Below, piece after piece: positions 1 through 64,000 of a stretch of DNA of 64,000 bases. The position numbers and the translations under genes are program-made. The stretch spans positions 62,001 to 126,000 of the forward strand of contig OX637804.1 of assembly GCA_951802425.1 (NCBI GenBank), written 5' to 3'. The notes under the pieces were generated by a model. The model made no database searches, was not told the DNA's origin, and saw nothing but the letters and a program-made list of their open reading frames with translations. The first letter of the stretch is position 1, and every line of letters starts with the position of its first letter. The DNA is from Clavaria fumosa. Lineage: Eukaryota; Basidiomycota; Agaricomycetes; Agaricales; Clavariaceae.

Positions 1-3000
1 CATTTTGGCCTCTTCCTAGTGTATCATTACAAAGAATAGCATATTGTACAATACGTAGGCATGGGAGGCCTATGAAACTTTGAGGAGACATTCTCTATAG
101 TATATCAATGGTTTATGGCCACTTACCTGATCCCCTAAGCTTCTACTTTCAAAGATCCCCTGAAAATGCCCAAAAAACTCATTTTCCCAGGATCTTTGGA
201 CCTGGACACTAAAACACTTATGTAAAGCACCCACACCCTTTCCCTATACCCCCTCTAACCCCCCATACCATTCACTACCAAGTGGCCAATGCTCCACTTT
301 CTGCTGACCCTTCTCTAACATCTGGCCACAGCTGGCCACTGTAGTTTCGGAACCTGGGATCTTTGGAAGCATAAGGTATACCACACTCAAAACACCTGGA
401 ACCTAGTGTCAAATAGGTGCCCTAACCCCAGGAATATTTTCAGGATTTTTGAACCGCTTATAGATTCTGGCCAATAGGCCACTTTGCCAAGACCCTAGCT
501 GTAAAACAAATGGCCAATGCAAGTTTGGCCACAAAATAAAAAACTGCAAAATGTGTTATAGGAACTTTGTAGACATGTTCTATAGGTAAAACAATACAAC
601 TTTTGTATGGATCATGTCTCACCCCACTTGCTACTTCAAAAGATCCCCTGGTTTTCATTTTGGCCTCTTCCTAGTGTATCATTACAAAGAATAGCATATT
701 GTACAATACGTAGGCATGGGAGGCCTATGAAACTTTGAGGAGACATTCTCTATAGTATATCAATGGTTTATGGCCACTTACCTGATCCCCTAAGCTTCTA
801 CTTTCAAAGATCCCCTGAAAATGCCCAAAAAACTCATTTTCCCAGGATCTTTGGACCTGGACACTAAAACACTTATGTAAAGCACCCACACCCTTTCCCT
901 ATACCCCCTCTAACCCCCCATACCATTCACTACCAAGTGGCCAATGCTCCACTTTCTGCTGACCCTTCTCTAACATCTGGCCACAGCTGGCCACTGTAGT
1001 TTCGGAACCTGGGATCTTTGGAAGCATAAGGTATACCACACTCAAAACACCTGGAACCTAGTGTCAAATAGGTGCCCTAACCCCAGGAATATTTTCAGGA
1101 TTTTTGAACCGCTTATAGATTCTGGCCAATAGGCCACTTTGCCAAGACCCTAGCTGTAAAACAAATGGCCAATGCAAGTTTGGCCACAAAATAAAAAACT
1201 GCAAAATGTGTTATAGGAACTTTGTAGACATGTTCTATAGGTAAAACAATACAACTTTTGTATGGATCATGTCTCACCCCACTTGCTACTTCAAAAGATC
1301 CCCTGGTTTTCATTTTGGCCTCTTCCTAGGGTATCATTACAAAGAATAGCATATTGTACAATACATAGGCATGGGAGGCCTATGAAACTTTGAGGAGACA
1401 TTCTCTATAGTATATCAATGGTTTATGGCCACTTACCTGATCCCCTAAGCTTCTACTTTCAAAGATCCCCTGAAAATGCCCAAAAAACTCATTTTCCCGG
1501 GATCTTTGGACCTGGACACTAAAACACTTATGTAAAGCACCCACACCCTTTCCCTATACCCCCTCTAACCCCCCATACCATTCACTACCAAGTGGCCAAT
1601 GCTCCACTTTCTGCTGACCCTTCTCTAACATCTGGCCACAGCTGGCCACTGTAGTTTCGGAACCTGGGATCTTTGGAAGCATAAGGTATACCACACTCAA
1701 AACACCTGGAACCTAGTGTCAAATAGGTGCCCTAACCCCAGGAATATTTTCAGGATTTTTGAACCGCTTATAGATTCTGGCCAATAGGCCACTTTGCCAA
1801 GACCCTAGCTGTAAAACAAATGGCCAATGCAAGTTTGGCCACAAAATAAAAAACTGCAAAATGTGTTATAGGAACTTTGTAGACATGTTCTATAGGTAAA
1901 ACAATACAACTTTTGTATGGATCATGTCTCACCCCACTTGCTACTTCAAAAGATCCCCTGGTTTTCATTTTGGCCTCTTCCTAGGGTATCATTACAAAGA
2001 ATAGCATATTGTACAATACATAGGCATGGGAGGCCTATGAAACTTTGAGGAGACATTCTCTATAGTATATCAATGGTTTATGGCCACTTACCTGATCCCC
2101 TAAGCTTCTACTTTCAAAGATCCCCTGAAAATGCCCAAAAAACTCATTTTCCCGGGATCTTTGGACCTGGACACTAAAACACTTATGTAAAGCACCCACA
2201 CCCTTTCCCTATACCCCCTCTAACCCCCCATACCATTCACTACCAAGTGGCCAATGCTCCACTTTCTGCTGACCCTTCTCTAACATCTGGCCACAGCTGG
2301 CCACTGTAGTTTCGGAACCTGGGATCTTTGGAAGCATAAGGTATACCACACTCAAAACACCTGGAACCTAGTGTCAAATAGGTGCCCTAACCCCAGGAAT
2401 ATTTTCAGGATTTTTGAACCGCTTATAGATTCTGGCCAATAGGCCACTTTGCCAAGACCCTAGCTGTAAAACAAATGGCCAATGCAAGTTTGGCCACAAA
2501 ATAAAAAACTGCAAAATGTGTTATAGGAACTTTGTAGACATGTTCTATAGGTAAAACAATACAACTTTTGTATGGATCATGTCTCACCCCACTTGCTACT
2601 TCAAAAGATCCCCTGGTTTTCATTTTGGCCTCTTCCTAGGGTATCATTACAAAGAATAGCATATTGTACAATACATAGGCATGGGAGGCCTATGAAACTT
2701 TGAGGAGACATTCTCTATAGTATATCAATGGTTTATGGCCACTTACCTGATCCCCTAAGCTTCTACTTTCAAAGATCCCCTGAAAATGCCCAAAAAACTC
2801 ATTTTCCCGGGATCTTTGGACCTGGACACTAAAACACTTATGTAAAGCACCCACACCCTTTCCCTATACCCCCTCTAACCCCCCATACCATTCACTACCA
2901 AGTGGCCAATGCTCCACTTTCTGCTGACCCTTCTCTAACATCTGGCCACAGCTGGCCACTGTAGTTTCGGAACCTGGGATCTTTGGAAGCATAAGGTATA

Positions 3001-5318
3001 CCACACTCAAAACACCTGGAACCTAGTGTCAAATAGGTGCCCTAACCCCAGGAATATTTTCAGGATTTTTGAACCGCTTATAGATTCTGGCCAATAGGCC
3101 ACTTTGCCAAGACCCTAGCTGTAAAACAAATGGCCAATGCAAGTTTGGCCACAAAATAAAAAACTGCAAAATGTGTTATAGGAACTTTGTAGACATGTTC
3201 TATAGGTAAAACAATACAACTTTTGTATGGATCATGTCTCACCCCACTTGCTACTTCAAAAGATCCCCTGGTTTTCATTTTGGCCTCTTCCTAGGGTATC
3301 ATTACAAAGAATAGCATATTGTACAATACATAGGCATGGGAGGCCTATGAAACTTTGAGGAGACATTCTCTATAGTATATCAATGGTTTATGGCCACTTA
3401 CCTGATCCCCTAAGCTTCTACTTTCAAAGATCCCCTGAAAATGCCCAAAAAACTCATTTTCCCGGGATCTTTGGACCTGGACACTAAAACACTTATGTAA
3501 AGCACCCACACCCTTTCCCTATACCCCCTCTAACCCCCCATACCATTCACTACCAAGTGGCCAATGCTCCACTTTCTGCTGACCCTTCTCTAACATCTGG
3601 CCACAGCTGGCCACTGTAGTTTCGGAACCTGGGATCTTTGGAAGCATAAGGTATACCACACTCAAAACACCTGGAACCTAGTGTCAAATAGGTGCCCTAA
3701 CCCCAGGAATATTTTCAGGATTTTTGAACCGCTTATAGATTCTGGCCAATAGGCCACTTTGCCAAGACCCTAGCTGTAAAACAAATGGCCAATGCAAGTT
3801 TGGCCACAAAATAAAAAACTGCAAAATGTGTTATAGGAACTTTGTAGACATGTTCTATAGGTAAAACAATACAACTTTTGTATGGATCATGTCTCACCCC
3901 ACTTGCTACTTCAAAAGATCCCCTGGTTTTCATTTTGGCCTCTTCCTAGGGTATCATTACAAAGAATAGCATATTGTACAATACATAGGCATGGGAGGCC
4001 TATGAAACTTTGAGGAGACATTCTCTATAGTATATCAATGGTTTATGGCCACTTACCTGATCCCCTAAGCTTCTACTTTCAAAGATCCCCTGAAAATGCC
4101 CAAAAAACTCATTTTCCCGGGATCTTTGGACCTGGACACTAAAACACTTATGTAAAGCACCCACACCCTTTCCCTATACCCCCTCTAACCCCCCATACCA
4201 TTCACTACCAAGTGGCCAATGCTCCACTTTCTGCTGACCCTTCTCTAACATCTGGCCACAGCTGGCCACTGTAGTTTCGGAACCTGGGATCTTTGGAAGC
4301 ATAAGGTATACCACACTCAAAACACCTGGAACCTAGTGTCAAATAGGTGCCCTAACCCCAGGAATATTTTCAGGATTTTTGAACCGCTTATAGATTCTGG
4401 CCAATAGGCCACTTTGCCAAGACCCTAGCTGTAAAACAAATGGCCAATGCAAGTTTGGCCACAAAATAAAAAACTGCAAAATGTGTTATAGGAACTTTGT
4501 AGACATGTTCTATAGGTAAAACAATACAACTTTTGTATGGATCATGTCTCACCCCACTTGCTACTTCAAAAGATCCCCTGGTTTTCATTTTGGCCTCTTC
4601 CTAGGGTATCATTACAAAGAATAGCATATTGTACAATACATAGGCATGGGAGGCCTATGAAACTTTGAGGAGACATTCTCTATAGTATATCAATGGTTTA
4701 TGGCCACTTACCTGATCCCCTAAGCTTCTACTTTCAAAGATCCCCTGAAAATGCCCAAAAAACTCATTTTCCCGGGATCTTTGGACCTGGACACTAAAAC
4801 ACTTATGTAAAGCACCCACACCCTTTCCCTATACCCCCTCTAACCCCCCATACCATTCACTACCAAGTGGCCAATGCTCCACTTTCTGCTGACCCTTCTC
4901 TAACATCTGGCCACAGCTGGCCACTGTAGTTTCGGAACCTGGGATCTTTGGAAGCATAAGGTATACCACACTCAAAACACCTGGAACCTAGTGTCAAATA
5001 GGTGCCCTAACCCCAGGAATATTTTCAGGATTTTTGAACCGCTTATAGATTCTGGCCAATAGGCCACTTTGCCAAGACCCTAGCTGTAAAACAAATGGCC
5101 AATGCAAGTTTGGCCACAAAATAAAAAACTGCAAAATGTGTTATAGGAACTTTGTAGACATGTTCTATAGGTAAAACAATACAACTTTTGTATGGATCAT
5201 GTCTCACCCCACTTGCTACTTCAAAAGATCCCCTGGTTTTCATTTTGGCCTCTTCCTAGGGTATCATTACAAAGAATAGCATATTGTACAATACATAGGC
5301 ATGGGAGGCCTATGAAAC
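1..5318. repeat. Satellite A, 655-bp tandem array (8.1 copies)
   Basis: A unit of exactly 655 bp repeats head to tail from the window edge to 5318, so the array continues to the left of the window. Copies are almost identical. The first two differ from the later six at three sites: cctagTgta versus cctagGgta, aatacGtag versus aatacAtag, and ttcccAgga versus ttcccGgga. A 66-codon minus-strand ORF recurs in every unit (for example 458-658) only because the units are identical. I see no coding, tRNA or transposase signature inside it. The array ends at the shared string tatgaaac (5311-5318), beyond which the sequence becomes GC-rich and coding. Confidence 0.97.
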
Positions 5319-5966
5319 GATGTGTCCGGCTCGGGATGGGGTGTGTGTGGCCGAGCGGAGGGCGGGGCACCACGTGTGTCGCATGTGCAGCAGCAAAACA
5401 GCGGTGCGGGGGCGGAGAGGCGGAGGGGCCAGAGCGGAATTTCTTCCACTCCACACGGTCGAAGAAGACCGTGGTGGAGTCGGAGGAGGAGGTGAAGGAG
5501 GTGCAGGCGCCGCGGGCGGACGTGGACGGAGCGGACCGGGGTGGTGAAAACCATCTACGAGTTGGTGGTCCGCGGGGTGTTCGAGTTGGAGGAGTGGCGG
5601 AAGGAGGCGAGGGCGGAGCAGAAGGAGATGAGGGCGGAGCGGAAGGCAGCGGCGGAGGATCAGAAGATCCTCCGGGAATTTCTGATGGGGAAGCGGGGAG
5701 CGGGGGAGGAGAAGGAGGAGGCGGAGAAGATGGTGGTGGAGGTGGCGGGTTCGGAAAAGGGGGTGGAGACGGAGGCAGAGAAGAAGGAGGCGGAGGAAGC
5801 GGGAGTGGAGAAAGAAGTGGAGGCAGAGAAAGAAGCGGAGGCGGAGAAAGCAGCGGAGGCGGGGAAAGAGGCGGAAGCGGAGGAGGGAGAAGTTGGAGAG
5901 GAGTCCGGGCTTAAGGAGCCTGAGGGAGTTTTACAAGCGTCGCCCGGCTCGCCCCCCTCCGCCTAA
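5312..5966 (+). pseudogene. Truncated Zn-cluster-like, glutamate-rich protein with frameshift
   Basis: The reading starts at an ATG (5312) lying on the satellite junction. It gives a cysteine pattern, RCVRLGMGC-VWP then CVACAAAKQRC, which resembles the CxxC/CxxAKxxC zinc-cluster proteins abundant in mushroom genomes. The first CxxC appears incomplete (MKRC where a C-x2-C would be expected), which fits loss of the 5' end. The frame is broken near 5530-5541. Downstream, another frame continues with VVKTIYELVVRGVFELEEW and a long charged Ala/Glu/Lys tail, predicted helical or coiled coil, ending in TAA at 5964-5966 just before an A-rich AATAAA-like stretch. It is convergent with the pol gene of Gypsy A. 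It may be an antisense ORF carried by that retroelement rather than a host gene, because the 3' LTR expected further left is missing. A DNA-binding role is only an inference from the cysteine pattern. Confidence 0.55.
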
Positions 5967-6331
5967 AAAATAAAAAAATAATCTACATTATTTATTGTTT
6001 CTTTTATTTTTATTTTTATAAATTTTTTGTTTTATCTTTGAACTTGAGTGAAGTAAGCAGAATGAAAGAAAATAAAGTAAGACAAGACGGAGAAGATGAA
6101 GAGAGATTCGGAGATGGACTTGGGAGGAAAAATAAAAAGTTCGGAGTTTTCGGAGAAAGGAACAGAGAGAGAGACAGAGAGACAGAGAGACAGAAATACG
6201 GATTATTTTATTTTTATTTTTTTGTTTTGGAGAAGATGGAGAAGCGAGAGATGGAGTAGTATAGAACGAAAAATGTACATAAGTAGAAGCATAAGAGAGA
6301 TTTTGGGGTATTGGAGTGAACGGAGAAAGGT
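5967..6331. other. AT-rich and purine-rich interval between two convergent ORFs
   Basis: 5967-6040 is A/T rich with possible polyadenylation signals for the plus-strand ORF. 6040-6330 is a purine-rich strand containing an imperfect (GA)n and GACA tract around 6163-6195. Short ORFs here are low-complexity. I see no LTR end with TG...CA, so the 3' LTR of Gypsy A lies outside or was lost to the satellite. Confidence 0.6.
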
Positions 6332-7474
6332 CTAGAGGGTATTGAGAGGTCCGGGCTTGTTCAGATAAGCTTGGTGGAAATCCGAAACAGCCTCAGAGGC
6401 ATGAACAAGTTCCGTAGCGGGAAGCCAGGATGTTTCCTCATCGGTTCCTTCGTATCCGGACCACCGCACCAGGTATAGGAGTTTGCAGGTGTGGCGTTTG
6501 TCGATCTTGGAGTCGAGCACTTCGGAGATTTTGTGCTCTAAGTCTCCATCGATCTCTACCGGAGGAGGCGGGGTGATGGTACGATTCGGAATTGTATTCG
6601 GAGTGACTGGCTCCAGCATGGAAATGTGGAAGACAGGGTGGATGGCTCGCATGGCCTCGGGGAGTCAGAGTATGAAGGAGTGCGAACCAGCCTCTCCGAT
6701 GATTTCGAAAGGTCCAAGGAACTTGTCGGAGAGTTTTTTGGAGGGTCTGGTCATATGGAAAAACTTCGCCTTAACGTATACTCAGTTTCCGACCTTAAAC
6801 TCCGGTGCCAGAGTCCGACGTTTGTCCGCCGGACCCTGATAGCGACTCTGCGCTTCGGCGATTTGGTTACGGAGTTCTTGGTGCAGCTGATCCAAGTCTA
6901 CAGCGAGCTCTCGGGCACAGACCGAAGTCACTTCACGTTCGGGGAATACTGAGATATTCAGATGATAACCCTTGTTCACGAAGAACAGAGAAACCCCAGT
7001 GGTGGCGCTCGGGGCATTGTTGTAGGCAAACTTGGTGAGGGGCAGAAGCTGCGACCAGTTGTCCTGCTGGTAATTGCAGTAACAACGGAGGTACTGTTCC
7101 AACATCTGGTTAGTCCGCTCCATCTGTCTGTCACCCTCCGGATGATATCTGGAGGTGAAGTGTAAAGTCATGTCCAGGACTTTACCCAATGAGCGAAAAA
7201 AACAGGAAACGAACTCGGAGCCATGATCGGAGGTGACATGCGACGGAACTCCATGTTTCGAGAAGATGTGGAATACGAATAGACGGGCCAACTCCGTGGA
7301 GTTCACTTCGTCAGTCGTCGGGATGAAGATCCCCTGCTTCGTAAACCTATCAACAACCACCAATATTTCGGTAAAACCAGAGCTCTCAGGGAGTTGCTCG
7401 ATGAAATCCATCGAAATGGAATTCCACGGTTTCTCGGGTATGGGCAGCTGCTTGAGCGTTCCATACGGTGCCAA
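6332..7474 (-). pseudogene. Gypsy A integrase core and chromodomain
   Basis: The frame starts downstream of a small deletion near 7468 that separates it from the rest of pol. The integrase core keeps its D,D,E triad: MDFIEQLP, then TSDHGSEF (usually SDRGSEF; the H fits a CGT-to-CAT change), then the E of MERTNQMLEQYL. Two in-frame TGA codons follow, at 6782-6784 (after EFKVGN) and 6665-6667 (before LPEAMRAIHPVFH). After them comes the GPY-like and chromodomain region, KLLYLVRWSGYEGTDEETSW, typical of chromoviruses that target heterochromatin. The true stop is at 6332. DNA integration into the host genome was the ancestral role, but the two stops make this copy nonfunctional. Confidence 0.9.
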
Positions 7475-9252
7475 GGGGCTTTCGCCCTACCACAAGTCGT
7501 GCAAGATTTGCAAAAGTCCGATGCGAATCCTCAGAGTTTCGGCCAGGTATAATCCCTGAAGACCAAGGCCGTAGTCTTGGTCCTACCGAAATGTCCGGCA
7601 AGCAGGTGATCATGTCTCGCACGTAAAACGCGGAGTTGGAGGTCATTGATGTCCGGTACATAAATCCGTCCGCGCTCACGGAGAAGTCTGTTGTCGTCCA
7701 TGGACCACTTAGGGTCTGCGGAGTTCAAGTGGAGGTCTTCTAGGATTGGGACGATCACAGGATTGAGCAAGAGTCCAGACCGGATGTCCTCTCGGAGTTG
7801 ATGATCGTCAATCACAAACGATGCGCGGAGTGCGGGTACGTAAAGTGACGAAGCTCGGAGAGACGATATCAATTGTTCGCTGGAGAACATCGGTCGGAGG
7901 TTTTGCGGATTGACACGGGCATAGTCGCTATCCCCCTCTTTGGGATAGACGTCCCAACGTCTAGTCAATGCATCGGGTTTCATTCTGAGGCGCCTGGGGC
8001 GGAATCGGATCACGAAATTGAACTGGGAAAGGAACTCCGACCACCTGGCTTGACGCTGGGTGAGCAAGCGGACCGTGGAGAAGTACTCTAGGTTCTTGTG
8101 GTCAGTAACAATGTCAACCGGAATTTCAGAACCTTCGAGATAGTGCCTCCAAGTGGTAAACACCTCAAATTTAGTGAGGAGTTCCTTATCATGGGTGTCA
8201 TAGTTCAGTTTGGAGACGCCTAGGGTGCGGGAATGAAAAGCGATAGGATGGACTTCACCATCGGAGGCAACCGTAGAAAGTATCGCGGCAACAGCGTAGT
8301 CCAAGGTGTCTGTTTCGACTATCAGCGGAGCTCCAGGAATGAAGTGTGAGAGGATCAGAGCCGTGGAGAACGCAGTTTTTAGATAGTCAAATGCGGACTG
8401 GCAATCGTCGGACCACTGCCACTCGATGTTTTTATGCGTCAAGCGGTTCATCGGAGTGACGATCTCGGAATAGCCATGGACGAAGTGGCAGTAGAAATTG
8501 GCGAACCCAAGGAAGGACTGGACATCCTTGACCTTCCGCAGAGTCGGCCAGTCCTGTATAGTTTTCACTTTAGCTGTGTCCATAGAAAGTCCGGACGGAG
8601 ATAAAACAAATCCGAGATACTCCACGGTTTCAGTGTGAAATTCACACTTAGCCGGGTTCAGGAAGAGACTGTGCTTCCGGAGCCTTCGGAGTACCTCTCG
8701 GACGTGCTCAACGTGTTGTTTCAGATCCTCGGAGTAAATGAGGATGTCATCGAGGTAGACGACCATGAATGTGTCAAGAAGGTTGGAGAATATGTCATTC
8801 ATAAAGTGCTGGAATGTGGCGGGCGTGTTTGTGAGCCCAAAAGGCATCACACACCATTCAAAGGATCTGTATCAGGTGCGGAATGCAGTCTTCCATTCGT
8901 CACCCTCAGTGATATGGACCAGGTGATACGCGTGTCGGAGGTTGAGTTTTGTATAGATTCGGGCTTTTCCTGGAACGTCGAGAAGATCTTTAGTCAGCGG
9001 GAGCAGATAACAGTCTTTTTTGGTCAATTTATTGAGACCATGGAAATAAACGCATAATCAGACCATTCCATTCTTCTTCCGGACAAAGAGCACAGGTGCT
9101 CCGTGCGGAGAACGGCTCGGATGGATAAATAGGATGCGGAGGTGTTCGTCCAGAAACTCGCAGAGTTTGCTGAGTTCGGACTGCGACAGAGAATAGACTG
9201 CACCTGGCGGAGGGGATTGGCCATCCAGCAGGTTGATTTTTAGATCATATGG
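7475..9252 (-). pseudogene. Gypsy A reverse transcriptase, RNase H and integrase zinc finger
   Basis: Reading from 9252 on the minus strand gives the RT fingers and palm (HGAPVLFVRKKNG), TGA at 9058-9060, more RT, TGA at 8872-8874, then WCVMPFGLTNTPATFQHF and the catalytic VVYLDDILIYSED. RNase H follows (LIVETDTLDYAVAAILS and VTDHKNLEYF), then PDALTRRWDVYPKEGDSDYA, which links RNase H to integrase in this family. The integrase HHCC finger is visible as HDHLLAGHFG, TGA at 7531-7533, and CKSCTTCGRAK. The YLDD site is intact, but the frame holds three stops. Several other differences from the family pattern are R to C, R to H or G to R changes that fit CpG transitions. Confidence 0.92.
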
Positions 9253-10131
9253 TCAATGCGGAGCAAGGGTGTCTGCCTTCTTTTTACTGAAGACATCTGG
9301 AAAGTCCCTGTACTCCTCCGGAACGGAGAGGAGATCCTGGGGGGTGGTGTTGGGAACGTTGAATGAAGCGGAGGCCACACGTGCGGACTCGCTTGACAAT
9401 GTCATGCCAAAGACTTGGGACCTGCGAAGTCCACAAGCCGTGGCGAATGCAGCAGCATTCACAAAGGAAACCTTGGGTGTCTCCTGGAGAGACGGAGTAG
9501 ACGGAAAGGTCAGAGATGGAGTCAAAGATGGAGATGGAGTCCGGGCTTGGTTCGGAGTCGCTGCAGACAACATTTGAACCAGAGCGCACGGAGCGGAGAC
9601 AGACAGAGGGACAGAGGTGGACAGAGGTACAGAATGGAGAGTGCTGGCCGGTGCACCCTCCGGATCAGATTTCGGAGATTTTTCCTCATTCATAGATGGT
9701 CTGGGCTTTATCTGGCCAGTAGTCCAGTCAACCAGCGGGTTGTTTTGGAACAGCCAATTCATTCCCAAGATCACATCACTAGAGGGATCAAGATCGGTAA
9801 CTACAAACAAGATGTCGGTTGGATCCATGGCAGAGAGCCGAATGGATAACCAGACTGCTTCGGTAACCCATACGGAGGTGGTCCCATTAATAAAAACGAC
9901 CTCCTGAGGGGTCACCGGAGTTTTTGGAAGATGGAAACAAGAAGCAAATTTGGCATCAATGAAACAAAGTTCAGCGCCAGAGTCTATCATTGCTTTGAAC
10001 GGAGAAGAAATAGAAGGAGAGGAGGCAAGAAGGGAAAGAGAACGATGAAAGGAAAGGGTATTGGGTATAGGTTTAGTACAATCAGAGTCGGAGCAGCCGG
10101 AGAGTCGTACTGTGCTCTCTGGGCTGCTCAA
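9253..10131 (-). pseudogene. Gypsy A aspartic protease and RT linker
   Basis: This is the N-terminal part of pol, in the -1 frame relative to gag, starting where gag ends. The protease active site is visible as FKAMIDSGAELCFID (DSG triad) and the flap-side ILGMNWLFQNNPLVDW. A long Ser/Thr/Pro-rich linker follows, then the conserved lead-in to RT, EEYRDFPDVFSKKKADTLAPH. The frame ends in TGA at 9253-9255, where the family normally has HRPYD, so Arg CGA probably became TGA. The protease would process Gag-Pol. By itself the domain looks intact, but it is separated from RT by this stop. Confidence 0.9.
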
Positions 10132-11303
10132 TCTTTTTTTGGCACAGAGTCATCTCCGTCAGAGGTGATTTGTGCAGCGCTGGCACTGGCCCGTGAGGTC
10201 CGCTTACGACACTCGTTGGCTTTGTGGCCTGCTATTCCACAGAATAGGCACAGATTATTATTGAAACGCTGTTGGCGTTCCTCTGGAGTCAGTTTTCCAT
10301 CCTGACCCAGATGAGCTTTCTTTGTGTCGTTGGGGCTACTGGAGTTAGCGGAGCCCTCAGCGGCCTTTGGAACGGAGTTTCCGGAAGTCGAACCGGAGTT
10401 CACCGGACGCTTTTACGATGGTTTCTCAGGCTTGTTATTAGTGCAGGAAGTGTTCAGGGACTTGGAATTATCCGAAGTCTCCTTTTTGATGGTGTTGTTA
10501 GGTGTCAGAGCCTCAACGGAGTCCTGAGAGATCTCCTGCTGCCGAGCCCAATAACGACCATCGATTGCACTGGCTTGCTCGCGGATTCTGCAGAGCATGT
10601 CTGCACGGTTAACACAGGCCAGTTTGTCCTTGATGCGGCTGGCAAGTCCTTTGTAGAACTGTCACTGCAATGCATATTCATCCCAATGGACAATGGACGC
10701 GAATCTGTTGAACGAAATGGTATATTTCGTCAACTTCTGGTCCTCGTGCATCTGGAGGTGTTCGAGTTCGAACTCCGCCTCACAGATTGCGTCGTAAGGA
10801 CCAAAGTTATCTGTAAGTTGAGCAACAAACATCTTATAGTTTGAAAGGACCGGATGGCCTTTGCCATCCAGGATCATTGGTTCGAACCATTCCAGGGCGA
10901 AGCCCCGGAGAAAGGAAAGGACATAGCGTACCTTATGAGAATCGGATTTGAACGCTCTAGGGCGATCAAGGAAGTTCAATTGGCATTGGACCAAGAAGCT
11001 TTCCAACTTCTTAGCGTCCGAGCCATCGAAGGTATCGGGGTCTCGTGGTTTAACCGTCTCCAGGCGCTTGTTGGCGTCAATGATCTTCTGAAGGAGATGC
11101 GCCGGAGTTAGTTTGCGTTCGGCTCGAGATGTCAGAGGTTCATTTAGCTTGTCGTCATAGTCAGTGACCGAGGGATCTGACTCTTCGTCGTGGTCCGGAG
11201 GTCCGGACACACTCGGAGTCGGAGTATTGTCGGCCGGTTCTGGAATGTCGACGTCGTCAGCAACAGGAGGTGGAAGTCGAGCACTGGAACATGTAGTAGG
11301 CAT
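10128..11303 (-). pseudogene. Gypsy A gag with CCHC zinc knuckle
   Basis: A single frame runs from ATG 11303 to TGA 10128-10130, interrupted by TGA at 10662-10664 (between YALQ and QFYKGLASRIKD) and TAA at 10413-10415. Before the first stop lies a retrotransposon gag domain (FDGSDAKKLESFLVQC; FLRGFALEWFEPM). Near the end is the nucleic-acid-binding knuckle CLFCGIAGHKANEC (C-x2-C-x4-H-x4-C). The N-terminal 60 residues are Pro/Asp rich and disordered. Gag forms the particle and packages RNA. The TGA fits a CGA origin. The TAA is not explained by a single CpG transition. Confidence 0.9.
10134..10140 (-). promoter_or_regulatory. Putative -1 frameshift slippery heptamer between gag and pol
   Basis: On the minus strand the gag codons read CCA AAA AAA GAT TGA, so the seven A residues form a canonical X-XXY-YYZ heptamer (A AAA AAA) in the gag frame. 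The gag stop follows two codons after the start of the second AAA. The pol frame is exactly -1 relative to gag and is open through the heptamer. This matches the usual gag-pol expression strategy of Ty3/gypsy elements. I have not modelled a downstream stimulatory structure. Confidence 0.65.
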
Positions 11304-11343
11304 TGTTAAGTTTGTATATACGAGGTTTGAAGTTCGAATATAC

Positions 11344-11867
11344 TGTCAAGGTCCTAACAAGGTTAGCGGCAAAGGGGTTAGCGGAGATGTTCTATTGGAG
11401 TCCGGTTGGAGTCCGATATCGGTGAAATGGAGAAGTAAACAAGAGGAAGGAGACTTATGGGACTGCAGCCTCAATGTATGTGTTGTGCCACCACGTATAT
11501 ACTTGTCCCTATTTACCAAACAAGAACAATACCTAAGAGAGAATCAGAACGTAAGTCAAACTCCGAAGTGATTGGAGTCCGTCGGAGTGGGTCGGAGTTG
11601 GTCGGATGACGTGGAGAACGTCGAGGACGATGAGGACGAAAGCTCAGAGATGTTTTTGGAATCAAGAGATGTTATATTCGAACTGAGGAGCAGGGAGATA
11701 CAGGTGGAAACTTATACTGCAAGGACAGAGTATAGGAGTAATGTGAAACAATGTACATATCAAATTACTAGGAGAGTTTCACCACTTGTGCCTGTGCAAT
11801 TTTCATGGAACAAAGAAACAACAACAAAAAAGCGACTAACAGCAACAAAGAAACAACAACAAAAAAC
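11344..11867 (-). repeat. Gypsy A 5' LTR, outer end missing
   Basis: The inner LTR end on the plus strand is tgtcaag at 11344, about 40 bp upstream of gag. The sequence matches, in reverse complement, the full LTR copies at 37479-38158 and 56348-57005; shared blocks include gtggagaacgtcgaggacga, ctgcaaggacag and cacttgtgcctgtgcaat. The outer end (expected gggtcataaca) is absent. The LTR is replaced at 11868 by satellite B sequence. This copy keeps many CpGs that the other LTR copies have lost. No TGG-type primer binding site is evident beside the LTR. Confidence 0.8.
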
Positions 11868-12149
11868 CCTAAATCAAATGGGATCACATTGAAAGATTGA
11901 GTATAGTGCATGAATAATACACCCTGACTTTGTTTCAATTACTCTGCCACATCCAGGACTACAGTTGCCTTCCTACAAACCTAAACAACACAAGTACCCA
12001 TACAAGTTTGCAGGCCTCACAGCACAAGATCTAACCGTGAAAATCTCTTGAAATTGATCATGGATGCTCTAAATGATGACCACTATCATATAACATGCTA
12101 AACAGACTAAACTGTTTTTCTGCGAATGGTCCCTTGTTGCTCCTATCCT
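11868..12149 (-). repeat. Satellite B fragment (first part of the 651-bp monomer)
   Basis: This is the reverse complement of the 651-bp unit of the array at 40788-53901, from cctaaatcaaatggg (11868) to ctcctatcct (12149). It is near-identical apart from a few substitutions. It abuts the broken Gypsy A LTR on one side and a sat A-like segment on the other. Confidence 0.9.
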
Positions 12150-12450
12150 GCTACCCACAATACTTGGCCAATGCAGCATTGGCCAACTTCCGTTAAATAA
12201 TTTCCAATAATCACCAAAATATTCATATGCCTAGTTCCCATTTTTGGCATCATCTTTTGTATGGAAACCACATCCCACTTTCCATCTGTTCCAAAGATCC
12301 CCATTATTCTTGATATTAAATGAGCATGGCACATTGGCTATATCTCAGCAAACACTTCATATATTTTCATCAGACTTTGTGAGTAGATGCATACCTATGA
12401 GCAGTATCTTCAGTAATATTTATATGAATTTACATGATTTAATGTAAAGG
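12150..12450. repeat. Diverged relative of satellite A
   Basis: The strings ttggccaatgc, cttttgtatgga and caaagatcccc occur in the same order and similar spacing as pieces of the 655-bp sat A unit, with heavy divergence between them. No ORF of note. The assignment rests on visual similarity only. Confidence 0.4.
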
Positions 12451-12646
12451 GTAGAGTGGGTGTGCAGATGAAGCAGAAGTGTGAGCCAGGGTGAGAGTGA
12501 AGATGATTGTGAGAGTGACAGAGTAAATGGGGTGGGTGAGGGTGAGTAAGAGTGTTTATGAAGGTGAAGGTGAGGGGTGAAGGTGACTGAGAGTGGGGTT
12601 CAGGCTTCTTTTCTCATGACTGTGATGGTCCCTTGTCCTTCACAGG
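12451..12646. repeat. Degenerate GGTGAG-rich minisatellite
   Basis: From about 12455 to 12600 the plus strand is a run of imperfect GGTGAGxGT-type words (ggtgagagtgaa, gggtgggtgagggtgag). Similar G/T-rich blocks occur in the palindrome arms around 27120-27460 and 28057-28315. Confidence 0.55.
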
Positions 12647-12768
12647 TGTAATACTTTCTATCCCTCAAATGAACTGGACTCAATGGTATCTTGAGCTAGT
12701 AGTTCTATGTAGAGGGATCCACCCCTCTGTACAGTTGTGACACAGTATATATATGTGAGTGGCCTATC
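12647..12768 (-). repeat. LTR B fragment
   Basis: The reverse complement matches the 3' half of LTR B (solo copy 54202-54427): tgtaatactttctatccctc, then ctggactcaatggtat, then ctgtacagttgtgaca and tatatatgtgagtggcc. Similarity stops near 12768. 12769-13203 contains short non-repetitive-looking ORFs only and nothing I can identify. Confidence 0.75.
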
Positions 12769-13206
12769 AGGACCCATTCATTTTCCCTTACCCAAGCAGA
12801 CTCTACTGACACTTATGAACCTCCCAACAGCCTTCTACAACCTTGCGAGCCCCTTTACACACTTCTGGAACCTGCAGTCCCCTTCCAGAAGCCTCTCCGA
12901 CCTTCCCTGCTCTTACATGACACTCACAACCACCAGGCTGTACTTGCAATGCCCTTCCCTAACACACCTTATGCATACCTACCACCTGAACCCCATTGCA
13001 CATCTGTTATGGATCTGGTACTGGGTGCAGTCAGAAATGAGTCACTGAGAATCAGGATGACTCAGACAGGTCCTCAATTCCTTATGCAGTTGGCCTACAG
13101 GACTAGTAGACCCTCTAGTTCCATACCTTCCTGCTAACAGTATTGAAACCAACACTGCTAGCAAGGCATTGCTTTGGGCAGATATTATTATTAGTTAGTA
13201 ACCTAA

Positions 13207-13236
13207 GGGCCCGTTCGGCAGTGGATTATCACGAGA
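13207..13236 (+). repeat. Harbinger left terminal inverted repeat
   Basis: It pairs with 16148-16177 over 30 positions with differences at positions 16 and 25. It is preceded by target duplication TAA at 13204-13206. Subterminal sequence around 13237-13262 (gagataatatctctg) has a related inverted counterpart near 16040-16085. Confidence 0.95.
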
Positions 13237-13308
13237 TAATATCTCTGTTGTATCACAATCTGCTTGAGTGCAAATAGAGATAGGGTTTCTTGGTTGTCAG
13301 ATTTGAGA

Positions 13309-14654
13309 ATGTGTACCGTACAGCCCAAGCAAACTTCTTGTTTCATGACCCGAACTCAGTTGACCTCAAGTGAGCGTCGGCATGCTCTGAATGCCCGCAA
13401 ACGCAAGGTCGTTCTCTTCGTAGTCCTTGCTTGTGCCTATGCTGCTTTTCTTGTAGCTTCACCGCACTTCAACAAGACTCCAAGGAATACCTCAAAGCTC
13501 ACTGGTGCTGATTGGCTCAACGAGCTCCTCCAGGGGCACGAGATTCGCTTCTACAACAACATGGGAATGAATCGACATGTCTTTCGCAACCTGCTTCGAG
13601 TCCTGGCCAAGAAGGCTGCTCAAGGAGCCACGAAGCACGTTTCTCTTGGCGAACAGGTTGCAATATTCCTGTACTTTGCTGTTACTGGCTGCTCGATCCG
13701 AAAACTTCAAGAGCGCTTTCAAAGAAGTCCCGACACAATATCAAAGTGAGTCAATTCTGCCCTGGACCGTGATCGAGACTGACCTGTGGACTAGGATCTT
13801 GCATCGCCTCATCAACGCTCTCACATCAGAAGGTGTATATTCGAGCTATGTCAAACTAGCCACTCAAAACTCACCTGTCCCTCTCGAGATTGAGGAGAAC
13901 CCAAAGTTATTCCCCTACTTCAAGGACTGCCTTGGGGCGCTTGACGGGACCCACATCAATGCATTTGTTACACCAGATCTCAGGGCTAGTTGCCGCAATC
14001 GCAAGGGAGACCTCACACAAAACGTCTTGGCTGTCTGTTCTTTCGATATGAGGTTCCTATATGCGGTCTCGGGTTGGGAGGGGAGTGCTTCTGACAGCCG
14101 CATGTTTGAACATGCTCGCTCGACTACATTCACCATCCCTGCTGGCAAGTACTATCTGGGTGACGCTGGCTTTCCTTCATGTGACCACCTGTTGGTTCCA
14201 TATCGTGGTGTCAGATACCATTTGAAGGAATGGGGTCGTGCCAGTCAAAAGTATGCCTGTGCCTCTCATCACTGTCTCTAGTCATATTTACCTTTGTACC
14301 AGACCAAAAGACTACAAGGAACTCTTCAACCTTCGGCACGCTCAAGCCCGCAACGTGATCGAACGCATTTTTGGCATCCTGATGAAGCGCTTCAAGGCTC
14401 TTGTCTCGAAACCGGAGTATGACCAGCTCTTCCAAGCCAAACTGGTTCAGGCCCTCATGGTTGTTCACAACTTCATCCGAATACATGACCCGAATGACAA
14501 GCCCAGCATCGAAGCAGTTGAAAGCAAGGGGGGTAGTTGGGGGGACCTTCAGTCTCATGTCTCAGCAATGGAGAGGGCTCGGGCAGCAGGGCGAAGAGAT
14601 GGTATTGCAATTGCAATGTGGAATGATTACAAGAAGCTCTCTCGCAGAAGGTAG
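13309..14654 (+). CDS. PIF/Harbinger DDE transposase (3 exons, 414 aa)
   Basis: The best model is join(13309..13745, 13795..14250, 14303..14654). Introns of 49 and 52 nt begin GTGAGT and GTATGC and end CTAG and CCAG, and the joined frame is open to TAG. The protein belongs to the DDE_Tnp_4 endonuclease family. The first Asp is in GALDGTHI (D196), the second in YYLGDAGFP (D269), and the Glu in RNVIERIFGILMKRFK (E318). The N-terminal region includes the helix-turn-helix-like block HVSLGEQVAIFLYFAVTGCS. It would cut and paste the element by recognising the 30-bp TIRs, normally with its Myb-like partner. The start chosen is the first ATG in frame; a second ATG at 13345 is an alternative. Fusion of exon 2 to exon 3 restores the family motif PKDYKELFNLRHAQARN. 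Confidence 0.93.
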
Positions 14655-14709
14655 TACAGTACAAGGCAATGCAAAGTTGTGAATCATGGTTACGAATGCG
14701 AAGATTGTC

Positions 14710-15883
14710 CTACGTGAGGCAGGCCAGCTGTTTCTTCAGATAGTGAGAGCGAACAATAGGATTCTTGATCGCCAGAAAAGCTGTAGCAACCGAAGGCTTC
14801 TCCTGAAATAGGCCGACTGCATCTGCAAGTTCATCATCATCAGAGAGTAGACTGGAGTCTTCAAGGACCTGGATCGCTCGTGTTTGGCGCTGGGGGGTGG
14901 TACTCATATCTGGATCAGGGCCGAATGAGGCTTGAAGCGATTTCACTGCACCAGCCATGGCAAACAGGCCGTCGACAGTGGGCTTGGCACGTTTTGAGCT
15001 GGAGGCACGCTTCTGAGGAGGCGTAGCTGGTGCCTTGCGCTTGGCGGAGGCAGGTTTCTGAGGCGGTGTCGCCGTTTCCTCACGCTTGGCCTTTCCTTTG
15101 CCCTTGATAGCCTCGTCGACTTCAATTTCATCCTGTACAAACACATAGTAGTCTGCGAAATGTGGTAAGTCGATTGAAGGCCGTACGCTGCTGGACTCGG
15201 AGTCACTTCCATTCTTCCCCGTATAGAGCGGAAGGGTGCGAAGTCTAGGGTCTATATGCGCATCCTCGATGGATGATCCAGCACTTGTCGTCCTTTCCCT
15301 GGCAGTTGCAGCTTGTTCTCGAAGACCAGGCTGAAAAACGCCATCACCAGTCGCAACAGTCCCATCCACAAGCTCAGCCATCATATCGTAGAGTGGGAAT
15401 GCTTTTCGGCGCCAGGGAGAAGCCTTTGGGTGTGCCTTCATGTTGGATATATCAGGGAATACGGCAGAGACTGTGTTGGAGCTCACTTTGAGGTACGAGT
15501 CCCATACATCAGGAGCAGCCGTCACAAGCTTGAGATCCTCGTCCCAACCGAAACCAGAGAGATTGCGCAGCTTCTTGACCTCGAGGTATTCTCCTTTCAA
15601 CTGAGAGAGCCAATTGGATAGTGCACCCCATGCTGAAGAGAGAGCAATCACTCACGTGCTGCCATCGGCTCTTGACAGTCGCTACGGTTTTGGGCGCACC
15701 CCTCGAGACCTTTTCGCTCCCTTCAAGTGCCAAAACAACAGCTTGATATGCACTTGATTTCCAGCCGTTCTCTGATGTGTTTCCATCTCTCTTTTGTGCC
15801 GCAAAAGCCTCAACAAGCGTAGCTTCATCTGCAGCAGTCCAAGCAACATTGAGCTTCGGTTTCACATCTTGTTGGCTGGCCAT
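14710..15883 (-). CDS. Myb/SANT-like DNA-binding protein of the Harbinger element (372 aa)
   Basis: The model is complement(join(14710..15600, 15656..15883)), with a 55-nt GTGAGT...TCTCAG intron in phase 0. Residues 1 to about 110 form a Myb/SANT-like domain: AWTAADEATLVEAF, ENGWKSSAYQAV and VATVKSRWQHLKGEYLEV, then SGFGWDEDLKLVTAAPDVWDSYL, the classical partner-protein layout. The middle is Ser/Lys rich with basic nuclear-localisation-like runs (AKREETATPPQKPASAKRKA and SSKRAKP). The C-terminal 60 residues are conserved-looking and acidic to hydrophobic. In known Harbinger systems this protein brings the transposase to the nucleus and the TIRs. It lies tail to tail with the transposase, 55 bp apart, within the same TIRs. 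Confidence 0.9.
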
Positions 15884-16147
15884 GGGGGCTATTGTTGACT
15901 AGACAGTTGATAGAGGAGACAGGGAACAATCCGAGGGTCTTGAGTGACTTGGAGTGAGGTAGAAGGCAAGAGGCGAGCATGAGATTCTCAATCTCAATCG
16001 CGACAAACACCCTCAGACTTGTATCTGCATGCATCGGAACTATCTCTGTTGCTGGTACAGATATACAGTAGAGATATTGTCTGCCGAACAGCAGTTCTAC
16101 CGCTTGCGATAGAGCCAGATTGAGATTTCTACTTTTCGCAGGCACTT

Positions 16148-16177
16148 TCTCGCGATAATCCGCTGCCGAACGGGCCC
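16148..16177 (-). repeat. Harbinger right terminal inverted repeat
   Basis: The reverse complement begins GGGCCCGTTCGGCAG and matches the left TIR with two mismatches. It is followed by TAA (16178-16180). Confidence 0.95.
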
Positions 16178-16180
16178 TAA

Positions 16181-16531
16181 GTCACAACATCCCATGGGCT
16201 TAGCCATTGTACAGTAGAACAGCTTGTACCCTATACCAAGATATCTGTAACTTGCTCAATACTTACCGCGCCGAGGGAGTCTGCATAGGGCGGCTCGATC
16301 AAAGCCTGGGTACCCTTGGGTACCCAGATCACTTGACCAGACTAAGTCCTTAGTCAGCAATTACTAGATTTAGTTCAACTAGATTTAGTCCTTAGTTTAA
16401 CTATTTATACTCAAATTTGCATATCTGCTACATTTGGAAAGATTCAACATAGCTCCTTAACTAGTAATCCTAACATACCATTTAAGGACTCTAAATTAAG
16501 GAGAATTTGGTAGGTTTACATATCAGGCAGG
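16181..16531. other. Interval without recognisable gene
   Basis: AT-rich sequence with small local repeats (ctagatttagt; ccttagt; gggtaccc). No ORF of interest and no repeat family shared with the rest of the window is apparent. Confidence 0.5.
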
Positions 16532-17024
16532 TGTCACAACCCAACACACCCCACTATGGGCCGCCCGATGCACCCGCACACACCACAACTACTCCCGATG
16601 TAATTCCGCCGCCCGACTGCTGTCCCAAATCGACAATCAGCAATACCATGCGTGGGTCGAAATTCCAACATACTCCGCATGCTTCGCCATTGTTCAGCTG
16701 ACATCAGGAAACTTGGGAAACAAGTGGAGTCAGTTTAGGACTTGCAGGGTGGTCACCAGATGAGTTAATGAAGGTCCCTTAACAATATTAGATTTGGGGA
16801 TTTGGATACTGTGGCTGAAACATGTTTCTGGGCAATTCCTTGGTCTTTGTTTTATAACTTCTTCTTTGCAGATTTTCTCCTACGCTATCCTATTTTAGAT
16901 ACCACTTACTATATAAACCCCAAGGTTGTAGTAGTTACTACAGCATACAACATAAACTCGATTACCCGCTTATGCACAAGGATCGCTGTCGAGAGCTGCC
17001 TCAGGTACTGGACTGGGCATCACA
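16532..17024 (+). repeat. Probable Gypsy C 5' LTR
   Basis: It starts TGTCACAACCC (16532), contains a TATA-like actatataaacccc near 16909-16922, and may end at gggcatcaca (about 17024), followed by a TGG three bases later that could begin a primer-binding site. There is no second copy in the window to fix the ends, so the boundaries are approximate. Confidence 0.4.
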
Positions 17025-17320
17025 TAGTGGCCACCCTCTCATGTGGTCTCCAGGTCAAACCCCCCCTTATGTTGTTCTGCTACCTCCCACCTCCTCCTGT
17101 TGTATCTGCGCCTCTTCCTGCCAATGCAGCTTGCATGCAGAATTCCCTCTCACCATCAGAATTACTGCTACACCCTCCCTCACTGTCGTTTACACTTGTA
17201 TTTTGGTGGAATTGACCTACTCTTGACAGTATGTCGTATGCTGTGCCAAAGACACCCCAACCCAACCTGCCGAGGATGCACTTGACGTCCCATCGGGATG
17301 AAACAGTGCCACCTCAGGCC

Positions 17321-17464
17321 CCCTCGCCATCCATACACACCCGACCAACAACCTTCGGGTCCCCAGACCCCTCGCCATCTATACACACCCGACCAACAAC
17401 CTTCGGGTCCCCAGACCCCTCGCCATCTATACACACCCGACCAACAACCTTCGGGTCCCCAGAC
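17321..17464 (+). repeat. Three tandem 48-bp repeats upstream of or in gag C
   Basis: Units begin ccctcgccat at 17321, 17369 and 17417. They are nearly identical and encode PSIHTRPTTFGSPDPS in an open frame (17231-17680). The repeat length is divisible by 3, so frame is preserved. It may be part of a Pro-rich gag leader. Confidence 0.8.
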
Positions 17465-17792
17465 CCTGGCCTCTGTGTCCACTTCGTTAGGGATGATGCT
17501 CGGACCAGGTTTGGTTTCCTCGGGGAGCTCCAACCCCTTGGTCCCAGTAACCCTGTATCCTCCCGCTCCACCCACAATGCCTCCAAGCCCTACTCCACTA
17601 CCTTGACCCTCAGTCCCTGCTCTTGTGTTGAGATATACACTTACACCAGTACTACCCCCACTATCCCTACTCACAACTAACTACTCTGGAGTGCTACCAG
17701 TGCTTCCTTTTCCGATACCCAGTGTCAACCCACCATCCTCAGCATGAGGGTCACGATGTCTGCTGCTGCCAACCCAGAGCCTCCCACCACAG

Positions 17793-18875
17793 TTGCCACC
17801 ACGACCTTTCGAGATTCCGGGGATTCCGCAAGGAATTCCACCGGTGGTACCTCCTGTGGTACCCATCGGAAATCTGCCCGCCGGTCTGCCATACTACATC
17901 TACTACCCAGCACCTGGAGACGACGGCCCCAAACTCAAGGAGCCCAACGTCTTCATGGGTAAGGACCCAGCATGGCTAACAATGTTCATCTTGCAGTGCA
18001 TTACATGGTTTCTGGGGAAGCCACGGAAGTTCGCTACTGATCAGGATCGTGTTCTATTCACCACATCGTATCTCCGAGATCAAGCAAATACCTGGTGGAT
18101 GCCATACCTTGTCCAGCAACCGCCCCCCACAATGTTGGACAATTGGGATAACTTCACCATGGAATTATTTCTGGTATTCAGAAACCCCCCCCCCACATAT
18201 GACTTCGAAGAGCGTGCTGCATAATTTGAAGATGCCCAACAATTCCCGCATCACAGAATACATCGTCACCTTCAATTCGCACGCACCCTACACTGGATAC
18301 AATGACACCGTGCTCGCCAAGGCCTTTTACCAGGGGCTTGCCAACTGCATCAAAGACCAGTTTCAATACACGAGTCAAGAGCAGGAGTTCACCGGACTCC
18401 GTCAACAAGCTTTGGCCTTTGAGCAGTGGTACTGGCAATGCGAGGAAGAACAAGGCCGCTTTCTGACATCCGTCCAATACAGAAAGCGACCCAGCGACTC
18501 GTCGTGCGGAAATTTGTCAAACCTGATGAAAGACTGCAACGCGAAACCCGCCAACAACCAACACTCGAACCGCCCTGCGCCCACTCCAGCAACCAACCCC
18601 ATCATGACATCCGCTCCAGCCAAACCTGCCTCGACCCCTGTAACGAAGCCGAAGGAGGGAAAGATGGAGAAATCCACACCTTGCAGACCACTCTCCACCG
18701 GGCCGCTGGACTTTGCTTATATTGCATGGGTCAAGGGCATTTCTCGAATACATGCCCGTTGATCCCCGCTAACTGCAAGTCTGCTGCCCGTGCCACCCTC
18801 ACATTTACCATGACCGCAGCTGAGCCCTTGGCCAGCGACAAGTTGGGAAATGCTCCAGCATCTCAAGGCATGTAG
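17793..18875 (+). pseudogene. Gypsy C gag with CCHC knuckle, frameshifted
   Basis: A proline-rich start (PPRPFEIPGIPQGIPPVVPP) leads to the gag core: EPNVFMGKDPAWLTMFILQC and DQANTWWMPYL. The frame then breaks near 18215-18230, where a few codons appear deleted, and continues in another frame as NLKMPNNSRITEYIVTFNSH and YQGLANCIKDQFQYT. A second frameshift near 18690-18710 returns to the first frame, with the knuckle CLYCMGQGHFSNTC (C-x2-C-x4-H-x4-C). A C-homopolymer lies at about 18184-18194. The protein would form the capsid; this copy cannot encode it intact. Confidence 0.88.
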
Positions 18876-18883
18876 GGAGATTC

Positions 18884-20142
18884 TTGAGTTGCGATATTGC
18901 CATAGATACCAATACTGATACCTGTACCATGGATGAACTCCCCTTATACACGGTTCTGCCATCTATTTCTTCTGCTGCCTTTTTGATTTCCGTTGTTATT
19001 CTGCAAATTAGCAATACCCCTGTACCCACACTTGTAGATTGTGGAGCTACCGAATGTTTCGTTTTGCCCGACTTTACACCTTTGAAATTCTGTTCAACAC
19101 TAACCCGCCCTATACAACTTAGGCTATTTGACGGGTCCATCGTAGGACTGATCACCCAAGTGACTGACCAACAATTCTGCTTTGAGGACAGCACAATGCA
19201 CACTGAACGTTTCTATGTTACCCAACTCCATTCGGATGTGAAGGTCATACTCGGACTGTCATGGCTTTGGAAACACAACCCAGACATCGATTGACCAGCC
19301 CTCTCGATACGATTCTGCAATTCCGATACCTGACTGCTGATGATGAAGCCCTTGCCCACTGTGGCCACCGATGCAGCAAGGCCTGTGGGGTCTCATGACC
19401 CAACCACTGATAAACTCAGGGTCCTGAAGGAGCTTGCTCCTAAGGACTGGTCAACACTGAGCCCAGGACTACCCATGGGGACCACTGGAAATCCACTGTC
19501 GGAGTTGAACCCCACCGTGCCTGATAGCAATTCTGCTATGTCGGGAACTTTGAACTCCACCACATGGGACTGGGCAAACCTACCCGAGGAGCCTTTGCCA
19601 CCTTTTCCCACTGTTGTTGCTGCTGATAAAACTTTACCCAACATGAATTTACACAGAACAGGGTCACAGGAAAATTCTGCTGCCCCGTTGCCCAAACCAG
19701 CACCTATCGATATTCGAATTTTGGATCCTGCCCACTTCACCAACCATCTAGTGGGTGAGGATATAATTCTTCATGCTGTTTATCATTTTTTCCCTGCACC
19801 TGAAGACTCGCTCCAAGCTAATGCCGCACTAATCAATTCTGAACCCCCAGAAGCAAGGGCGAACCTACCACCTCAATACGCAGACTTTACCAATTTCTTC
19901 TCCGAGGAAGAGGCCTGCACCCTTCCACCCCACTGAACTTACAATCATGTGATACAACTCAAACCAGACACCAAAGACCCTTGGGGTCTGCTGTATAACA
20001 TGTCCGAGCTGGAATTAAAGGTTTTGCATGACTATATTGACAACATGCTCCAGAAGGGATTTATCCACCCTTCTGAATCCCCCACGGGAGCCCCTGTTGT
20101 ATTTGCAAAAAAGAAGGACAGTTCACTCTGTCTTTGTGTTGA
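18884..20142 (+). pseudogene. Gypsy C protease and reverse transcriptase N-terminus
   Basis: The protease active site reads TLVDCGATECFV, with DCG in place of the usual DSG. The distal motif VILGLSWLWKHNPDID is followed by TGA (19292-19294), where the family has W, consistent with TGG to TGA. The next frame (19340-19936) carries the linker and QYADFTNFFSEEEACTLPPH, ending in TGA where HRPYDH is expected. RT continues as GLLYNMSELELKVLHDY, GFIHPSESPTGAPVVFAKKK and SSLCLCVD, and is cut at the satellite B junction. The palm domain with the catalytic YxDD is absent. Confidence 0.88.
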
Positions 20143-20436
20143 CTAATAGCATAGTCCTTGTGCAGATGGAGTATCTGCGCTTTCTTTCACTGCAAGCTAA
20201 CCACTCAAGCTAGTCTTATGAAATTTTGTGTGCCTATATCTACCCCTCTAATCCTCAATTTCCATGGTTTACATTTTCCCAAAACTCATTTCCCAATGCA
20301 TGCCAAAGCTGCTGACCAACCCAGTCAAAATTCTCCCGTTTATCAAAACCAACCATAGGATTCCAAAACAAATGCAATGCTATACTGGACCATCCCATAC
20401 CTATCATATTCCATCCCTCTCTCCCCCCTCCCATCA
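20143..20436 (-). repeat. Satellite B fragment (last part of the 651-bp monomer)
   Basis: The reverse complement of the sat B unit, from the junction word ctaatagcatag (ctaacagcatag in the array) to cctcccatcat. It bridges the broken RT of Gypsy C and a broken Gypsy A LTR. Its left edge coincides with the monomer position where the main array stops at 53901. Confidence 0.92.
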
Positions 20437-20871
20437 TCCTGCTTGGAGTTGCTTGGATGATGTGAAGAATGTTGAGGACAATGAGGATGAAAGCTCAGAG
20501 TTCAGGATCAAGGGATGATAATATTCAAATTGCAGAACAGGGAACTACAGGTGGGATCTTATACTGCAAGGACAGGAGTAGAAGAGTACTCTGAAACATA
20601 GTATATATCAAATTTCCAGGAGGGTTTCACCACAAGTGCCTGTGCAATCTTCAAGGAACAAAGGAACCACAACAACAATGACTCCCATGGGTCATGGGCA
20701 TCCACCCATTGGTTACAAGAACAGGGGGATGGTGGGAGAAGGTTCTAGAACAGAGTCTGAGGGAAGTGTGAAGCAGAGTATGCAGAGTTATGGCAGAGCA
20801 GATCAGAGAAGGTGCAGAGTCCAGAGCCTGGAGTGGAGATAGTGCTTATGTGATTGGATGGGGTCATAACA
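20437..20871 (-). repeat. Partial Gypsy A LTR (left arm)
   Basis: It ends with gggtcataaca at 20871, the reverse complement of the LTR start seen at 37479. The inner part of the LTR is missing, because satellite B takes over at 20436. It is CpG-poor. Confidence 0.85.
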
Positions 20872-22112
20872 GTTGCTGACATTGCTGGGGTATAGAGTAT
20901 GTCTCATAATAATAAAATTGTCTTGGTTTCCCCCTTTGGGACCATGATGTACATATCCCCCTTGCCAGTGGCACAGAAGGTATGCCAGTAAGCTGTGTGA
21001 ATGTTCTTGGGAGGGATTTCAGTGAAGTTTACAAACTTCAAACAGTAAGGGGACATGTGCCACAAAGTGCTGGAGTTGTATATTTTGACATTGCCATAGT
21101 CATGTGTCAGGTGAGTGGCAGGCTTTTTGCCTGTCTCAGGCTGACAATCTTCTTCTATGACAGCCAGCCATGCTATCTTGTCACTGTCATGCTCAGCAGT
21201 GGCAGCCTTCTCAGTGTTTCTGCCCTTTTGTTGGGGGTCTTGCCCTTCCTTTCCCTCCCTCTTTTGCCCAACAATCATACTGATAATGTCCTGTCTTCTG
21301 CAGATGTAACACTTCCCTTTCAGCCAGTCCTTTTCCTTGGGTCTGGCAGAGTTCATTGTGGTGGTAAGTGCTGCCTCACTGCTTTCTTTCTTTTGGGTAG
21401 GCCCTTCTCTGAGAGTGCAGCAATCAGCCCCTTGGCTGAGCAGTTCAATGAGCAGGTCAAGGCTGATCTTCAGCAGGGTGATAATGGTAGTGAAGGCAGG
21501 TATTGTGACTCTTCTTATACTCCATTCAGGGACATGCACAGTAATCAGGATGGGTCCAGTGGGCATGAGTTGTCACAAGACACTGGCCATCACATGGGCA
21601 TGATTGAGGTCACAGGCTGCAGGTTTTCACCACCATGCAGGGCTTGCTGGAGATGCACACCCCCCTTCCAAGGGACATTGGAGAAGATGTGCTAGGCTCT
21701 CACACCAGCCAGGATGTTGCATGCCACTGACCCTGAGTACTGGCCTGCAAGCGAGGCACCAAATTGGCAGAGGGACTCAGAAGCTGGCAGGCAGTCTTGC
21801 ACTGGGACACTATTTGTGAAGCACAAATTGAGGTAAGCAGTGATACCACAGTTGTGACTCTGCCCAGGACACAGCTAGGGCGATAGACACTGCATCATTT
21901 CCCAATGGCAGAGGTGAGATCACCAATTCCATTGGAGATGCTGGCCCATTGTTCACAGATGCAGGGTCAGCCACATTCAACTGGCCTGCTGGGGTGCTGG
22001 AAGGAGCTGGGACCATGGCCTCAATATGACCAACCATGATGGCAATGAGGGCAGTTGCAACGATTGACTCAGAGTGTGACAATGGCATTGAACAAGGGAG
22101 TGAAGGGAGCAA
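20872..22112 (-). pseudogene. Copia gag-protease fragment (left arm)
   Basis: A mirror copy of 36238-37478. The minus-strand ORF 21566-20904 (220 aa) has KGKCYICRRQ (the first half of a CCHC knuckle, second half lost), a Lys/Glu-rich linker, and a Ty1/Copia protease region in which the usual DSG is replaced (YNSSTLWHMSP). The ORF at 22112-21810 upstream is in-element sequence I cannot assign. The Copia sequence is interrupted at 20871/20872 by the Gypsy A LTR. Confidence 0.7.
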
Positions 22113-22442
22113 CTTCCTTTCTAGGCAACCCCAACAACACCATAAAAACCCAACAACAAAATCAAGAATACCCAGTCACCTAGTACCATAGTCCTTACAA
22201 GAGCCTCTTAACTACCATATCTACATTTCCAAACCACCTACCCATACTAGAGCAGAGCAGAGAACAGCAAAATAAAGCCAAAAACCAAATGTTAACCAAT
22301 GCCAGCAGTCACCAGACTGAAGATGCAGGGAGCAGCAGGACTACATGAACACAACCCCCCCATACTGACCACCAGGACACACCCTGCCAGTCAAAAATTA
22401 TGAATGACAACACCACCCAAGCCAGGGCCATTGAAAGGCAGC

Positions 22443-22655
22443 TTATCCCTCAAAAGAACTGGACTCAATGGTATATTGAGTAGGTAGTTCTATATAGAGG
22501 GATCTGCCCTCTCTGTACAGTTGTGACATTGTATATATAGGTGAGTGGCCCTCCAGGGGCTGCTGATGTAAGCATAGCCAAGCGGCTATGCTTATTAAAC
22601 TAAATATGGTATGTAGATTATGTAATAGGAAATATAGAAGGCCTGGGGCCTTACA
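22443..22655 (-). repeat. LTR B of Gypsy B (left arm)
   Basis: The reverse complement of 35695-35907. The outer TGTAAGG end reads ccttaca at 22655. The other end is lost after gggataa; compare the solo LTR at 54202-54427, which ends CTTACA. Confidence 0.85.
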
Positions 22656-23266
22656 CCCTCCCCCACTGGAGAGGCCCCTAACCAGAGATGATGCGCAGGC
22701 AGTGCAGGATGACAAGCAGGATTGTAAAATAATATTAAAGGGGTGCATCCCCTTGGGCAGAGTTGTCGCCATGTCACCAGGCGCAATCCCCTCCTGGGGC
22801 CTTTGCCTGGTGCTGACAGGTCCAGCCAAGTGGTCTGCATGACCTGCCCCCAGTTGGACAGTGTGTCACGAGTGGCACACCCTGGTGGGGGGTGTATTGT
22901 TAAACCTCCAATAGGCAGCCCTAGGGGGTTTCAGACAGTGGATGTACTTCCACTGTCTTCCAGGGGCATGTTGCCCCTCCATTTGTCCCCTGTCCTCTCC
23001 CCCACCCAGAGGCAGCACAGATGTGCACTGTGCCCTATGCACTCTAGCAGTGCATACATTCGGGGGGTATGGGAGGCTTCTCCCATTCAGCCAGCACTAG
23101 CTGGATGTCATCATCTAAGGGGGCATTCCCCTTTCACATGTACTTGTGTGGGTACATGAGTACAAATTTGTCCCAGAGCTTCTTCAACAGAGACTCTGGC
23201 ATCAGCAAATGCCTTGAGTGTCTGTGCAACTGTCAGTGTTACTTTTGTGGTCCAGAGTCTGGACCA

Positions 23267-23956
23267 TCACACAGGGAGGACTCTCCCTTTGATGGCCTGC
23301 GCATATGCCCCCTTTGAGACAAAGAGGGCCATGGCCATGGCCAGGAACAGGCACCGCATCTGGGCCTGGGATGGCACACATGCCATTATGGTGTGCCAGA
23401 TGGCCACCTTGCATGCAAAAGACAGGGGTGAGTCCCCATCTTTATCAATGCCAAGGATGGCCACTCTGCCCATCCTTATTTCCTCAACATAGCAGTGCAG
23501 GTCTGACACTGCGCCTCTGTCACCTTTTGTATTCATAGGGGGAATTTCCCCCTTCTCTCCTACAAAGGAGAGCCACAACTCTTGGGGGAGCAACAGCTCC
23601 CCAATGTCTATAAACTCCCTCATGGGAGGCACAACTACTCTCATCATTGCCAGCAGCAATGTCTGGTACAATGGATAGGAGGGTACTCCCCCTCCTGTGA
23701 CTTCCGAGGGTCCTGTCCTCAGGGATGGGTTGCCCATCCCTCCACTCTCTTGCAACATCTGCCCTTGCAGATGGCAGGCTACCTGGTCTGCTGATTTCTT
23801 GACCCTGGCAGGAACTCTCCAGTTCCTCACCAGCCAGTCCTCAACTGGCATGGGTGGCTTAGCCACTGTGGCATTCTTCTGGGCCTCCTTGACAGCCCAT
23901 CGCATCTTCATCATGGCAGTCATATCATAACTGCTGTCAGGCACTCCATGATGCAC
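23267..23956 (-). pseudogene. Unidentified ORF 2 next to Gypsy B (left arm)
   Basis: A 229-residue frame, mirror of 34483-35082 on the right. It begins after AVKEAQKNATVAKPPMPVED, with a hydrophobic C-terminal half (MRCLFLAMAMALFVSKGAYA). I recognise no domain. It lies between the chromodomain and the LTR, so it is probably an accessory or captured ORF of Gypsy B. It is open over a longer stretch here than in the right arm, where a TGA lies upstream at the corresponding site. Function unknown. Confidence 0.45.
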
Positions 23957-24127
23957 CTATTGGTTGAGGGCAATCACCTCCTCAACTGTCTTCAACTTGA
24001 CAACCCATGCACCAGGTTTCATGGACACCCCAGATGGCCAAGGGTAGCCATCTGGAGCTCTGTCTGGTTGAGGGGCATTAAAGGGATAACCCCTTGTCAG
24101 AGGTGTGAGAACCATCTCTGAGAAAGT

Positions 24128-24768
24128 TCATTTATGCCTCAGTGAGGCATCAGGATTCTGCTGACTGACACCAGCAGGTGGAAGAGGGGGATATCCCTCT
24201 TCAAAACTCATGGGGATGTCAATGTCCCCTGTAGGCAGTGCTATGTCCGCATACGAGACAGTGGTGCAGGCCCATTTTGGGTCCCACTCCAAGGGGTCCC
24301 TTTCAGGTCCCTTTCCCTTTGCTGTGGTTCTCAGTGTGGCAAGCTCCTCATTGGTGCTTGCCAACTTTTCTGTCAAGGAGAGAATCTTCTCCTGTGCCCC
24401 TCTAAGGTCTTCTTCAACCTTGTCCAAATTATCATAAGCTTTTCAAGCTTTTGCTGATGACCCACACAAAGGGCACTGCCCTTCTCATTATCCTTGCACA
24501 AGTCTTCCAGCTTGCACTGCATCACCTCAAGCCCCAGCCCAAGTTTGTGCTTAGCACTTTCCTGCACTTCCTTAAGTGTTTGCTGAAACACTTCATCCAA
24601 GTGCAACAGCAACTCGAAGATGTGACAATGGAACCTGATGCACTGAGGGCACCAGGATCTGTGAGTGATCGCATGAATCATGTGGTCTTGGACCCAGGGG
24701 AGGGCCTCCTCCCCTTGTGACAATAATGGCTGGGACAACCCAGCCATTCTGATGATGCTTGTCAGCAA
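24128..24768 (-). pseudogene. Unidentified coiled-coil ORF next to Gypsy B (left arm)
   Basis: Two overlapping minus-strand frames (24768-24373 and 24427-24128) correspond to the single 208-residue frame 33591-34217 of the right arm, so this arm carries a frameshift near 24430. The protein is rich in heptad-like Leu/Glu/Lys (EDLRGAQEKILSLTEKLAST), predicted coiled coil. No enzymatic motif is visible. Confidence 0.5.
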
Positions 24769-24998
24769 CGAGTTTCCTGGTGCAAGGCCAGGGACAGTGG
24801 CAGCAGGGATAGCATGAGGAGATGGGGTCTCCCTATCAGATCATCCATGGTTATGGTTGATGGAGAAATAAGAAAAAGAGGGTGGATCCTCTTAAGGTTT
24901 CGTACCTGAGCCACCATGTGACTCAACTGTGGCTAATGACCCTGCGGTCTGGCTCAATCTGTTTACTACTCTGCATGGGTGCTCTGTCTGCACTCTGC

Positions 24999-26911
24999 TC
25001 AAGGGTGCCTAGGCAGTGCCCTCCACGATTCCACCCCTTGCAATTCAAGGTAGTGGTCTAGAGCTGCTAGCTCTTTGACTCCCATATATGGCTCCCAAGT
25101 TGTATCCCCAAGATTCCATTGGACCTCACATTCTAGGTGGCGTCCTTCCCACCTATGGCCAATAATGGCATCAACCAGCCATTCCTCCTTTGGATCCATT
25201 CCAAAGTCATAAAAGAATTTCACTTCATGGTGCAGAAACAACATGTTGTTGTTTGGCTCATGTTGCTGTAGCCAGCTGACATGGAACATCGGGTGGATTC
25301 TCCTTGACTTTAGTGAGTCAGGGAGCTCCAGCTCGTATGTGGATGATTCTGGTCTACATGACCATATTGGGTAAGGCCCAATAAACTAATTCTCCCTCTC
25401 TAAATGGGTGCTCTTCCTGTCTATGCTGATTAGCATAAAACATCTGGTGGATGCAACTTTCTATGATCACGTCATGTGCCATTGAAAGGTTGAGTGCAGC
25501 CTTCTCTGCGAACATCCTTACTCCTCTGGGCTGTGCCCAGAGGTTGTCTGGCAACTCTGCCATCATCTGGGGCATATACCCATAGGTTAATTCAAATAGG
25601 GTGAACCCCATAGACATGCTTATCAGTGTGTTAATGGCGAACTTGACCATTGGGATTCGCTCCGCCCAATCTGTCTGGTCTGGCTGGACCACAGATCAGA
25701 TTGACTGCTCCATCACTTCATCTGTCTGCAGATGGAAAGCTGTGGACATCCACAGCTTAACACTGAGTAATTGGTGAGTTTCCTGCCAAAAGGCAGATGT
25801 GAATCTAGGATCATTGTTGGACACAATCAATCCTGGCAACCCATGTAGTCTCACTACATGTGTTAGAAAGAGCCAGGCTAGCTCTGCTGCCATTACCTGT
25901 ACTGCTGCATCTACCATGCATAATATTGGTGTTTTACATGCCAATGCCTTGATCATCTCCATGCATCTAGCATGGAGCGGCCTCCAGTGAAACATTTGCA
26001 TTTCACTATACAGACCGGCTAATGGGCCAGTATATGCAGACAGATTGGGCAGGAACTGTCCAATGTACTGTACTAACCCAAGGAACCTCTGTACCTTGTT
26101 AACGCTTGTTGGTGTTTTCCATTTTATCCACTGTAATGTGGATTCGCCAGGCATCTATTATGTGCCCTAAGCAATCTATGCTCTTTGCATATAACGAGCA
26201 CTTTTTCTTGCTCAAGAAAAGGCTGGTGCCTTTGAGGGTCTCAAAGACCATCCCTAAGTGATGCTCATGGTCCTCCAAGGTCTTGGAGAGGGTGAATACA
26301 TTGTCTAAGTACACATGCACATACTTCCCCAGCTGATGACAAAATATGTGCATCATCAGGCACTGAAAGGTAGCAGGGGCATTACATTCCCCTATCTGCA
26401 TCACCTGTGAGAACATGGTGCCCAAGACGGTCACAAATGCCATCTTCCACACCTCCTCAGGCTCTATGCATACTTGTTCGTTCGCATCTGATAGGTCAAT
26501 CTTTGACCTATATGCGGCTCTAGCCACATCCTCTCTGATCTGATCTTGATCAGGCAATGGGGTAATATCCTGTACAGTGTTTGCATTCTGTTTCTGGCAG
26601 TCTACAACTGTCTGTAGCAGCGGGTTCCAGCTGCTTTTCAGTATACACAGCATAGGAGCTGCCTGTGATGCTGCTCCTGCTTCCCACCAACCGTTAGTAA
26701 TGTAATGGTTCACTTTCTCAAGGAATTGTTCATTGAATGCCTCAGCACACCAAGGCAAGTAATAGTTATAGACTTTCTTTTTGTCTATCAAGGGTATATG
26801 GTGGTTTACTGCCCAAAATGGAGGCAGTCCGGGGGGGACTCCCCCAAAGAGTTCAGCATACTGGTTAAACCAGTACTCATGCCTGCCCTTGAGGTAGGCA
26901 TCATCTTTCAA
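24999..26911 (-). pseudogene. Gypsy B pol, left arm, with 1113-bp internal deletion
   Basis: On the minus strand: RT (26911-26099) with catalytic HVYLDNVFTLS (YLDD changed to YLDN), then the frame 26154-25696. There the RNase H lead-in ILCMVDAAVQ runs directly into integrase VMAAELAWLFLTHVV, because 1113 bp (371 codons) present on the right are missing here. Integrase retains FTSAFWQETHQLL, but the catalytic Asp of SDRD is Asn (SNND). The integrase C-terminus (25692-25354) and chromodomain (25289-24999; DAIIGHRWEGRHLECEVQW) follow. Inactive. Confidence 0.9.
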
Positions 26912-27119
26912 TTTTACAGAGGCATTAGCCTCTCCCCCTTCCAGGGCTCACCCTTGTCACAGGGGCCCAAGTGTAGTCAGCTCTTTGGAGCTTCCTTCCT
27001 TGGCACACTCTTTCCCAATACATGGAGGCATAACACTTCTGTTTCCTCACTCGGGTGACATAGCCTGAAGGGTTTTTCCTTTTCCTTTGCAGATATGGAT
27101 TGCCCACAACCAGCATAGT

Positions 27120-27460
27120 CATCTTCCACGACTTCCTAGGCAGTGCAAGCAGGGTGAGCAGGTGAGTGGGGCAATCATGGTTAGCAGTCAGCAGTGCAAG
27201 TGGGATGGGCAGGGTGGATGTCACAAGTGGGTTGAGCAGGGTAGGCAGTGCAAGTGAGGCAAGTGGGGTGGATGATGGAAGTGGTGAGAGTGACATGGAT
27301 GGCACAAGCATGATTACTAGTGCAGTACAAGCAAGGTGAACATGATAGACAGGTACTTACATTGAGGGGTAGGGTGACTTGCTGCCTGTGGACAATGGAG
27401 GTCTGAGATGAGTGGGGACAAGCAAGCACATCATCCTTCACCCATATTGTATATTTACAT
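27120..27460. repeat. Degenerate G/T-rich minisatellite (left arm)
   Basis: Imperfect words such as gcagtgcaagcagggtgag and caagtggggtggatg recur with no fixed period. Mirrored at 29785-30125. ORFs here are Cys/Thr/Leu-rich low-complexity reads and are not genes. A similar block lies at 28057-28315, mirrored at 28930-29188. Confidence 0.65.
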
Positions 27461-27482
27461 GAATCTGCAACTCATCTTAAGA

Positions 27483-28030
27483 AATGGAATTTTGTTTCCA
27501 CATTTCATCAGTATTTCTTGTCCACATGGATGACATTGTTATGCCTTCCTGTCTCTACTACCAACTAAGGGCCTTCTTCTTCCATTCCATCTAGCATCCA
27601 TTCCAGCCCTCCTCCATCTGAGGTGCTCCCTGTTGTCCCTATAGCACCATCAGATAGTCACCCATGTACCAGCATACCATTGCCCTTGTATGATTGTCTG
27701 CTCTCCTGTCTCTTCCCCAGTCTCTTCATTCAGCAATTGTGTCTCCCCCATTCTCCCCCATGTGTTGATAGCTGTGGGCCACACACATGCTTTCAAGCTT
27801 TGACACAAACTCAACTCATCACTTAACTGACTTTGTGAGATGGGGCATCCAGGACACCCACTTTGACATTCACATCTAGTCAACTTTGTGTGTCATTTGG
27901 GCATGGCAGTCCTGGACACCCACCTTGAGGCACACATCCAGTCAACTTACTTTGTACATTATGAGAGATGTGGGTGTCCTGGTCCTCCTGGCATGGCTTA
28001 CCTGTATCTGTATGATGTCCCAGCCTGCAT
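27483..28030 (+). repeat. Dispersed repeat family C, copy in left arm
   Basis: It starts near catttcatcagtatttcttg and includes atgccttcctgtctctacta, gatagtcacccatgtaccag and ttgacattcacatctagtca. Related copies: 29215-29762 (mirror), 53905-54085 (partial) and 54715-55190. No coding potential; no terminal repeats recognised. Confidence 0.75.
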
Positions 28031-28606
28031 CACATTGGATCTTGGTAGGTATGTAGGACCTAGGTTTGGCATGCTAAGAGTGAGTAGCACAGGTGGTGTA
28101 AGTAGGATGGAGGGTGGACAGTGTGAGTGGAGTGAGTGGGTGGCACAGGCAAGGTGAGTAAGGCAAGTGGCACAAGTGAGGAGGTGCAAGTGAGGCAAGC
28201 CATGTAGTGTAGCACCAATGAGGTGAGTGGGTAGGCAGTGCAAGCAGGGTGGATGGCACAATTGGGGGTGAGCAGCATGGGTGGCACCATTGGGACAAGT
28301 TTGGTGGACAGTGCATATTATCAGTCAATGATAAGTTAATATTTCCTTGTATTATTCATGACATGTCTGCTTGAGTAATGTATGTGTTTACTGTGCTCAT
28401 GCTTGTCATACCTGGCACTGCTCATGTTCATCAGTCATTGCTTATGTGTGCCATACAGTGCCTAGGCTATGTCCATGCTGCTCATAGCAACCCACCTCCA
28501 GACCCTGTTCTTTTTTCCCTTCCCCAGGTAGTCCAGCACAATGCAGTTCTGCCTCCACCCCTTCCTTGCCATGTGCTATCCACTCTATGCTGCTTGTCTT
28601 GTTCTT

Positions 28607-28638
28607 GGGTCTATGTTAATCACCAGACTCCTAGACAG
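28607..28638. other. Spacer at the centre of the giant inverted repeat
   Basis: 32 nt separate the perfectly complementary arms (left end gtcttgttctt, right start aagaacaagac). Partial complementarity (gtcta against tagac) continues into the spacer, so the original turn may have been even tighter. Confidence 0.9.
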
Positions 28639-29214
28639 AAGAACAAGACAAGCAGCATAGAGTGGATAGCACATGGCAAGGAAGGGGTGGAGGCAGAACT
28701 GCATTGTGCTGGACTACCTGGGGAAGGGAAAAAAGAACAGGGTCTGGAGGTGGGTTGCTATGAGCAGCATGGACATAGCCTAGGCACTGTATGGCACACA
28801 TAAGCAATGACTGATGAACATGAGCAGTGCCAGGTATGACAAGCATGAGCACAGTAAACACATACATTACTCAAGCAGACATGTCATGAATAATACAAGG
28901 AAATATTAACTTATCATTGACTGATAATATGCACTGTCCACCAAACTTGTCCCAATGGTGCCACCCATGCTGCTCACCCCCAATTGTGCCATCCACCCTG
29001 CTTGCACTGCCTACCCACTCACCTCATTGGTGCTACACTACATGGCTTGCCTCACTTGCACCTCCTCACTTGTGCCACTTGCCTTACTCACCTTGCCTGT
29101 GCCACCCACTCACTCCACTCACACTGTCCACCCTCCATCCTACTTACACCACCTGTGCTACTCACTCTTAGCATGCCAAACCTAGGTCCTACATACCTAC
29201 CAAGATCCAATGTG

Positions 29215-29762
29215 ATGCAGGCTGGGACATCATACAGATACAGGTAAGCCATGCCAGGAGGACCAGGACACCCACATCTCTCATAATGTACAAAGTAAGT
29301 TGACTGGATGTGTGCCTCAAGGTGGGTGTCCAGGACTGCCATGCCCAAATGACACACAAAGTTGACTAGATGTGAATGTCAAAGTGGGTGTCCTGGATGC
29401 CCCATCTCACAAAGTCAGTTAAGTGATGAGTTGAGTTTGTGTCAAAGCTTGAAAGCATGTGTGTGGCCCACAGCTATCAACACATGGGGGAGAATGGGGG
29501 AGACACAATTGCTGAATGAAGAGACTGGGGAAGAGACAGGAGAGCAGACAATCATACAAGGGCAATGGTATGCTGGTACATGGGTGACTATCTGATGGTG
29601 CTATAGGGACAACAGGGAGCACCTCAGATGGAGGAGGGCTTGAATGGATGCTAGATGGAATGGAAGAAGAAGGCCCTTAGTTGGTAGTAGAGACAGGAAG
29701 GCATAACAATGTCATCCATGTGGACAATAAATACTGATGAAATGTGGAAACAAAATTCCATT
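29215..29762 (-). repeat. Dispersed repeat family C, copy in right arm
   Basis: The exact mirror of the left-arm copy by position. It is bounded on the centre side and outer side by minisatellite-like C/A-rich blocks (28930-29188 and 29785-30125). Confidence 0.75.
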
Positions 29763-30333
29763 TCTTAAGATGAGTTGCAGATTCATGTGAATATACAATA
29801 TGGGTGAAGGATGATGTGCTTGCTTGTCCCCACTCATCTCAGACCTCCATTGTCCACAGGCAGCAAGTCACCCTACCCCTCAATGTAAGTACCTGTCTAT
29901 CATGTTCACCTTGCTTGTACTGCACTAGTAATCATGCTTGTGCCATCCATGTCACTCTCACCACTTCCATCATCCACCCCACTTGCCTCACTTGCACTGC
30001 CTACCCTGCTCAACCCACTTGTGACATCCACCCTGCCCATCCCACTTGCACTGCTGACTGCTAACCATGATTGCCCCACTCACCTGCTCACCCTGCTTGC
30101 ACTGCCTAGGAAGTTGTGGAAGATGACTATGCTGGTTGTGGGCAATCCATATCTGCAAAGGAAAAGGAAAAACCCTTCAGGCTATGTCGCCCGAGTGAGG
30201 AAACAGAAGTGTTACACCTCCATGTATTGGGAAAGAGTGTGCCAAGGAAGGAAGCTCCAAAGAGCTGACTACACTTGGGCCCCTGTGACAAGGGTGAGCC
30301 CTGGAAGGGGGAGAGGCTAATGCCTCTGTAAAA

Positions 30334-33300
30334 TTGAAAGATAATGCCTACCTCAAGGGCAGGCATGAGTACTGGTTTAACCAGTATGCTGAACTCTTTG
30401 GGGGAGTCCCCCCCAGACTGCCTCCATTTCGGGCAGTAAACCACCATATACCCTTGATAGACAAAAAGAAAGTCTATAACTATTACTTGCCTTGGTGTGC
30501 CGAGGCATTCAAGGAACAATTCCTTGAGAAAGTGAACCGTTACATTACTAACAGTTGGTGGGAAGCAGGAGCAGCATCACAGGCAGCTCCTATGCTGTGT
30601 ATACTGAAAAGCAGCTGGAACCCGCTGCTACAGACAGTTGTAGACTGCCAGAAACAGAATGCAAACACTGTACAGGATATTACCCCATTGCCTGATCAAG
30701 ATCAGATCAGAGAGGACATGGCTAGAGCTGCATATAGGTCCAAGATTGACCTATCAGATGAGAATGAACAAGTATGCGTAGAGCCTGAGGAGGTGTGGAA
30801 GATGGCATTTGTGACCATCTTGGGCACCATGTTCTCACAGGTGATGCAGATAGGGGAATGTAATGCCCCTGCTACCTTTCAGTGCCTGATGATGCACATA
30901 TTTTGTCATCAGCTGGGGAAGTATGTGCATGTGTACTTAGACAATGTATTCACCCTCTCCAAGACCTTGGAGGACCATGAGCATCACTTAGGGATGGTCT
31001 TTGAGACCCTCAAAGGCACCAGCCTTTTCTTGAGCAAGAAAAAGTGCTCGTTATATGCAAAGAGCATAGATTGCTTTGGGCACATAATAGATGCCTGGCA
31101 AATCCACATTACAGTGGATAAAATGGAAAACACCAACAAGCGTTAACAAGGTACAGAGGTTCCTTGGGTTAGTACAGTACATTGGACAGTTCCTGCCCAA
31201 TCTGTCTGCATATACTGGCCCATTAGCCAGTCTGTATAGTGAAATGCAAATGTTTCACTGGAGGCCGCTCCATGATAGATGCATGGAGATGATCAAGGCA
31301 TTGGCATGTAAAACACCAATATTATGCCTGGTAGATGCAGCAGTACAGGAGCCAATATGGCTTGTGTGCAACACCTCAGTATTGGGTGTAGGGGCTATGT
31401 ATGGCCAGGGGAAGACATGGGAAACCTGCCGCCCAGCAGGGTTTATGTCTAAAAGATTTAGCCTGGCCCAGTTTAGTTATGAAACTTGGGACTGGGAGGC
31501 CTTAGCAATTGTTGAATCACTGCAGATAAACTCCTTGGCAGACAGATCAATGTGGTCATGGACCATGAAGCACTGGGGTTCTTCAAGAACCAAATGCACT
31601 TGTCTGGCTGGCAGGCCAGGTGGATGGAATCTATGGAGAGGTTTGACTACTCCATTACTTACATTAAAGGCAAGCACAACAAAGTTGTGGATTGCCTTTC
31701 ATGTTACCATATGAGTGATGTGACAGATGAGATTCATCCAGATCATGAGTATGTGAAGGCAGATATTCACCTTGACCCTGAAGGGGACAAGCTGCCCCAC
31801 AGATGCCTGGAGGAGGTGCACACACTACAAGTACACACACCTGCTGCGGAGCAGGAGACTGAGCAGGAGCAGCTGCTGCCTGAGCCCCAAGCAGACAGGG
31901 ATGTATGGGACAAGATGCTCGTGCCCTTAAGGCCCTGTGTGGAAGGGGAGAATGACAGGGTGCTGCAAAGCATCTGTGATGGCTACAAACAGGATCACCT
32001 GTTTAAAATAATACAGGAAACACCAGGGAATTACACCAGTTTCAAGATGAGGGATGACCTGATCTTTGTGGAGAACAGAAAGGGAGATGAGGTGCTCTGT
32101 GTGCCTCATACCCTTCATGAAGGGAAAAGCATCCCTGGAATAGTGATCCAGGAGGCCCATGCAGTCCTAGGACACGTGGGGTTGCAGATAACAATGGACT
32201 ATGTCCACTGCTATTATTAGTGGCCATCAGTGTCTAAGGACATTGAGAAGTTTTGCTCATCATGTGACATGTGCCAAACGAGCAAGACTTCCCCTCAGAA
32301 GCTGCAAGGGCTTCTACATACCCTCCCAATTCCCAGGCAGCCCTGGGAATCAATAGGAATGGACTTTGTAGTCCATTTCCTATGTCAAAAGAGGTGGACT
32401 ACCTCTGGGTGGTGATTTGCCACCTCACCTCACTGGTACACCTAGTACCAGTCACCATGTTGGTAATGGCAGCAGAGCTAGCCTGGCTCTTTCTAACACA
32501 TGTAGTGAGACTACATGGTTGCCAGGATCGATTGTGTCCAACCATGATCCTAGATTCACATCTGCCTTTTGGCAGGAAACTCACCAATTACTCAGTGTTA
32601 AGCTGTGGATGTCCACAGCTTTCCATCTGCAGACAGATGGTGTGATGGAGCAGTCAATCTGATCTGTGGTCCAGCCAGACCAGACAGATTGGGCAGAGCG
32701 AATTCCAATGGTCAAGTTCGCCATTAACACATCGATAAGCATGTCTATGGGGTTCACCCTATTTGAATTAACCTATGGGTATATGCCCCAGATGATGGCA
32801 GAGTTGCCAGACAACCTCTGGGCACAGCCCAGAGGAGTAAGGATGTTCGCAGAGAAGGCTGCACTCAACCTTTCAATGGCACATGACGTGATCATAGAAA
32901 GTTGCATCCACCAGATGTTTTATGCTAATCAGCATAGACAGGAAGAGCACCCATTTAGAGAGGGAGAATTAGTTTATTGGGCCTTACCCAATATGGTCAT
33001 GTAGACCGGAATCATCCACATACGAGCTGGAGCTCCCCGACTCACTAAAGTCAAGGAGAATCCACCCGATGTTCCATGTCAGCTGGCTACAGCAACATGA
33101 GCCAAACAACAACATGTTGTTTCTGCACCATGAAGTGAAAGTCTTTTATGACTTTGGAATGGATCCAAAGGAGGAATGGCTGGTCGATGCCATTATTGGC
33201 CATAGGTGGGAAGGACACCACCTAGAATGTGAGGTCCAATGGAATCTTGGGGATACAACTTGGGAGCCATATATGGGAGTCAAAGAGCTAGCAGCTCTAG

Positions 33301-33359
33301 ACCACTACCTTGAATTGCAAGGGGTGGAATCGTGGAGGGCACTGCCTAGGCACCCTTGA
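30334..33359 (+). pseudogene. Gypsy B pol, right arm (RT, RNase H, integrase, chromodomain)
   Basis: The RT frame (30334-31146) shows RAVNHHIPLIDKKKVYNYYLP, TVVDCQKQNANTV, YRSKIDLSDENEQ and HVYLDN (30934-30945), where the second catalytic Asp is Asn. RNase H (31091-31714) has EPIWLVCNTSVLGVGAMYGQ, with Asn at the first catalytic Asp (31370-31372), then MDHEALGFFKNQ in another frame. Integrase has a zinc finger (HAVLGHVGLQ; CSSCDMCQTSK) and PWESIGMDFV, then SNHDPRFTSAFW, with Asn (32540-32542) for the second catalytic Asp. The chromodomain is DAIIGHRWEGHHLECEVQW. Frameshifts lie near 31140, 31540, 32400-32460 and 33010, and TAG at 32218-32220. gag and protease are not recognisable between the palindrome centre and RT. 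Confidence 0.92.
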
Positions 33360-33590
33360 GCAGAGTGCAGACAGAGCACCCATGCAGAGTAGTAAACAAG
33401 ATTGAGCCAGACCGCAGGGTCATTAGCCACAGTTGAGTCACATGGTGGCTCAGGTACAAAACCTTAAGAGGATCCACCCTCTTGTTCTTATTTCTCCATC
33501 AACCATAACCATGGATGATCCGATGGGGAGACCCCATCTCCTCATGCTATCCCTGCTGCCACTGTCCCTGGCCTTGCACCAGGAAACTCA

Positions 33591-34217
33591 TTGCTGACAA
33601 GCATCATCAGAATGGCTGGGTTGTCCCAGCTGTTATTGTCACAAGGGGAGGAGGCCCTCCCCTGGGTCCAAGACCACATGATTCATGCGATCACTCACAG
33701 ATCCTGGTGCCCTCAGTGCATCAGGTTCCATTGTCACATCTTCAAGTTGCTGTTGCACTTGGATGAAGTGTTTCAGCAAACACTTAAGGAAGTGCAGGAA
33801 AGTGCTAAGCACAAACTCAGGCTGGGGCTTGAGGTGATGCAGTGCAAGCTGGAAGACTTGTGCAAGGATAATGAGAAGGGCAGTGCCCTTTGTGTGGGTC
33901 ATCAGCAAAAGCTTGAAAAAGCTTATGATAATTTGGACAAGGTTGAAGAAGACCTTAGAGGGGCACAGGAGAAGATTCTCTCCTTGACAGAAAAGTTGGC
34001 AAGCACCAATGAGGAACTTGCCACACTGAGAACCACAGCAAAGGGAAAGGGACCTGAAAGGGACCCCTTGGAGTGGGACCCAAAATGGGCCTGCACCACT
34101 GTCTTGTATGCGGACATAGCACTGCCTACAGGGGACATTGACATCCCCATGAGTTTTGAAGAGGGATATCCCCCTCTTCCACCTGCTGGTGTCAGTCAGC
34201 AGAATCCTGATGCATAA
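33591..34217 (+). CDS. Unidentified coiled-coil ORF downstream of Gypsy B pol
   Basis: A continuous 208-residue frame. The first 60 residues include HAITHRSWCPQCIRFHCHIF, a Cys/His cluster. Residues about 60-150 are charged and helical (QQTLKEVQESAKHKLRLGLE; EDLRGAQEKILSLTEKLAST), consistent with a coiled coil. The end is Pro-rich (EEGYPPLPPAG). I know no family for it. It lies between the chromodomain and the 3' LTR of Gypsy B on the same strand, where some gypsy elements carry extra ORFs. It may be a displaced gag-like protein or a captured host fragment. Whether it is expressed is unknown. The left-arm copy is frameshifted. Confidence 0.4.
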   Translation: MLTSIIRMAGLSQLLLSQGEEALPWVQDHMIHAITHRSWCPQCIRFHCHIFKLLLHLDEVFQQTLKEVQESAKHKLRLGLEVMQCKLEDLCKDNEKGSALCVGHQQKLEKAYDNLDKVEEDLRGAQEKILSLTEKLASTNEELATLRTTAKGKGPERDPLEWDPKWACTTVLYADIALPTGDIDIPMSFEEGYPPLPPAGVSQQNPDA

Positions 34218-34482
34218 ATGAACTTTCTCAGAGATGGTTCTCACACCTCTGACAAGGGGTTATCCCTTTAATGCCCCTCAACCAGACAGAGCTCCAGATG
34301 GCTACCCTTGGCCATCTGGGGTGTCCATGAAACCTGGTGCATGGGTTGTCAAGTTGAAGACAGTTGAGGAGGTGATTGCCCTCAACCAATAGGTGCATCA
34401 TGGAGTGCCTGACAGCAGTTATGATATGACTGCCATGATGAAGATGTGATGGGCTGTCAAGGAGGCCCAGAAGAATGCCACA

Positions 34483-35082
34483 GTGGCTAAGCCACCCATG
34501 CCAGTTGAGGACTGGCTAGTGAGGAACTGGAGAGTTCCTGCCAGGGTCAAGAAATCAGCAGACCAGGTAGCCTGCCATCTGCAACGGCAGATGTTGCAAG
34601 AGAGTGGAGGGATGGGCAACCCATCCCTGAGGACAGAACCCTCGGAAGTCACAGGAGGGGGAGTACCCTCCTATCCATTGTACCAGACATTGCTGCTGGC
34701 AATGATGAGAGTAGTTGTGCCTCCCATGAGGGAGTTTATAGACATTGGGGAGCTGTTGCTCCCCCAAGAGTTGTGGCTCTCCTTTGTAGGAGAGAAGGGG
34801 GAAATTCCCCCTATGAATCCAAAAGGTGACAGAGGCGCAGTGTCAGACCTGCACTGCTATGTTGAGGAAATAAGGATGGGCAGAGTAGCCATCCTTGGCA
34901 TTGATAAAGATGGGGACTCACCCCTGTCTTTTGCATGCAAGGTGGCCATCTGGCACACCATAATGGCATGTGTGCCATCCCAGGCCCGGATGCGGTGCCT
35001 GTTCCTGGCCATGGCCATAGCCCTCTTTGTCTCAAAGGGGGCATATGCACAGGCCATCAAAGGGAGAGTTCTCCCTGTGTGA
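34483..35082 (+). CDS. Unidentified ORF 2 downstream of Gypsy B pol
   Basis: A 199-residue frame, from AKPPMPVEDWLVRNWRVPAR through a Pro/Gly-rich middle to LSFACKVAIWHTIMACVPSQ and a short hydrophobic helix before the stop at 35082. An upstream in-frame TGA (34447-34449, GAAGATGTGATGG) corresponds to CGA/TGC in the left arm (MMKMRWAVKE), so the original protein extended further and the stop again fits CpG loss. No domain recognised. The region onward to the LTR (35083-35694) has only short broken frames. Confidence 0.4.
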   Translation: MAKPPMPVEDWLVRNWRVPARVKKSADQVACHLQRQMLQESGGMGNPSLRTEPSEVTGGGVPSYPLYQTLLLAMMRVVVPPMREFIDIGELLLPQELWLSFVGEKGEIPPMNPKGDRGAVSDLHCYVEEIRMGRVAILGIDKDGDSPLSFACKVAIWHTIMACVPSQARMRCLFLAMAIALFVSKGAYAQAIKGRVLPV

Positions 35083-35694
35083 TGGTCCAGACTCTGGACC
35101 ACAAAAGTAACACTGACAGTTGCACAGACAATCAAGGCATTTGCTGATGCCAGAGTCTCTGTTGAAGAAGCTCTGGGACAAATTTGTACTCATGTACCCA
35201 CACAAGTACATGTGAAAGGGGAATGCCCCCTTAGATGATGACATCCAGCTAGTGCTGGCTGAATGGGAGAAGCCTCCCATACCCCCCCAAATGTATGCAC
35301 TGCTAGAGTGCATAGGGCACAGTGCACATCTGTGCTGCCTCTGGGTGGGGGAGAGGACAGGGGACAAATGGAGGGGCAACATGCCCCTGGAAGACAGTGG
35401 AAGTACATCCACTGTCTGAAACCCCCTAGGGCTGCCTATTGGAGGTTTAACAATACACCCCCCACCAGGGTGTGCCACTCGTGACACACTGTCCAACTGG
35501 GGGCAGGTCATGCAGACCACTTGGCTGGACCTGTCAGCACCAGGCAAAGGCCCCAGGAGGGGATTGCGCCTGGTGACATGGCGACAACTCTGCCCAAGGG
35601 GATGCACCCCTTTAATATTATTTTACAATCCTGCTTGTCATCCTGCACTGCCTGCGCATCATCTCTGGTTAGGGGCCTCTCCAGTGGGGGAGGG

Positions 35695-35907
35695 TGTAAG
35701 GCCCCAGGCCTTCTATATTTCCTATTACATAATCTACATACCATATTTAGTTCAATAAGCATAGCCGCTTGGCTATGCTTACATCAGCAGCCCCTGGAGG
35801 GCCACTCACCTATATATACAATGTCACAACTGTACAGAGAGGGCAGATCCCTCTATATAGAACTACCTACTCAATATACCATTGAGTCCAGTTCTTTTGA
35901 GGGATAA
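35695..35907 (+). repeat. LTR B of Gypsy B (right arm)
   Basis: It starts TGTAAGGCC and contains ggctatgcttacatcagcag, a TATA-like cctatatata, and ttgagtccagttcttttgag. Compared with the solo LTR at 54202-54427 it lacks the terminal 15-20 bp (CTTACA). Confidence 0.85.
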
Positions 35908-37478
35908 GCTGCCTTTCAATGGCCCTGGCTTGGGTGGTGTTGTCATTCATAATTTTTGACTGGCAGGGTGTGTCCTGGTGGTCAGTATGGGGGGGTTGTG
36001 TTCATGTAGTCCTGCTGCTCCCTGCATCTTCAGTCTGGTGACTGCTGGCATTGGTTAACATTTGGTTTTTGGCTTTATTTTGCTGTTCTCTGCTCTGCTC
36101 TAGTATGGGTAGGTGGTTTGGAAATGTAGATATGGTAGTTAAGAGGCTCTTGTAAGGACTATGGTACTAGGTGACTGGGTATTCTTGATTTTGTTGTTGG
36201 GTTTTTATGGTGTTGTTGGGGTTGCCTAGAAAGGAAGTTGCTCCCTTCACTCCCTTGTTCAATGCCATTGTCACACTCTGAGTCAATCGTTGCAACTGCC
36301 CTCATTGCCATCATGGTTGGTCATATTGAGGCCATGGTCCCAGCTCCTGCCAGCACCCCAGCAGGCTGGTTGAATGTGGCTGACCCTGCATCTGTGAACA
36401 ATGGGCCAGCATCTCCAATGGAATTGGTGATCTCACCTCTGCCATTGGGAAATGATGCAGTGTCTATCGCCCTAGCTGTGTCCTGGGCAGAGTCACAACT
36501 GTGGTATCACTGCTTACCTCAATTTGTGCTTCACAAATAGTGTCCCAGTGCAAGACTGCCTGCCAGCTTCTGAGTCCCTCTGCCAATTTGGTGCCTCGCT
36601 TGCAGGCCAGTACTCAGGGTCAGTGGCATGCAACATCCTGGCTGGTGTGAGAGCCTAGCACATCTTCTCCAATGTCCCTTGGAAGGGGGGTGTGCATCTC
36701 CAGCAAGCCCTGCATGGTGGTGAAAACCTGCAGCCTGTGACCTCAATCATGCCCATGTGATGGCCAGTGTCTTGTGACAACTCATGCCCACTGGACCCAT
36801 CCTGATTACTGTGCATGTCCCTGAATGGAGTATAAGAAGAGTCACAATACCTGCCTTCACTACCATTATCACCCTGCTGAAGATCAGCCTTGACCTGCTC
36901 ATTGAACTGCTCAGCCAAGGGGCTGATTGCTGCACTCTCAGAGAAGGGCCTACCCAAAAGAAAGAAAGCAGTGAGGCAGCACTTACCACCACAATGAACT
37001 CTGCCAGACCCAAGGAAAAGGACTGGCTGAAAGGGAAGTGTTACATCTGCAGAAGACAGGACATTATCAGTATGATTGTTGGGCAAAAGAGGGAGGGAAA
37101 GGAAGGGCAAGGCCCCCAACAAAAGGGCAGAAACACTGAGAAGGCTGCCACTGCTGAGCATGACAGTGACAAGATAGCATGGCTGGCTGTCATTGAAGAA
37201 GATTGTCAGCCTGAGACAGGCAAAAAGCCTGCCACTCACCTGACACATGACTATGGCAATGTCAAAATATACAACTCCAGCACTTTGTGGCACATGTCCC
37301 CTTACTGTTTGAAGTTTGTAAACTTCACTGAAATCCCTCCCAAGAACATTCACACAGCTTACTGGCATACCTTCTGTGCCACTGGCAAGGGGGATATGTA
37401 CATCATGGTCCCAAAGGGGGAAACCAAGACAAATTTTTTATTATGAGACATACTCTATACCCCAGCAATGTCAACAAC
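35908..37478 (+). pseudogene. Copia gag-protease fragment (right arm)
   Basis: The frame 36784-37446 (220 aa) gives a gag C-terminus, KGKCYICRRQDIISMIVGQK (a knuckle whose later Cys/His are lost), NTEKAATAEHDSDKIAWLAV, and the Ty1/Copia protease lead-in ATHLTHDYGNVKIYNSSTLW. In active relatives the site is DSG; here Asn-Ser-Ser (37273-37281). The frame is closed by TGA at 37444-37446, then reads on as DILYTPAMSTT until the Gypsy A LTR at 37479, which therefore inserted into Copia. Upstream, 36238-36540 is an open frame I cannot assign, and 35908-36237 is repetitive T/G-rich sequence without recognisable features. Confidence 0.75.
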
Positions 37479-38158
37479 TGTTATGACCCCATCCAATCAC
37501 ATAAGCACTATCTCCACTCCAGGCTCTGGACTCTGCACCTTCTCTGATCTGCTCTGCCATAACTCTGCATACTCTGCTTCACACTTCCCTCAGACTTTGT
37601 TCTAGAACCTTCTCCCACCATCCCCCTGTGCTTGTAACCAATGGGTGGATGCCCATGACCCATGGGAGTCATTGTTGTTGTGGTTCCTTTGTTCCTTGAA
37701 GATTGCACAGGCACTTGTGGTGAAACCCTCCTGGAAATTTGATATATACTATGTTTCAGAGTACTCTTCTACTCCTGTCCTTGCAGTATAAGATCCCACC
37801 TGTAGTTCCCTGTTCTGCAATTTGAATATTATCATCCCTTGATCCTGAACTCTGAGCTTTCATCCTCATTGTCCTCAACATTCTTCACATCATCCAAGCA
37901 ACTCCAAGCAACTCTGACAGACTTTGGAGTTTTACCTTTAACTTCTGATTTTGGTCTTAGGTGTTGTTCCATTTGACAAATAGGGACATGTATATACATG
38001 GTGGCACAACACATACATTGAGACCACAGTCCCATCTATCTCTGCTAACACTATCTACTTCTCTGCTTCTCTGATCTCAGACTCTAATCAGATTCCAATC
38101 ATACTTCTCTGCTCCATTCTGCTAACCTCTGCACTACTAACCTGACAGAACCATGACA
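37479..38158 (+). repeat. Gypsy A LTR, full length (680 bp)
   Basis: Ends are TGTTATGACCCC (37479) and CCATGACA (38158), giving an imperfect TGTTATG/CATGACA terminal inversion. It is homologous throughout to 56348-57005 and, reversed, to 11344-11867 and 20437-20871. Almost no CpG remains. It sits inside Copia protease sequence on its left and is followed by Gypsy A leader and gag remains on its right. Confidence 0.88.
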
Positions 38159-38501
38159 GTATATTTGAACTTTACACCTTGTATATACAACAACTCTAAC
38201 AATGCCTACAACACAATCTGGTGCTCAGCTTCCACCTCTGGTTGCTGAAGACATGAGATCCCAGAACCAACTGAGGCCACTCTGAGTGTGTCTGGACCTC
38301 TGGACCATGATGAAGAGTCTGAGCCTTTGGTCACTGATGATGATGATAAACTAAATGACCATCTGACACCTCAAGCTGATCATGAACTAACTCTGGTGCA
38401 TCTCTATCAGACTGGGTCTCACAAAACTTAAAGGTAAGGTCATGACAACAATACTAAGATAAGGGGGGGGGAGTACAAAAAAGGAAAAGTGAAAGTATAT
38501 A
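38159..38501 (+). pseudogene. Gypsy A leader and gag N-terminal remnant
   Basis: 38204 starts ATG with MPTTQSGAQLPPLVAED, matching MPTTCSSARLPPPVADD of the gag at 11303. Homology continues through frameshifts (GPLDHDEESEPLVTDDDDKL) to about 38410. The rest of the element is absent. A run of G (38463-38471) and unassigned sequence lead to the Tc1 insertion at 38502. Confidence 0.8.
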
Positions 38502-38721
38502 CAGTGACCCAACAAACTATTGCAATGTTTTGGCACTTTGAGTCAAATAAGGTGTAGCACATGCAATAAATTTGCTAAAATCACAGAAATATTAGACATA
38601 GTAGCCCTCCCCCTTGGCTATCTAACGATATCTTTGTCATATTTTTACCTTTCATATTTAGTAAGATATCACATGACCTTTCCTAGAGACTCATTGCAAC
38701 AGTTTTTTGGCTGACTGTTAT
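38502..38721 (+). repeat. Tc1 left terminal inverted repeat
   Basis: It pairs with 39934-40154. The inner end is ctgactgttat (38711-38721). Confidence 0.9.
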
Positions 38722-38731
38722 AGTGCAGAAG

Positions 38732-39869
38732 TCAAGACATTCTAGTACTTTGTGTACCCCCTTTGGCCTTCAACACTGCTTCAACCCTCCTAGGCATGCT
38801 TTCTACCAATTCCTGGCACACTGAAGATTCTATCTTCTCCCACTCCACCTGGACCCTCTCCCACAATTCCAATATCCCTTTTGGTGCTGTTTCATACCCC
38901 TGGAGCCTCCTTTTCAGGTGTGCCCATAGGTGTTCAATAGGGTTGAGGTCAGGAGACTGTGCTGGCCATGTCAGGACCTCCATCCCATTCTCCTGGAACC
39001 AGGCCTTGGCCTTCTTGCACTTATGCTTGGGGTCATTATCCTGCTGGAAAATAATATCAACTGGCTTCTTCTTAAAATACCTGATGCTGGACTGCAGCTC
39101 ATCCTCCAAAATTTTGACATAAAGGTCCCCATCCATCCTTCCATCAATCTTGCATGCATATCCAACTCCACTCCACATCATACATCCCCATACCATCAGA
39201 GATCCCCCCCCAAACTTCACAGTCCCACTCACAGTCCTCTGACAAGGACCTTCTCCAGCCTTCTTCCAGACCCAACTCCTGCCATCTGAGCCCAAGCGAT
39301 TAATCTTGGTCTCATCTGACCATACCACTCTCTTCCAGTCCTCCACAGTCCAGTCCTTGTGAGCAATTGCAAAGTCCAACCTCTCTCTACAATGACACTT
39401 TGAGAGGAGGGGCTTTTGCTGCTTCACTGCAGACTTCAGTCCAGCCTTTTTGAGGTGTAGGCGGACTGTCTCAGCACAGAGGGACTGGTTGGAAATGTCA
39501 GAGAGGGCTCTGGTTACCTGGACAATCAATGGTGAGGGCCTGATTGGAAATGGGAGAGAGTACTTTGCCTACCTGGACAGCAGTGTCTGCCTTCCCAGAG
39601 GTTAGAAGCTGAATAGCATGGTGAACATAGGTGGGAGTAAGCTTGGCAGGTTGACCTCCAATGGCTTTGGCAAGGTGAGAGCGATGCTTAGAGCGAAGCC
39701 TAGAGATAGTGCTGGTGTGGACACCAGTGACAGCAGAGATATGATGGGCAGAGTGGCCTGCATCCAGGAGAGAGAGGATGTGTTTAGAGGTAGCAAGGGA
39801 CAAGGAGCGCATCTTGGATGTTGGGGGTATTTCATGCCCAGAGAGGCATGCAGGAAGGTGGGTGATCAT
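38732..39869 (-). CDS. Tc1-like DD34E transposase (probable 55-nt intron)
   Basis: The model is complement(join(38732..39517, 39573..39869)), 360 aa from 39869 or 341 aa from the ATG at 39812. The N-terminal half has paired helix-turn-helix DNA-binding modules (LDAGHSAHHISAVTGVHTST and GQPAKLTPTYVHHAIQLLTS). The catalytic core has WSDETKINRLGSDG, IIFQQDNDPKHKCKKA and SPDLNPIEHLWAHLKRR, with exactly 34 residues between the second Asp and the Glu. Without removing 39572-39518 (GTAGGC...GTCCAG) the frame is broken. That segment is a tandem duplicate of the adjoining 55 bp. It would excise and integrate the element at TA. No disabling stop is visible, so activity is possible if the intron is spliced. 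Confidence 0.88.
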
Positions 39870-39933
39870 GTGATTTTGTTGATTGGTTCCAATTAATGCA
39901 GCATAGCCACATAATCATGTGATTTATACCCTC

Positions 39934-40154
39934 ATAACAGTCAGCCAAAAAAACTGTTGCAATGAGTCTCCAAGAAGGATCATGTGATATCTTACTAAAT
40001 AAAGAAGATAAAGATATGACAAAGATACCATTAGATAGCCAAGAGGGAGGGCTACCATGTCTAATATTACTATGATTTTAGCAAATTTATTGCATGTGCT
40101 ACACCTCATTTAGCTCAAAGTGCCAAAACATTGCAACAGTTTTTTGGGTCACTG
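39934..40154 (-). repeat. Tc1 right terminal inverted repeat
   Basis: It pairs with 38502-38721. The inner end is ataacagtcag (39934-39944) and the outer end gggtcactg at 40146-40154. Confidence 0.9.
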
Positions 40155-40156
40155 TA

Positions 40157-40787
40157 TACTGATTGCTTCAGCACTTGGTGGCATTCCCATAATTGGACCC
40201 TTGGATCATGTGACATGCCAAGGCACAGGTCAGGTGACTTTGGGGATTATGTAATCTGACCCTCAGCCACAGGTCATGTGGCCTTCCAACAAGCCTCCCC
40301 AGTTTCTCCACAACTCCTCTTTGGGATGGCTTAGGTAAGCAATCCTAACACCAGCAGCTAACAACAATGATGGCACACCAGCAGCCTCCAATACTATGTA
40401 TGATATGCCATGGCACAATCCCTTCATCTGGCACATTATGCCACATGAATACATTAGTCTTATTCACATTACCAGTATTACCCATGGTCACAAGCATCAC
40501 CATGTGACCCACCTCATGACAGGACAACATCAACATTCATATATGCAGCTATCAGTCAGCTGCATATGTTCTTCAAATAAGTACTTCACAGCTACTATAT
40601 TTCAAATTTTGCTGGAAGACCCCAGGAACCCTAAATGAATTTTTGGGGTGAAAAAAAAGTTTTGAGGAAAAGCACCAAATGAGAGTAAACATCATCAAAG
40701 ACATAGTGAGGACTAAAAGGGGGGACTTTTTTGGGGGGGAATATTTCATGTGGGGTCCTTGTCGGGGTGCCACTGCTAAGTACAAAC
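40157..40787. other. Interval between Tc1 and the satellite B array
   Basis: No gene recognised. About 40745-40787 (catgtggggtcctt, then gtgccactgctaagtacaaac) resembles a decayed piece of the satellite B monomer (compare 54455-54482), so the array grew from or against an older monomer. A poly-G/poly-T palindromic patch lies at 40718-40738. Confidence 0.5.
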
Positions 40788-43700
40788 TAGGCACACAAAA
40801 TTTCAAAAGACTAGCTTGAGTGGTTAGCTTGCAGTGAAAGAAAGCGCAGATACTCCATCTGCACAAGGACTATGCTGTTAGGATAGGAGCAACAAGGGAC
40901 CATTCGCAGAAAAACAGTTTGGTCTGTTTGGCATGTTATATGATAGTGGTCATCATTTAGAGCATCCATGATCAATTTCAAGAGATTTTCACAGTTAGAT
41001 CTTGTGCTGTGAGGCCTGCAAACTTGTATGGGTACTTGTGTTGTTTAGGTTTGTAGGAAGGCAACTGTAGTCCTGGATGTGGCAGAGTGATTGAAACAAA
41101 GTCAGGGTGTATTATTCATGCACTATACTCAATCTTTCAATGTGATCCCATTTGATTTAGGTTCCACCACAAGTACAAACTTGTGTGAGGATGTGAGAAC
41201 TGGATTCTGACTATATGCTAGAATTGTTGCTTTGTGGGTGATGGGAGGGGGGAGAGAGGGATGGAATATGATAGGTATGGGATGGCCCAGTATAGCATTG
41301 CATTTGTTTTGGAATCCTATGGTTGGTTTTGATAAACGGGAGAATTTTGACTGGTTTGGTCAGCAGCTTTGGCATGCATTGGGAAATGAGTTTTGGGAAA
41401 ATGTAAACCATGGAAATTGAGGATTAGAGGGGTAGATATAGGCACACAAAATTTCAAAAGACTAGCTTGAGTGGTTAGCTTGCAGTGAAAGAAAGCGCAG
41501 ATACTCCATCTGCACAAGGACTATGCTGTTAGGATAGGAGCAACAAGGGACCATTCGCAGAAAAACAGTTTGGTCTGTTTGGCATGTTATATGATAGTGG
41601 TCATCATTTAGAGCATCCATGATCAATTTCAAGAGATTTTCACAGTTAGATCTTGTGCTGTGAGGCCTGCAAACTTGTATGGGTACTTGTGTTGTTTAGG
41701 TTTGTAGGAAGGCAACTGTAGTCCTGGATGTGGCAGAGTGATTGAAACAAAGTCAGGGTGTATTATTCATGCACTATACTCAATCTTTCAATGTGATCCC
41801 ATTTGATTTAGGTTCCACCACAAGTACAAACTTGTGTGAGGATGTGAGAACTGGATTCTGACTATATGCTAGAATTGTTGCTTTGTGGGTGATGGGAGGG
41901 GGGAGAGAGGGATGGAATATGATAGGTATGGGATGGCCCAGTATAGCATTGCATTTGTTTTGGAATCCTATGGTTGGTTTTGATAAACGGGAGAATTTTG
42001 ACTGGTTTGGTCAGCAGCTTTGGCATGCATTGGGAAATGAGTTTTGGGAAAATGTAAACCATGGAAATTGAGGATTAGAGGGGTAGATATAGGCACACAA
42101 AATTTCAAAAGACTAGCTTGAGTGGTTAGCTTGCAGTGAAAGAAAGCGCAGATACTCCATCTGCACAAGGACTATGCTGTTAGGATAGGAGCAACAAGGG
42201 ACCATTCGCAGAAAAACAGTTTGGTCTGTTTGGCATGTTATATGATAGTGGTCATCATTTAGAGCATCCATGATCAATTTCAAGAGATTTTCACAGTTAG
42301 ATCTTGTGCTGTGAGGCCTGCAAACTTGTATGGGTACTTGTGTTGTTTAGGTTTGTAGGAAGGCAACTGTAGTCCTGGATGTGGCAGAGTGATTGAAACA
42401 AAGTCAGGGTGTATTATTCATGCACTATACTCAATCTTTCAATGTGATCCCATTTGATTTAGGTTCCACCACAAGTACAAACTTGTGTGAGGATGTGAGA
42501 ACTGGATTCTGACTATATGCTAGAATTGTTGCTTTGTGGGTGATGGGAGGGGGGAGAGAGGGATGGAATATGATAGGTATGGGATGGCCCAGTATAGCAT
42601 TGCATTTGTTTTGGAATCCTATGGTTGGTTTTGATAAACGGGAGAATTTTGACTGGTTTGGTCAGCAGCTTTGGCATGCATTGGGAAATGAGTTTTGGGA
42701 AAATGTAAACCATGGAAATTGAGGATTAGAGGGGTAGATATAGGCACACAAAATTTCAAAAGACTAGCTTGAGTGGTTAGCTTGCAGTGAAAGAAAGCGC
42801 AGATACTCCATCTGCACAAGGACTATGCTGTTAGGATAGGAGCAACAAGGGACCATTCGCAGAAAAACAGTTTGGTCTGTTTGGCATGTTATATGATAGT
42901 GGTCATCATTTAGAGCATCCATGATCAATTTCAAGAGATTTTCACAGTTAGATCTTGTGCTGTGAGGCCTGCAAACTTGTATGGGTACTTGTGTTGTTTA
43001 GGTTTGTAGGAAGGCAACTGTAGTCCTGGATGTGGCAGAGTGATTGAAACAAAGTCAGGGTGTATTATTCATGCACTATACTCAATCTTTCAATGTGATC
43101 CCATTTGATTTAGGTTCCACCACAAGTACAAACTTGTGTGAGGATGTGAGAACTGGATTCTGACTATATGCTAGAATTGTTGCTTTGTGGGTGATGGGAG
43201 GGGGGAGAGAGGGATGGAATATGATAGGTATGGGATGGCCCAGTATAGCATTGCATTTGTTTTGGAATCCTATGGTTGGTTTTGATAAACGGGAGAATTT
43301 TGACTGGTTTGGTCAGCAGCTTTGGCATGCATTGGGAAATGAGTTTTGGGAAAATGTAAACCATGGAAATTGAGGATTAGAGGGGTAGATATAGGCACAC
43401 AAAATTTCAAAAGACTAGCTTGAGTGGTTAGCTTGCAGTGAAAGAAAGCGCAGATACTCCATCTGCACAAGGACTATGCTGTTAGGATAGGAGCAACAAG
43501 GGACCATTCGCAGAAAAACAGTTTGGTCTGTTTGGCATGTTATATGATAGTGGTCATCATTTAGAGCATCCATGATCAATTTCAAGAGATTTTCACAGTT
43601 AGATCTTGTGCTGTGAGGCCTGCAAACTTGTATGGGTACTTGTGTTGTTTAGGTTTGTAGGAAGGCAACTGTAGTCCTGGATGTGGCAGAGTGATTGAAA

Positions 43701-46700
43701 CAAAGTCAGGGTGTATTATTCATGCACTATACTCAATCTTTCAATGTGATCCCATTTGATTTAGGTTCCACCACAAGTACAAACTTGTGTGAGGATGTGA
43801 GAACTGGATTCTGACTATATGCTAGAATTGTTGCTTTGTGGGTGATGGGAGGGGGGAGAGAGGGATGGAATATGATAGGTATGGGATGGCCCAGTATAGC
43901 ATTGCATTTGTTTTGGAATCCTATGGTTGGTTTTGATAAACGGGAGAATTTTGACTGGTTTGGTCAGCAGCTTTGGCATGCATTGGGAAATGAGTTTTGG
44001 GAAAATGTAAACCATGGAAATTGAGGATTAGAGGGGTAGATATAGGCACACAAAATTTCAAAAGACTAGCTTGAGTGGTTAGCTTGCAGTGAAAGAAAGC
44101 GCAGATACTCCATCTGCACAAGGACTATGCTGTTAGGATAGGAGCAACAAGGGACCATTCGCAGAAAAACAGTTTGGTCTGTTTGGCATGTTATATGATA
44201 GTGGTCATCATTTAGAGCATCCATGATCAATTTCAAGAGATTTTCACAGTTAGATCTTGTGCTGTGAGGCCTGCAAACTTGTATGGGTACTTGTGTTGTT
44301 TAGGTTTGTAGGAAGGCAACTGTAGTCCTGGATGTGGCAGAGTGATTGAAACAAAGTCAGGGTGTATTATTCATGCACTATACTCAATCTTTCAATGTGA
44401 TCCCATTTGATTTAGGTTCCACCACAAGTACAAACTTGTGTGAGGATGTGAGAACTGGATTCTGACTATATGCTAGAATTGTTGCTTTGTGGGTGATGGG
44501 AGGGGGGAGAGAGGGATGGAATATGATAGGTATGGGATGGCCCAGTATAGCATTGCATTTGTTTTGGAATCCTATGGTTGGTTTTGATAAACGGGAGAAT
44601 TTTGACTGGTTTGGTCAGCAGCTTTGGCATGCATTGGGAAATGAGTTTTGGGAAAATGTAAACCATGGAAATTGAGGATTAGAGGGGTAGATATAGGCAC
44701 ACAAAATTTCAAAAGACTAGCTTGAGTGGTTAGCTTGCAGTGAAAGAAAGCGCAGATACTCCATCTGCACAAGGACTATGCTGTTAGGATAGGAGCAACA
44801 AGGGACCATTCGCAGAAAAACAGTTTGGTCTGTTTGGCATGTTATATGATAGTGGTCATCATTTAGAGCATCCATGATCAATTTCAAGAGATTTTCACAG
44901 TTAGATCTTGTGCTGTGAGGCCTGCAAACTTGTATGGGTACTTGTGTTGTTTAGGTTTGTAGGAAGGCAACTGTAGTCCTGGATGTGGCAGAGTGATTGA
45001 AACAAAGTCAGGGTGTATTATTCATGCACTATACTCAATCTTTCAATGTGATCCCATTTGATTTAGGTTCCACCACAAGTACAAACTTGTGTGAGGATGT
45101 GAGAACTGGATTCTGACTATATGCTAGAATTGTTGCTTTGTGGGTGATGGGAGGGGGGAGAGAGGGATGGAATATGATAGGTATGGGATGGCCCAGTATA
45201 GCATTGCATTTGTTTTGGAATCCTATGGTTGGTTTTGATAAACGGGAGAATTTTGACTGGTTTGGTCAGCAGCTTTGGCATGCATTGGGAAATGAGTTTT
45301 GGGAAAATGTAAACCATGGAAATTGAGGATTAGAGGGGTAGATATAGGCACACAAAATTTCAAAAGACTAGCTTGAGTGGTTAGCTTGCAGTGAAAGAAA
45401 GCGCAGATACTCCATCTGCACAAGGACTATGCTGTTAGGATAGGAGCAACAAGGGACCATTCGCAGAAAAACAGTTTGGTCTGTTTGGCATGTTATATGA
45501 TAGTGGTCATCATTTAGAGCATCCATGATCAATTTCAAGAGATTTTCACAGTTAGATCTTGTGCTGTGAGGCCTGCAAACTTGTATGGGTACTTGTGTTG
45601 TTTAGGTTTGTAGGAAGGCAACTGTAGTCCTGGATGTGGCAGAGTGATTGAAACAAAGTCAGGGTGTATTATTCATGCACTATACTCAATCTTTCAATGT
45701 GATCCCATTTGATTTAGGTTCCACCACAAGTACAAACTTGTGTGAGGATGTGAGAACTGGATTCTGACTATATGCTAGAATTGTTGCTTTGTGGGTGATG
45801 GGAGGGGGGAGAGAGGGATGGAATATGATAGGTATGGGATGGCCCAGTATAGCATTGCATTTGTTTTGGAATCCTATGGTTGGTTTTGATAAACGGGAGA
45901 ATTTTGACTGGTTTGGTCAGCAGCTTTGGCATGCATTGGGAAATGAGTTTTGGGAAAATGTAAACCATGGAAATTGAGGATTAGAGGGGTAGATATAGGC
46001 ACACAAAATTTCAAAAGACTAGCTTGAGTGGTTAGCTTGCAGTGAAAGAAAGCGCAGATACTCCATCTGCACAAGGACTATGCTGTTAGGATAGGAGCAA
46101 CAAGGGACCATTCGCAGAAAAACAGTTTGGTCTGTTTGGCATGTTATATGATAGTGGTCATCATTTAGAGCATCCATGATCAATTTCAAGAGATTTTCAC
46201 AGTTAGATCTTGTGCTGTGAGGCCTGCAAACTTGTATGGGTACTTGTGTTGTTTAGGTTTGTAGGAAGGCAACTGTAGTCCTGGATGTGGCAGAGTGATT
46301 GAAACAAAGTCAGGGTGTATTATTCATGCACTATACTCAATCTTTCAATGTGATCCCATTTGATTTAGGTTCCACCACAAGTACAAACTTGTGTGAGGAT
46401 GTGAGAACTGGATTCTGACTATATGCTAGAATTGTTGCTTTGTGGGTGATGGGAGGGGGGAGAGAGGGATGGAATATGATAGGTATGGGATGGCCCAGTA
46501 TAGCATTGCATTTGTTTTGGAATCCTATGGTTGGTTTTGATAAACGGGAGAATTTTGACTGGTTTGGTCAGCAGCTTTGGCATGCATTGGGAAATGAGTT
46601 TTGGGAAAATGTAAACCATGGAAATTGAGGATTAGAGGGGTAGATATAGGCACACAAAATTTCAAAAGACTAGCTTGAGTGGTTAGCTTGCAGTGAAAGA

Positions 46701-49700
46701 AAGCGCAGATACTCCATCTGCACAAGGACTATGCTGTTAGGATAGGAGCAACAAGGGACCATTCGCAGAAAAACAGTTTGGTCTGTTTGGCATGTTATAT
46801 GATAGTGGTCATCATTTAGAGCATCCATGATCAATTTCAAGAGATTTTCACAGTTAGATCTTGTGCTGTGAGGCCTGCAAACTTGTATGGGTACTTGTGT
46901 TGTTTAGGTTTGTAGGAAGGCAACTGTAGTCCTGGATGTGGCAGAGTGATTGAAACAAAGTCAGGGTGTATTATTCATGCACTATACTCAATCTTTCAAT
47001 GTGATCCCATTTGATTTAGGTTCCACCACAAGTACAAACTTGTGTGAGGATGTGAGAACTGGATTCTGACTATATGCTAGAATTGTTGCTTTGTGGGTGA
47101 TGGGAGGGGGGAGAGAGGGATGGAATATGATAGGTATGGGATGGCCCAGTATAGCATTGCATTTGTTTTGGAATCCTATGGTTGGTTTTGATAAACGGGA
47201 GAATTTTGACTGGTTTGGTCAGCAGCTTTGGCATGCATTGGGAAATGAGTTTTGGGAAAATGTAAACCATGGAAATTGAGGATTAGAGGGGTAGATATAG
47301 GCACACAAAATTTCAAAAGACTAGCTTGAGTGGTTAGCTTGCAGTGAAAGAAAGCGCAGATACTCCATCTGCACAAGGACTATGCTGTTAGGATAGGAGC
47401 AACAAGGGACCATTCGCAGAAAAACAGTTTGGTCTGTTTGGCATGTTATATGATAGTGGTCATCATTTAGAGCATCCATGATCAATTTCAAGAGATTTTC
47501 ACAGTTAGATCTTGTGCTGTGAGGCCTGCAAACTTGTATGGGTACTTGTGTTGTTTAGGTTTGTAGGAAGGCAACTGTAGTCCTGGATGTGGCAGAGTGA
47601 TTGAAACAAAGTCAGGGTGTATTATTCATGCACTATACTCAATCTTTCAATGTGATCCCATTTGATTTAGGTTCCACCACAAGTACAAACTTGTGTGAGG
47701 ATGTGAGAACTGGATTCTGACTATATGCTAGAATTGTTGCTTTGTGGGTGATGGGAGGGGGGAGAGAGGGATGGAATATGATAGGTATGGGATGGCCCAG
47801 TATAGCATTGCATTTGTTTTGGAATCCTATGGTTGGTTTTGATAAACGGGAGAATTTTGACTGGTTTGGTCAGCAGCTTTGGCATGCATTGGGAAATGAG
47901 TTTTGGGAAAATGTAAACCATGGAAATTGAGGATTAGAGGGGTAGATATAGGCACACAAAATTTCAAAAGACTAGCTTGAGTGGTTAGCTTGCAGTGAAA
48001 GAAAGCGCAGATACTCCATCTGCACAAGGACTATGCTGTTAGGATAGGAGCAACAAGGGACCATTCGCAGAAAAACAGTTTGGTCTGTTTGGCATGTTAT
48101 ATGATAGTGGTCATCATTTAGAGCATCCATGATCAATTTCAAGAGATTTTCACAGTTAGATCTTGTGCTGTGAGGCCTGCAAACTTGTATGGGTACTTGT
48201 GTTGTTTAGGTTTGTAGGAAGGCAACTGTAGTCCTGGATGTGGCAGAGTGATTGAAACAAAGTCAGGGTGTATTATTCATGCACTATACTCAATCTTTCA
48301 ATGTGATCCCATTTGATTTAGGTTCCACCACAAGTACAAACTTGTGTGAGGATGTGAGAACTGGATTCTGACTATATGCTAGAATTGTTGCTTTGTGGGT
48401 GATGGGAGGGGGGAGAGAGGGATGGAATATGATAGGTATGGGATGGCCCAGTATAGCATTGCATTTGTTTTGGAATCCTATGGTTGGTTTTGATAAACGG
48501 GAGAATTTTGACTGGTTTGGTCAGCAGCTTTGGCATGCATTGGGAAATGAGTTTTGGGAAAATGTAAACCATGGAAATTGAGGATTAGAGGGGTAGATAT
48601 AGGCACACAAAATTTCAAAAGACTAGCTTGAGTGGTTAGCTTGCAGTGAAAGAAAGCGCAGATACTCCATCTGCACAAGGACTATGCTGTTAGGATAGGA
48701 GCAACAAGGGACCATTCGCAGAAAAACAGTTTGGTCTGTTTGGCATGTTATATGATAGTGGTCATCATTTAGAGCATCCATGATCAATTTCAAGAGATTT
48801 TCACAGTTAGATCTTGTGCTGTGAGGCCTGCAAACTTGTATGGGTACTTGTGTTGTTTAGGTTTGTAGGAAGGCAACTGTAGTCCTGGATGTGGCAGAGT
48901 GATTGAAACAAAGTCAGGGTGTATTATTCATGCACTATACTCAATCTTTCAATGTGATCCCATTTGATTTAGGTTCCACCACAAGTACAAACTTGTGTGA
49001 GGATGTGAGAACTGGATTCTGACTATATGCTAGAATTGTTGCTTTGTGGGTGATGGGAGGGGGGAGAGAGGGATGGAATATGATAGGTATGGGATGGCCC
49101 AGTATAGCATTGCATTTGTTTTGGAATCCTATGGTTGGTTTTGATAAACGGGAGAATTTTGACTGGTTTGGTCAGCAGCTTTGGCATGCATTGGGAAATG
49201 AGTTTTGGGAAAATGTAAACCATGGAAATTGAGGATTAGAGGGGTAGATATAGGCACACAAAATTTCAAAAGACTAGCTTGAGTGGTTAGCTTGCAGTGA
49301 AAGAAAGCGCAGATACTCCATCTGCACAAGGACTATGCTGTTAGGATAGGAGCAACAAGGGACCATTCGCAGAAAAACAGTTTGGTCTGTTTGGCATGTT
49401 ATATGATAGTGGTCATCATTTAGAGCATCCATGATCAATTTCAAGAGATTTTCACAGTTAGATCTTGTGCTGTGAGGCCTGCAAACTTGTATGGGTACTT
49501 GTGTTGTTTAGGTTTGTAGGAAGGCAACTGTAGTCCTGGATGTGGCAGAGTGATTGAAACAAAGTCAGGGTGTATTATTCATGCACTATACTCAATCTTT
49601 CAATGTGATCCCATTTGATTTAGGTTCCACCACAAGTACAAACTTGTGTGAGGATGTGAGAACTGGATTCTGACTATATGCTAGAATTGTTGCTTTGTGG

Positions 49701-52700
49701 GTGATGGGAGGGGGGAGAGAGGGATGGAATATGATAGGTATGGGATGGCCCAGTATAGCATTGCATTTGTTTTGGAATCCTATGGTTGGTTTTGATAAAC
49801 GGGAGAATTTTGACTGGTTTGGTCAGCAGCTTTGGCATGCATTGGGAAATGAGTTTTGGGAAAATGTAAACCATGGAAATTGAGGATTAGAGGGGTAGAT
49901 ATAGGCACACAAAATTTCAAAAGACTAGCTTGAGTGGTTAGCTTGCAGTGAAAGAAAGCGCAGATACTCCATCTGCACAAGGACTATGCTGTTAGGATAG
50001 GAGCAACAAGGGACCATTCGCAGAAAAACAGTTTGGTCTGTTTGGCATGTTATATGATAGTGGTCATCATTTAGAGCATCCATGATCAATTTCAAGAGAT
50101 TTTCACAGTTAGATCTTGTGCTGTGAGGCCTGCAAACTTGTATGGGTACTTGTGTTGTTTAGGTTTGTAGGAAGGCAACTGTAGTCCTGGATGTGGCAGA
50201 GTGATTGAAACAAAGTCAGGGTGTATTATTCATGCACTATACTCAATCTTTCAATGTGATCCCATTTGATTTAGGTTCCACCACAAGTACAAACTTGTGT
50301 GAGGATGTGAGAACTGGATTCTGACTATATGCTAGAATTGTTGCTTTGTGGGTGATGGGAGGGGGGAGAGAGGGATGGAATATGATAGGTATGGGATGGC
50401 CCAGTATAGCATTGCATTTGTTTTGGAATCCTATGGTTGGTTTTGATAAACGGGAGAATTTTGACTGGTTTGGTCAGCAGCTTTGGCATGCATTGGGAAA
50501 TGAGTTTTGGGAAAATGTAAACCATGGAAATTGAGGATTAGAGGGGTAGATATAGGCACACAAAATTTCAAAAGACTAGCTTGAGTGGTTAGCTTGCAGT
50601 GAAAGAAAGCGCAGATACTCCATCTGCACAAGGACTATGCTGTTAGGATAGGAGCAACAAGGGACCATTCGCAGAAAAACAGTTTGGTCTGTTTGGCATG
50701 TTATATGATAGTGGTCATCATTTAGAGCATCCATGATCAATTTCAAGAGATTTTCACAGTTAGATCTTGTGCTGTGAGGCCTGCAAACTTGTATGGGTAC
50801 TTGTGTTGTTTAGGTTTGTAGGAAGGCAACTGTAGTCCTGGATGTGGCAGAGTGATTGAAACAAAGTCAGGGTGTATTATTCATGCACTATACTCAATCT
50901 TTCAATGTGATCCCATTTGATTTAGGTTCCACCACAAGTACAAACTTGTGTGAGGATGTGAGAACTGGATTCTGACTATATGCTAGAATTGTTGCTTTGT
51001 GGGTGATGGGAGGGGGGAGAGAGGGATGGAATATGATAGGTATGGGATGGCCCAGTATAGCATTGCATTTGTTTTGGAATCCTATGGTTGGTTTTGATAA
51101 ACGGGAGAATTTTGACTGGTTTGGTCAGCAGCTTTGGCATGCATTGGGAAATGAGTTTTGGGAAAATGTAAACCATGGAAATTGAGGATTAGAGGGGTAG
51201 ATATAGGCACACAAAATTTCAAAAGACTAGCTTGAGTGGTTAGCTTGCAGTGAAAGAAAGCGCAGATACTCCATCTGCACAAGGACTATGCTGTTAGGAT
51301 AGGAGCAACAAGGGACCATTCGCAGAAAAACAGTTTGGTCTGTTTGGCATGTTATATGATAGTGGTCATCATTTAGAGCATCCATGATCAATTTCAAGAG
51401 ATTTTCACAGTTAGATCTTGTGCTGTGAGGCCTGCAAACTTGTATGGGTACTTGTGTTGTTTAGGTTTGTAGGAAGGCAACTGTAGTCCTGGATGTGGCA
51501 GAGTGATTGAAACAAAGTCAGGGTGTATTATTCATGCACTATACTCAATCTTTCAATGTGATCCCATTTGATTTAGGTTCCACCACAAGTACAAACTTGT
51601 GTGAGGATGTGAGAACTGGATTCTGACTATATGCTAGAATTGTTGCTTTGTGGGTGATGGGAGGGGGGAGAGAGGGATGGAATATGATAGGTATGGGATG
51701 GCCCAGTATAGCATTGCATTTGTTTTGGAATCCTATGGTTGGTTTTGATAAACGGGAGAATTTTGACTGGTTTGGTCAGCAGCTTTGGCATGCATTGGGA
51801 AATGAGTTTTGGGAAAATGTAAACCATGGAAATTGAGGATTAGAGGGGTAGATATAGGCACACAAAATTTCAAAAGACTAGCTTGAGTGGTTAGCTTGCA
51901 GTGAAAGAAAGCGCAGATACTCCATCTGCACAAGGACTATGCTGTTAGGATAGGAGCAACAAGGGACCATTCGCAGAAAAACAGTTTGGTCTGTTTGGCA
52001 TGTTATATGATAGTGGTCATCATTTAGAGCATCCATGATCAATTTCAAGAGATTTTCACAGTTAGATCTTGTGCTGTGAGGCCTGCAAACTTGTATGGGT
52101 ACTTGTGTTGTTTAGGTTTGTAGGAAGGCAACTGTAGTCCTGGATGTGGCAGAGTGATTGAAACAAAGTCAGGGTGTATTATTCATGCACTATACTCAAT
52201 CTTTCAATGTGATCCCATTTGATTTAGGTTCCACCACAAGTACAAACTTGTGTGAGGATGTGAGAACTGGATTCTGACTATATGCTAGAATTGTTGCTTT
52301 GTGGGTGATGGGAGGGGGGAGAGAGGGATGGAATATGATAGGTATGGGATGGCCCAGTATAGCATTGCATTTGTTTTGGAATCCTATGGTTGGTTTTGAT
52401 AAACGGGAGAATTTTGACTGGTTTGGTCAGCAGCTTTGGCATGCATTGGGAAATGAGTTTTGGGAAAATGTAAACCATGGAAATTGAGGATTAGAGGGGT
52501 AGATATAGGCACACAAAATTTCAAAAGACTAGCTTGAGTGGTTAGCTTGCAGTGAAAGAAAGCGCAGATACTCCATCTGCACAAGGACTATGCTGTTAGG
52601 ATAGGAGCAACAAGGGACCATTCGCAGAAAAACAGTTTGGTCTGTTTGGCATGTTATATGATAGTGGTCATCATTTAGAGCATCCATGATCAATTTCAAG

Positions 52701-53901
52701 AGATTTTCACAGTTAGATCTTGTGCTGTGAGGCCTGCAAACTTGTATGGGTACTTGTGTTGTTTAGGTTTGTAGGAAGGCAACTGTAGTCCTGGATGTGG
52801 CAGAGTGATTGAAACAAAGTCAGGGTGTATTATTCATGCACTATACTCAATCTTTCAATGTGATCCCATTTGATTTAGGTTCCACCACAAGTACAAACTT
52901 GTGTGAGGATGTGAGAACTGGATTCTGACTATATGCTAGAATTGTTGCTTTGTGGGTGATGGGAGGGGGGAGAGAGGGATGGAATATGATAGGTATGGGA
53001 TGGCCCAGTATAGCATTGCATTTGTTTTGGAATCCTATGGTTGGTTTTGATAAACGGGAGAATTTTGACTGGTTTGGTCAGCAGCTTTGGCATGCATTGG
53101 GAAATGAGTTTTGGGAAAATGTAAACCATGGAAATTGAGGATTAGAGGGGTAGATATAGGCACACAAAATTTCAAAAGACTAGCTTGAGTGGTTAGCTTG
53201 CAGTGAAAGAAAGCGCAGATACTCCATCTGCACAAGGACTATGCTGTTAGGATAGGAGCAACAAGGGACCATTCGCAGAAAAACAGTTTGGTCTGTTTGG
53301 CATGTTATATGATAGTGGTCATCATTTAGAGCATCCATGATCAATTTCAAGAGATTTTCACAGTTAGATCTTGTGCTGTGAGGCCTGCAAACTTGTATGG
53401 GTACTTGTGTTGTTTAGGTTTGTAGGAAGGCAACTGTAGTCCTGGATGTGGCAGAGTGATTGAAACAAAGTCAGGGTGTATTATTCATGCACTATACTCA
53501 ATCTTTCAATGTGATCCCATTTGATTTAGGTTCCACCACAAGTACAAACTTGTGTGAGGATGTGAGAACTGGATTCTGACTATATGCTAGAATTGTTGCT
53601 TTGTGGGTGATGGGAGGGGGGAGAGAGGGATGGAATATGATAGGTATGGGATGGCCCAGTATAGCATTGCATTTGTTTTGGAATCCTATGGTTGGTTTTG
53701 ATAAACGGGAGAATTTTGACTGGTTTGGTCAGCAGCTTTGGCATGCATTGGGAAATGAGTTTTGGGAAAATGTAAACCATGGAAATTGAGGATTAGAGGG
53801 GTAGATATAGGCACACAAAATTTCAAAAGACTAGCTTGAGTGGTTAGCTTGCAGTGAAAGAAAGCGCAGATACTCCATCTGCACAAGGACTATGCTGTTA
53901 G
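40788..53901. repeat. Satellite B, 651-bp tandem array (20.1 copies)
   Basis: The exact period is 651 bp. Twenty complete units plus 94 bp lie between aggcacacaaaa (40788) and ctatgctgttag (53901). All units encode the same three spurious short ORFs without one residue of difference, so the array is nearly perfectly homogeneous. Unrelated to sat A apart from similar length. Fragments of the same monomer occur at 11868-12149 and 20143-20436, with diverged relatives at 40745-40787 and about 54140-54515. Confidence 0.98.
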
Positions 53902-53904
53902 TCT

Positions 53905-54085
53905 TTCTTGGGTAGGTGGCTAACATCATTATGCCTTCCTGTCTCCACTACCTATGGTGGGCCTTCTTCCATTCTATCTAGCATCCATTCAAGCCCTCCT
54001 CTGTCTGAGGTGCTCCCTGCTACCCCTGTGGCACTATCAGATCAGATAGTCACCCATATACCAGCATACCAGAGAACTAGTAATG
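53905..54085 (+). repeat. Repeat family C, partial copy
   Basis: Begins ttcttgggtaggtggctaac, then atgccttcctgtctccacta and gatagtcacccatataccag. Ends in unrelated sequence near 54085. Confidence 0.7.
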
Positions 54086-54103
54086 CCAGGTAGATATCAG
54101 GCC

Positions 54104-54650
54104 ATGTCCCACATTGTCCCACCTTGTCCCACCTTCCTTATTTGGAATGGTAGATACATGCATATAAAATTTCAAAAGACTAGCTTCAGTGTAAGATGAT
54201 ATGTAAGGCCATAGGCCTTCTGTCTGTACTTGATTATATAATGTACATACCTTATTTAGTTTCCTAGCATAGTTGCTTGGCTATGCTTATGTCAGCAGCC
54301 CTCTGGAAGGCTGCTTGCCTATATATACTGTGTTGTGACTGTACACAGAGGAGAGATCCCTCTACATAGAACTACTACTCAATATACTGTTGAGTCCAGT
54401 TCTTTTGAGGGATAAAGTACTCTTACATGATAGCACAAGATTTGCATAGGATCCCACTTGATCAAGGTGCCATCACTAAGTACAAACTTGTGAGGACTGT
54501 GAGGACTGCATTCTGATGAGTGTGATTTAGTGTTTAGTGTAAGTTGACACTAATCACACTCTCATATGGGGAGTACTAAATAAGGAAGGTGGGACAAGGT
54601 GGGACAAGGTGGGACAAGGTGAGACAAGGTGAGACAAGGTGAGACATTGG
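54104..54650. mobile_element. Possible TIR element with GGTGGGACAA decamer ends, disrupted by LTR B
   Basis: The left end (54104-54142) carries three tgtcccacctt-type units then ccttattt. The right end (54578-54650) carries aaataaggaa followed by six ggtgggacaa/ggtgagacaa units, the inverse of the left. The interior is diverged sat B-like sequence on both sides of the solo LTR B. No protein is encoded. Whether it ever moved is uncertain; it could be a fold-back repeat. Confidence 0.5.
54202..54427 (+). repeat. Solo LTR B with 5-bp target duplication
   Basis: 226 bp from TGTAAGG to TCTTACA, with terminal inversion TGTAAG/CTTACA. Flanked by TGATA on both sides (54197-54201 and 54428-54432). 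It defines the true ends of the Gypsy B LTR, which are damaged in both palindrome arms. Confidence 0.92.
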
Positions 54651-54714
54651 GATAAAGGAATCATCCCAAGTTTTAGATCAGTTAGCAACCCACCTTAAGA
54701 AACACAACTTTGTT

Positions 54715-55190
54715 TCCACATTTCATTAGTTTTTCTTGTCTAGGTGGCTAACATTATTATGTCTTCCTATCTCCACTACCAATGGAGGGCCTTCTTCTGC
54801 CTCTCCATCAAGTATCCATTCAAGCCCTCCCCATCTGATGTGCTCCCTGCTGCCCCTGTTGCTATATCAGATAGTCACCCATATACCAGCATACCATTGC
54901 CTTTGTATTATTGTTTACTCTCCTGCCTCTGCCCAAGTGACTTCATTCTGCAATGGTGTCTCCCCCATATGTTGATAGTTGTGGGACATGCATTCAAGGT
55001 TTGACACAGACTCAACTCACAACACAACTGACTTTGTGAGATGCAGGCACCCACTTTGACATACACATCTGGTCAACTTTGTGCATCATGTGGGCATGGG
55101 AGTCCTGGATGCATTTTGAGATACACATCCAGTCAACTTACTTTGTACATTATGGGTATGGCTTACCTATAAGATGTCCTGCTGCAGTCT
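54715..55190 (+). repeat. Repeat family C, longer copy
   Basis: Runs from catttcattagtttttcttg through gatagtcacccatataccag, cccatatgttgatagttgtg and cacatccagtcaacttactt, collinear with 27483-28030 but without the copy's central insertions. Non-coding. Confidence 0.75.
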
Positions 55191-56347
55191 GGTTTTGTCT
55201 GGTTCATATGGGACTTTGCTGAACCTCAGACCAGACTTTGGTCTGGTTCTGGCAATTGTATGAAATTTGAACTGGACTTGGGTCCAGTTTAGGTAATTGT
55301 ATGAACTTTGAACTGGACTTCATCAAACCTGATAATCAGTCTGGTTCAGGGCTCAGCAACCTCTGAACCTTGAACCAAACCTAACTACATGCCAATTTCT
55401 TTTACTGTGTATGCACAAAATGGATTTGTAGTGCAACAAAGACCAGAGGCAAGAGCTGGTTGTGCTGCTTCATGTCAGTCAGAGATCTGTTTGAAAATGT
55501 AATGCCTGTTGTGTCCACATGAGTTGCAGAAGTTCCAGCTCAGGAATGTCAGCCTCACAGCAGGGTTGCATACATTCTAGGCTGAAGCCATTGCTTTTGC
55601 AGGCATGTGGCATGCCAACAGCTTTAACACAGGGTTGTCTGCACTTGTGTTGGGATGCACCTCCATCTTGCCTCCCCACAGCACTGTGAACAACTTGGAT
55701 GGGTCTGCAGATGCTGGGTCAGACAGCAACCCCAGCTGAAACTTCCAGTTTGTCATCACCACTGACACAACAATGCTAGGGATGATTGTCAACAGTGCCA
55801 GACTGGTGAGCAGAGACAGGGAAAAAGAAAAGTAGAGTCAGCTTGACAGTCACTTAGACTGAAATCCAGTTCAGGGAAAGTCCAATTTGAACCATGGTTC
55901 TGAACTGAACTGTGGCATCAGTACTGTAATTTTGCAATAATCATGAAGCCTTCAACTGGTCTGAGTTGACTGTGATGCATATAGCTTTATACAAGTCATA
56001 GCTCATTTGATCAGTCTGTGGAAAGTGATTAGTGATTAGCATAAATTTATGCTAATCACACACTCATAGGCATAATCTCATGAAAGGTGACAAGGCCAAA
56101 CAGCTAATGAACCAGGCAGACATGTCTCACCTTTAGGAGATTATCCTTGTCCTGAAGGAGTATTACATCAGGAATGTATAATATTATTCAACACCCTTGT
56201 TATGTTCATTGTCTTAACAGTCTTTGTCATCCAAATCAATTCTGAGTAACATACCTGCATTGTTAACCATGTAACCTATTAAGTGTTACTGCTAACTCAG
56301 TGTGTGACTGCTAAGTCATTTCTATAATTAACATATCTGTAAGCTAG
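55191..56347. other. Unclassified interval with short imperfect repeats and a perfect palindrome
   Basis: 55195-55385 repeats tctggttc, gaactggact and aattgtatga words. 55577-55792 (minus) is a 71-codon frame I cannot assign. At 56032-56059 there is a 28-nt perfect palindrome with arms gtgattagcataaa, resembling intron sequences of the gene at 58578-63968. No convincing gene. Confidence 0.5.
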
Positions 56348-57005
56348 TGTAATGACCCCATCCAATCACATGATCATTATCCCCACTCTGGACTCTGGAC
56401 TCTGAACCAACTTCAGCTTTGTCCAATCTGCTCCATCACAACTCTGCATTCCCACTCTGAGTCTCCTTTGGACTCTGTTCTTTGGACTTATGAACATCAT
56501 TCTAGAATGTTCTCCAACATTCCTCTTGTCTGGTGACCAATGGGAGGATGCCCATGACCCATGGGGATGTCTTATTGTTGTTTTTTATACTCTAGAATTG
56601 TGCACAGGCACTGGTGGTGCAACTCCTCCTTGTTATTTGATTTGCATTATGTTTCAGAGTTGTGCCTGTATTCCTGCCTTTGAAGTATAAGAACACTCAT
56701 GTATTTCCATGGTCTCCAGTTCAAATATTATCATCTCTTGTTCCTAAATGTTTCTAAGCTCCATTCTCATCATCCGCAACATCCTTGATGTTGTCCAATC
56801 AACTCCAACTGACTCTGATGAACTCTGGAGCTTCAGCTCTGACTTCCAACCTTGCCCTGGGCATTGTGTCTACTTGGTAAATATGGACACATATATGTGG
56901 TGGTACAACACACATTGAGGCCTTCCTCAGTCTCAGAGTCTAACTGGACTCCACTCTACTTCTCCATTTTGGCTAACCTTTGTGTGCTAACCTGTTACCA
57001 TGACA
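56348..57005 (+). repeat. Solo Gypsy A LTR (658 bp)
   Basis: Begins TGTAATGACCCC and ends ACCATGACA, homologous to 37479-38158. Flanked by gctag (56343-56347) and gttag (57006-57010), a likely 5-bp target duplication with one change. CpG almost absent. 57006-57124 holds nothing recognisable. Confidence 0.88.
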
Positions 57006-57124
57006 GTTAGCCAGGTACCTCTCTAAGTGGACTTTGCTCACTTTGACCAATCTGGAATGCCAGGTCTGTCATTGTAAGGCTTCTACTAATCATGAGTGGA
57101 AGCAATGATGTGTACTTTCTAACC

Positions 57125-57994
57125 CTATGCATCTATGAGTATATGGCATAATTCCTCCCTCAGAAGCAACTCTGACACCTGTTCCTGATAGTGCTCCTTT
57201 AGTGCCTCCTCTCCATCATTGATCATCAATTCCTCAGGATACTTTGCACTTCCATCCTCCACTGCCAACTCATACATTGCCCAAAGTTCTCCATGACTGA
57301 GCTCCTCTTCATGTTTGGACCCATTGTGCCTCAGTGAATGCATGTATGCATATTGGGCTTCAGCTTCCTGCTGCAACTGCTCCTCTGAATAGTCCTCCCT
57401 CAACAGCTCCTGTTCTATCTGCTCCCAGTGATAGAGCTCCTCCAATGCTTCCTCTCCACCCTTGATTAACAACTCTTCAGGATATTTTGTGGTTCCATCT
57501 CCCACTGCCAGCTCATACATTGCCCATAGTTCTCCATGAGTTGGTTCCACTGATGGTTCCTCTCCATCCAACCAGCCACAGTGAAGTGAATGCAAGTATG
57601 CATGATGGGCTTTAACTTCTTGCCTCAAATACTCCTCTACTCCCCATTGTTTCTCCTCCCATAACTCCATCACAAGTGCTTCATTCTCACCATCACAAAG
57701 TATTGGTTTCCCAAACTCTGTCAATTCTATGACCTCTCTTCTCCAATACTCCAGTTTCTGCAGCCCTCTCCCAAATGCAGGCTTGACATTCCACATGCTA
57801 GCATATGCAATGTGCCACAGATGCTCATTGAATTTGTGAGCTGCTGTATTCTTGACCATGTATCTCTGGTAAGTATACCTTGTGATGCTGGCAAAGGCCA
57901 CCAGATCAAAAGGATGCTCCCAGGCCACATAGATCACAATCTCATCATAGAGCTCATATGGGAGGTTTGTGAGACATGGTTGGGTCCTGTGCAA
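57125..57994 (-). CDS. F-box-like protein with two internal repeats (incomplete 5' end)
   Basis: An open frame of 289 codons on the minus strand. Near its start LTNLPYELYDEIVIYVAWEH and DLVAFASITRYTYQRY look like a fungal F-box helix set (LPxEL...I......L..F..). The remainder is acidic and contains two repeats of about 75 residues, each with AxxAYxHSL, THGELWAMYELAVGDG or SHGELWAMYELAVEDG, KYPEELxIxxGEEAL and Glu-rich helices. No ATG precedes the F-box in frame. A TTCAG just upstream (58001-57997) suggests a 3' splice site and an unseen small first exon. If real, it would link substrates to an SCF ubiquitin ligase, but this rests only on the weak F-box match. Confidence 0.55.
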   Translation of the reverse strand: MHRTQPCLTNLPYELYDEIVIYVAWEHPFDLVAFASITRYTYQRYMVKNTAAHKFNEHLWHIAYASMWNVKPAFGRGLQKLEYWRREVIELTEFGKPILCDGENEALVMELWEEKQWGVEEYLRQEVKAHHAYLHSLHCGWLDGEEPSVEPTHGELWAMYELAVGDGTTKYPEELLIKGGEEALEELYHWEQIEQELLREDYSEEQLQQEAEAQYAYMHSLRHNGSKHEEELSHGELWAMYELAVEDGSAKYPEELMINDGEEALKEHYQEQVSELLLREELCHILIDA

Positions 57995-58577
57995 TGCCTG
58001 AACTCTGATTAGAAATTATATTTCAATGGAAACAATGATACATGTTGGAGCTCACATAGTGAGGACCACACAGTGTGTGTTTGTGATTAACATTGAAATC
58101 TGTTAATCCCCTGCAATGCTGTGAAACCAGAATTTCAATCCCCCACCATGTATAACCTTTTCTGATACCTACTTTATGCTGAACAATGGTCTCTTCCTTT
58201 GCAATGGAATTGACAATCATTTGGTGGCTGTGCAAGGAGTAGGTATTTTTTGAAGTGCATGTAATGCCAAGAAGAAATTTGGGACAAAGGTGGATGAGGG
58301 GGATATGAAGTGAGCTGTTTCACATTGGCTCCCAGTATATATATCTATTCCCATTGTGATTATATAATCAACCAGGGTTGATTCCAATAATCAGCCCAAA
58401 TCCATATGTATGACTTACATTTTAATTACAGAATACAGACTCTTGATCATGTGTTGGGTCAGGCACTGAAATTTTCAATGAGATAAAACTCAATTCTCAA
58501 ACAATGGGAGTATAATTGAAGCTTTGCATTAGGGTACTACAAACATGGCAGTTGGAGAGTCTTTGGGAAAAGGAAGA
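57995..58577. other. Intergenic interval
   Basis: AT-rich. Contains short ORFs only and probably the missing first exon of the F-box-like gene and the 3' UTR of the 26-exon gene. No repeat family of the window recognised. Confidence 0.5.
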
Positions 58578-61500
58578 TCAGGAATTTGCATTTGCAGCTT
58601 CCAGCCACTCTGGGTCATCACTCATGGTTGCAAGAGCTTCTAGAAGTGCTGCATCATCTGGTGTATTGGTCCCATCTGCAGTTTGGCTTCTCCTCTGTCT
58701 CTTGGTCACAGGGCCATGCTCATTAGCTAATGTGTGATTGTCATTGACACCATATGCCTGACCATCATAACGAGTTTACTCACTTGGTGTCTCCATAGCT
58801 TTCCCTTTGTTAATTGCAGAAACTAGCCCATCTTGGAATTGGGAGTGTGTTTCTGGTGCTAAGATTGCAGTCAGTATTTGTAGTCTATTGCCCAGGAAAT
58901 TGTGATGTAAACAAACCCCTGCTTCCAACCCCTTGTTCCACCTTGCCCCTACTTCGCACTAAATGAAGAGATCAGCAGGATACTTTGTTCCCAGAAGCAC
59001 AAATTGACCTCTCTTCTTACTCTTGTTTACTCTATGTTTCAGAGTAATTAGACATATAAATACAGGGATGTAATGCTGTCTTTACTCACTCCTGTCCTCT
59101 TGACTTGGTCCTCTTGGCAGCCTGAACCAAGCGCTGGATCCAGACTTCTTGGAAAAATCTGTGGTCATCTGGACACTTCTCAGCAACCATGTAGAGGAAT
59201 TCAACCAGGAGCTTCAAGCATTTCCCCTGCTCTGTAAAGAAGAGCTTCATTTCCTCCTTGCCATTACCAGGATTAGTTGCAGTCTGAAATGCAATTTCCA
59301 AGGCCCTGTTGGCAGCTGGATAGATGCCCTCCTCTTCAACCCACTCTGCATCTAGTTCAAAGATGTAGGAGGATTCCACTGGATCCAAGGGCACCTCTGC
59401 TGGCAAATTTTCCAGCAGATCTGAAAGGAATTGAATTTCCCCAAAGATTTCAGCAGTCCTGTCCACAACAAGTGGCTTATCTGAAATAAACAGTGAAGTC
59501 AATTCAGGAAATTTTAAAAGTTGGGATAAGCTGACTAGTACCTCTGGAAACTTCCACCTCAGCCATTTCTGAACCAGATTCCATCTCAACCATTTCTGTG
59601 TCTGTCATAATCCTTGTTAGGTCAATGGTACTTGCATAAATCATAGTTGAACATACCTTGGTCAGTATCAAACTTGTTGATGGCAGCTGTCTCCAGGGCA
59701 GTGTTGGACTGCTTTTTCAGAGCTTTAGTGGCAACATTTCTCTTCTTGACAGGTAGGCCAGACAGTAGGCCAGAAATTTCAGCCCTGTGTTTTATCTGCT
59801 TCTCCTGTAGTGCCAGGACCTTTTGCTGATGTTTTTGAATTGATGACATCTTGATGCTACCAACATCCACCTCTGATGTTTCCTTAGCAGCATAGTGATC
59901 CCTGATCATTCCAGCATCAGCAGTCTCAGCAGATGTTGCCCAGGCCTTCCTTATGTGTTCTGCCAATTCCTCTGCTGGAACATCTTCATCAGTGGCACAT
60001 TCTGTTGGATTGTCATGGTGACGTCCGTCTAACTCCATTTTCTTGAAGAGTGCCTGTAGTATGCCACTTAGTGTTGCCCATATAATGTATAATGGAACCT
60101 TAGGATTTACCTGAAACAGTCCTTTTGCCGCTTTCTCCACAGCAGGAATAAAAACCCACTCATTGTCAATGGCTTCACCTGTCTGAATGGTTCCAATACC
60201 TGGCTGCTGTAAAATCTTCATGATTTTGGCCACTGCCCCTGTCATCTTCTCCTCTACCCCAATCTGATGGAAAAGTTGGTTGGCTTTGATAGTCTGTGCT
60301 CTCCTAGCCAATGCCATATCTTTAACCTCCGGGATCTCTTCACCAGTATGTGGATCAGTGATGGCAGGGACCTTGATGTGTAGCAGTCCATCCCAGTATG
60401 TCCAGTTCTGAAGGCATACATAACTGCAGAGATGTTTCAAGAGCTTATTACGAAGATGCACAATGGATGAGTCTGCCATCCACTTGACACGATCAGGCAT
60501 ATCCGCAATTGTTTGGAGAACACAACCAGCCATCATGCGAAGATCTGTTCGCTTGGAGTTAGTCTTGTGGCACCAGTTAAAGGATGTTTGTGCAAGGGCT
60601 GTCTTGAGACTGTCTAGATCAAGGCAAGTGTCCAATATCCAGTGATCTTGAGGGAGGGGAGGAGCATGGGAAGGGTCCACATTTATCAAGCCATTTGTTT
60701 GCTTAGCAATCTTGGCCTCAGCTGCTACCCATTCTTTGAGCCATTCCTGCACTTCCCTGCCTTGCTCACTGTTTGTACCATGGGGCCATGCATTAGAATG
60801 AACATATCCACCCTCTTGCTTCATCTTATTGCACAGCATCCTAACCCCAGCATTCTCCTGGAAGAGGAAGGTTATAATCTGTCATTGTGTTAGCAGGATA
60901 CAACAGAGGAGCATTCATGATACTGACATTTCCCAAAAGATAGTTGACATCCTTTTCATTAATCTTTGACTTCTTGATGAAATGGACTGTAACCCCATCC
61001 CAATGATCTTGCCAAGAGGTGTTTGACCTTTGGTTGAAAGGGATGTAGGGAAAAGGTTCAACCCAAGTGGCAATCTATCACAAAAAGGTTGGCATTGGTG
61101 CTGTGCAATCAAGGATAGTGGAATAACAACAATCACCTCTGCTAGTGCAAGTTCATGCTGCTCAAACTTTTCTTGGATGTGAATCATAAAGCCAAGACCA
61201 AGCAAAGGCAACTTGAGCTTGAGTCCAACAAAGGCTTCCTGGACCTTTGCTGCCTTTATCCATTTGAGTTTGTTGACAAAGTCATCCTGGATTTCTGCAT
61301 CTACTGATCCCTCATCTGGATCACCAAATCGTTTGAATGCTGCCTCAGTTTTAATGATGACCTCATCAAAGTACTCTTCAAAGGCAATATTCCACCTGCC
61401 ACCTATTTGGCCCAATTCATCACAGAGCTGGGAGAGATGTCTGGTATAGATGTCATCCCACTCCTCAAGAAGGAACCTATGAATCCAAGGGATGTGGCCA

Positions 61501-63968
61501 TGGCCACTTGCAACAATTCGCAGGAGAGTTTGAATTGCCCCCTGTGTGGCTCTGTGTTGCTGGTCATGTAGAGCATCCCCTTCTAGTCCAGAGAGTGAGT
61601 CTGAAATTGCCTGATAGTCTGGCATTGAGATTGGTGTTGTCAGGTACTCCAGGACTAGGAGCTGGTGATTCCAAATATGCACTACAAGCTATAATTATTC
61701 ATTCAAGCAAGTGAGCATGCACAAATAAATAGATTGGAAAAAAACTCACAGAGAGTGAAACCCGGTGCAGTTGGTTGAAAAATCGTGGATTGAGGACATG
61801 TGCCATGCCCTCAAAGTACTTGTGCTGGAATAGGTGCACCAAGAGGGCCAGGATTGTTGGGTTGTTCATTATCCGACGAATATCCATTCTGCTGGTAGCA
61901 TAGCTCCCAGATAATCCCTGGAGAATGCCATCCCAGGAGTACTTTGGTTTGCCCTGGAGAGACTGTATGAGGTGCACCAATTGAGAGGCAGGGTCATCTA
62001 TCCTTTGAATGGTCTTGCGATTTTCTGCCAACTTGTGTTTGACAATGTCACCCAATGGTGAGGCTTCCAGTGCCCCTGTGTTTAATGGTATTAGGGTTCA
62101 ACAAGGTCTTCATGATGGAGTAAGTTGGTCTACACCTTTGTCCCAAAAGCCCACCAGCCACACACAATGCTCCAAAGCTTCCTCATTCAACTCCAGATCT
62201 TCCCTAATTTTCATCTCATCTTTTTTCTTTTCTACTGCTTCCTTCAAGGATGCCACAAGTTTACCACGTTTGTTGAGTTCATTCTTGAATGCCTTGGTGA
62301 TAAGCCAAGCATGACGATGTTGGCCTGCAAGCATCTCTAGCACTACTTCCTCCTCCTTAACCCCAGGTGCACACTGGAGATGACAGAAGTTCTTCAGCCG
62401 GAATGATTTCATTGAACTGAGTTTGAATTTTTCCTTTTCAACAAGGCAGAACATGGCATTGGGTATTGAATCATTTTGCAGACCATCTTGATCTACATAT
62501 TTGTCAAGTGCAGAGACTTGGGCCTTGGAAATAGGTCGAGCTCCATCCCACTTTATTTGTGCCTTTGTGGTGGCAAAATTGATGTATGCATAGCCAAGGA
62601 GAGTGTCACTCTTGACACTCTCAGCCATTGTTGCCAGGTTTGTCCTGAGTTCACAGTCCCATGCAACAGGCTATCTTAGTCTGTCAGACAACAGTCTCTA
62701 ATATTAATAGTAAACATACCCGAATTTCCTGTGATGGGCTGTACACCATAGGGCTTTGGTCCTAGAATATATTATTGATTTGGTGTATCACACAGAAGAC
62801 TGATCACATACTCCACTTAGATCACTTTCTTCCTCTGGATCAGGGTTTGTCTGCAAGAAATAAGCTGAGGGCTCAGATTGAATTATGCAAACCGCACACC
62901 TTGTTTGAATCACTTTGTGCTCCTGGAACTCCTTTCTGTGCAAAATTAGAATTGTAATTAGCATGAATCTAGAATAATCACATACCCTGCTTGACTCCCC
63001 TGTGCTTGCCACTTGTTTTCCCTGTTGCGAATGAGAATTATGATTAGCATAAGTTTTCACTAGTCACATACCTTGCCAGACACCTTTGGCTCATTTCCCT
63101 GCACCAAATGAGACATGTGTTTATCAGAACTTCACACTAATCACATACCTTGCTTGGCCTTGATTTATCTCCCTAAGAAAATGGGAATTCTGCTTATCAT
63201 AAATTTGTGCTAATCACATACCTTGCCAGGCCCTCTTGGAAGAGCAGGTTCATCCCCCTGTGGCAAATGGGAAATATGTTTATCAGAAATTTACACTAAT
63301 CACATACCTTGCCAGACACCCTTGGCTCATTACCCTGTGCCAAATGAGAAATGTGTTTATCAGAAATTTACACTAATCACATACCTTTCCTGGTCTGCTG
63401 GGCAGAGCTGGTTCATCTCCCTGTGCCAAATGAAAAATGTGTTTATCAGAAATTTACACTAATCACATACCTTGCCAGACACCCTTGGTTCATTTCCCTG
63501 TGCCAAATGAAAAATGTGTTTATCATAAATCTACTCTAATCACATACCTTGCCAGACACCCTTGGCTCACTTCCCTGTGCCAAATGAGAAAGGTGTTTAT
63601 CAGAAATTTACACTAATCACATACCTTGCCAGACACCTTTGGCTCATTTCTCTGTGCCAAATGAGAAATGTGTTTATCAGAACTTCACACTAATCACATA
63701 CCTTGCTTGGCCTTGATTTATCTCCCTATGAAAATGGGAATTCTGTTTATCATAAATTTACACTAATCACATACCTTGCCAGGCCCTCTTGGAAGAGCAG
63801 GTTCATCCCCCTGTGGCAAATGAGAAATGTGTTTATCATAAATTTACACTAATCACATACTTGGTTTGATTCTCCCTGACCTGTTTCTCTTTTCTCCTGT
63901 GCCAAGTGAGAATGTGATTAGCATGTGTGAACACTAATCAGCCAGTCACTTACTGATTTGTCAGACAT
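58578..63968 (-). CDS. 26-exon gene, 1299-residue protein with ParB-like signature and micro-exon-encoded repeats
   Basis: Exons 17-26 on the minus strand: 62670-62136, 62075-61750, 61688-61137, 61074-60928, 60857-60111, 60053-59657, 59601-59542, 59480-59090, 58884-58784 and 58726-58578. Exons 1-16 lie in 63968-62720 (listed separately). All phases match and the total is 3900 nt. The ATG at 63968 (MSDKS) is the only start candidate before the window edge. Residues 1-165 are a hydrophilic repeat region. Residues about 180-300 contain KWDGARPISKAQVSALDKYV and LEMLAGQHRHAWLI (AGQHR at 280-284), reminiscent of ParB/sulfiredoxin-like folds. The rest is helical, without a motif I know. The C-terminus is acidic (TPDDAALLEALATMSDDPEW). 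The 60927-60858 intron uses a less usual GTCAGT donor, and 60110-60054 is a 3n intron that could be retained. Function unknown. Confidence 0.8.
62720..63968 (-). other. Exons 1-16 of the 26-exon gene: micro-exon array
   Basis: Exons with lengths: 63968-63954 (15), 63896-63861 (36), 63810-63775 (36), 63725-63702 (24), 63651-63625 (27), 63574-63548 (27), 63497-63471 (27), 63420-63385 (36), 63334-63308 (27), 63257-63222 (36), 63172-63149 (24), 63098-63072 (27), 63021-62986 (36), 62935-62900 (36), 62850-62812 (39), 62761-62720 (42). Every length is a multiple of 3 and every intron is phase 0. Most exons start GGN and end AAG, and encode short peptides such as GNEPRVSGK, GDEPALPRGPGK and GDKSRPSK. 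Introns are 49-50 nt (first 57), mostly GTATGTGATTAG...GGCACAG with a TGATAA branch-like site. Spliced products have not been observed. The model rests on consistent splice sites and an open frame. Confidence 0.82.
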
Positions 63969-64000
63969 GTTTCTCAAATAGGAAGGTGGTGGTTGTCTTT

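Follow-up and report, generated by a model that had tools for sequence, protein, structure and literature searches.

A tandem array of symmetric micro-exons in a subtelomeric gene of Clavaria fumosa and its probable growth by duplication of exon–intron modules

A stretch of 64,000 nucleotides from the agaricomycete Clavaria fumosa (positions 62,001 to 126,000 of contig OX637804.1, assembly GCA_951802425.1; hereafter the window) carries on its minus strand a tandem run of fourteen very short exons, each a whole number of codons long, each in phase 0, which together lead in frame into an extended open gene body. This array was originally noticed from the sequence alone, and our analysis confirms that observation. 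We consider that it probably belongs to a protein-coding subtelomeric gene, the disordered, hydrophilic N-terminal tail of which grew longer as modules made of one exon and one intron were duplicated in tandem again and again. Five copies of the gene with differing numbers of micro-exons, one of them bearing a nearly new duplication elsewhere in the gene, form a natural series in which the birth of such modules can be followed.

Layout of the array and the gene body

In the rebuilt gene model (Table 1), exons 2-15 measure 36, 36, 24, 27, 27, 27, 36, 27, 36, 24, 27, 36, 36 and 39 nt, so that 14 of 14 are multiples of three and 14 of 14 are in phase 0, as the original prediction of symmetric micro-exons of 24, 27, 36 or 39 nt had it. 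Together with exons 1 and 16, they form 16 consecutive phase-0 exons that join in frame to the open body at exon 17. Tandem Repeats Finder reports a period of 77 bp over 63017-63860 (10.7 copies, 76% matches), and the similarity of exon 16 to exon 15 does not rise above that of shuffles. The splice sites are uniform in a looser sense than first described, with AAG/GTATGT at 10 of 14 donors and CACAG/GG at 6 of 14 acceptors (the slash marks the splice junction), and 14 of the 15 array introns start with GTATG or GTGTG. The tail is hydrophilic as predicted (GRAVY -1.6), and the view that this is not a chance pattern is upheld by nine separate types of exon, namely exons 1, 2, 13, 14, 15 and 16 and the three repeat classes, all of them multiples of three in length; independence would give this a probability of about (1/3)^9, though a common descent of exons 2, 13 and 14 would make it less remarkable. 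The fourteen exons are not fourteen independent observations, because the array units are duplicates of one another.

Table 1. Features of the array gene and its neighbour (window coordinates)
Feature	Position	Strand	Description
Exon 1	63954..63968	-	15 nt, MSDKS, phase 0; ATG in AAACATG context
Intron 1	63897..63953	-	57 nt; related to array introns
Exons 2-15, micro-exon array	62812..63896	-	14 symmetric phase-0 exons, introns 49-50 nt
Exons 2-6	63896-63861, 63810-63775, 63725-63702, 63651-63625, 63574-63548	-	
Exons 7-11	63497-63471, 63420-63385, 63334-63308, 63257-63222, 63172-63149	-	
Exons 12-15	63098-63072, 63021-62986, 62935-62900, 62850-62812	-	
Exon 16	62720..62761	-	42 nt, phase 0
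Gene body, exons 17-24	59090..62670	-	~1,052 open codons
Exon 17, whole codons	62137..62670 (exon to 62136)	-	178 aa; second possible start ACAATGG
Intron 22 and exon 23	59542..59656	-	55 nt and 60 nt (phase 1-1); unit doubled in the C2 copy
Possible 3' exons of array gene	58578..59089	-	frame not closed
Neighbouring stop-to-stop ORF	57125..58015	-	296 codons; not part of array gene

The array had also been predicted to run in phase into a frame of 1299 residues. The join is indeed in phase, but we did not recover that length: the model stays open over 1,217 codons, 165 in exons 1-16 and 1,052 in the body, as far as 59090, beyond which modelled exons 25-27 fail through 'introns' of 24 and 26 nt, a non-GT donor and stops. 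The joined protein has no match in Pfam, and a protein homology search gave none at E ≤ 1e-3 among 7,997 candidates scored from 5.8 billion proteins, nor did residues 15-300 at E ≤ 10 among 1,427 candidates. As a positive control, the retrotransposon ORF of the window matched Pisolithus, Pleurotus, Meripilus and Trametes entries in the same protein set; since that set therefore holds mushroom proteins, the array gene appears to be rare, fast-evolving or beyond the reach of a word-based search.

Exon 17 has one match in a PDB sequence search (E 1.1) and aligns over residues 45-121 with the DGQHR model TIGR03187 at E 0.11 and 12.2 bits, under the cut-off of 58.85. The motif AGQHRHAW first suggested that this exon might belong with ParB/DGQHR proteins, and the DGQHR match may serve as a lead. 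Searches of the genome for the PF02195 and TIGR03187 families yielded no candidates that reached scoring, and an AlphaFold2 model built from three sequences reached a pLDDT of 42, too poor to use. Apart from the five copies described below, the search of the genome gave three weak matches, all to the exon-24 region, at C13 (E 0.03) and at C5 (E 0.08 and 0.11); when these three loci alone are compared with it, L081 matches the region at E 3e-6 with 29% identity and the other two do not. The ORF beside L080, which we take to be transposase-like, has no Pfam match. It may be that the exon-24 stretch is common to a repeat found elsewhere in the genome.

Growth of the array and its five subtelomeric copies

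The near-identity claimed for the 50-nt introns holds for introns 2-11, the eight of which that are 50 nt long are identical pairwise at 41-49 of 50 positions; introns 12 and 13 are clearly related (36-39/50 in the tested pairs), whereas introns 14 and 15 do not bear the claim out, pairs that include either of them reaching a z of only 1.4-3.2 and so being weakly related or not at all. Intron 1 is identical to intron 2 at 39/49 positions (z 8.6), and the nine tested pairs among introns 1-13 score z of 7.9-16 over shuffles, a relatedness from which we infer that the array grew by duplicating modules of exon plus intron. Alignments between exons of different classes are weaker than those of the intervening introns (introns 3/4 at 41/49, exons 3/4 at 18/24); exon and intron would have moved as units, with the exons diverging more between classes.

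This greater likeness of introns than of exons is also what one would expect if near-identical introns had invaded a pre-existing repetitive coding exon, in the manner of the fungal introner-like elements, which are described as closely similar introns within one genome that are invasive and multiply (PMC4457414). Such an origin is highly unlikely here: two exact intron patterns match only this gene's copies genome-wide (33/33 and 15/15, some overlapping, in a search that diverged relatives would escape), the array introns are all in phase 0, and the copies differ by the duplication or absence of entire exon+intron units. Introners place near-identical introns in many unrelated genes, whereas the intron signatures found here stay within one gene family, and it is for this confinement that introners were rejected.

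A search of the 48.8-Mb genome (17 contigs) found five copies of the gene, namely the window copy (C11) and those designated C2, C6, C9 and C7, which are situated some 85-152 kb from contig ends, are all transcribed towards those ends and share the same 15-mer as exon 1. Micro-exons (exons 2-16 or their equivalents) number 15 in C11, 15 in C2, 14 in C6, 8 in C9 and 6 in C7, which indicates that exon+intron units have been gained and lost; C6, for example, is without one whole unit relative to the window copy. The C2 count takes exons 12 and 13 as two, the exon-12 donor of that copy being GTACGT (63068 T>C). C11 is open across the whole model and C2 has no stop in the codons compared. The other three copies carry damage. 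In C6, one micro-exon contains a stop, the acceptor of exon 16 has been lost and a single nucleotide is missing from exon 17; in C9, deletions shift the frame in exons 18-22 and an insertion of ~3.8 kb separates array and body; and in C7 the match ends inside exon 17 and one micro-exon is 35 nt long. The exon lengths of C9 are not taken as a sign of constraint, since its body is frameshifted. The deletions in exons 18, 20 and 21 of C9 are of exactly 10 bp each, and two of its array introns are cut to 39 and 40 nt.

Telomere-like repeats are present at four of the five inspected contig ends (those of C11, C2, C6 and C7), the C9 end consisting of other repeated sequence. They combine TTAGG with TTAG units and include 0-2 TTAGGG at each end, the C11 end having 191 TTAGG and 133 TTAG units in 1,500 bases. 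Such a mix would be unusual for a fungus, and the literature matches listed for repeats of this kind come mainly from insects.

A recent duplication in the C2 copy bears on how modules may be gained. Over 9,815 shared columns, six substitutions and two indels separate C11 and C2, the sole near-identical pair; these are the eight differences that remain when two end overhangs (57 and 185 bp) are left out. The neighbouring ORF has a counterpart beside the C2 copy that matches it at 100% identity across the 279 residues used in the search. One indel, of 13 bp, lies in the leader. The other is a 115-bp tandem duplication in C2 of intron 22 and exon 23 (gene-strand positions ~5528-5642 of L007), which adds 20 residues in frame and has produced, far from the array, a new symmetric 60-nt exon with a complete intron; because C9 has a single intron 22 and exon 23, it is C2 that gained its second. 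AGGTA is found at both ends of the duplication, in the consecutive splice donors CCAAG/GTATG and CAGAG/GTACT. Duplication at AG/GTA is seen here in one event, read against one decayed outgroup copy and with an assembly error as a possible source, and within this pair one module gain stands beside six substitutions. The array modules may have arisen in the way that exon 23 of C2 was duplicated.

The course of events that we favour can be set out in four steps. Sequence comparison shows that an ancestral exon of ~24-36 nt multiplied locally along with its ~50-nt intron, and comparison of the copies shows that the five subtelomeric loci differ in their micro-exon counts. The duplication endpoints would lie at the AG/GTA common to successive donors, seen in one event and extended here to the array, and each short intron would be removed as a unit, with all modules normally included and occasional in-frame skipping. 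As such a module extends from one splice donor to the next, every new copy brings with it a complete intron and whole codons, and the frame survives. Should donor-to-donor duplication be general, micro-exon arrays could be symmetric without selection for skipping, since a module with a symmetric exon is complete and keeps the frame as soon as it is copied. The tail itself may act as a spacer or interaction surface, to judge from its composition. We are doubtful of a further proposal, a self-extending splice module in which AG/GTA would serve both as splice signal and as duplicating microhomology, the gene would go on acquiring in-frame exons that are spliced at once, and stochastic pairing of sites would make many N-terminal isoforms.

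Translation and splicing of the micro-exons

Evidence that the array is coding is moderate and mixed among the repeats. Of the nine variable columns in the 36-nt class, tabulated for window and C9 exons, eight fall at codon position 3, as do 10 of 15 in the pooled repeat classes (binomial P 0.0085); the 27-nt class is without this third-position bias (positions 1:2:3 = 1:3:2; window and C9 exons). Differences within classes amount to 40/402 in exons, 59/699 in the preceding introns and 97/697 in the following introns, the exons being not clearly more conserved than the introns that flank them. For the body and exon 16, comparison of the window with C9 gives a dN of 0.039, a dS of 0.086 and a dN/dS of 0.45, and 48 of 133 changes are synonymous, where a neutral simulation gives 37.3 (sd 5.0) and reaches 48 in 109 of 5000 runs. 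Over the same exons, 8/9 changed codons are non-synonymous in C6, 7/8 in C7 and 2/2 in C2, a tally that counts against coding. Codons compared numbered 1,065 for C2, 302 for C6, 913 for C9 and 146 for C7, gapped codons being excluded.

A first alternative is that the whole family is a decaying, non-functional subtelomeric repeat, with the two intact copies as recently duplicated relics: three of five copies are damaged, no relatives were found elsewhere, and transposons and satellites abound nearby. That the window copy nevertheless remains open over its 1,217 codons and C2 over all those compared, and that synonymous change is in excess against C9, makes decay of this kind unlikely. Weighed together, these lines of evidence point to an array that codes for protein and is subject to weak or episodic constraint.

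Where translation begins bears on a second alternative, namely that the array is transcribed and spliced but lies in a 5' untranslated region, translation starting at the exon-17 ATG and the repeats being a drifting minisatellite. The exon-17 ATG stands in the context CAACAATGG, a good one, so translation could begin after the array; the 27-nt class, without its third-position bias, and the similar divergence of exons and introns point the same way. The sequence upstream of exon 1, which speaks for coding, is shared among copies, TATATAT and the leader that follows it being found just upstream in 5/5, with a distance from TATATAT to the exon-1 ATG of 63 nt in C11 (outside the window) and 76 nt in C2, C6, C7 and C9; in C9 the upstream homology starts 91 bp 5' of the ATG. 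A short upstream ATG precedes that of exon 1 by 47 nt (60 nt in the other copies), so that transcription has to start 3' of this short ATG for the exon-1 ATG to be the first AUG, a point against a coding array. Against this, the exon lengths are all multiples of three, open from the upstream ATG, and the 36-nt class does show a third-position bias, and we judge an untranslated array to be rather improbable. A promoter scan for bacterial sites gave 3 matches, not more than in shuffles (3.9).

We return, then, to a translated array, and to how its exons would be joined. Introns 2-12 each have an in-frame stop at the fourth codon, introns 1, 14 and 15 also hold one, and intron 13, alone among the 15 array introns, has none; retention would accordingly mostly truncate the protein, and it is mainly spliced messages that could reach the body. 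The prediction that skipping any exon keeps the frame is borne out for all of exons 2-16, which are symmetric and allow 2^15 = 32,768 arithmetical combinations, so that thousands of isoforms are possible by frame alone.

It follows that every subset of micro-exons is in frame, as would suit a programmed isoform generator in which near-identical donors and acceptors compete and each transcript carries a different subset, in the manner of the schistosome micro-exon genes. The first eight positions do not vary among the ten 50-nt introns compared, so that no pairing is obviously preferred, and a putative branch site reads CTGATAA in some introns and ATGATAA in others, features that would also suit such a generator. 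Exon skipping, alternative sites and intron retention have moreover been reported in Cryptococcus (PMC3990503), which makes skipping of micro-exons plausible here. Symmetry, however, is expected from the duplication of a single symmetric module, strong sites in short introns may all be used, and nothing was found that points to regulation, so that we think a programmed generator quite unlikely. In our judgement it is likelier that all micro-exons are included constitutively, while DNA duplication varies their copy number, than that isoforms are generated, since the former is simpler and fits the five copies. The array offers a compact test of whether the splicing of short introns can process exons of 24-27 nt faithfully.

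Relation to known systems and to the surrounding repeats

The original statement that no fungal gene of this kind had been described is too strong, as the Cryptococcus neoformans gene CNN00420 is a published precedent (Sharpton et al. 2008, PMC2395259). As described there, CNN00420 contains intron-bearing repeats of ~107 nt that differ in number among strains; each consists of exon ends and a full intron, the introns are near-identical, and their gain is ascribed to repeat expansion, the gene being EST-supported, resequenced and in possession of at least six repeated introns. The window array resembles it in having tandem units that include a complete intron and in varying in unit number, here among five paralogous copies rather than among strains. 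It differs from CNN00420, so far as that account describes it, in its shorter (73-88 bp) and more numerous units, and the symmetric micro-exons, the subtelomeric copies and the AG/GTA junction are features of the window gene. Among the matches listed in a literature search that left subscription journals mostly outside, there was no fungal micro-exon array as dense, as short and as fully symmetric. The window array thus extends a known fungal kind, with more and shorter units, a uniform phase, dispersed copies and a fresh AG/GTA junction.

Two animal gene groups invite comparison. The schistosome micro-exon genes (MEGs) have very small symmetric exons that can be skipped in frame, yield variant proteins by alternative splicing, and encode secreted or gland-associated proteins (PMC4350168). 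Most of a MEG consists of tiny symmetric exons, whereas exons 1-16 of the window gene account for 165 of its 1,217 codons; its layout is closer to that of schistosome VAL-6, described in the same source as a micro-exon stretch joined to an ordinary gene. The window introns, in contrast to those of a MEG, are ~50 nt long and near-identical. The bicycle genes of aphids, putative gall effectors with ~17 exons on average, have many tiny internal exons of one phase (PMC9168663), and to that extent the window array is like them. Their internal exons are, however, in phase 2 and those of the window array in phase 0, and tandem near-identical introns are a feature of the window array that the description of bicycle genes used here does not mention. 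By the features compared, the window gene belongs to neither group.

Tandem duplication at AGGT-like sites is already known to change intron number, as in the AGGT model of Rogers and the potato RdRp gene (PMC4974935, PMC3629103). These sources describe, for the AGGT-model, potato and fission yeast SPOG_01682 cases, new introns that come from exonic sequence or cryptic sites, and for Arabidopsis TOUCH3 the copying of a complete intron that was already present, together with exon sequence to either side of it. The window unit differs from the AGGT-model, potato and fission yeast cases as described in running from an existing donor to the next donor, and in having done so many times in the array.

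The gene lies in a repeat-rich setting. Satellites occupy window positions 1-5318 (period 655 bp, copies 99.3-99.9% identical by self-comparison) and 40788-53901 (period 651 bp, copies 100% identical by self-comparison, with a uniform GC skew of ~0.35), and a large palindrome at 20440-37910, with arms ~98.7-98.8% identical, has retroelement-like ORFs inside it. Transposon sequences in the window comprise a retrotransposon reverse-transcriptase ORF (7531-8868), a DDE_Tnp_4 transposase fragment (13571-14281) and a transposase of DDE_3/Tc3 type (38732-39568).
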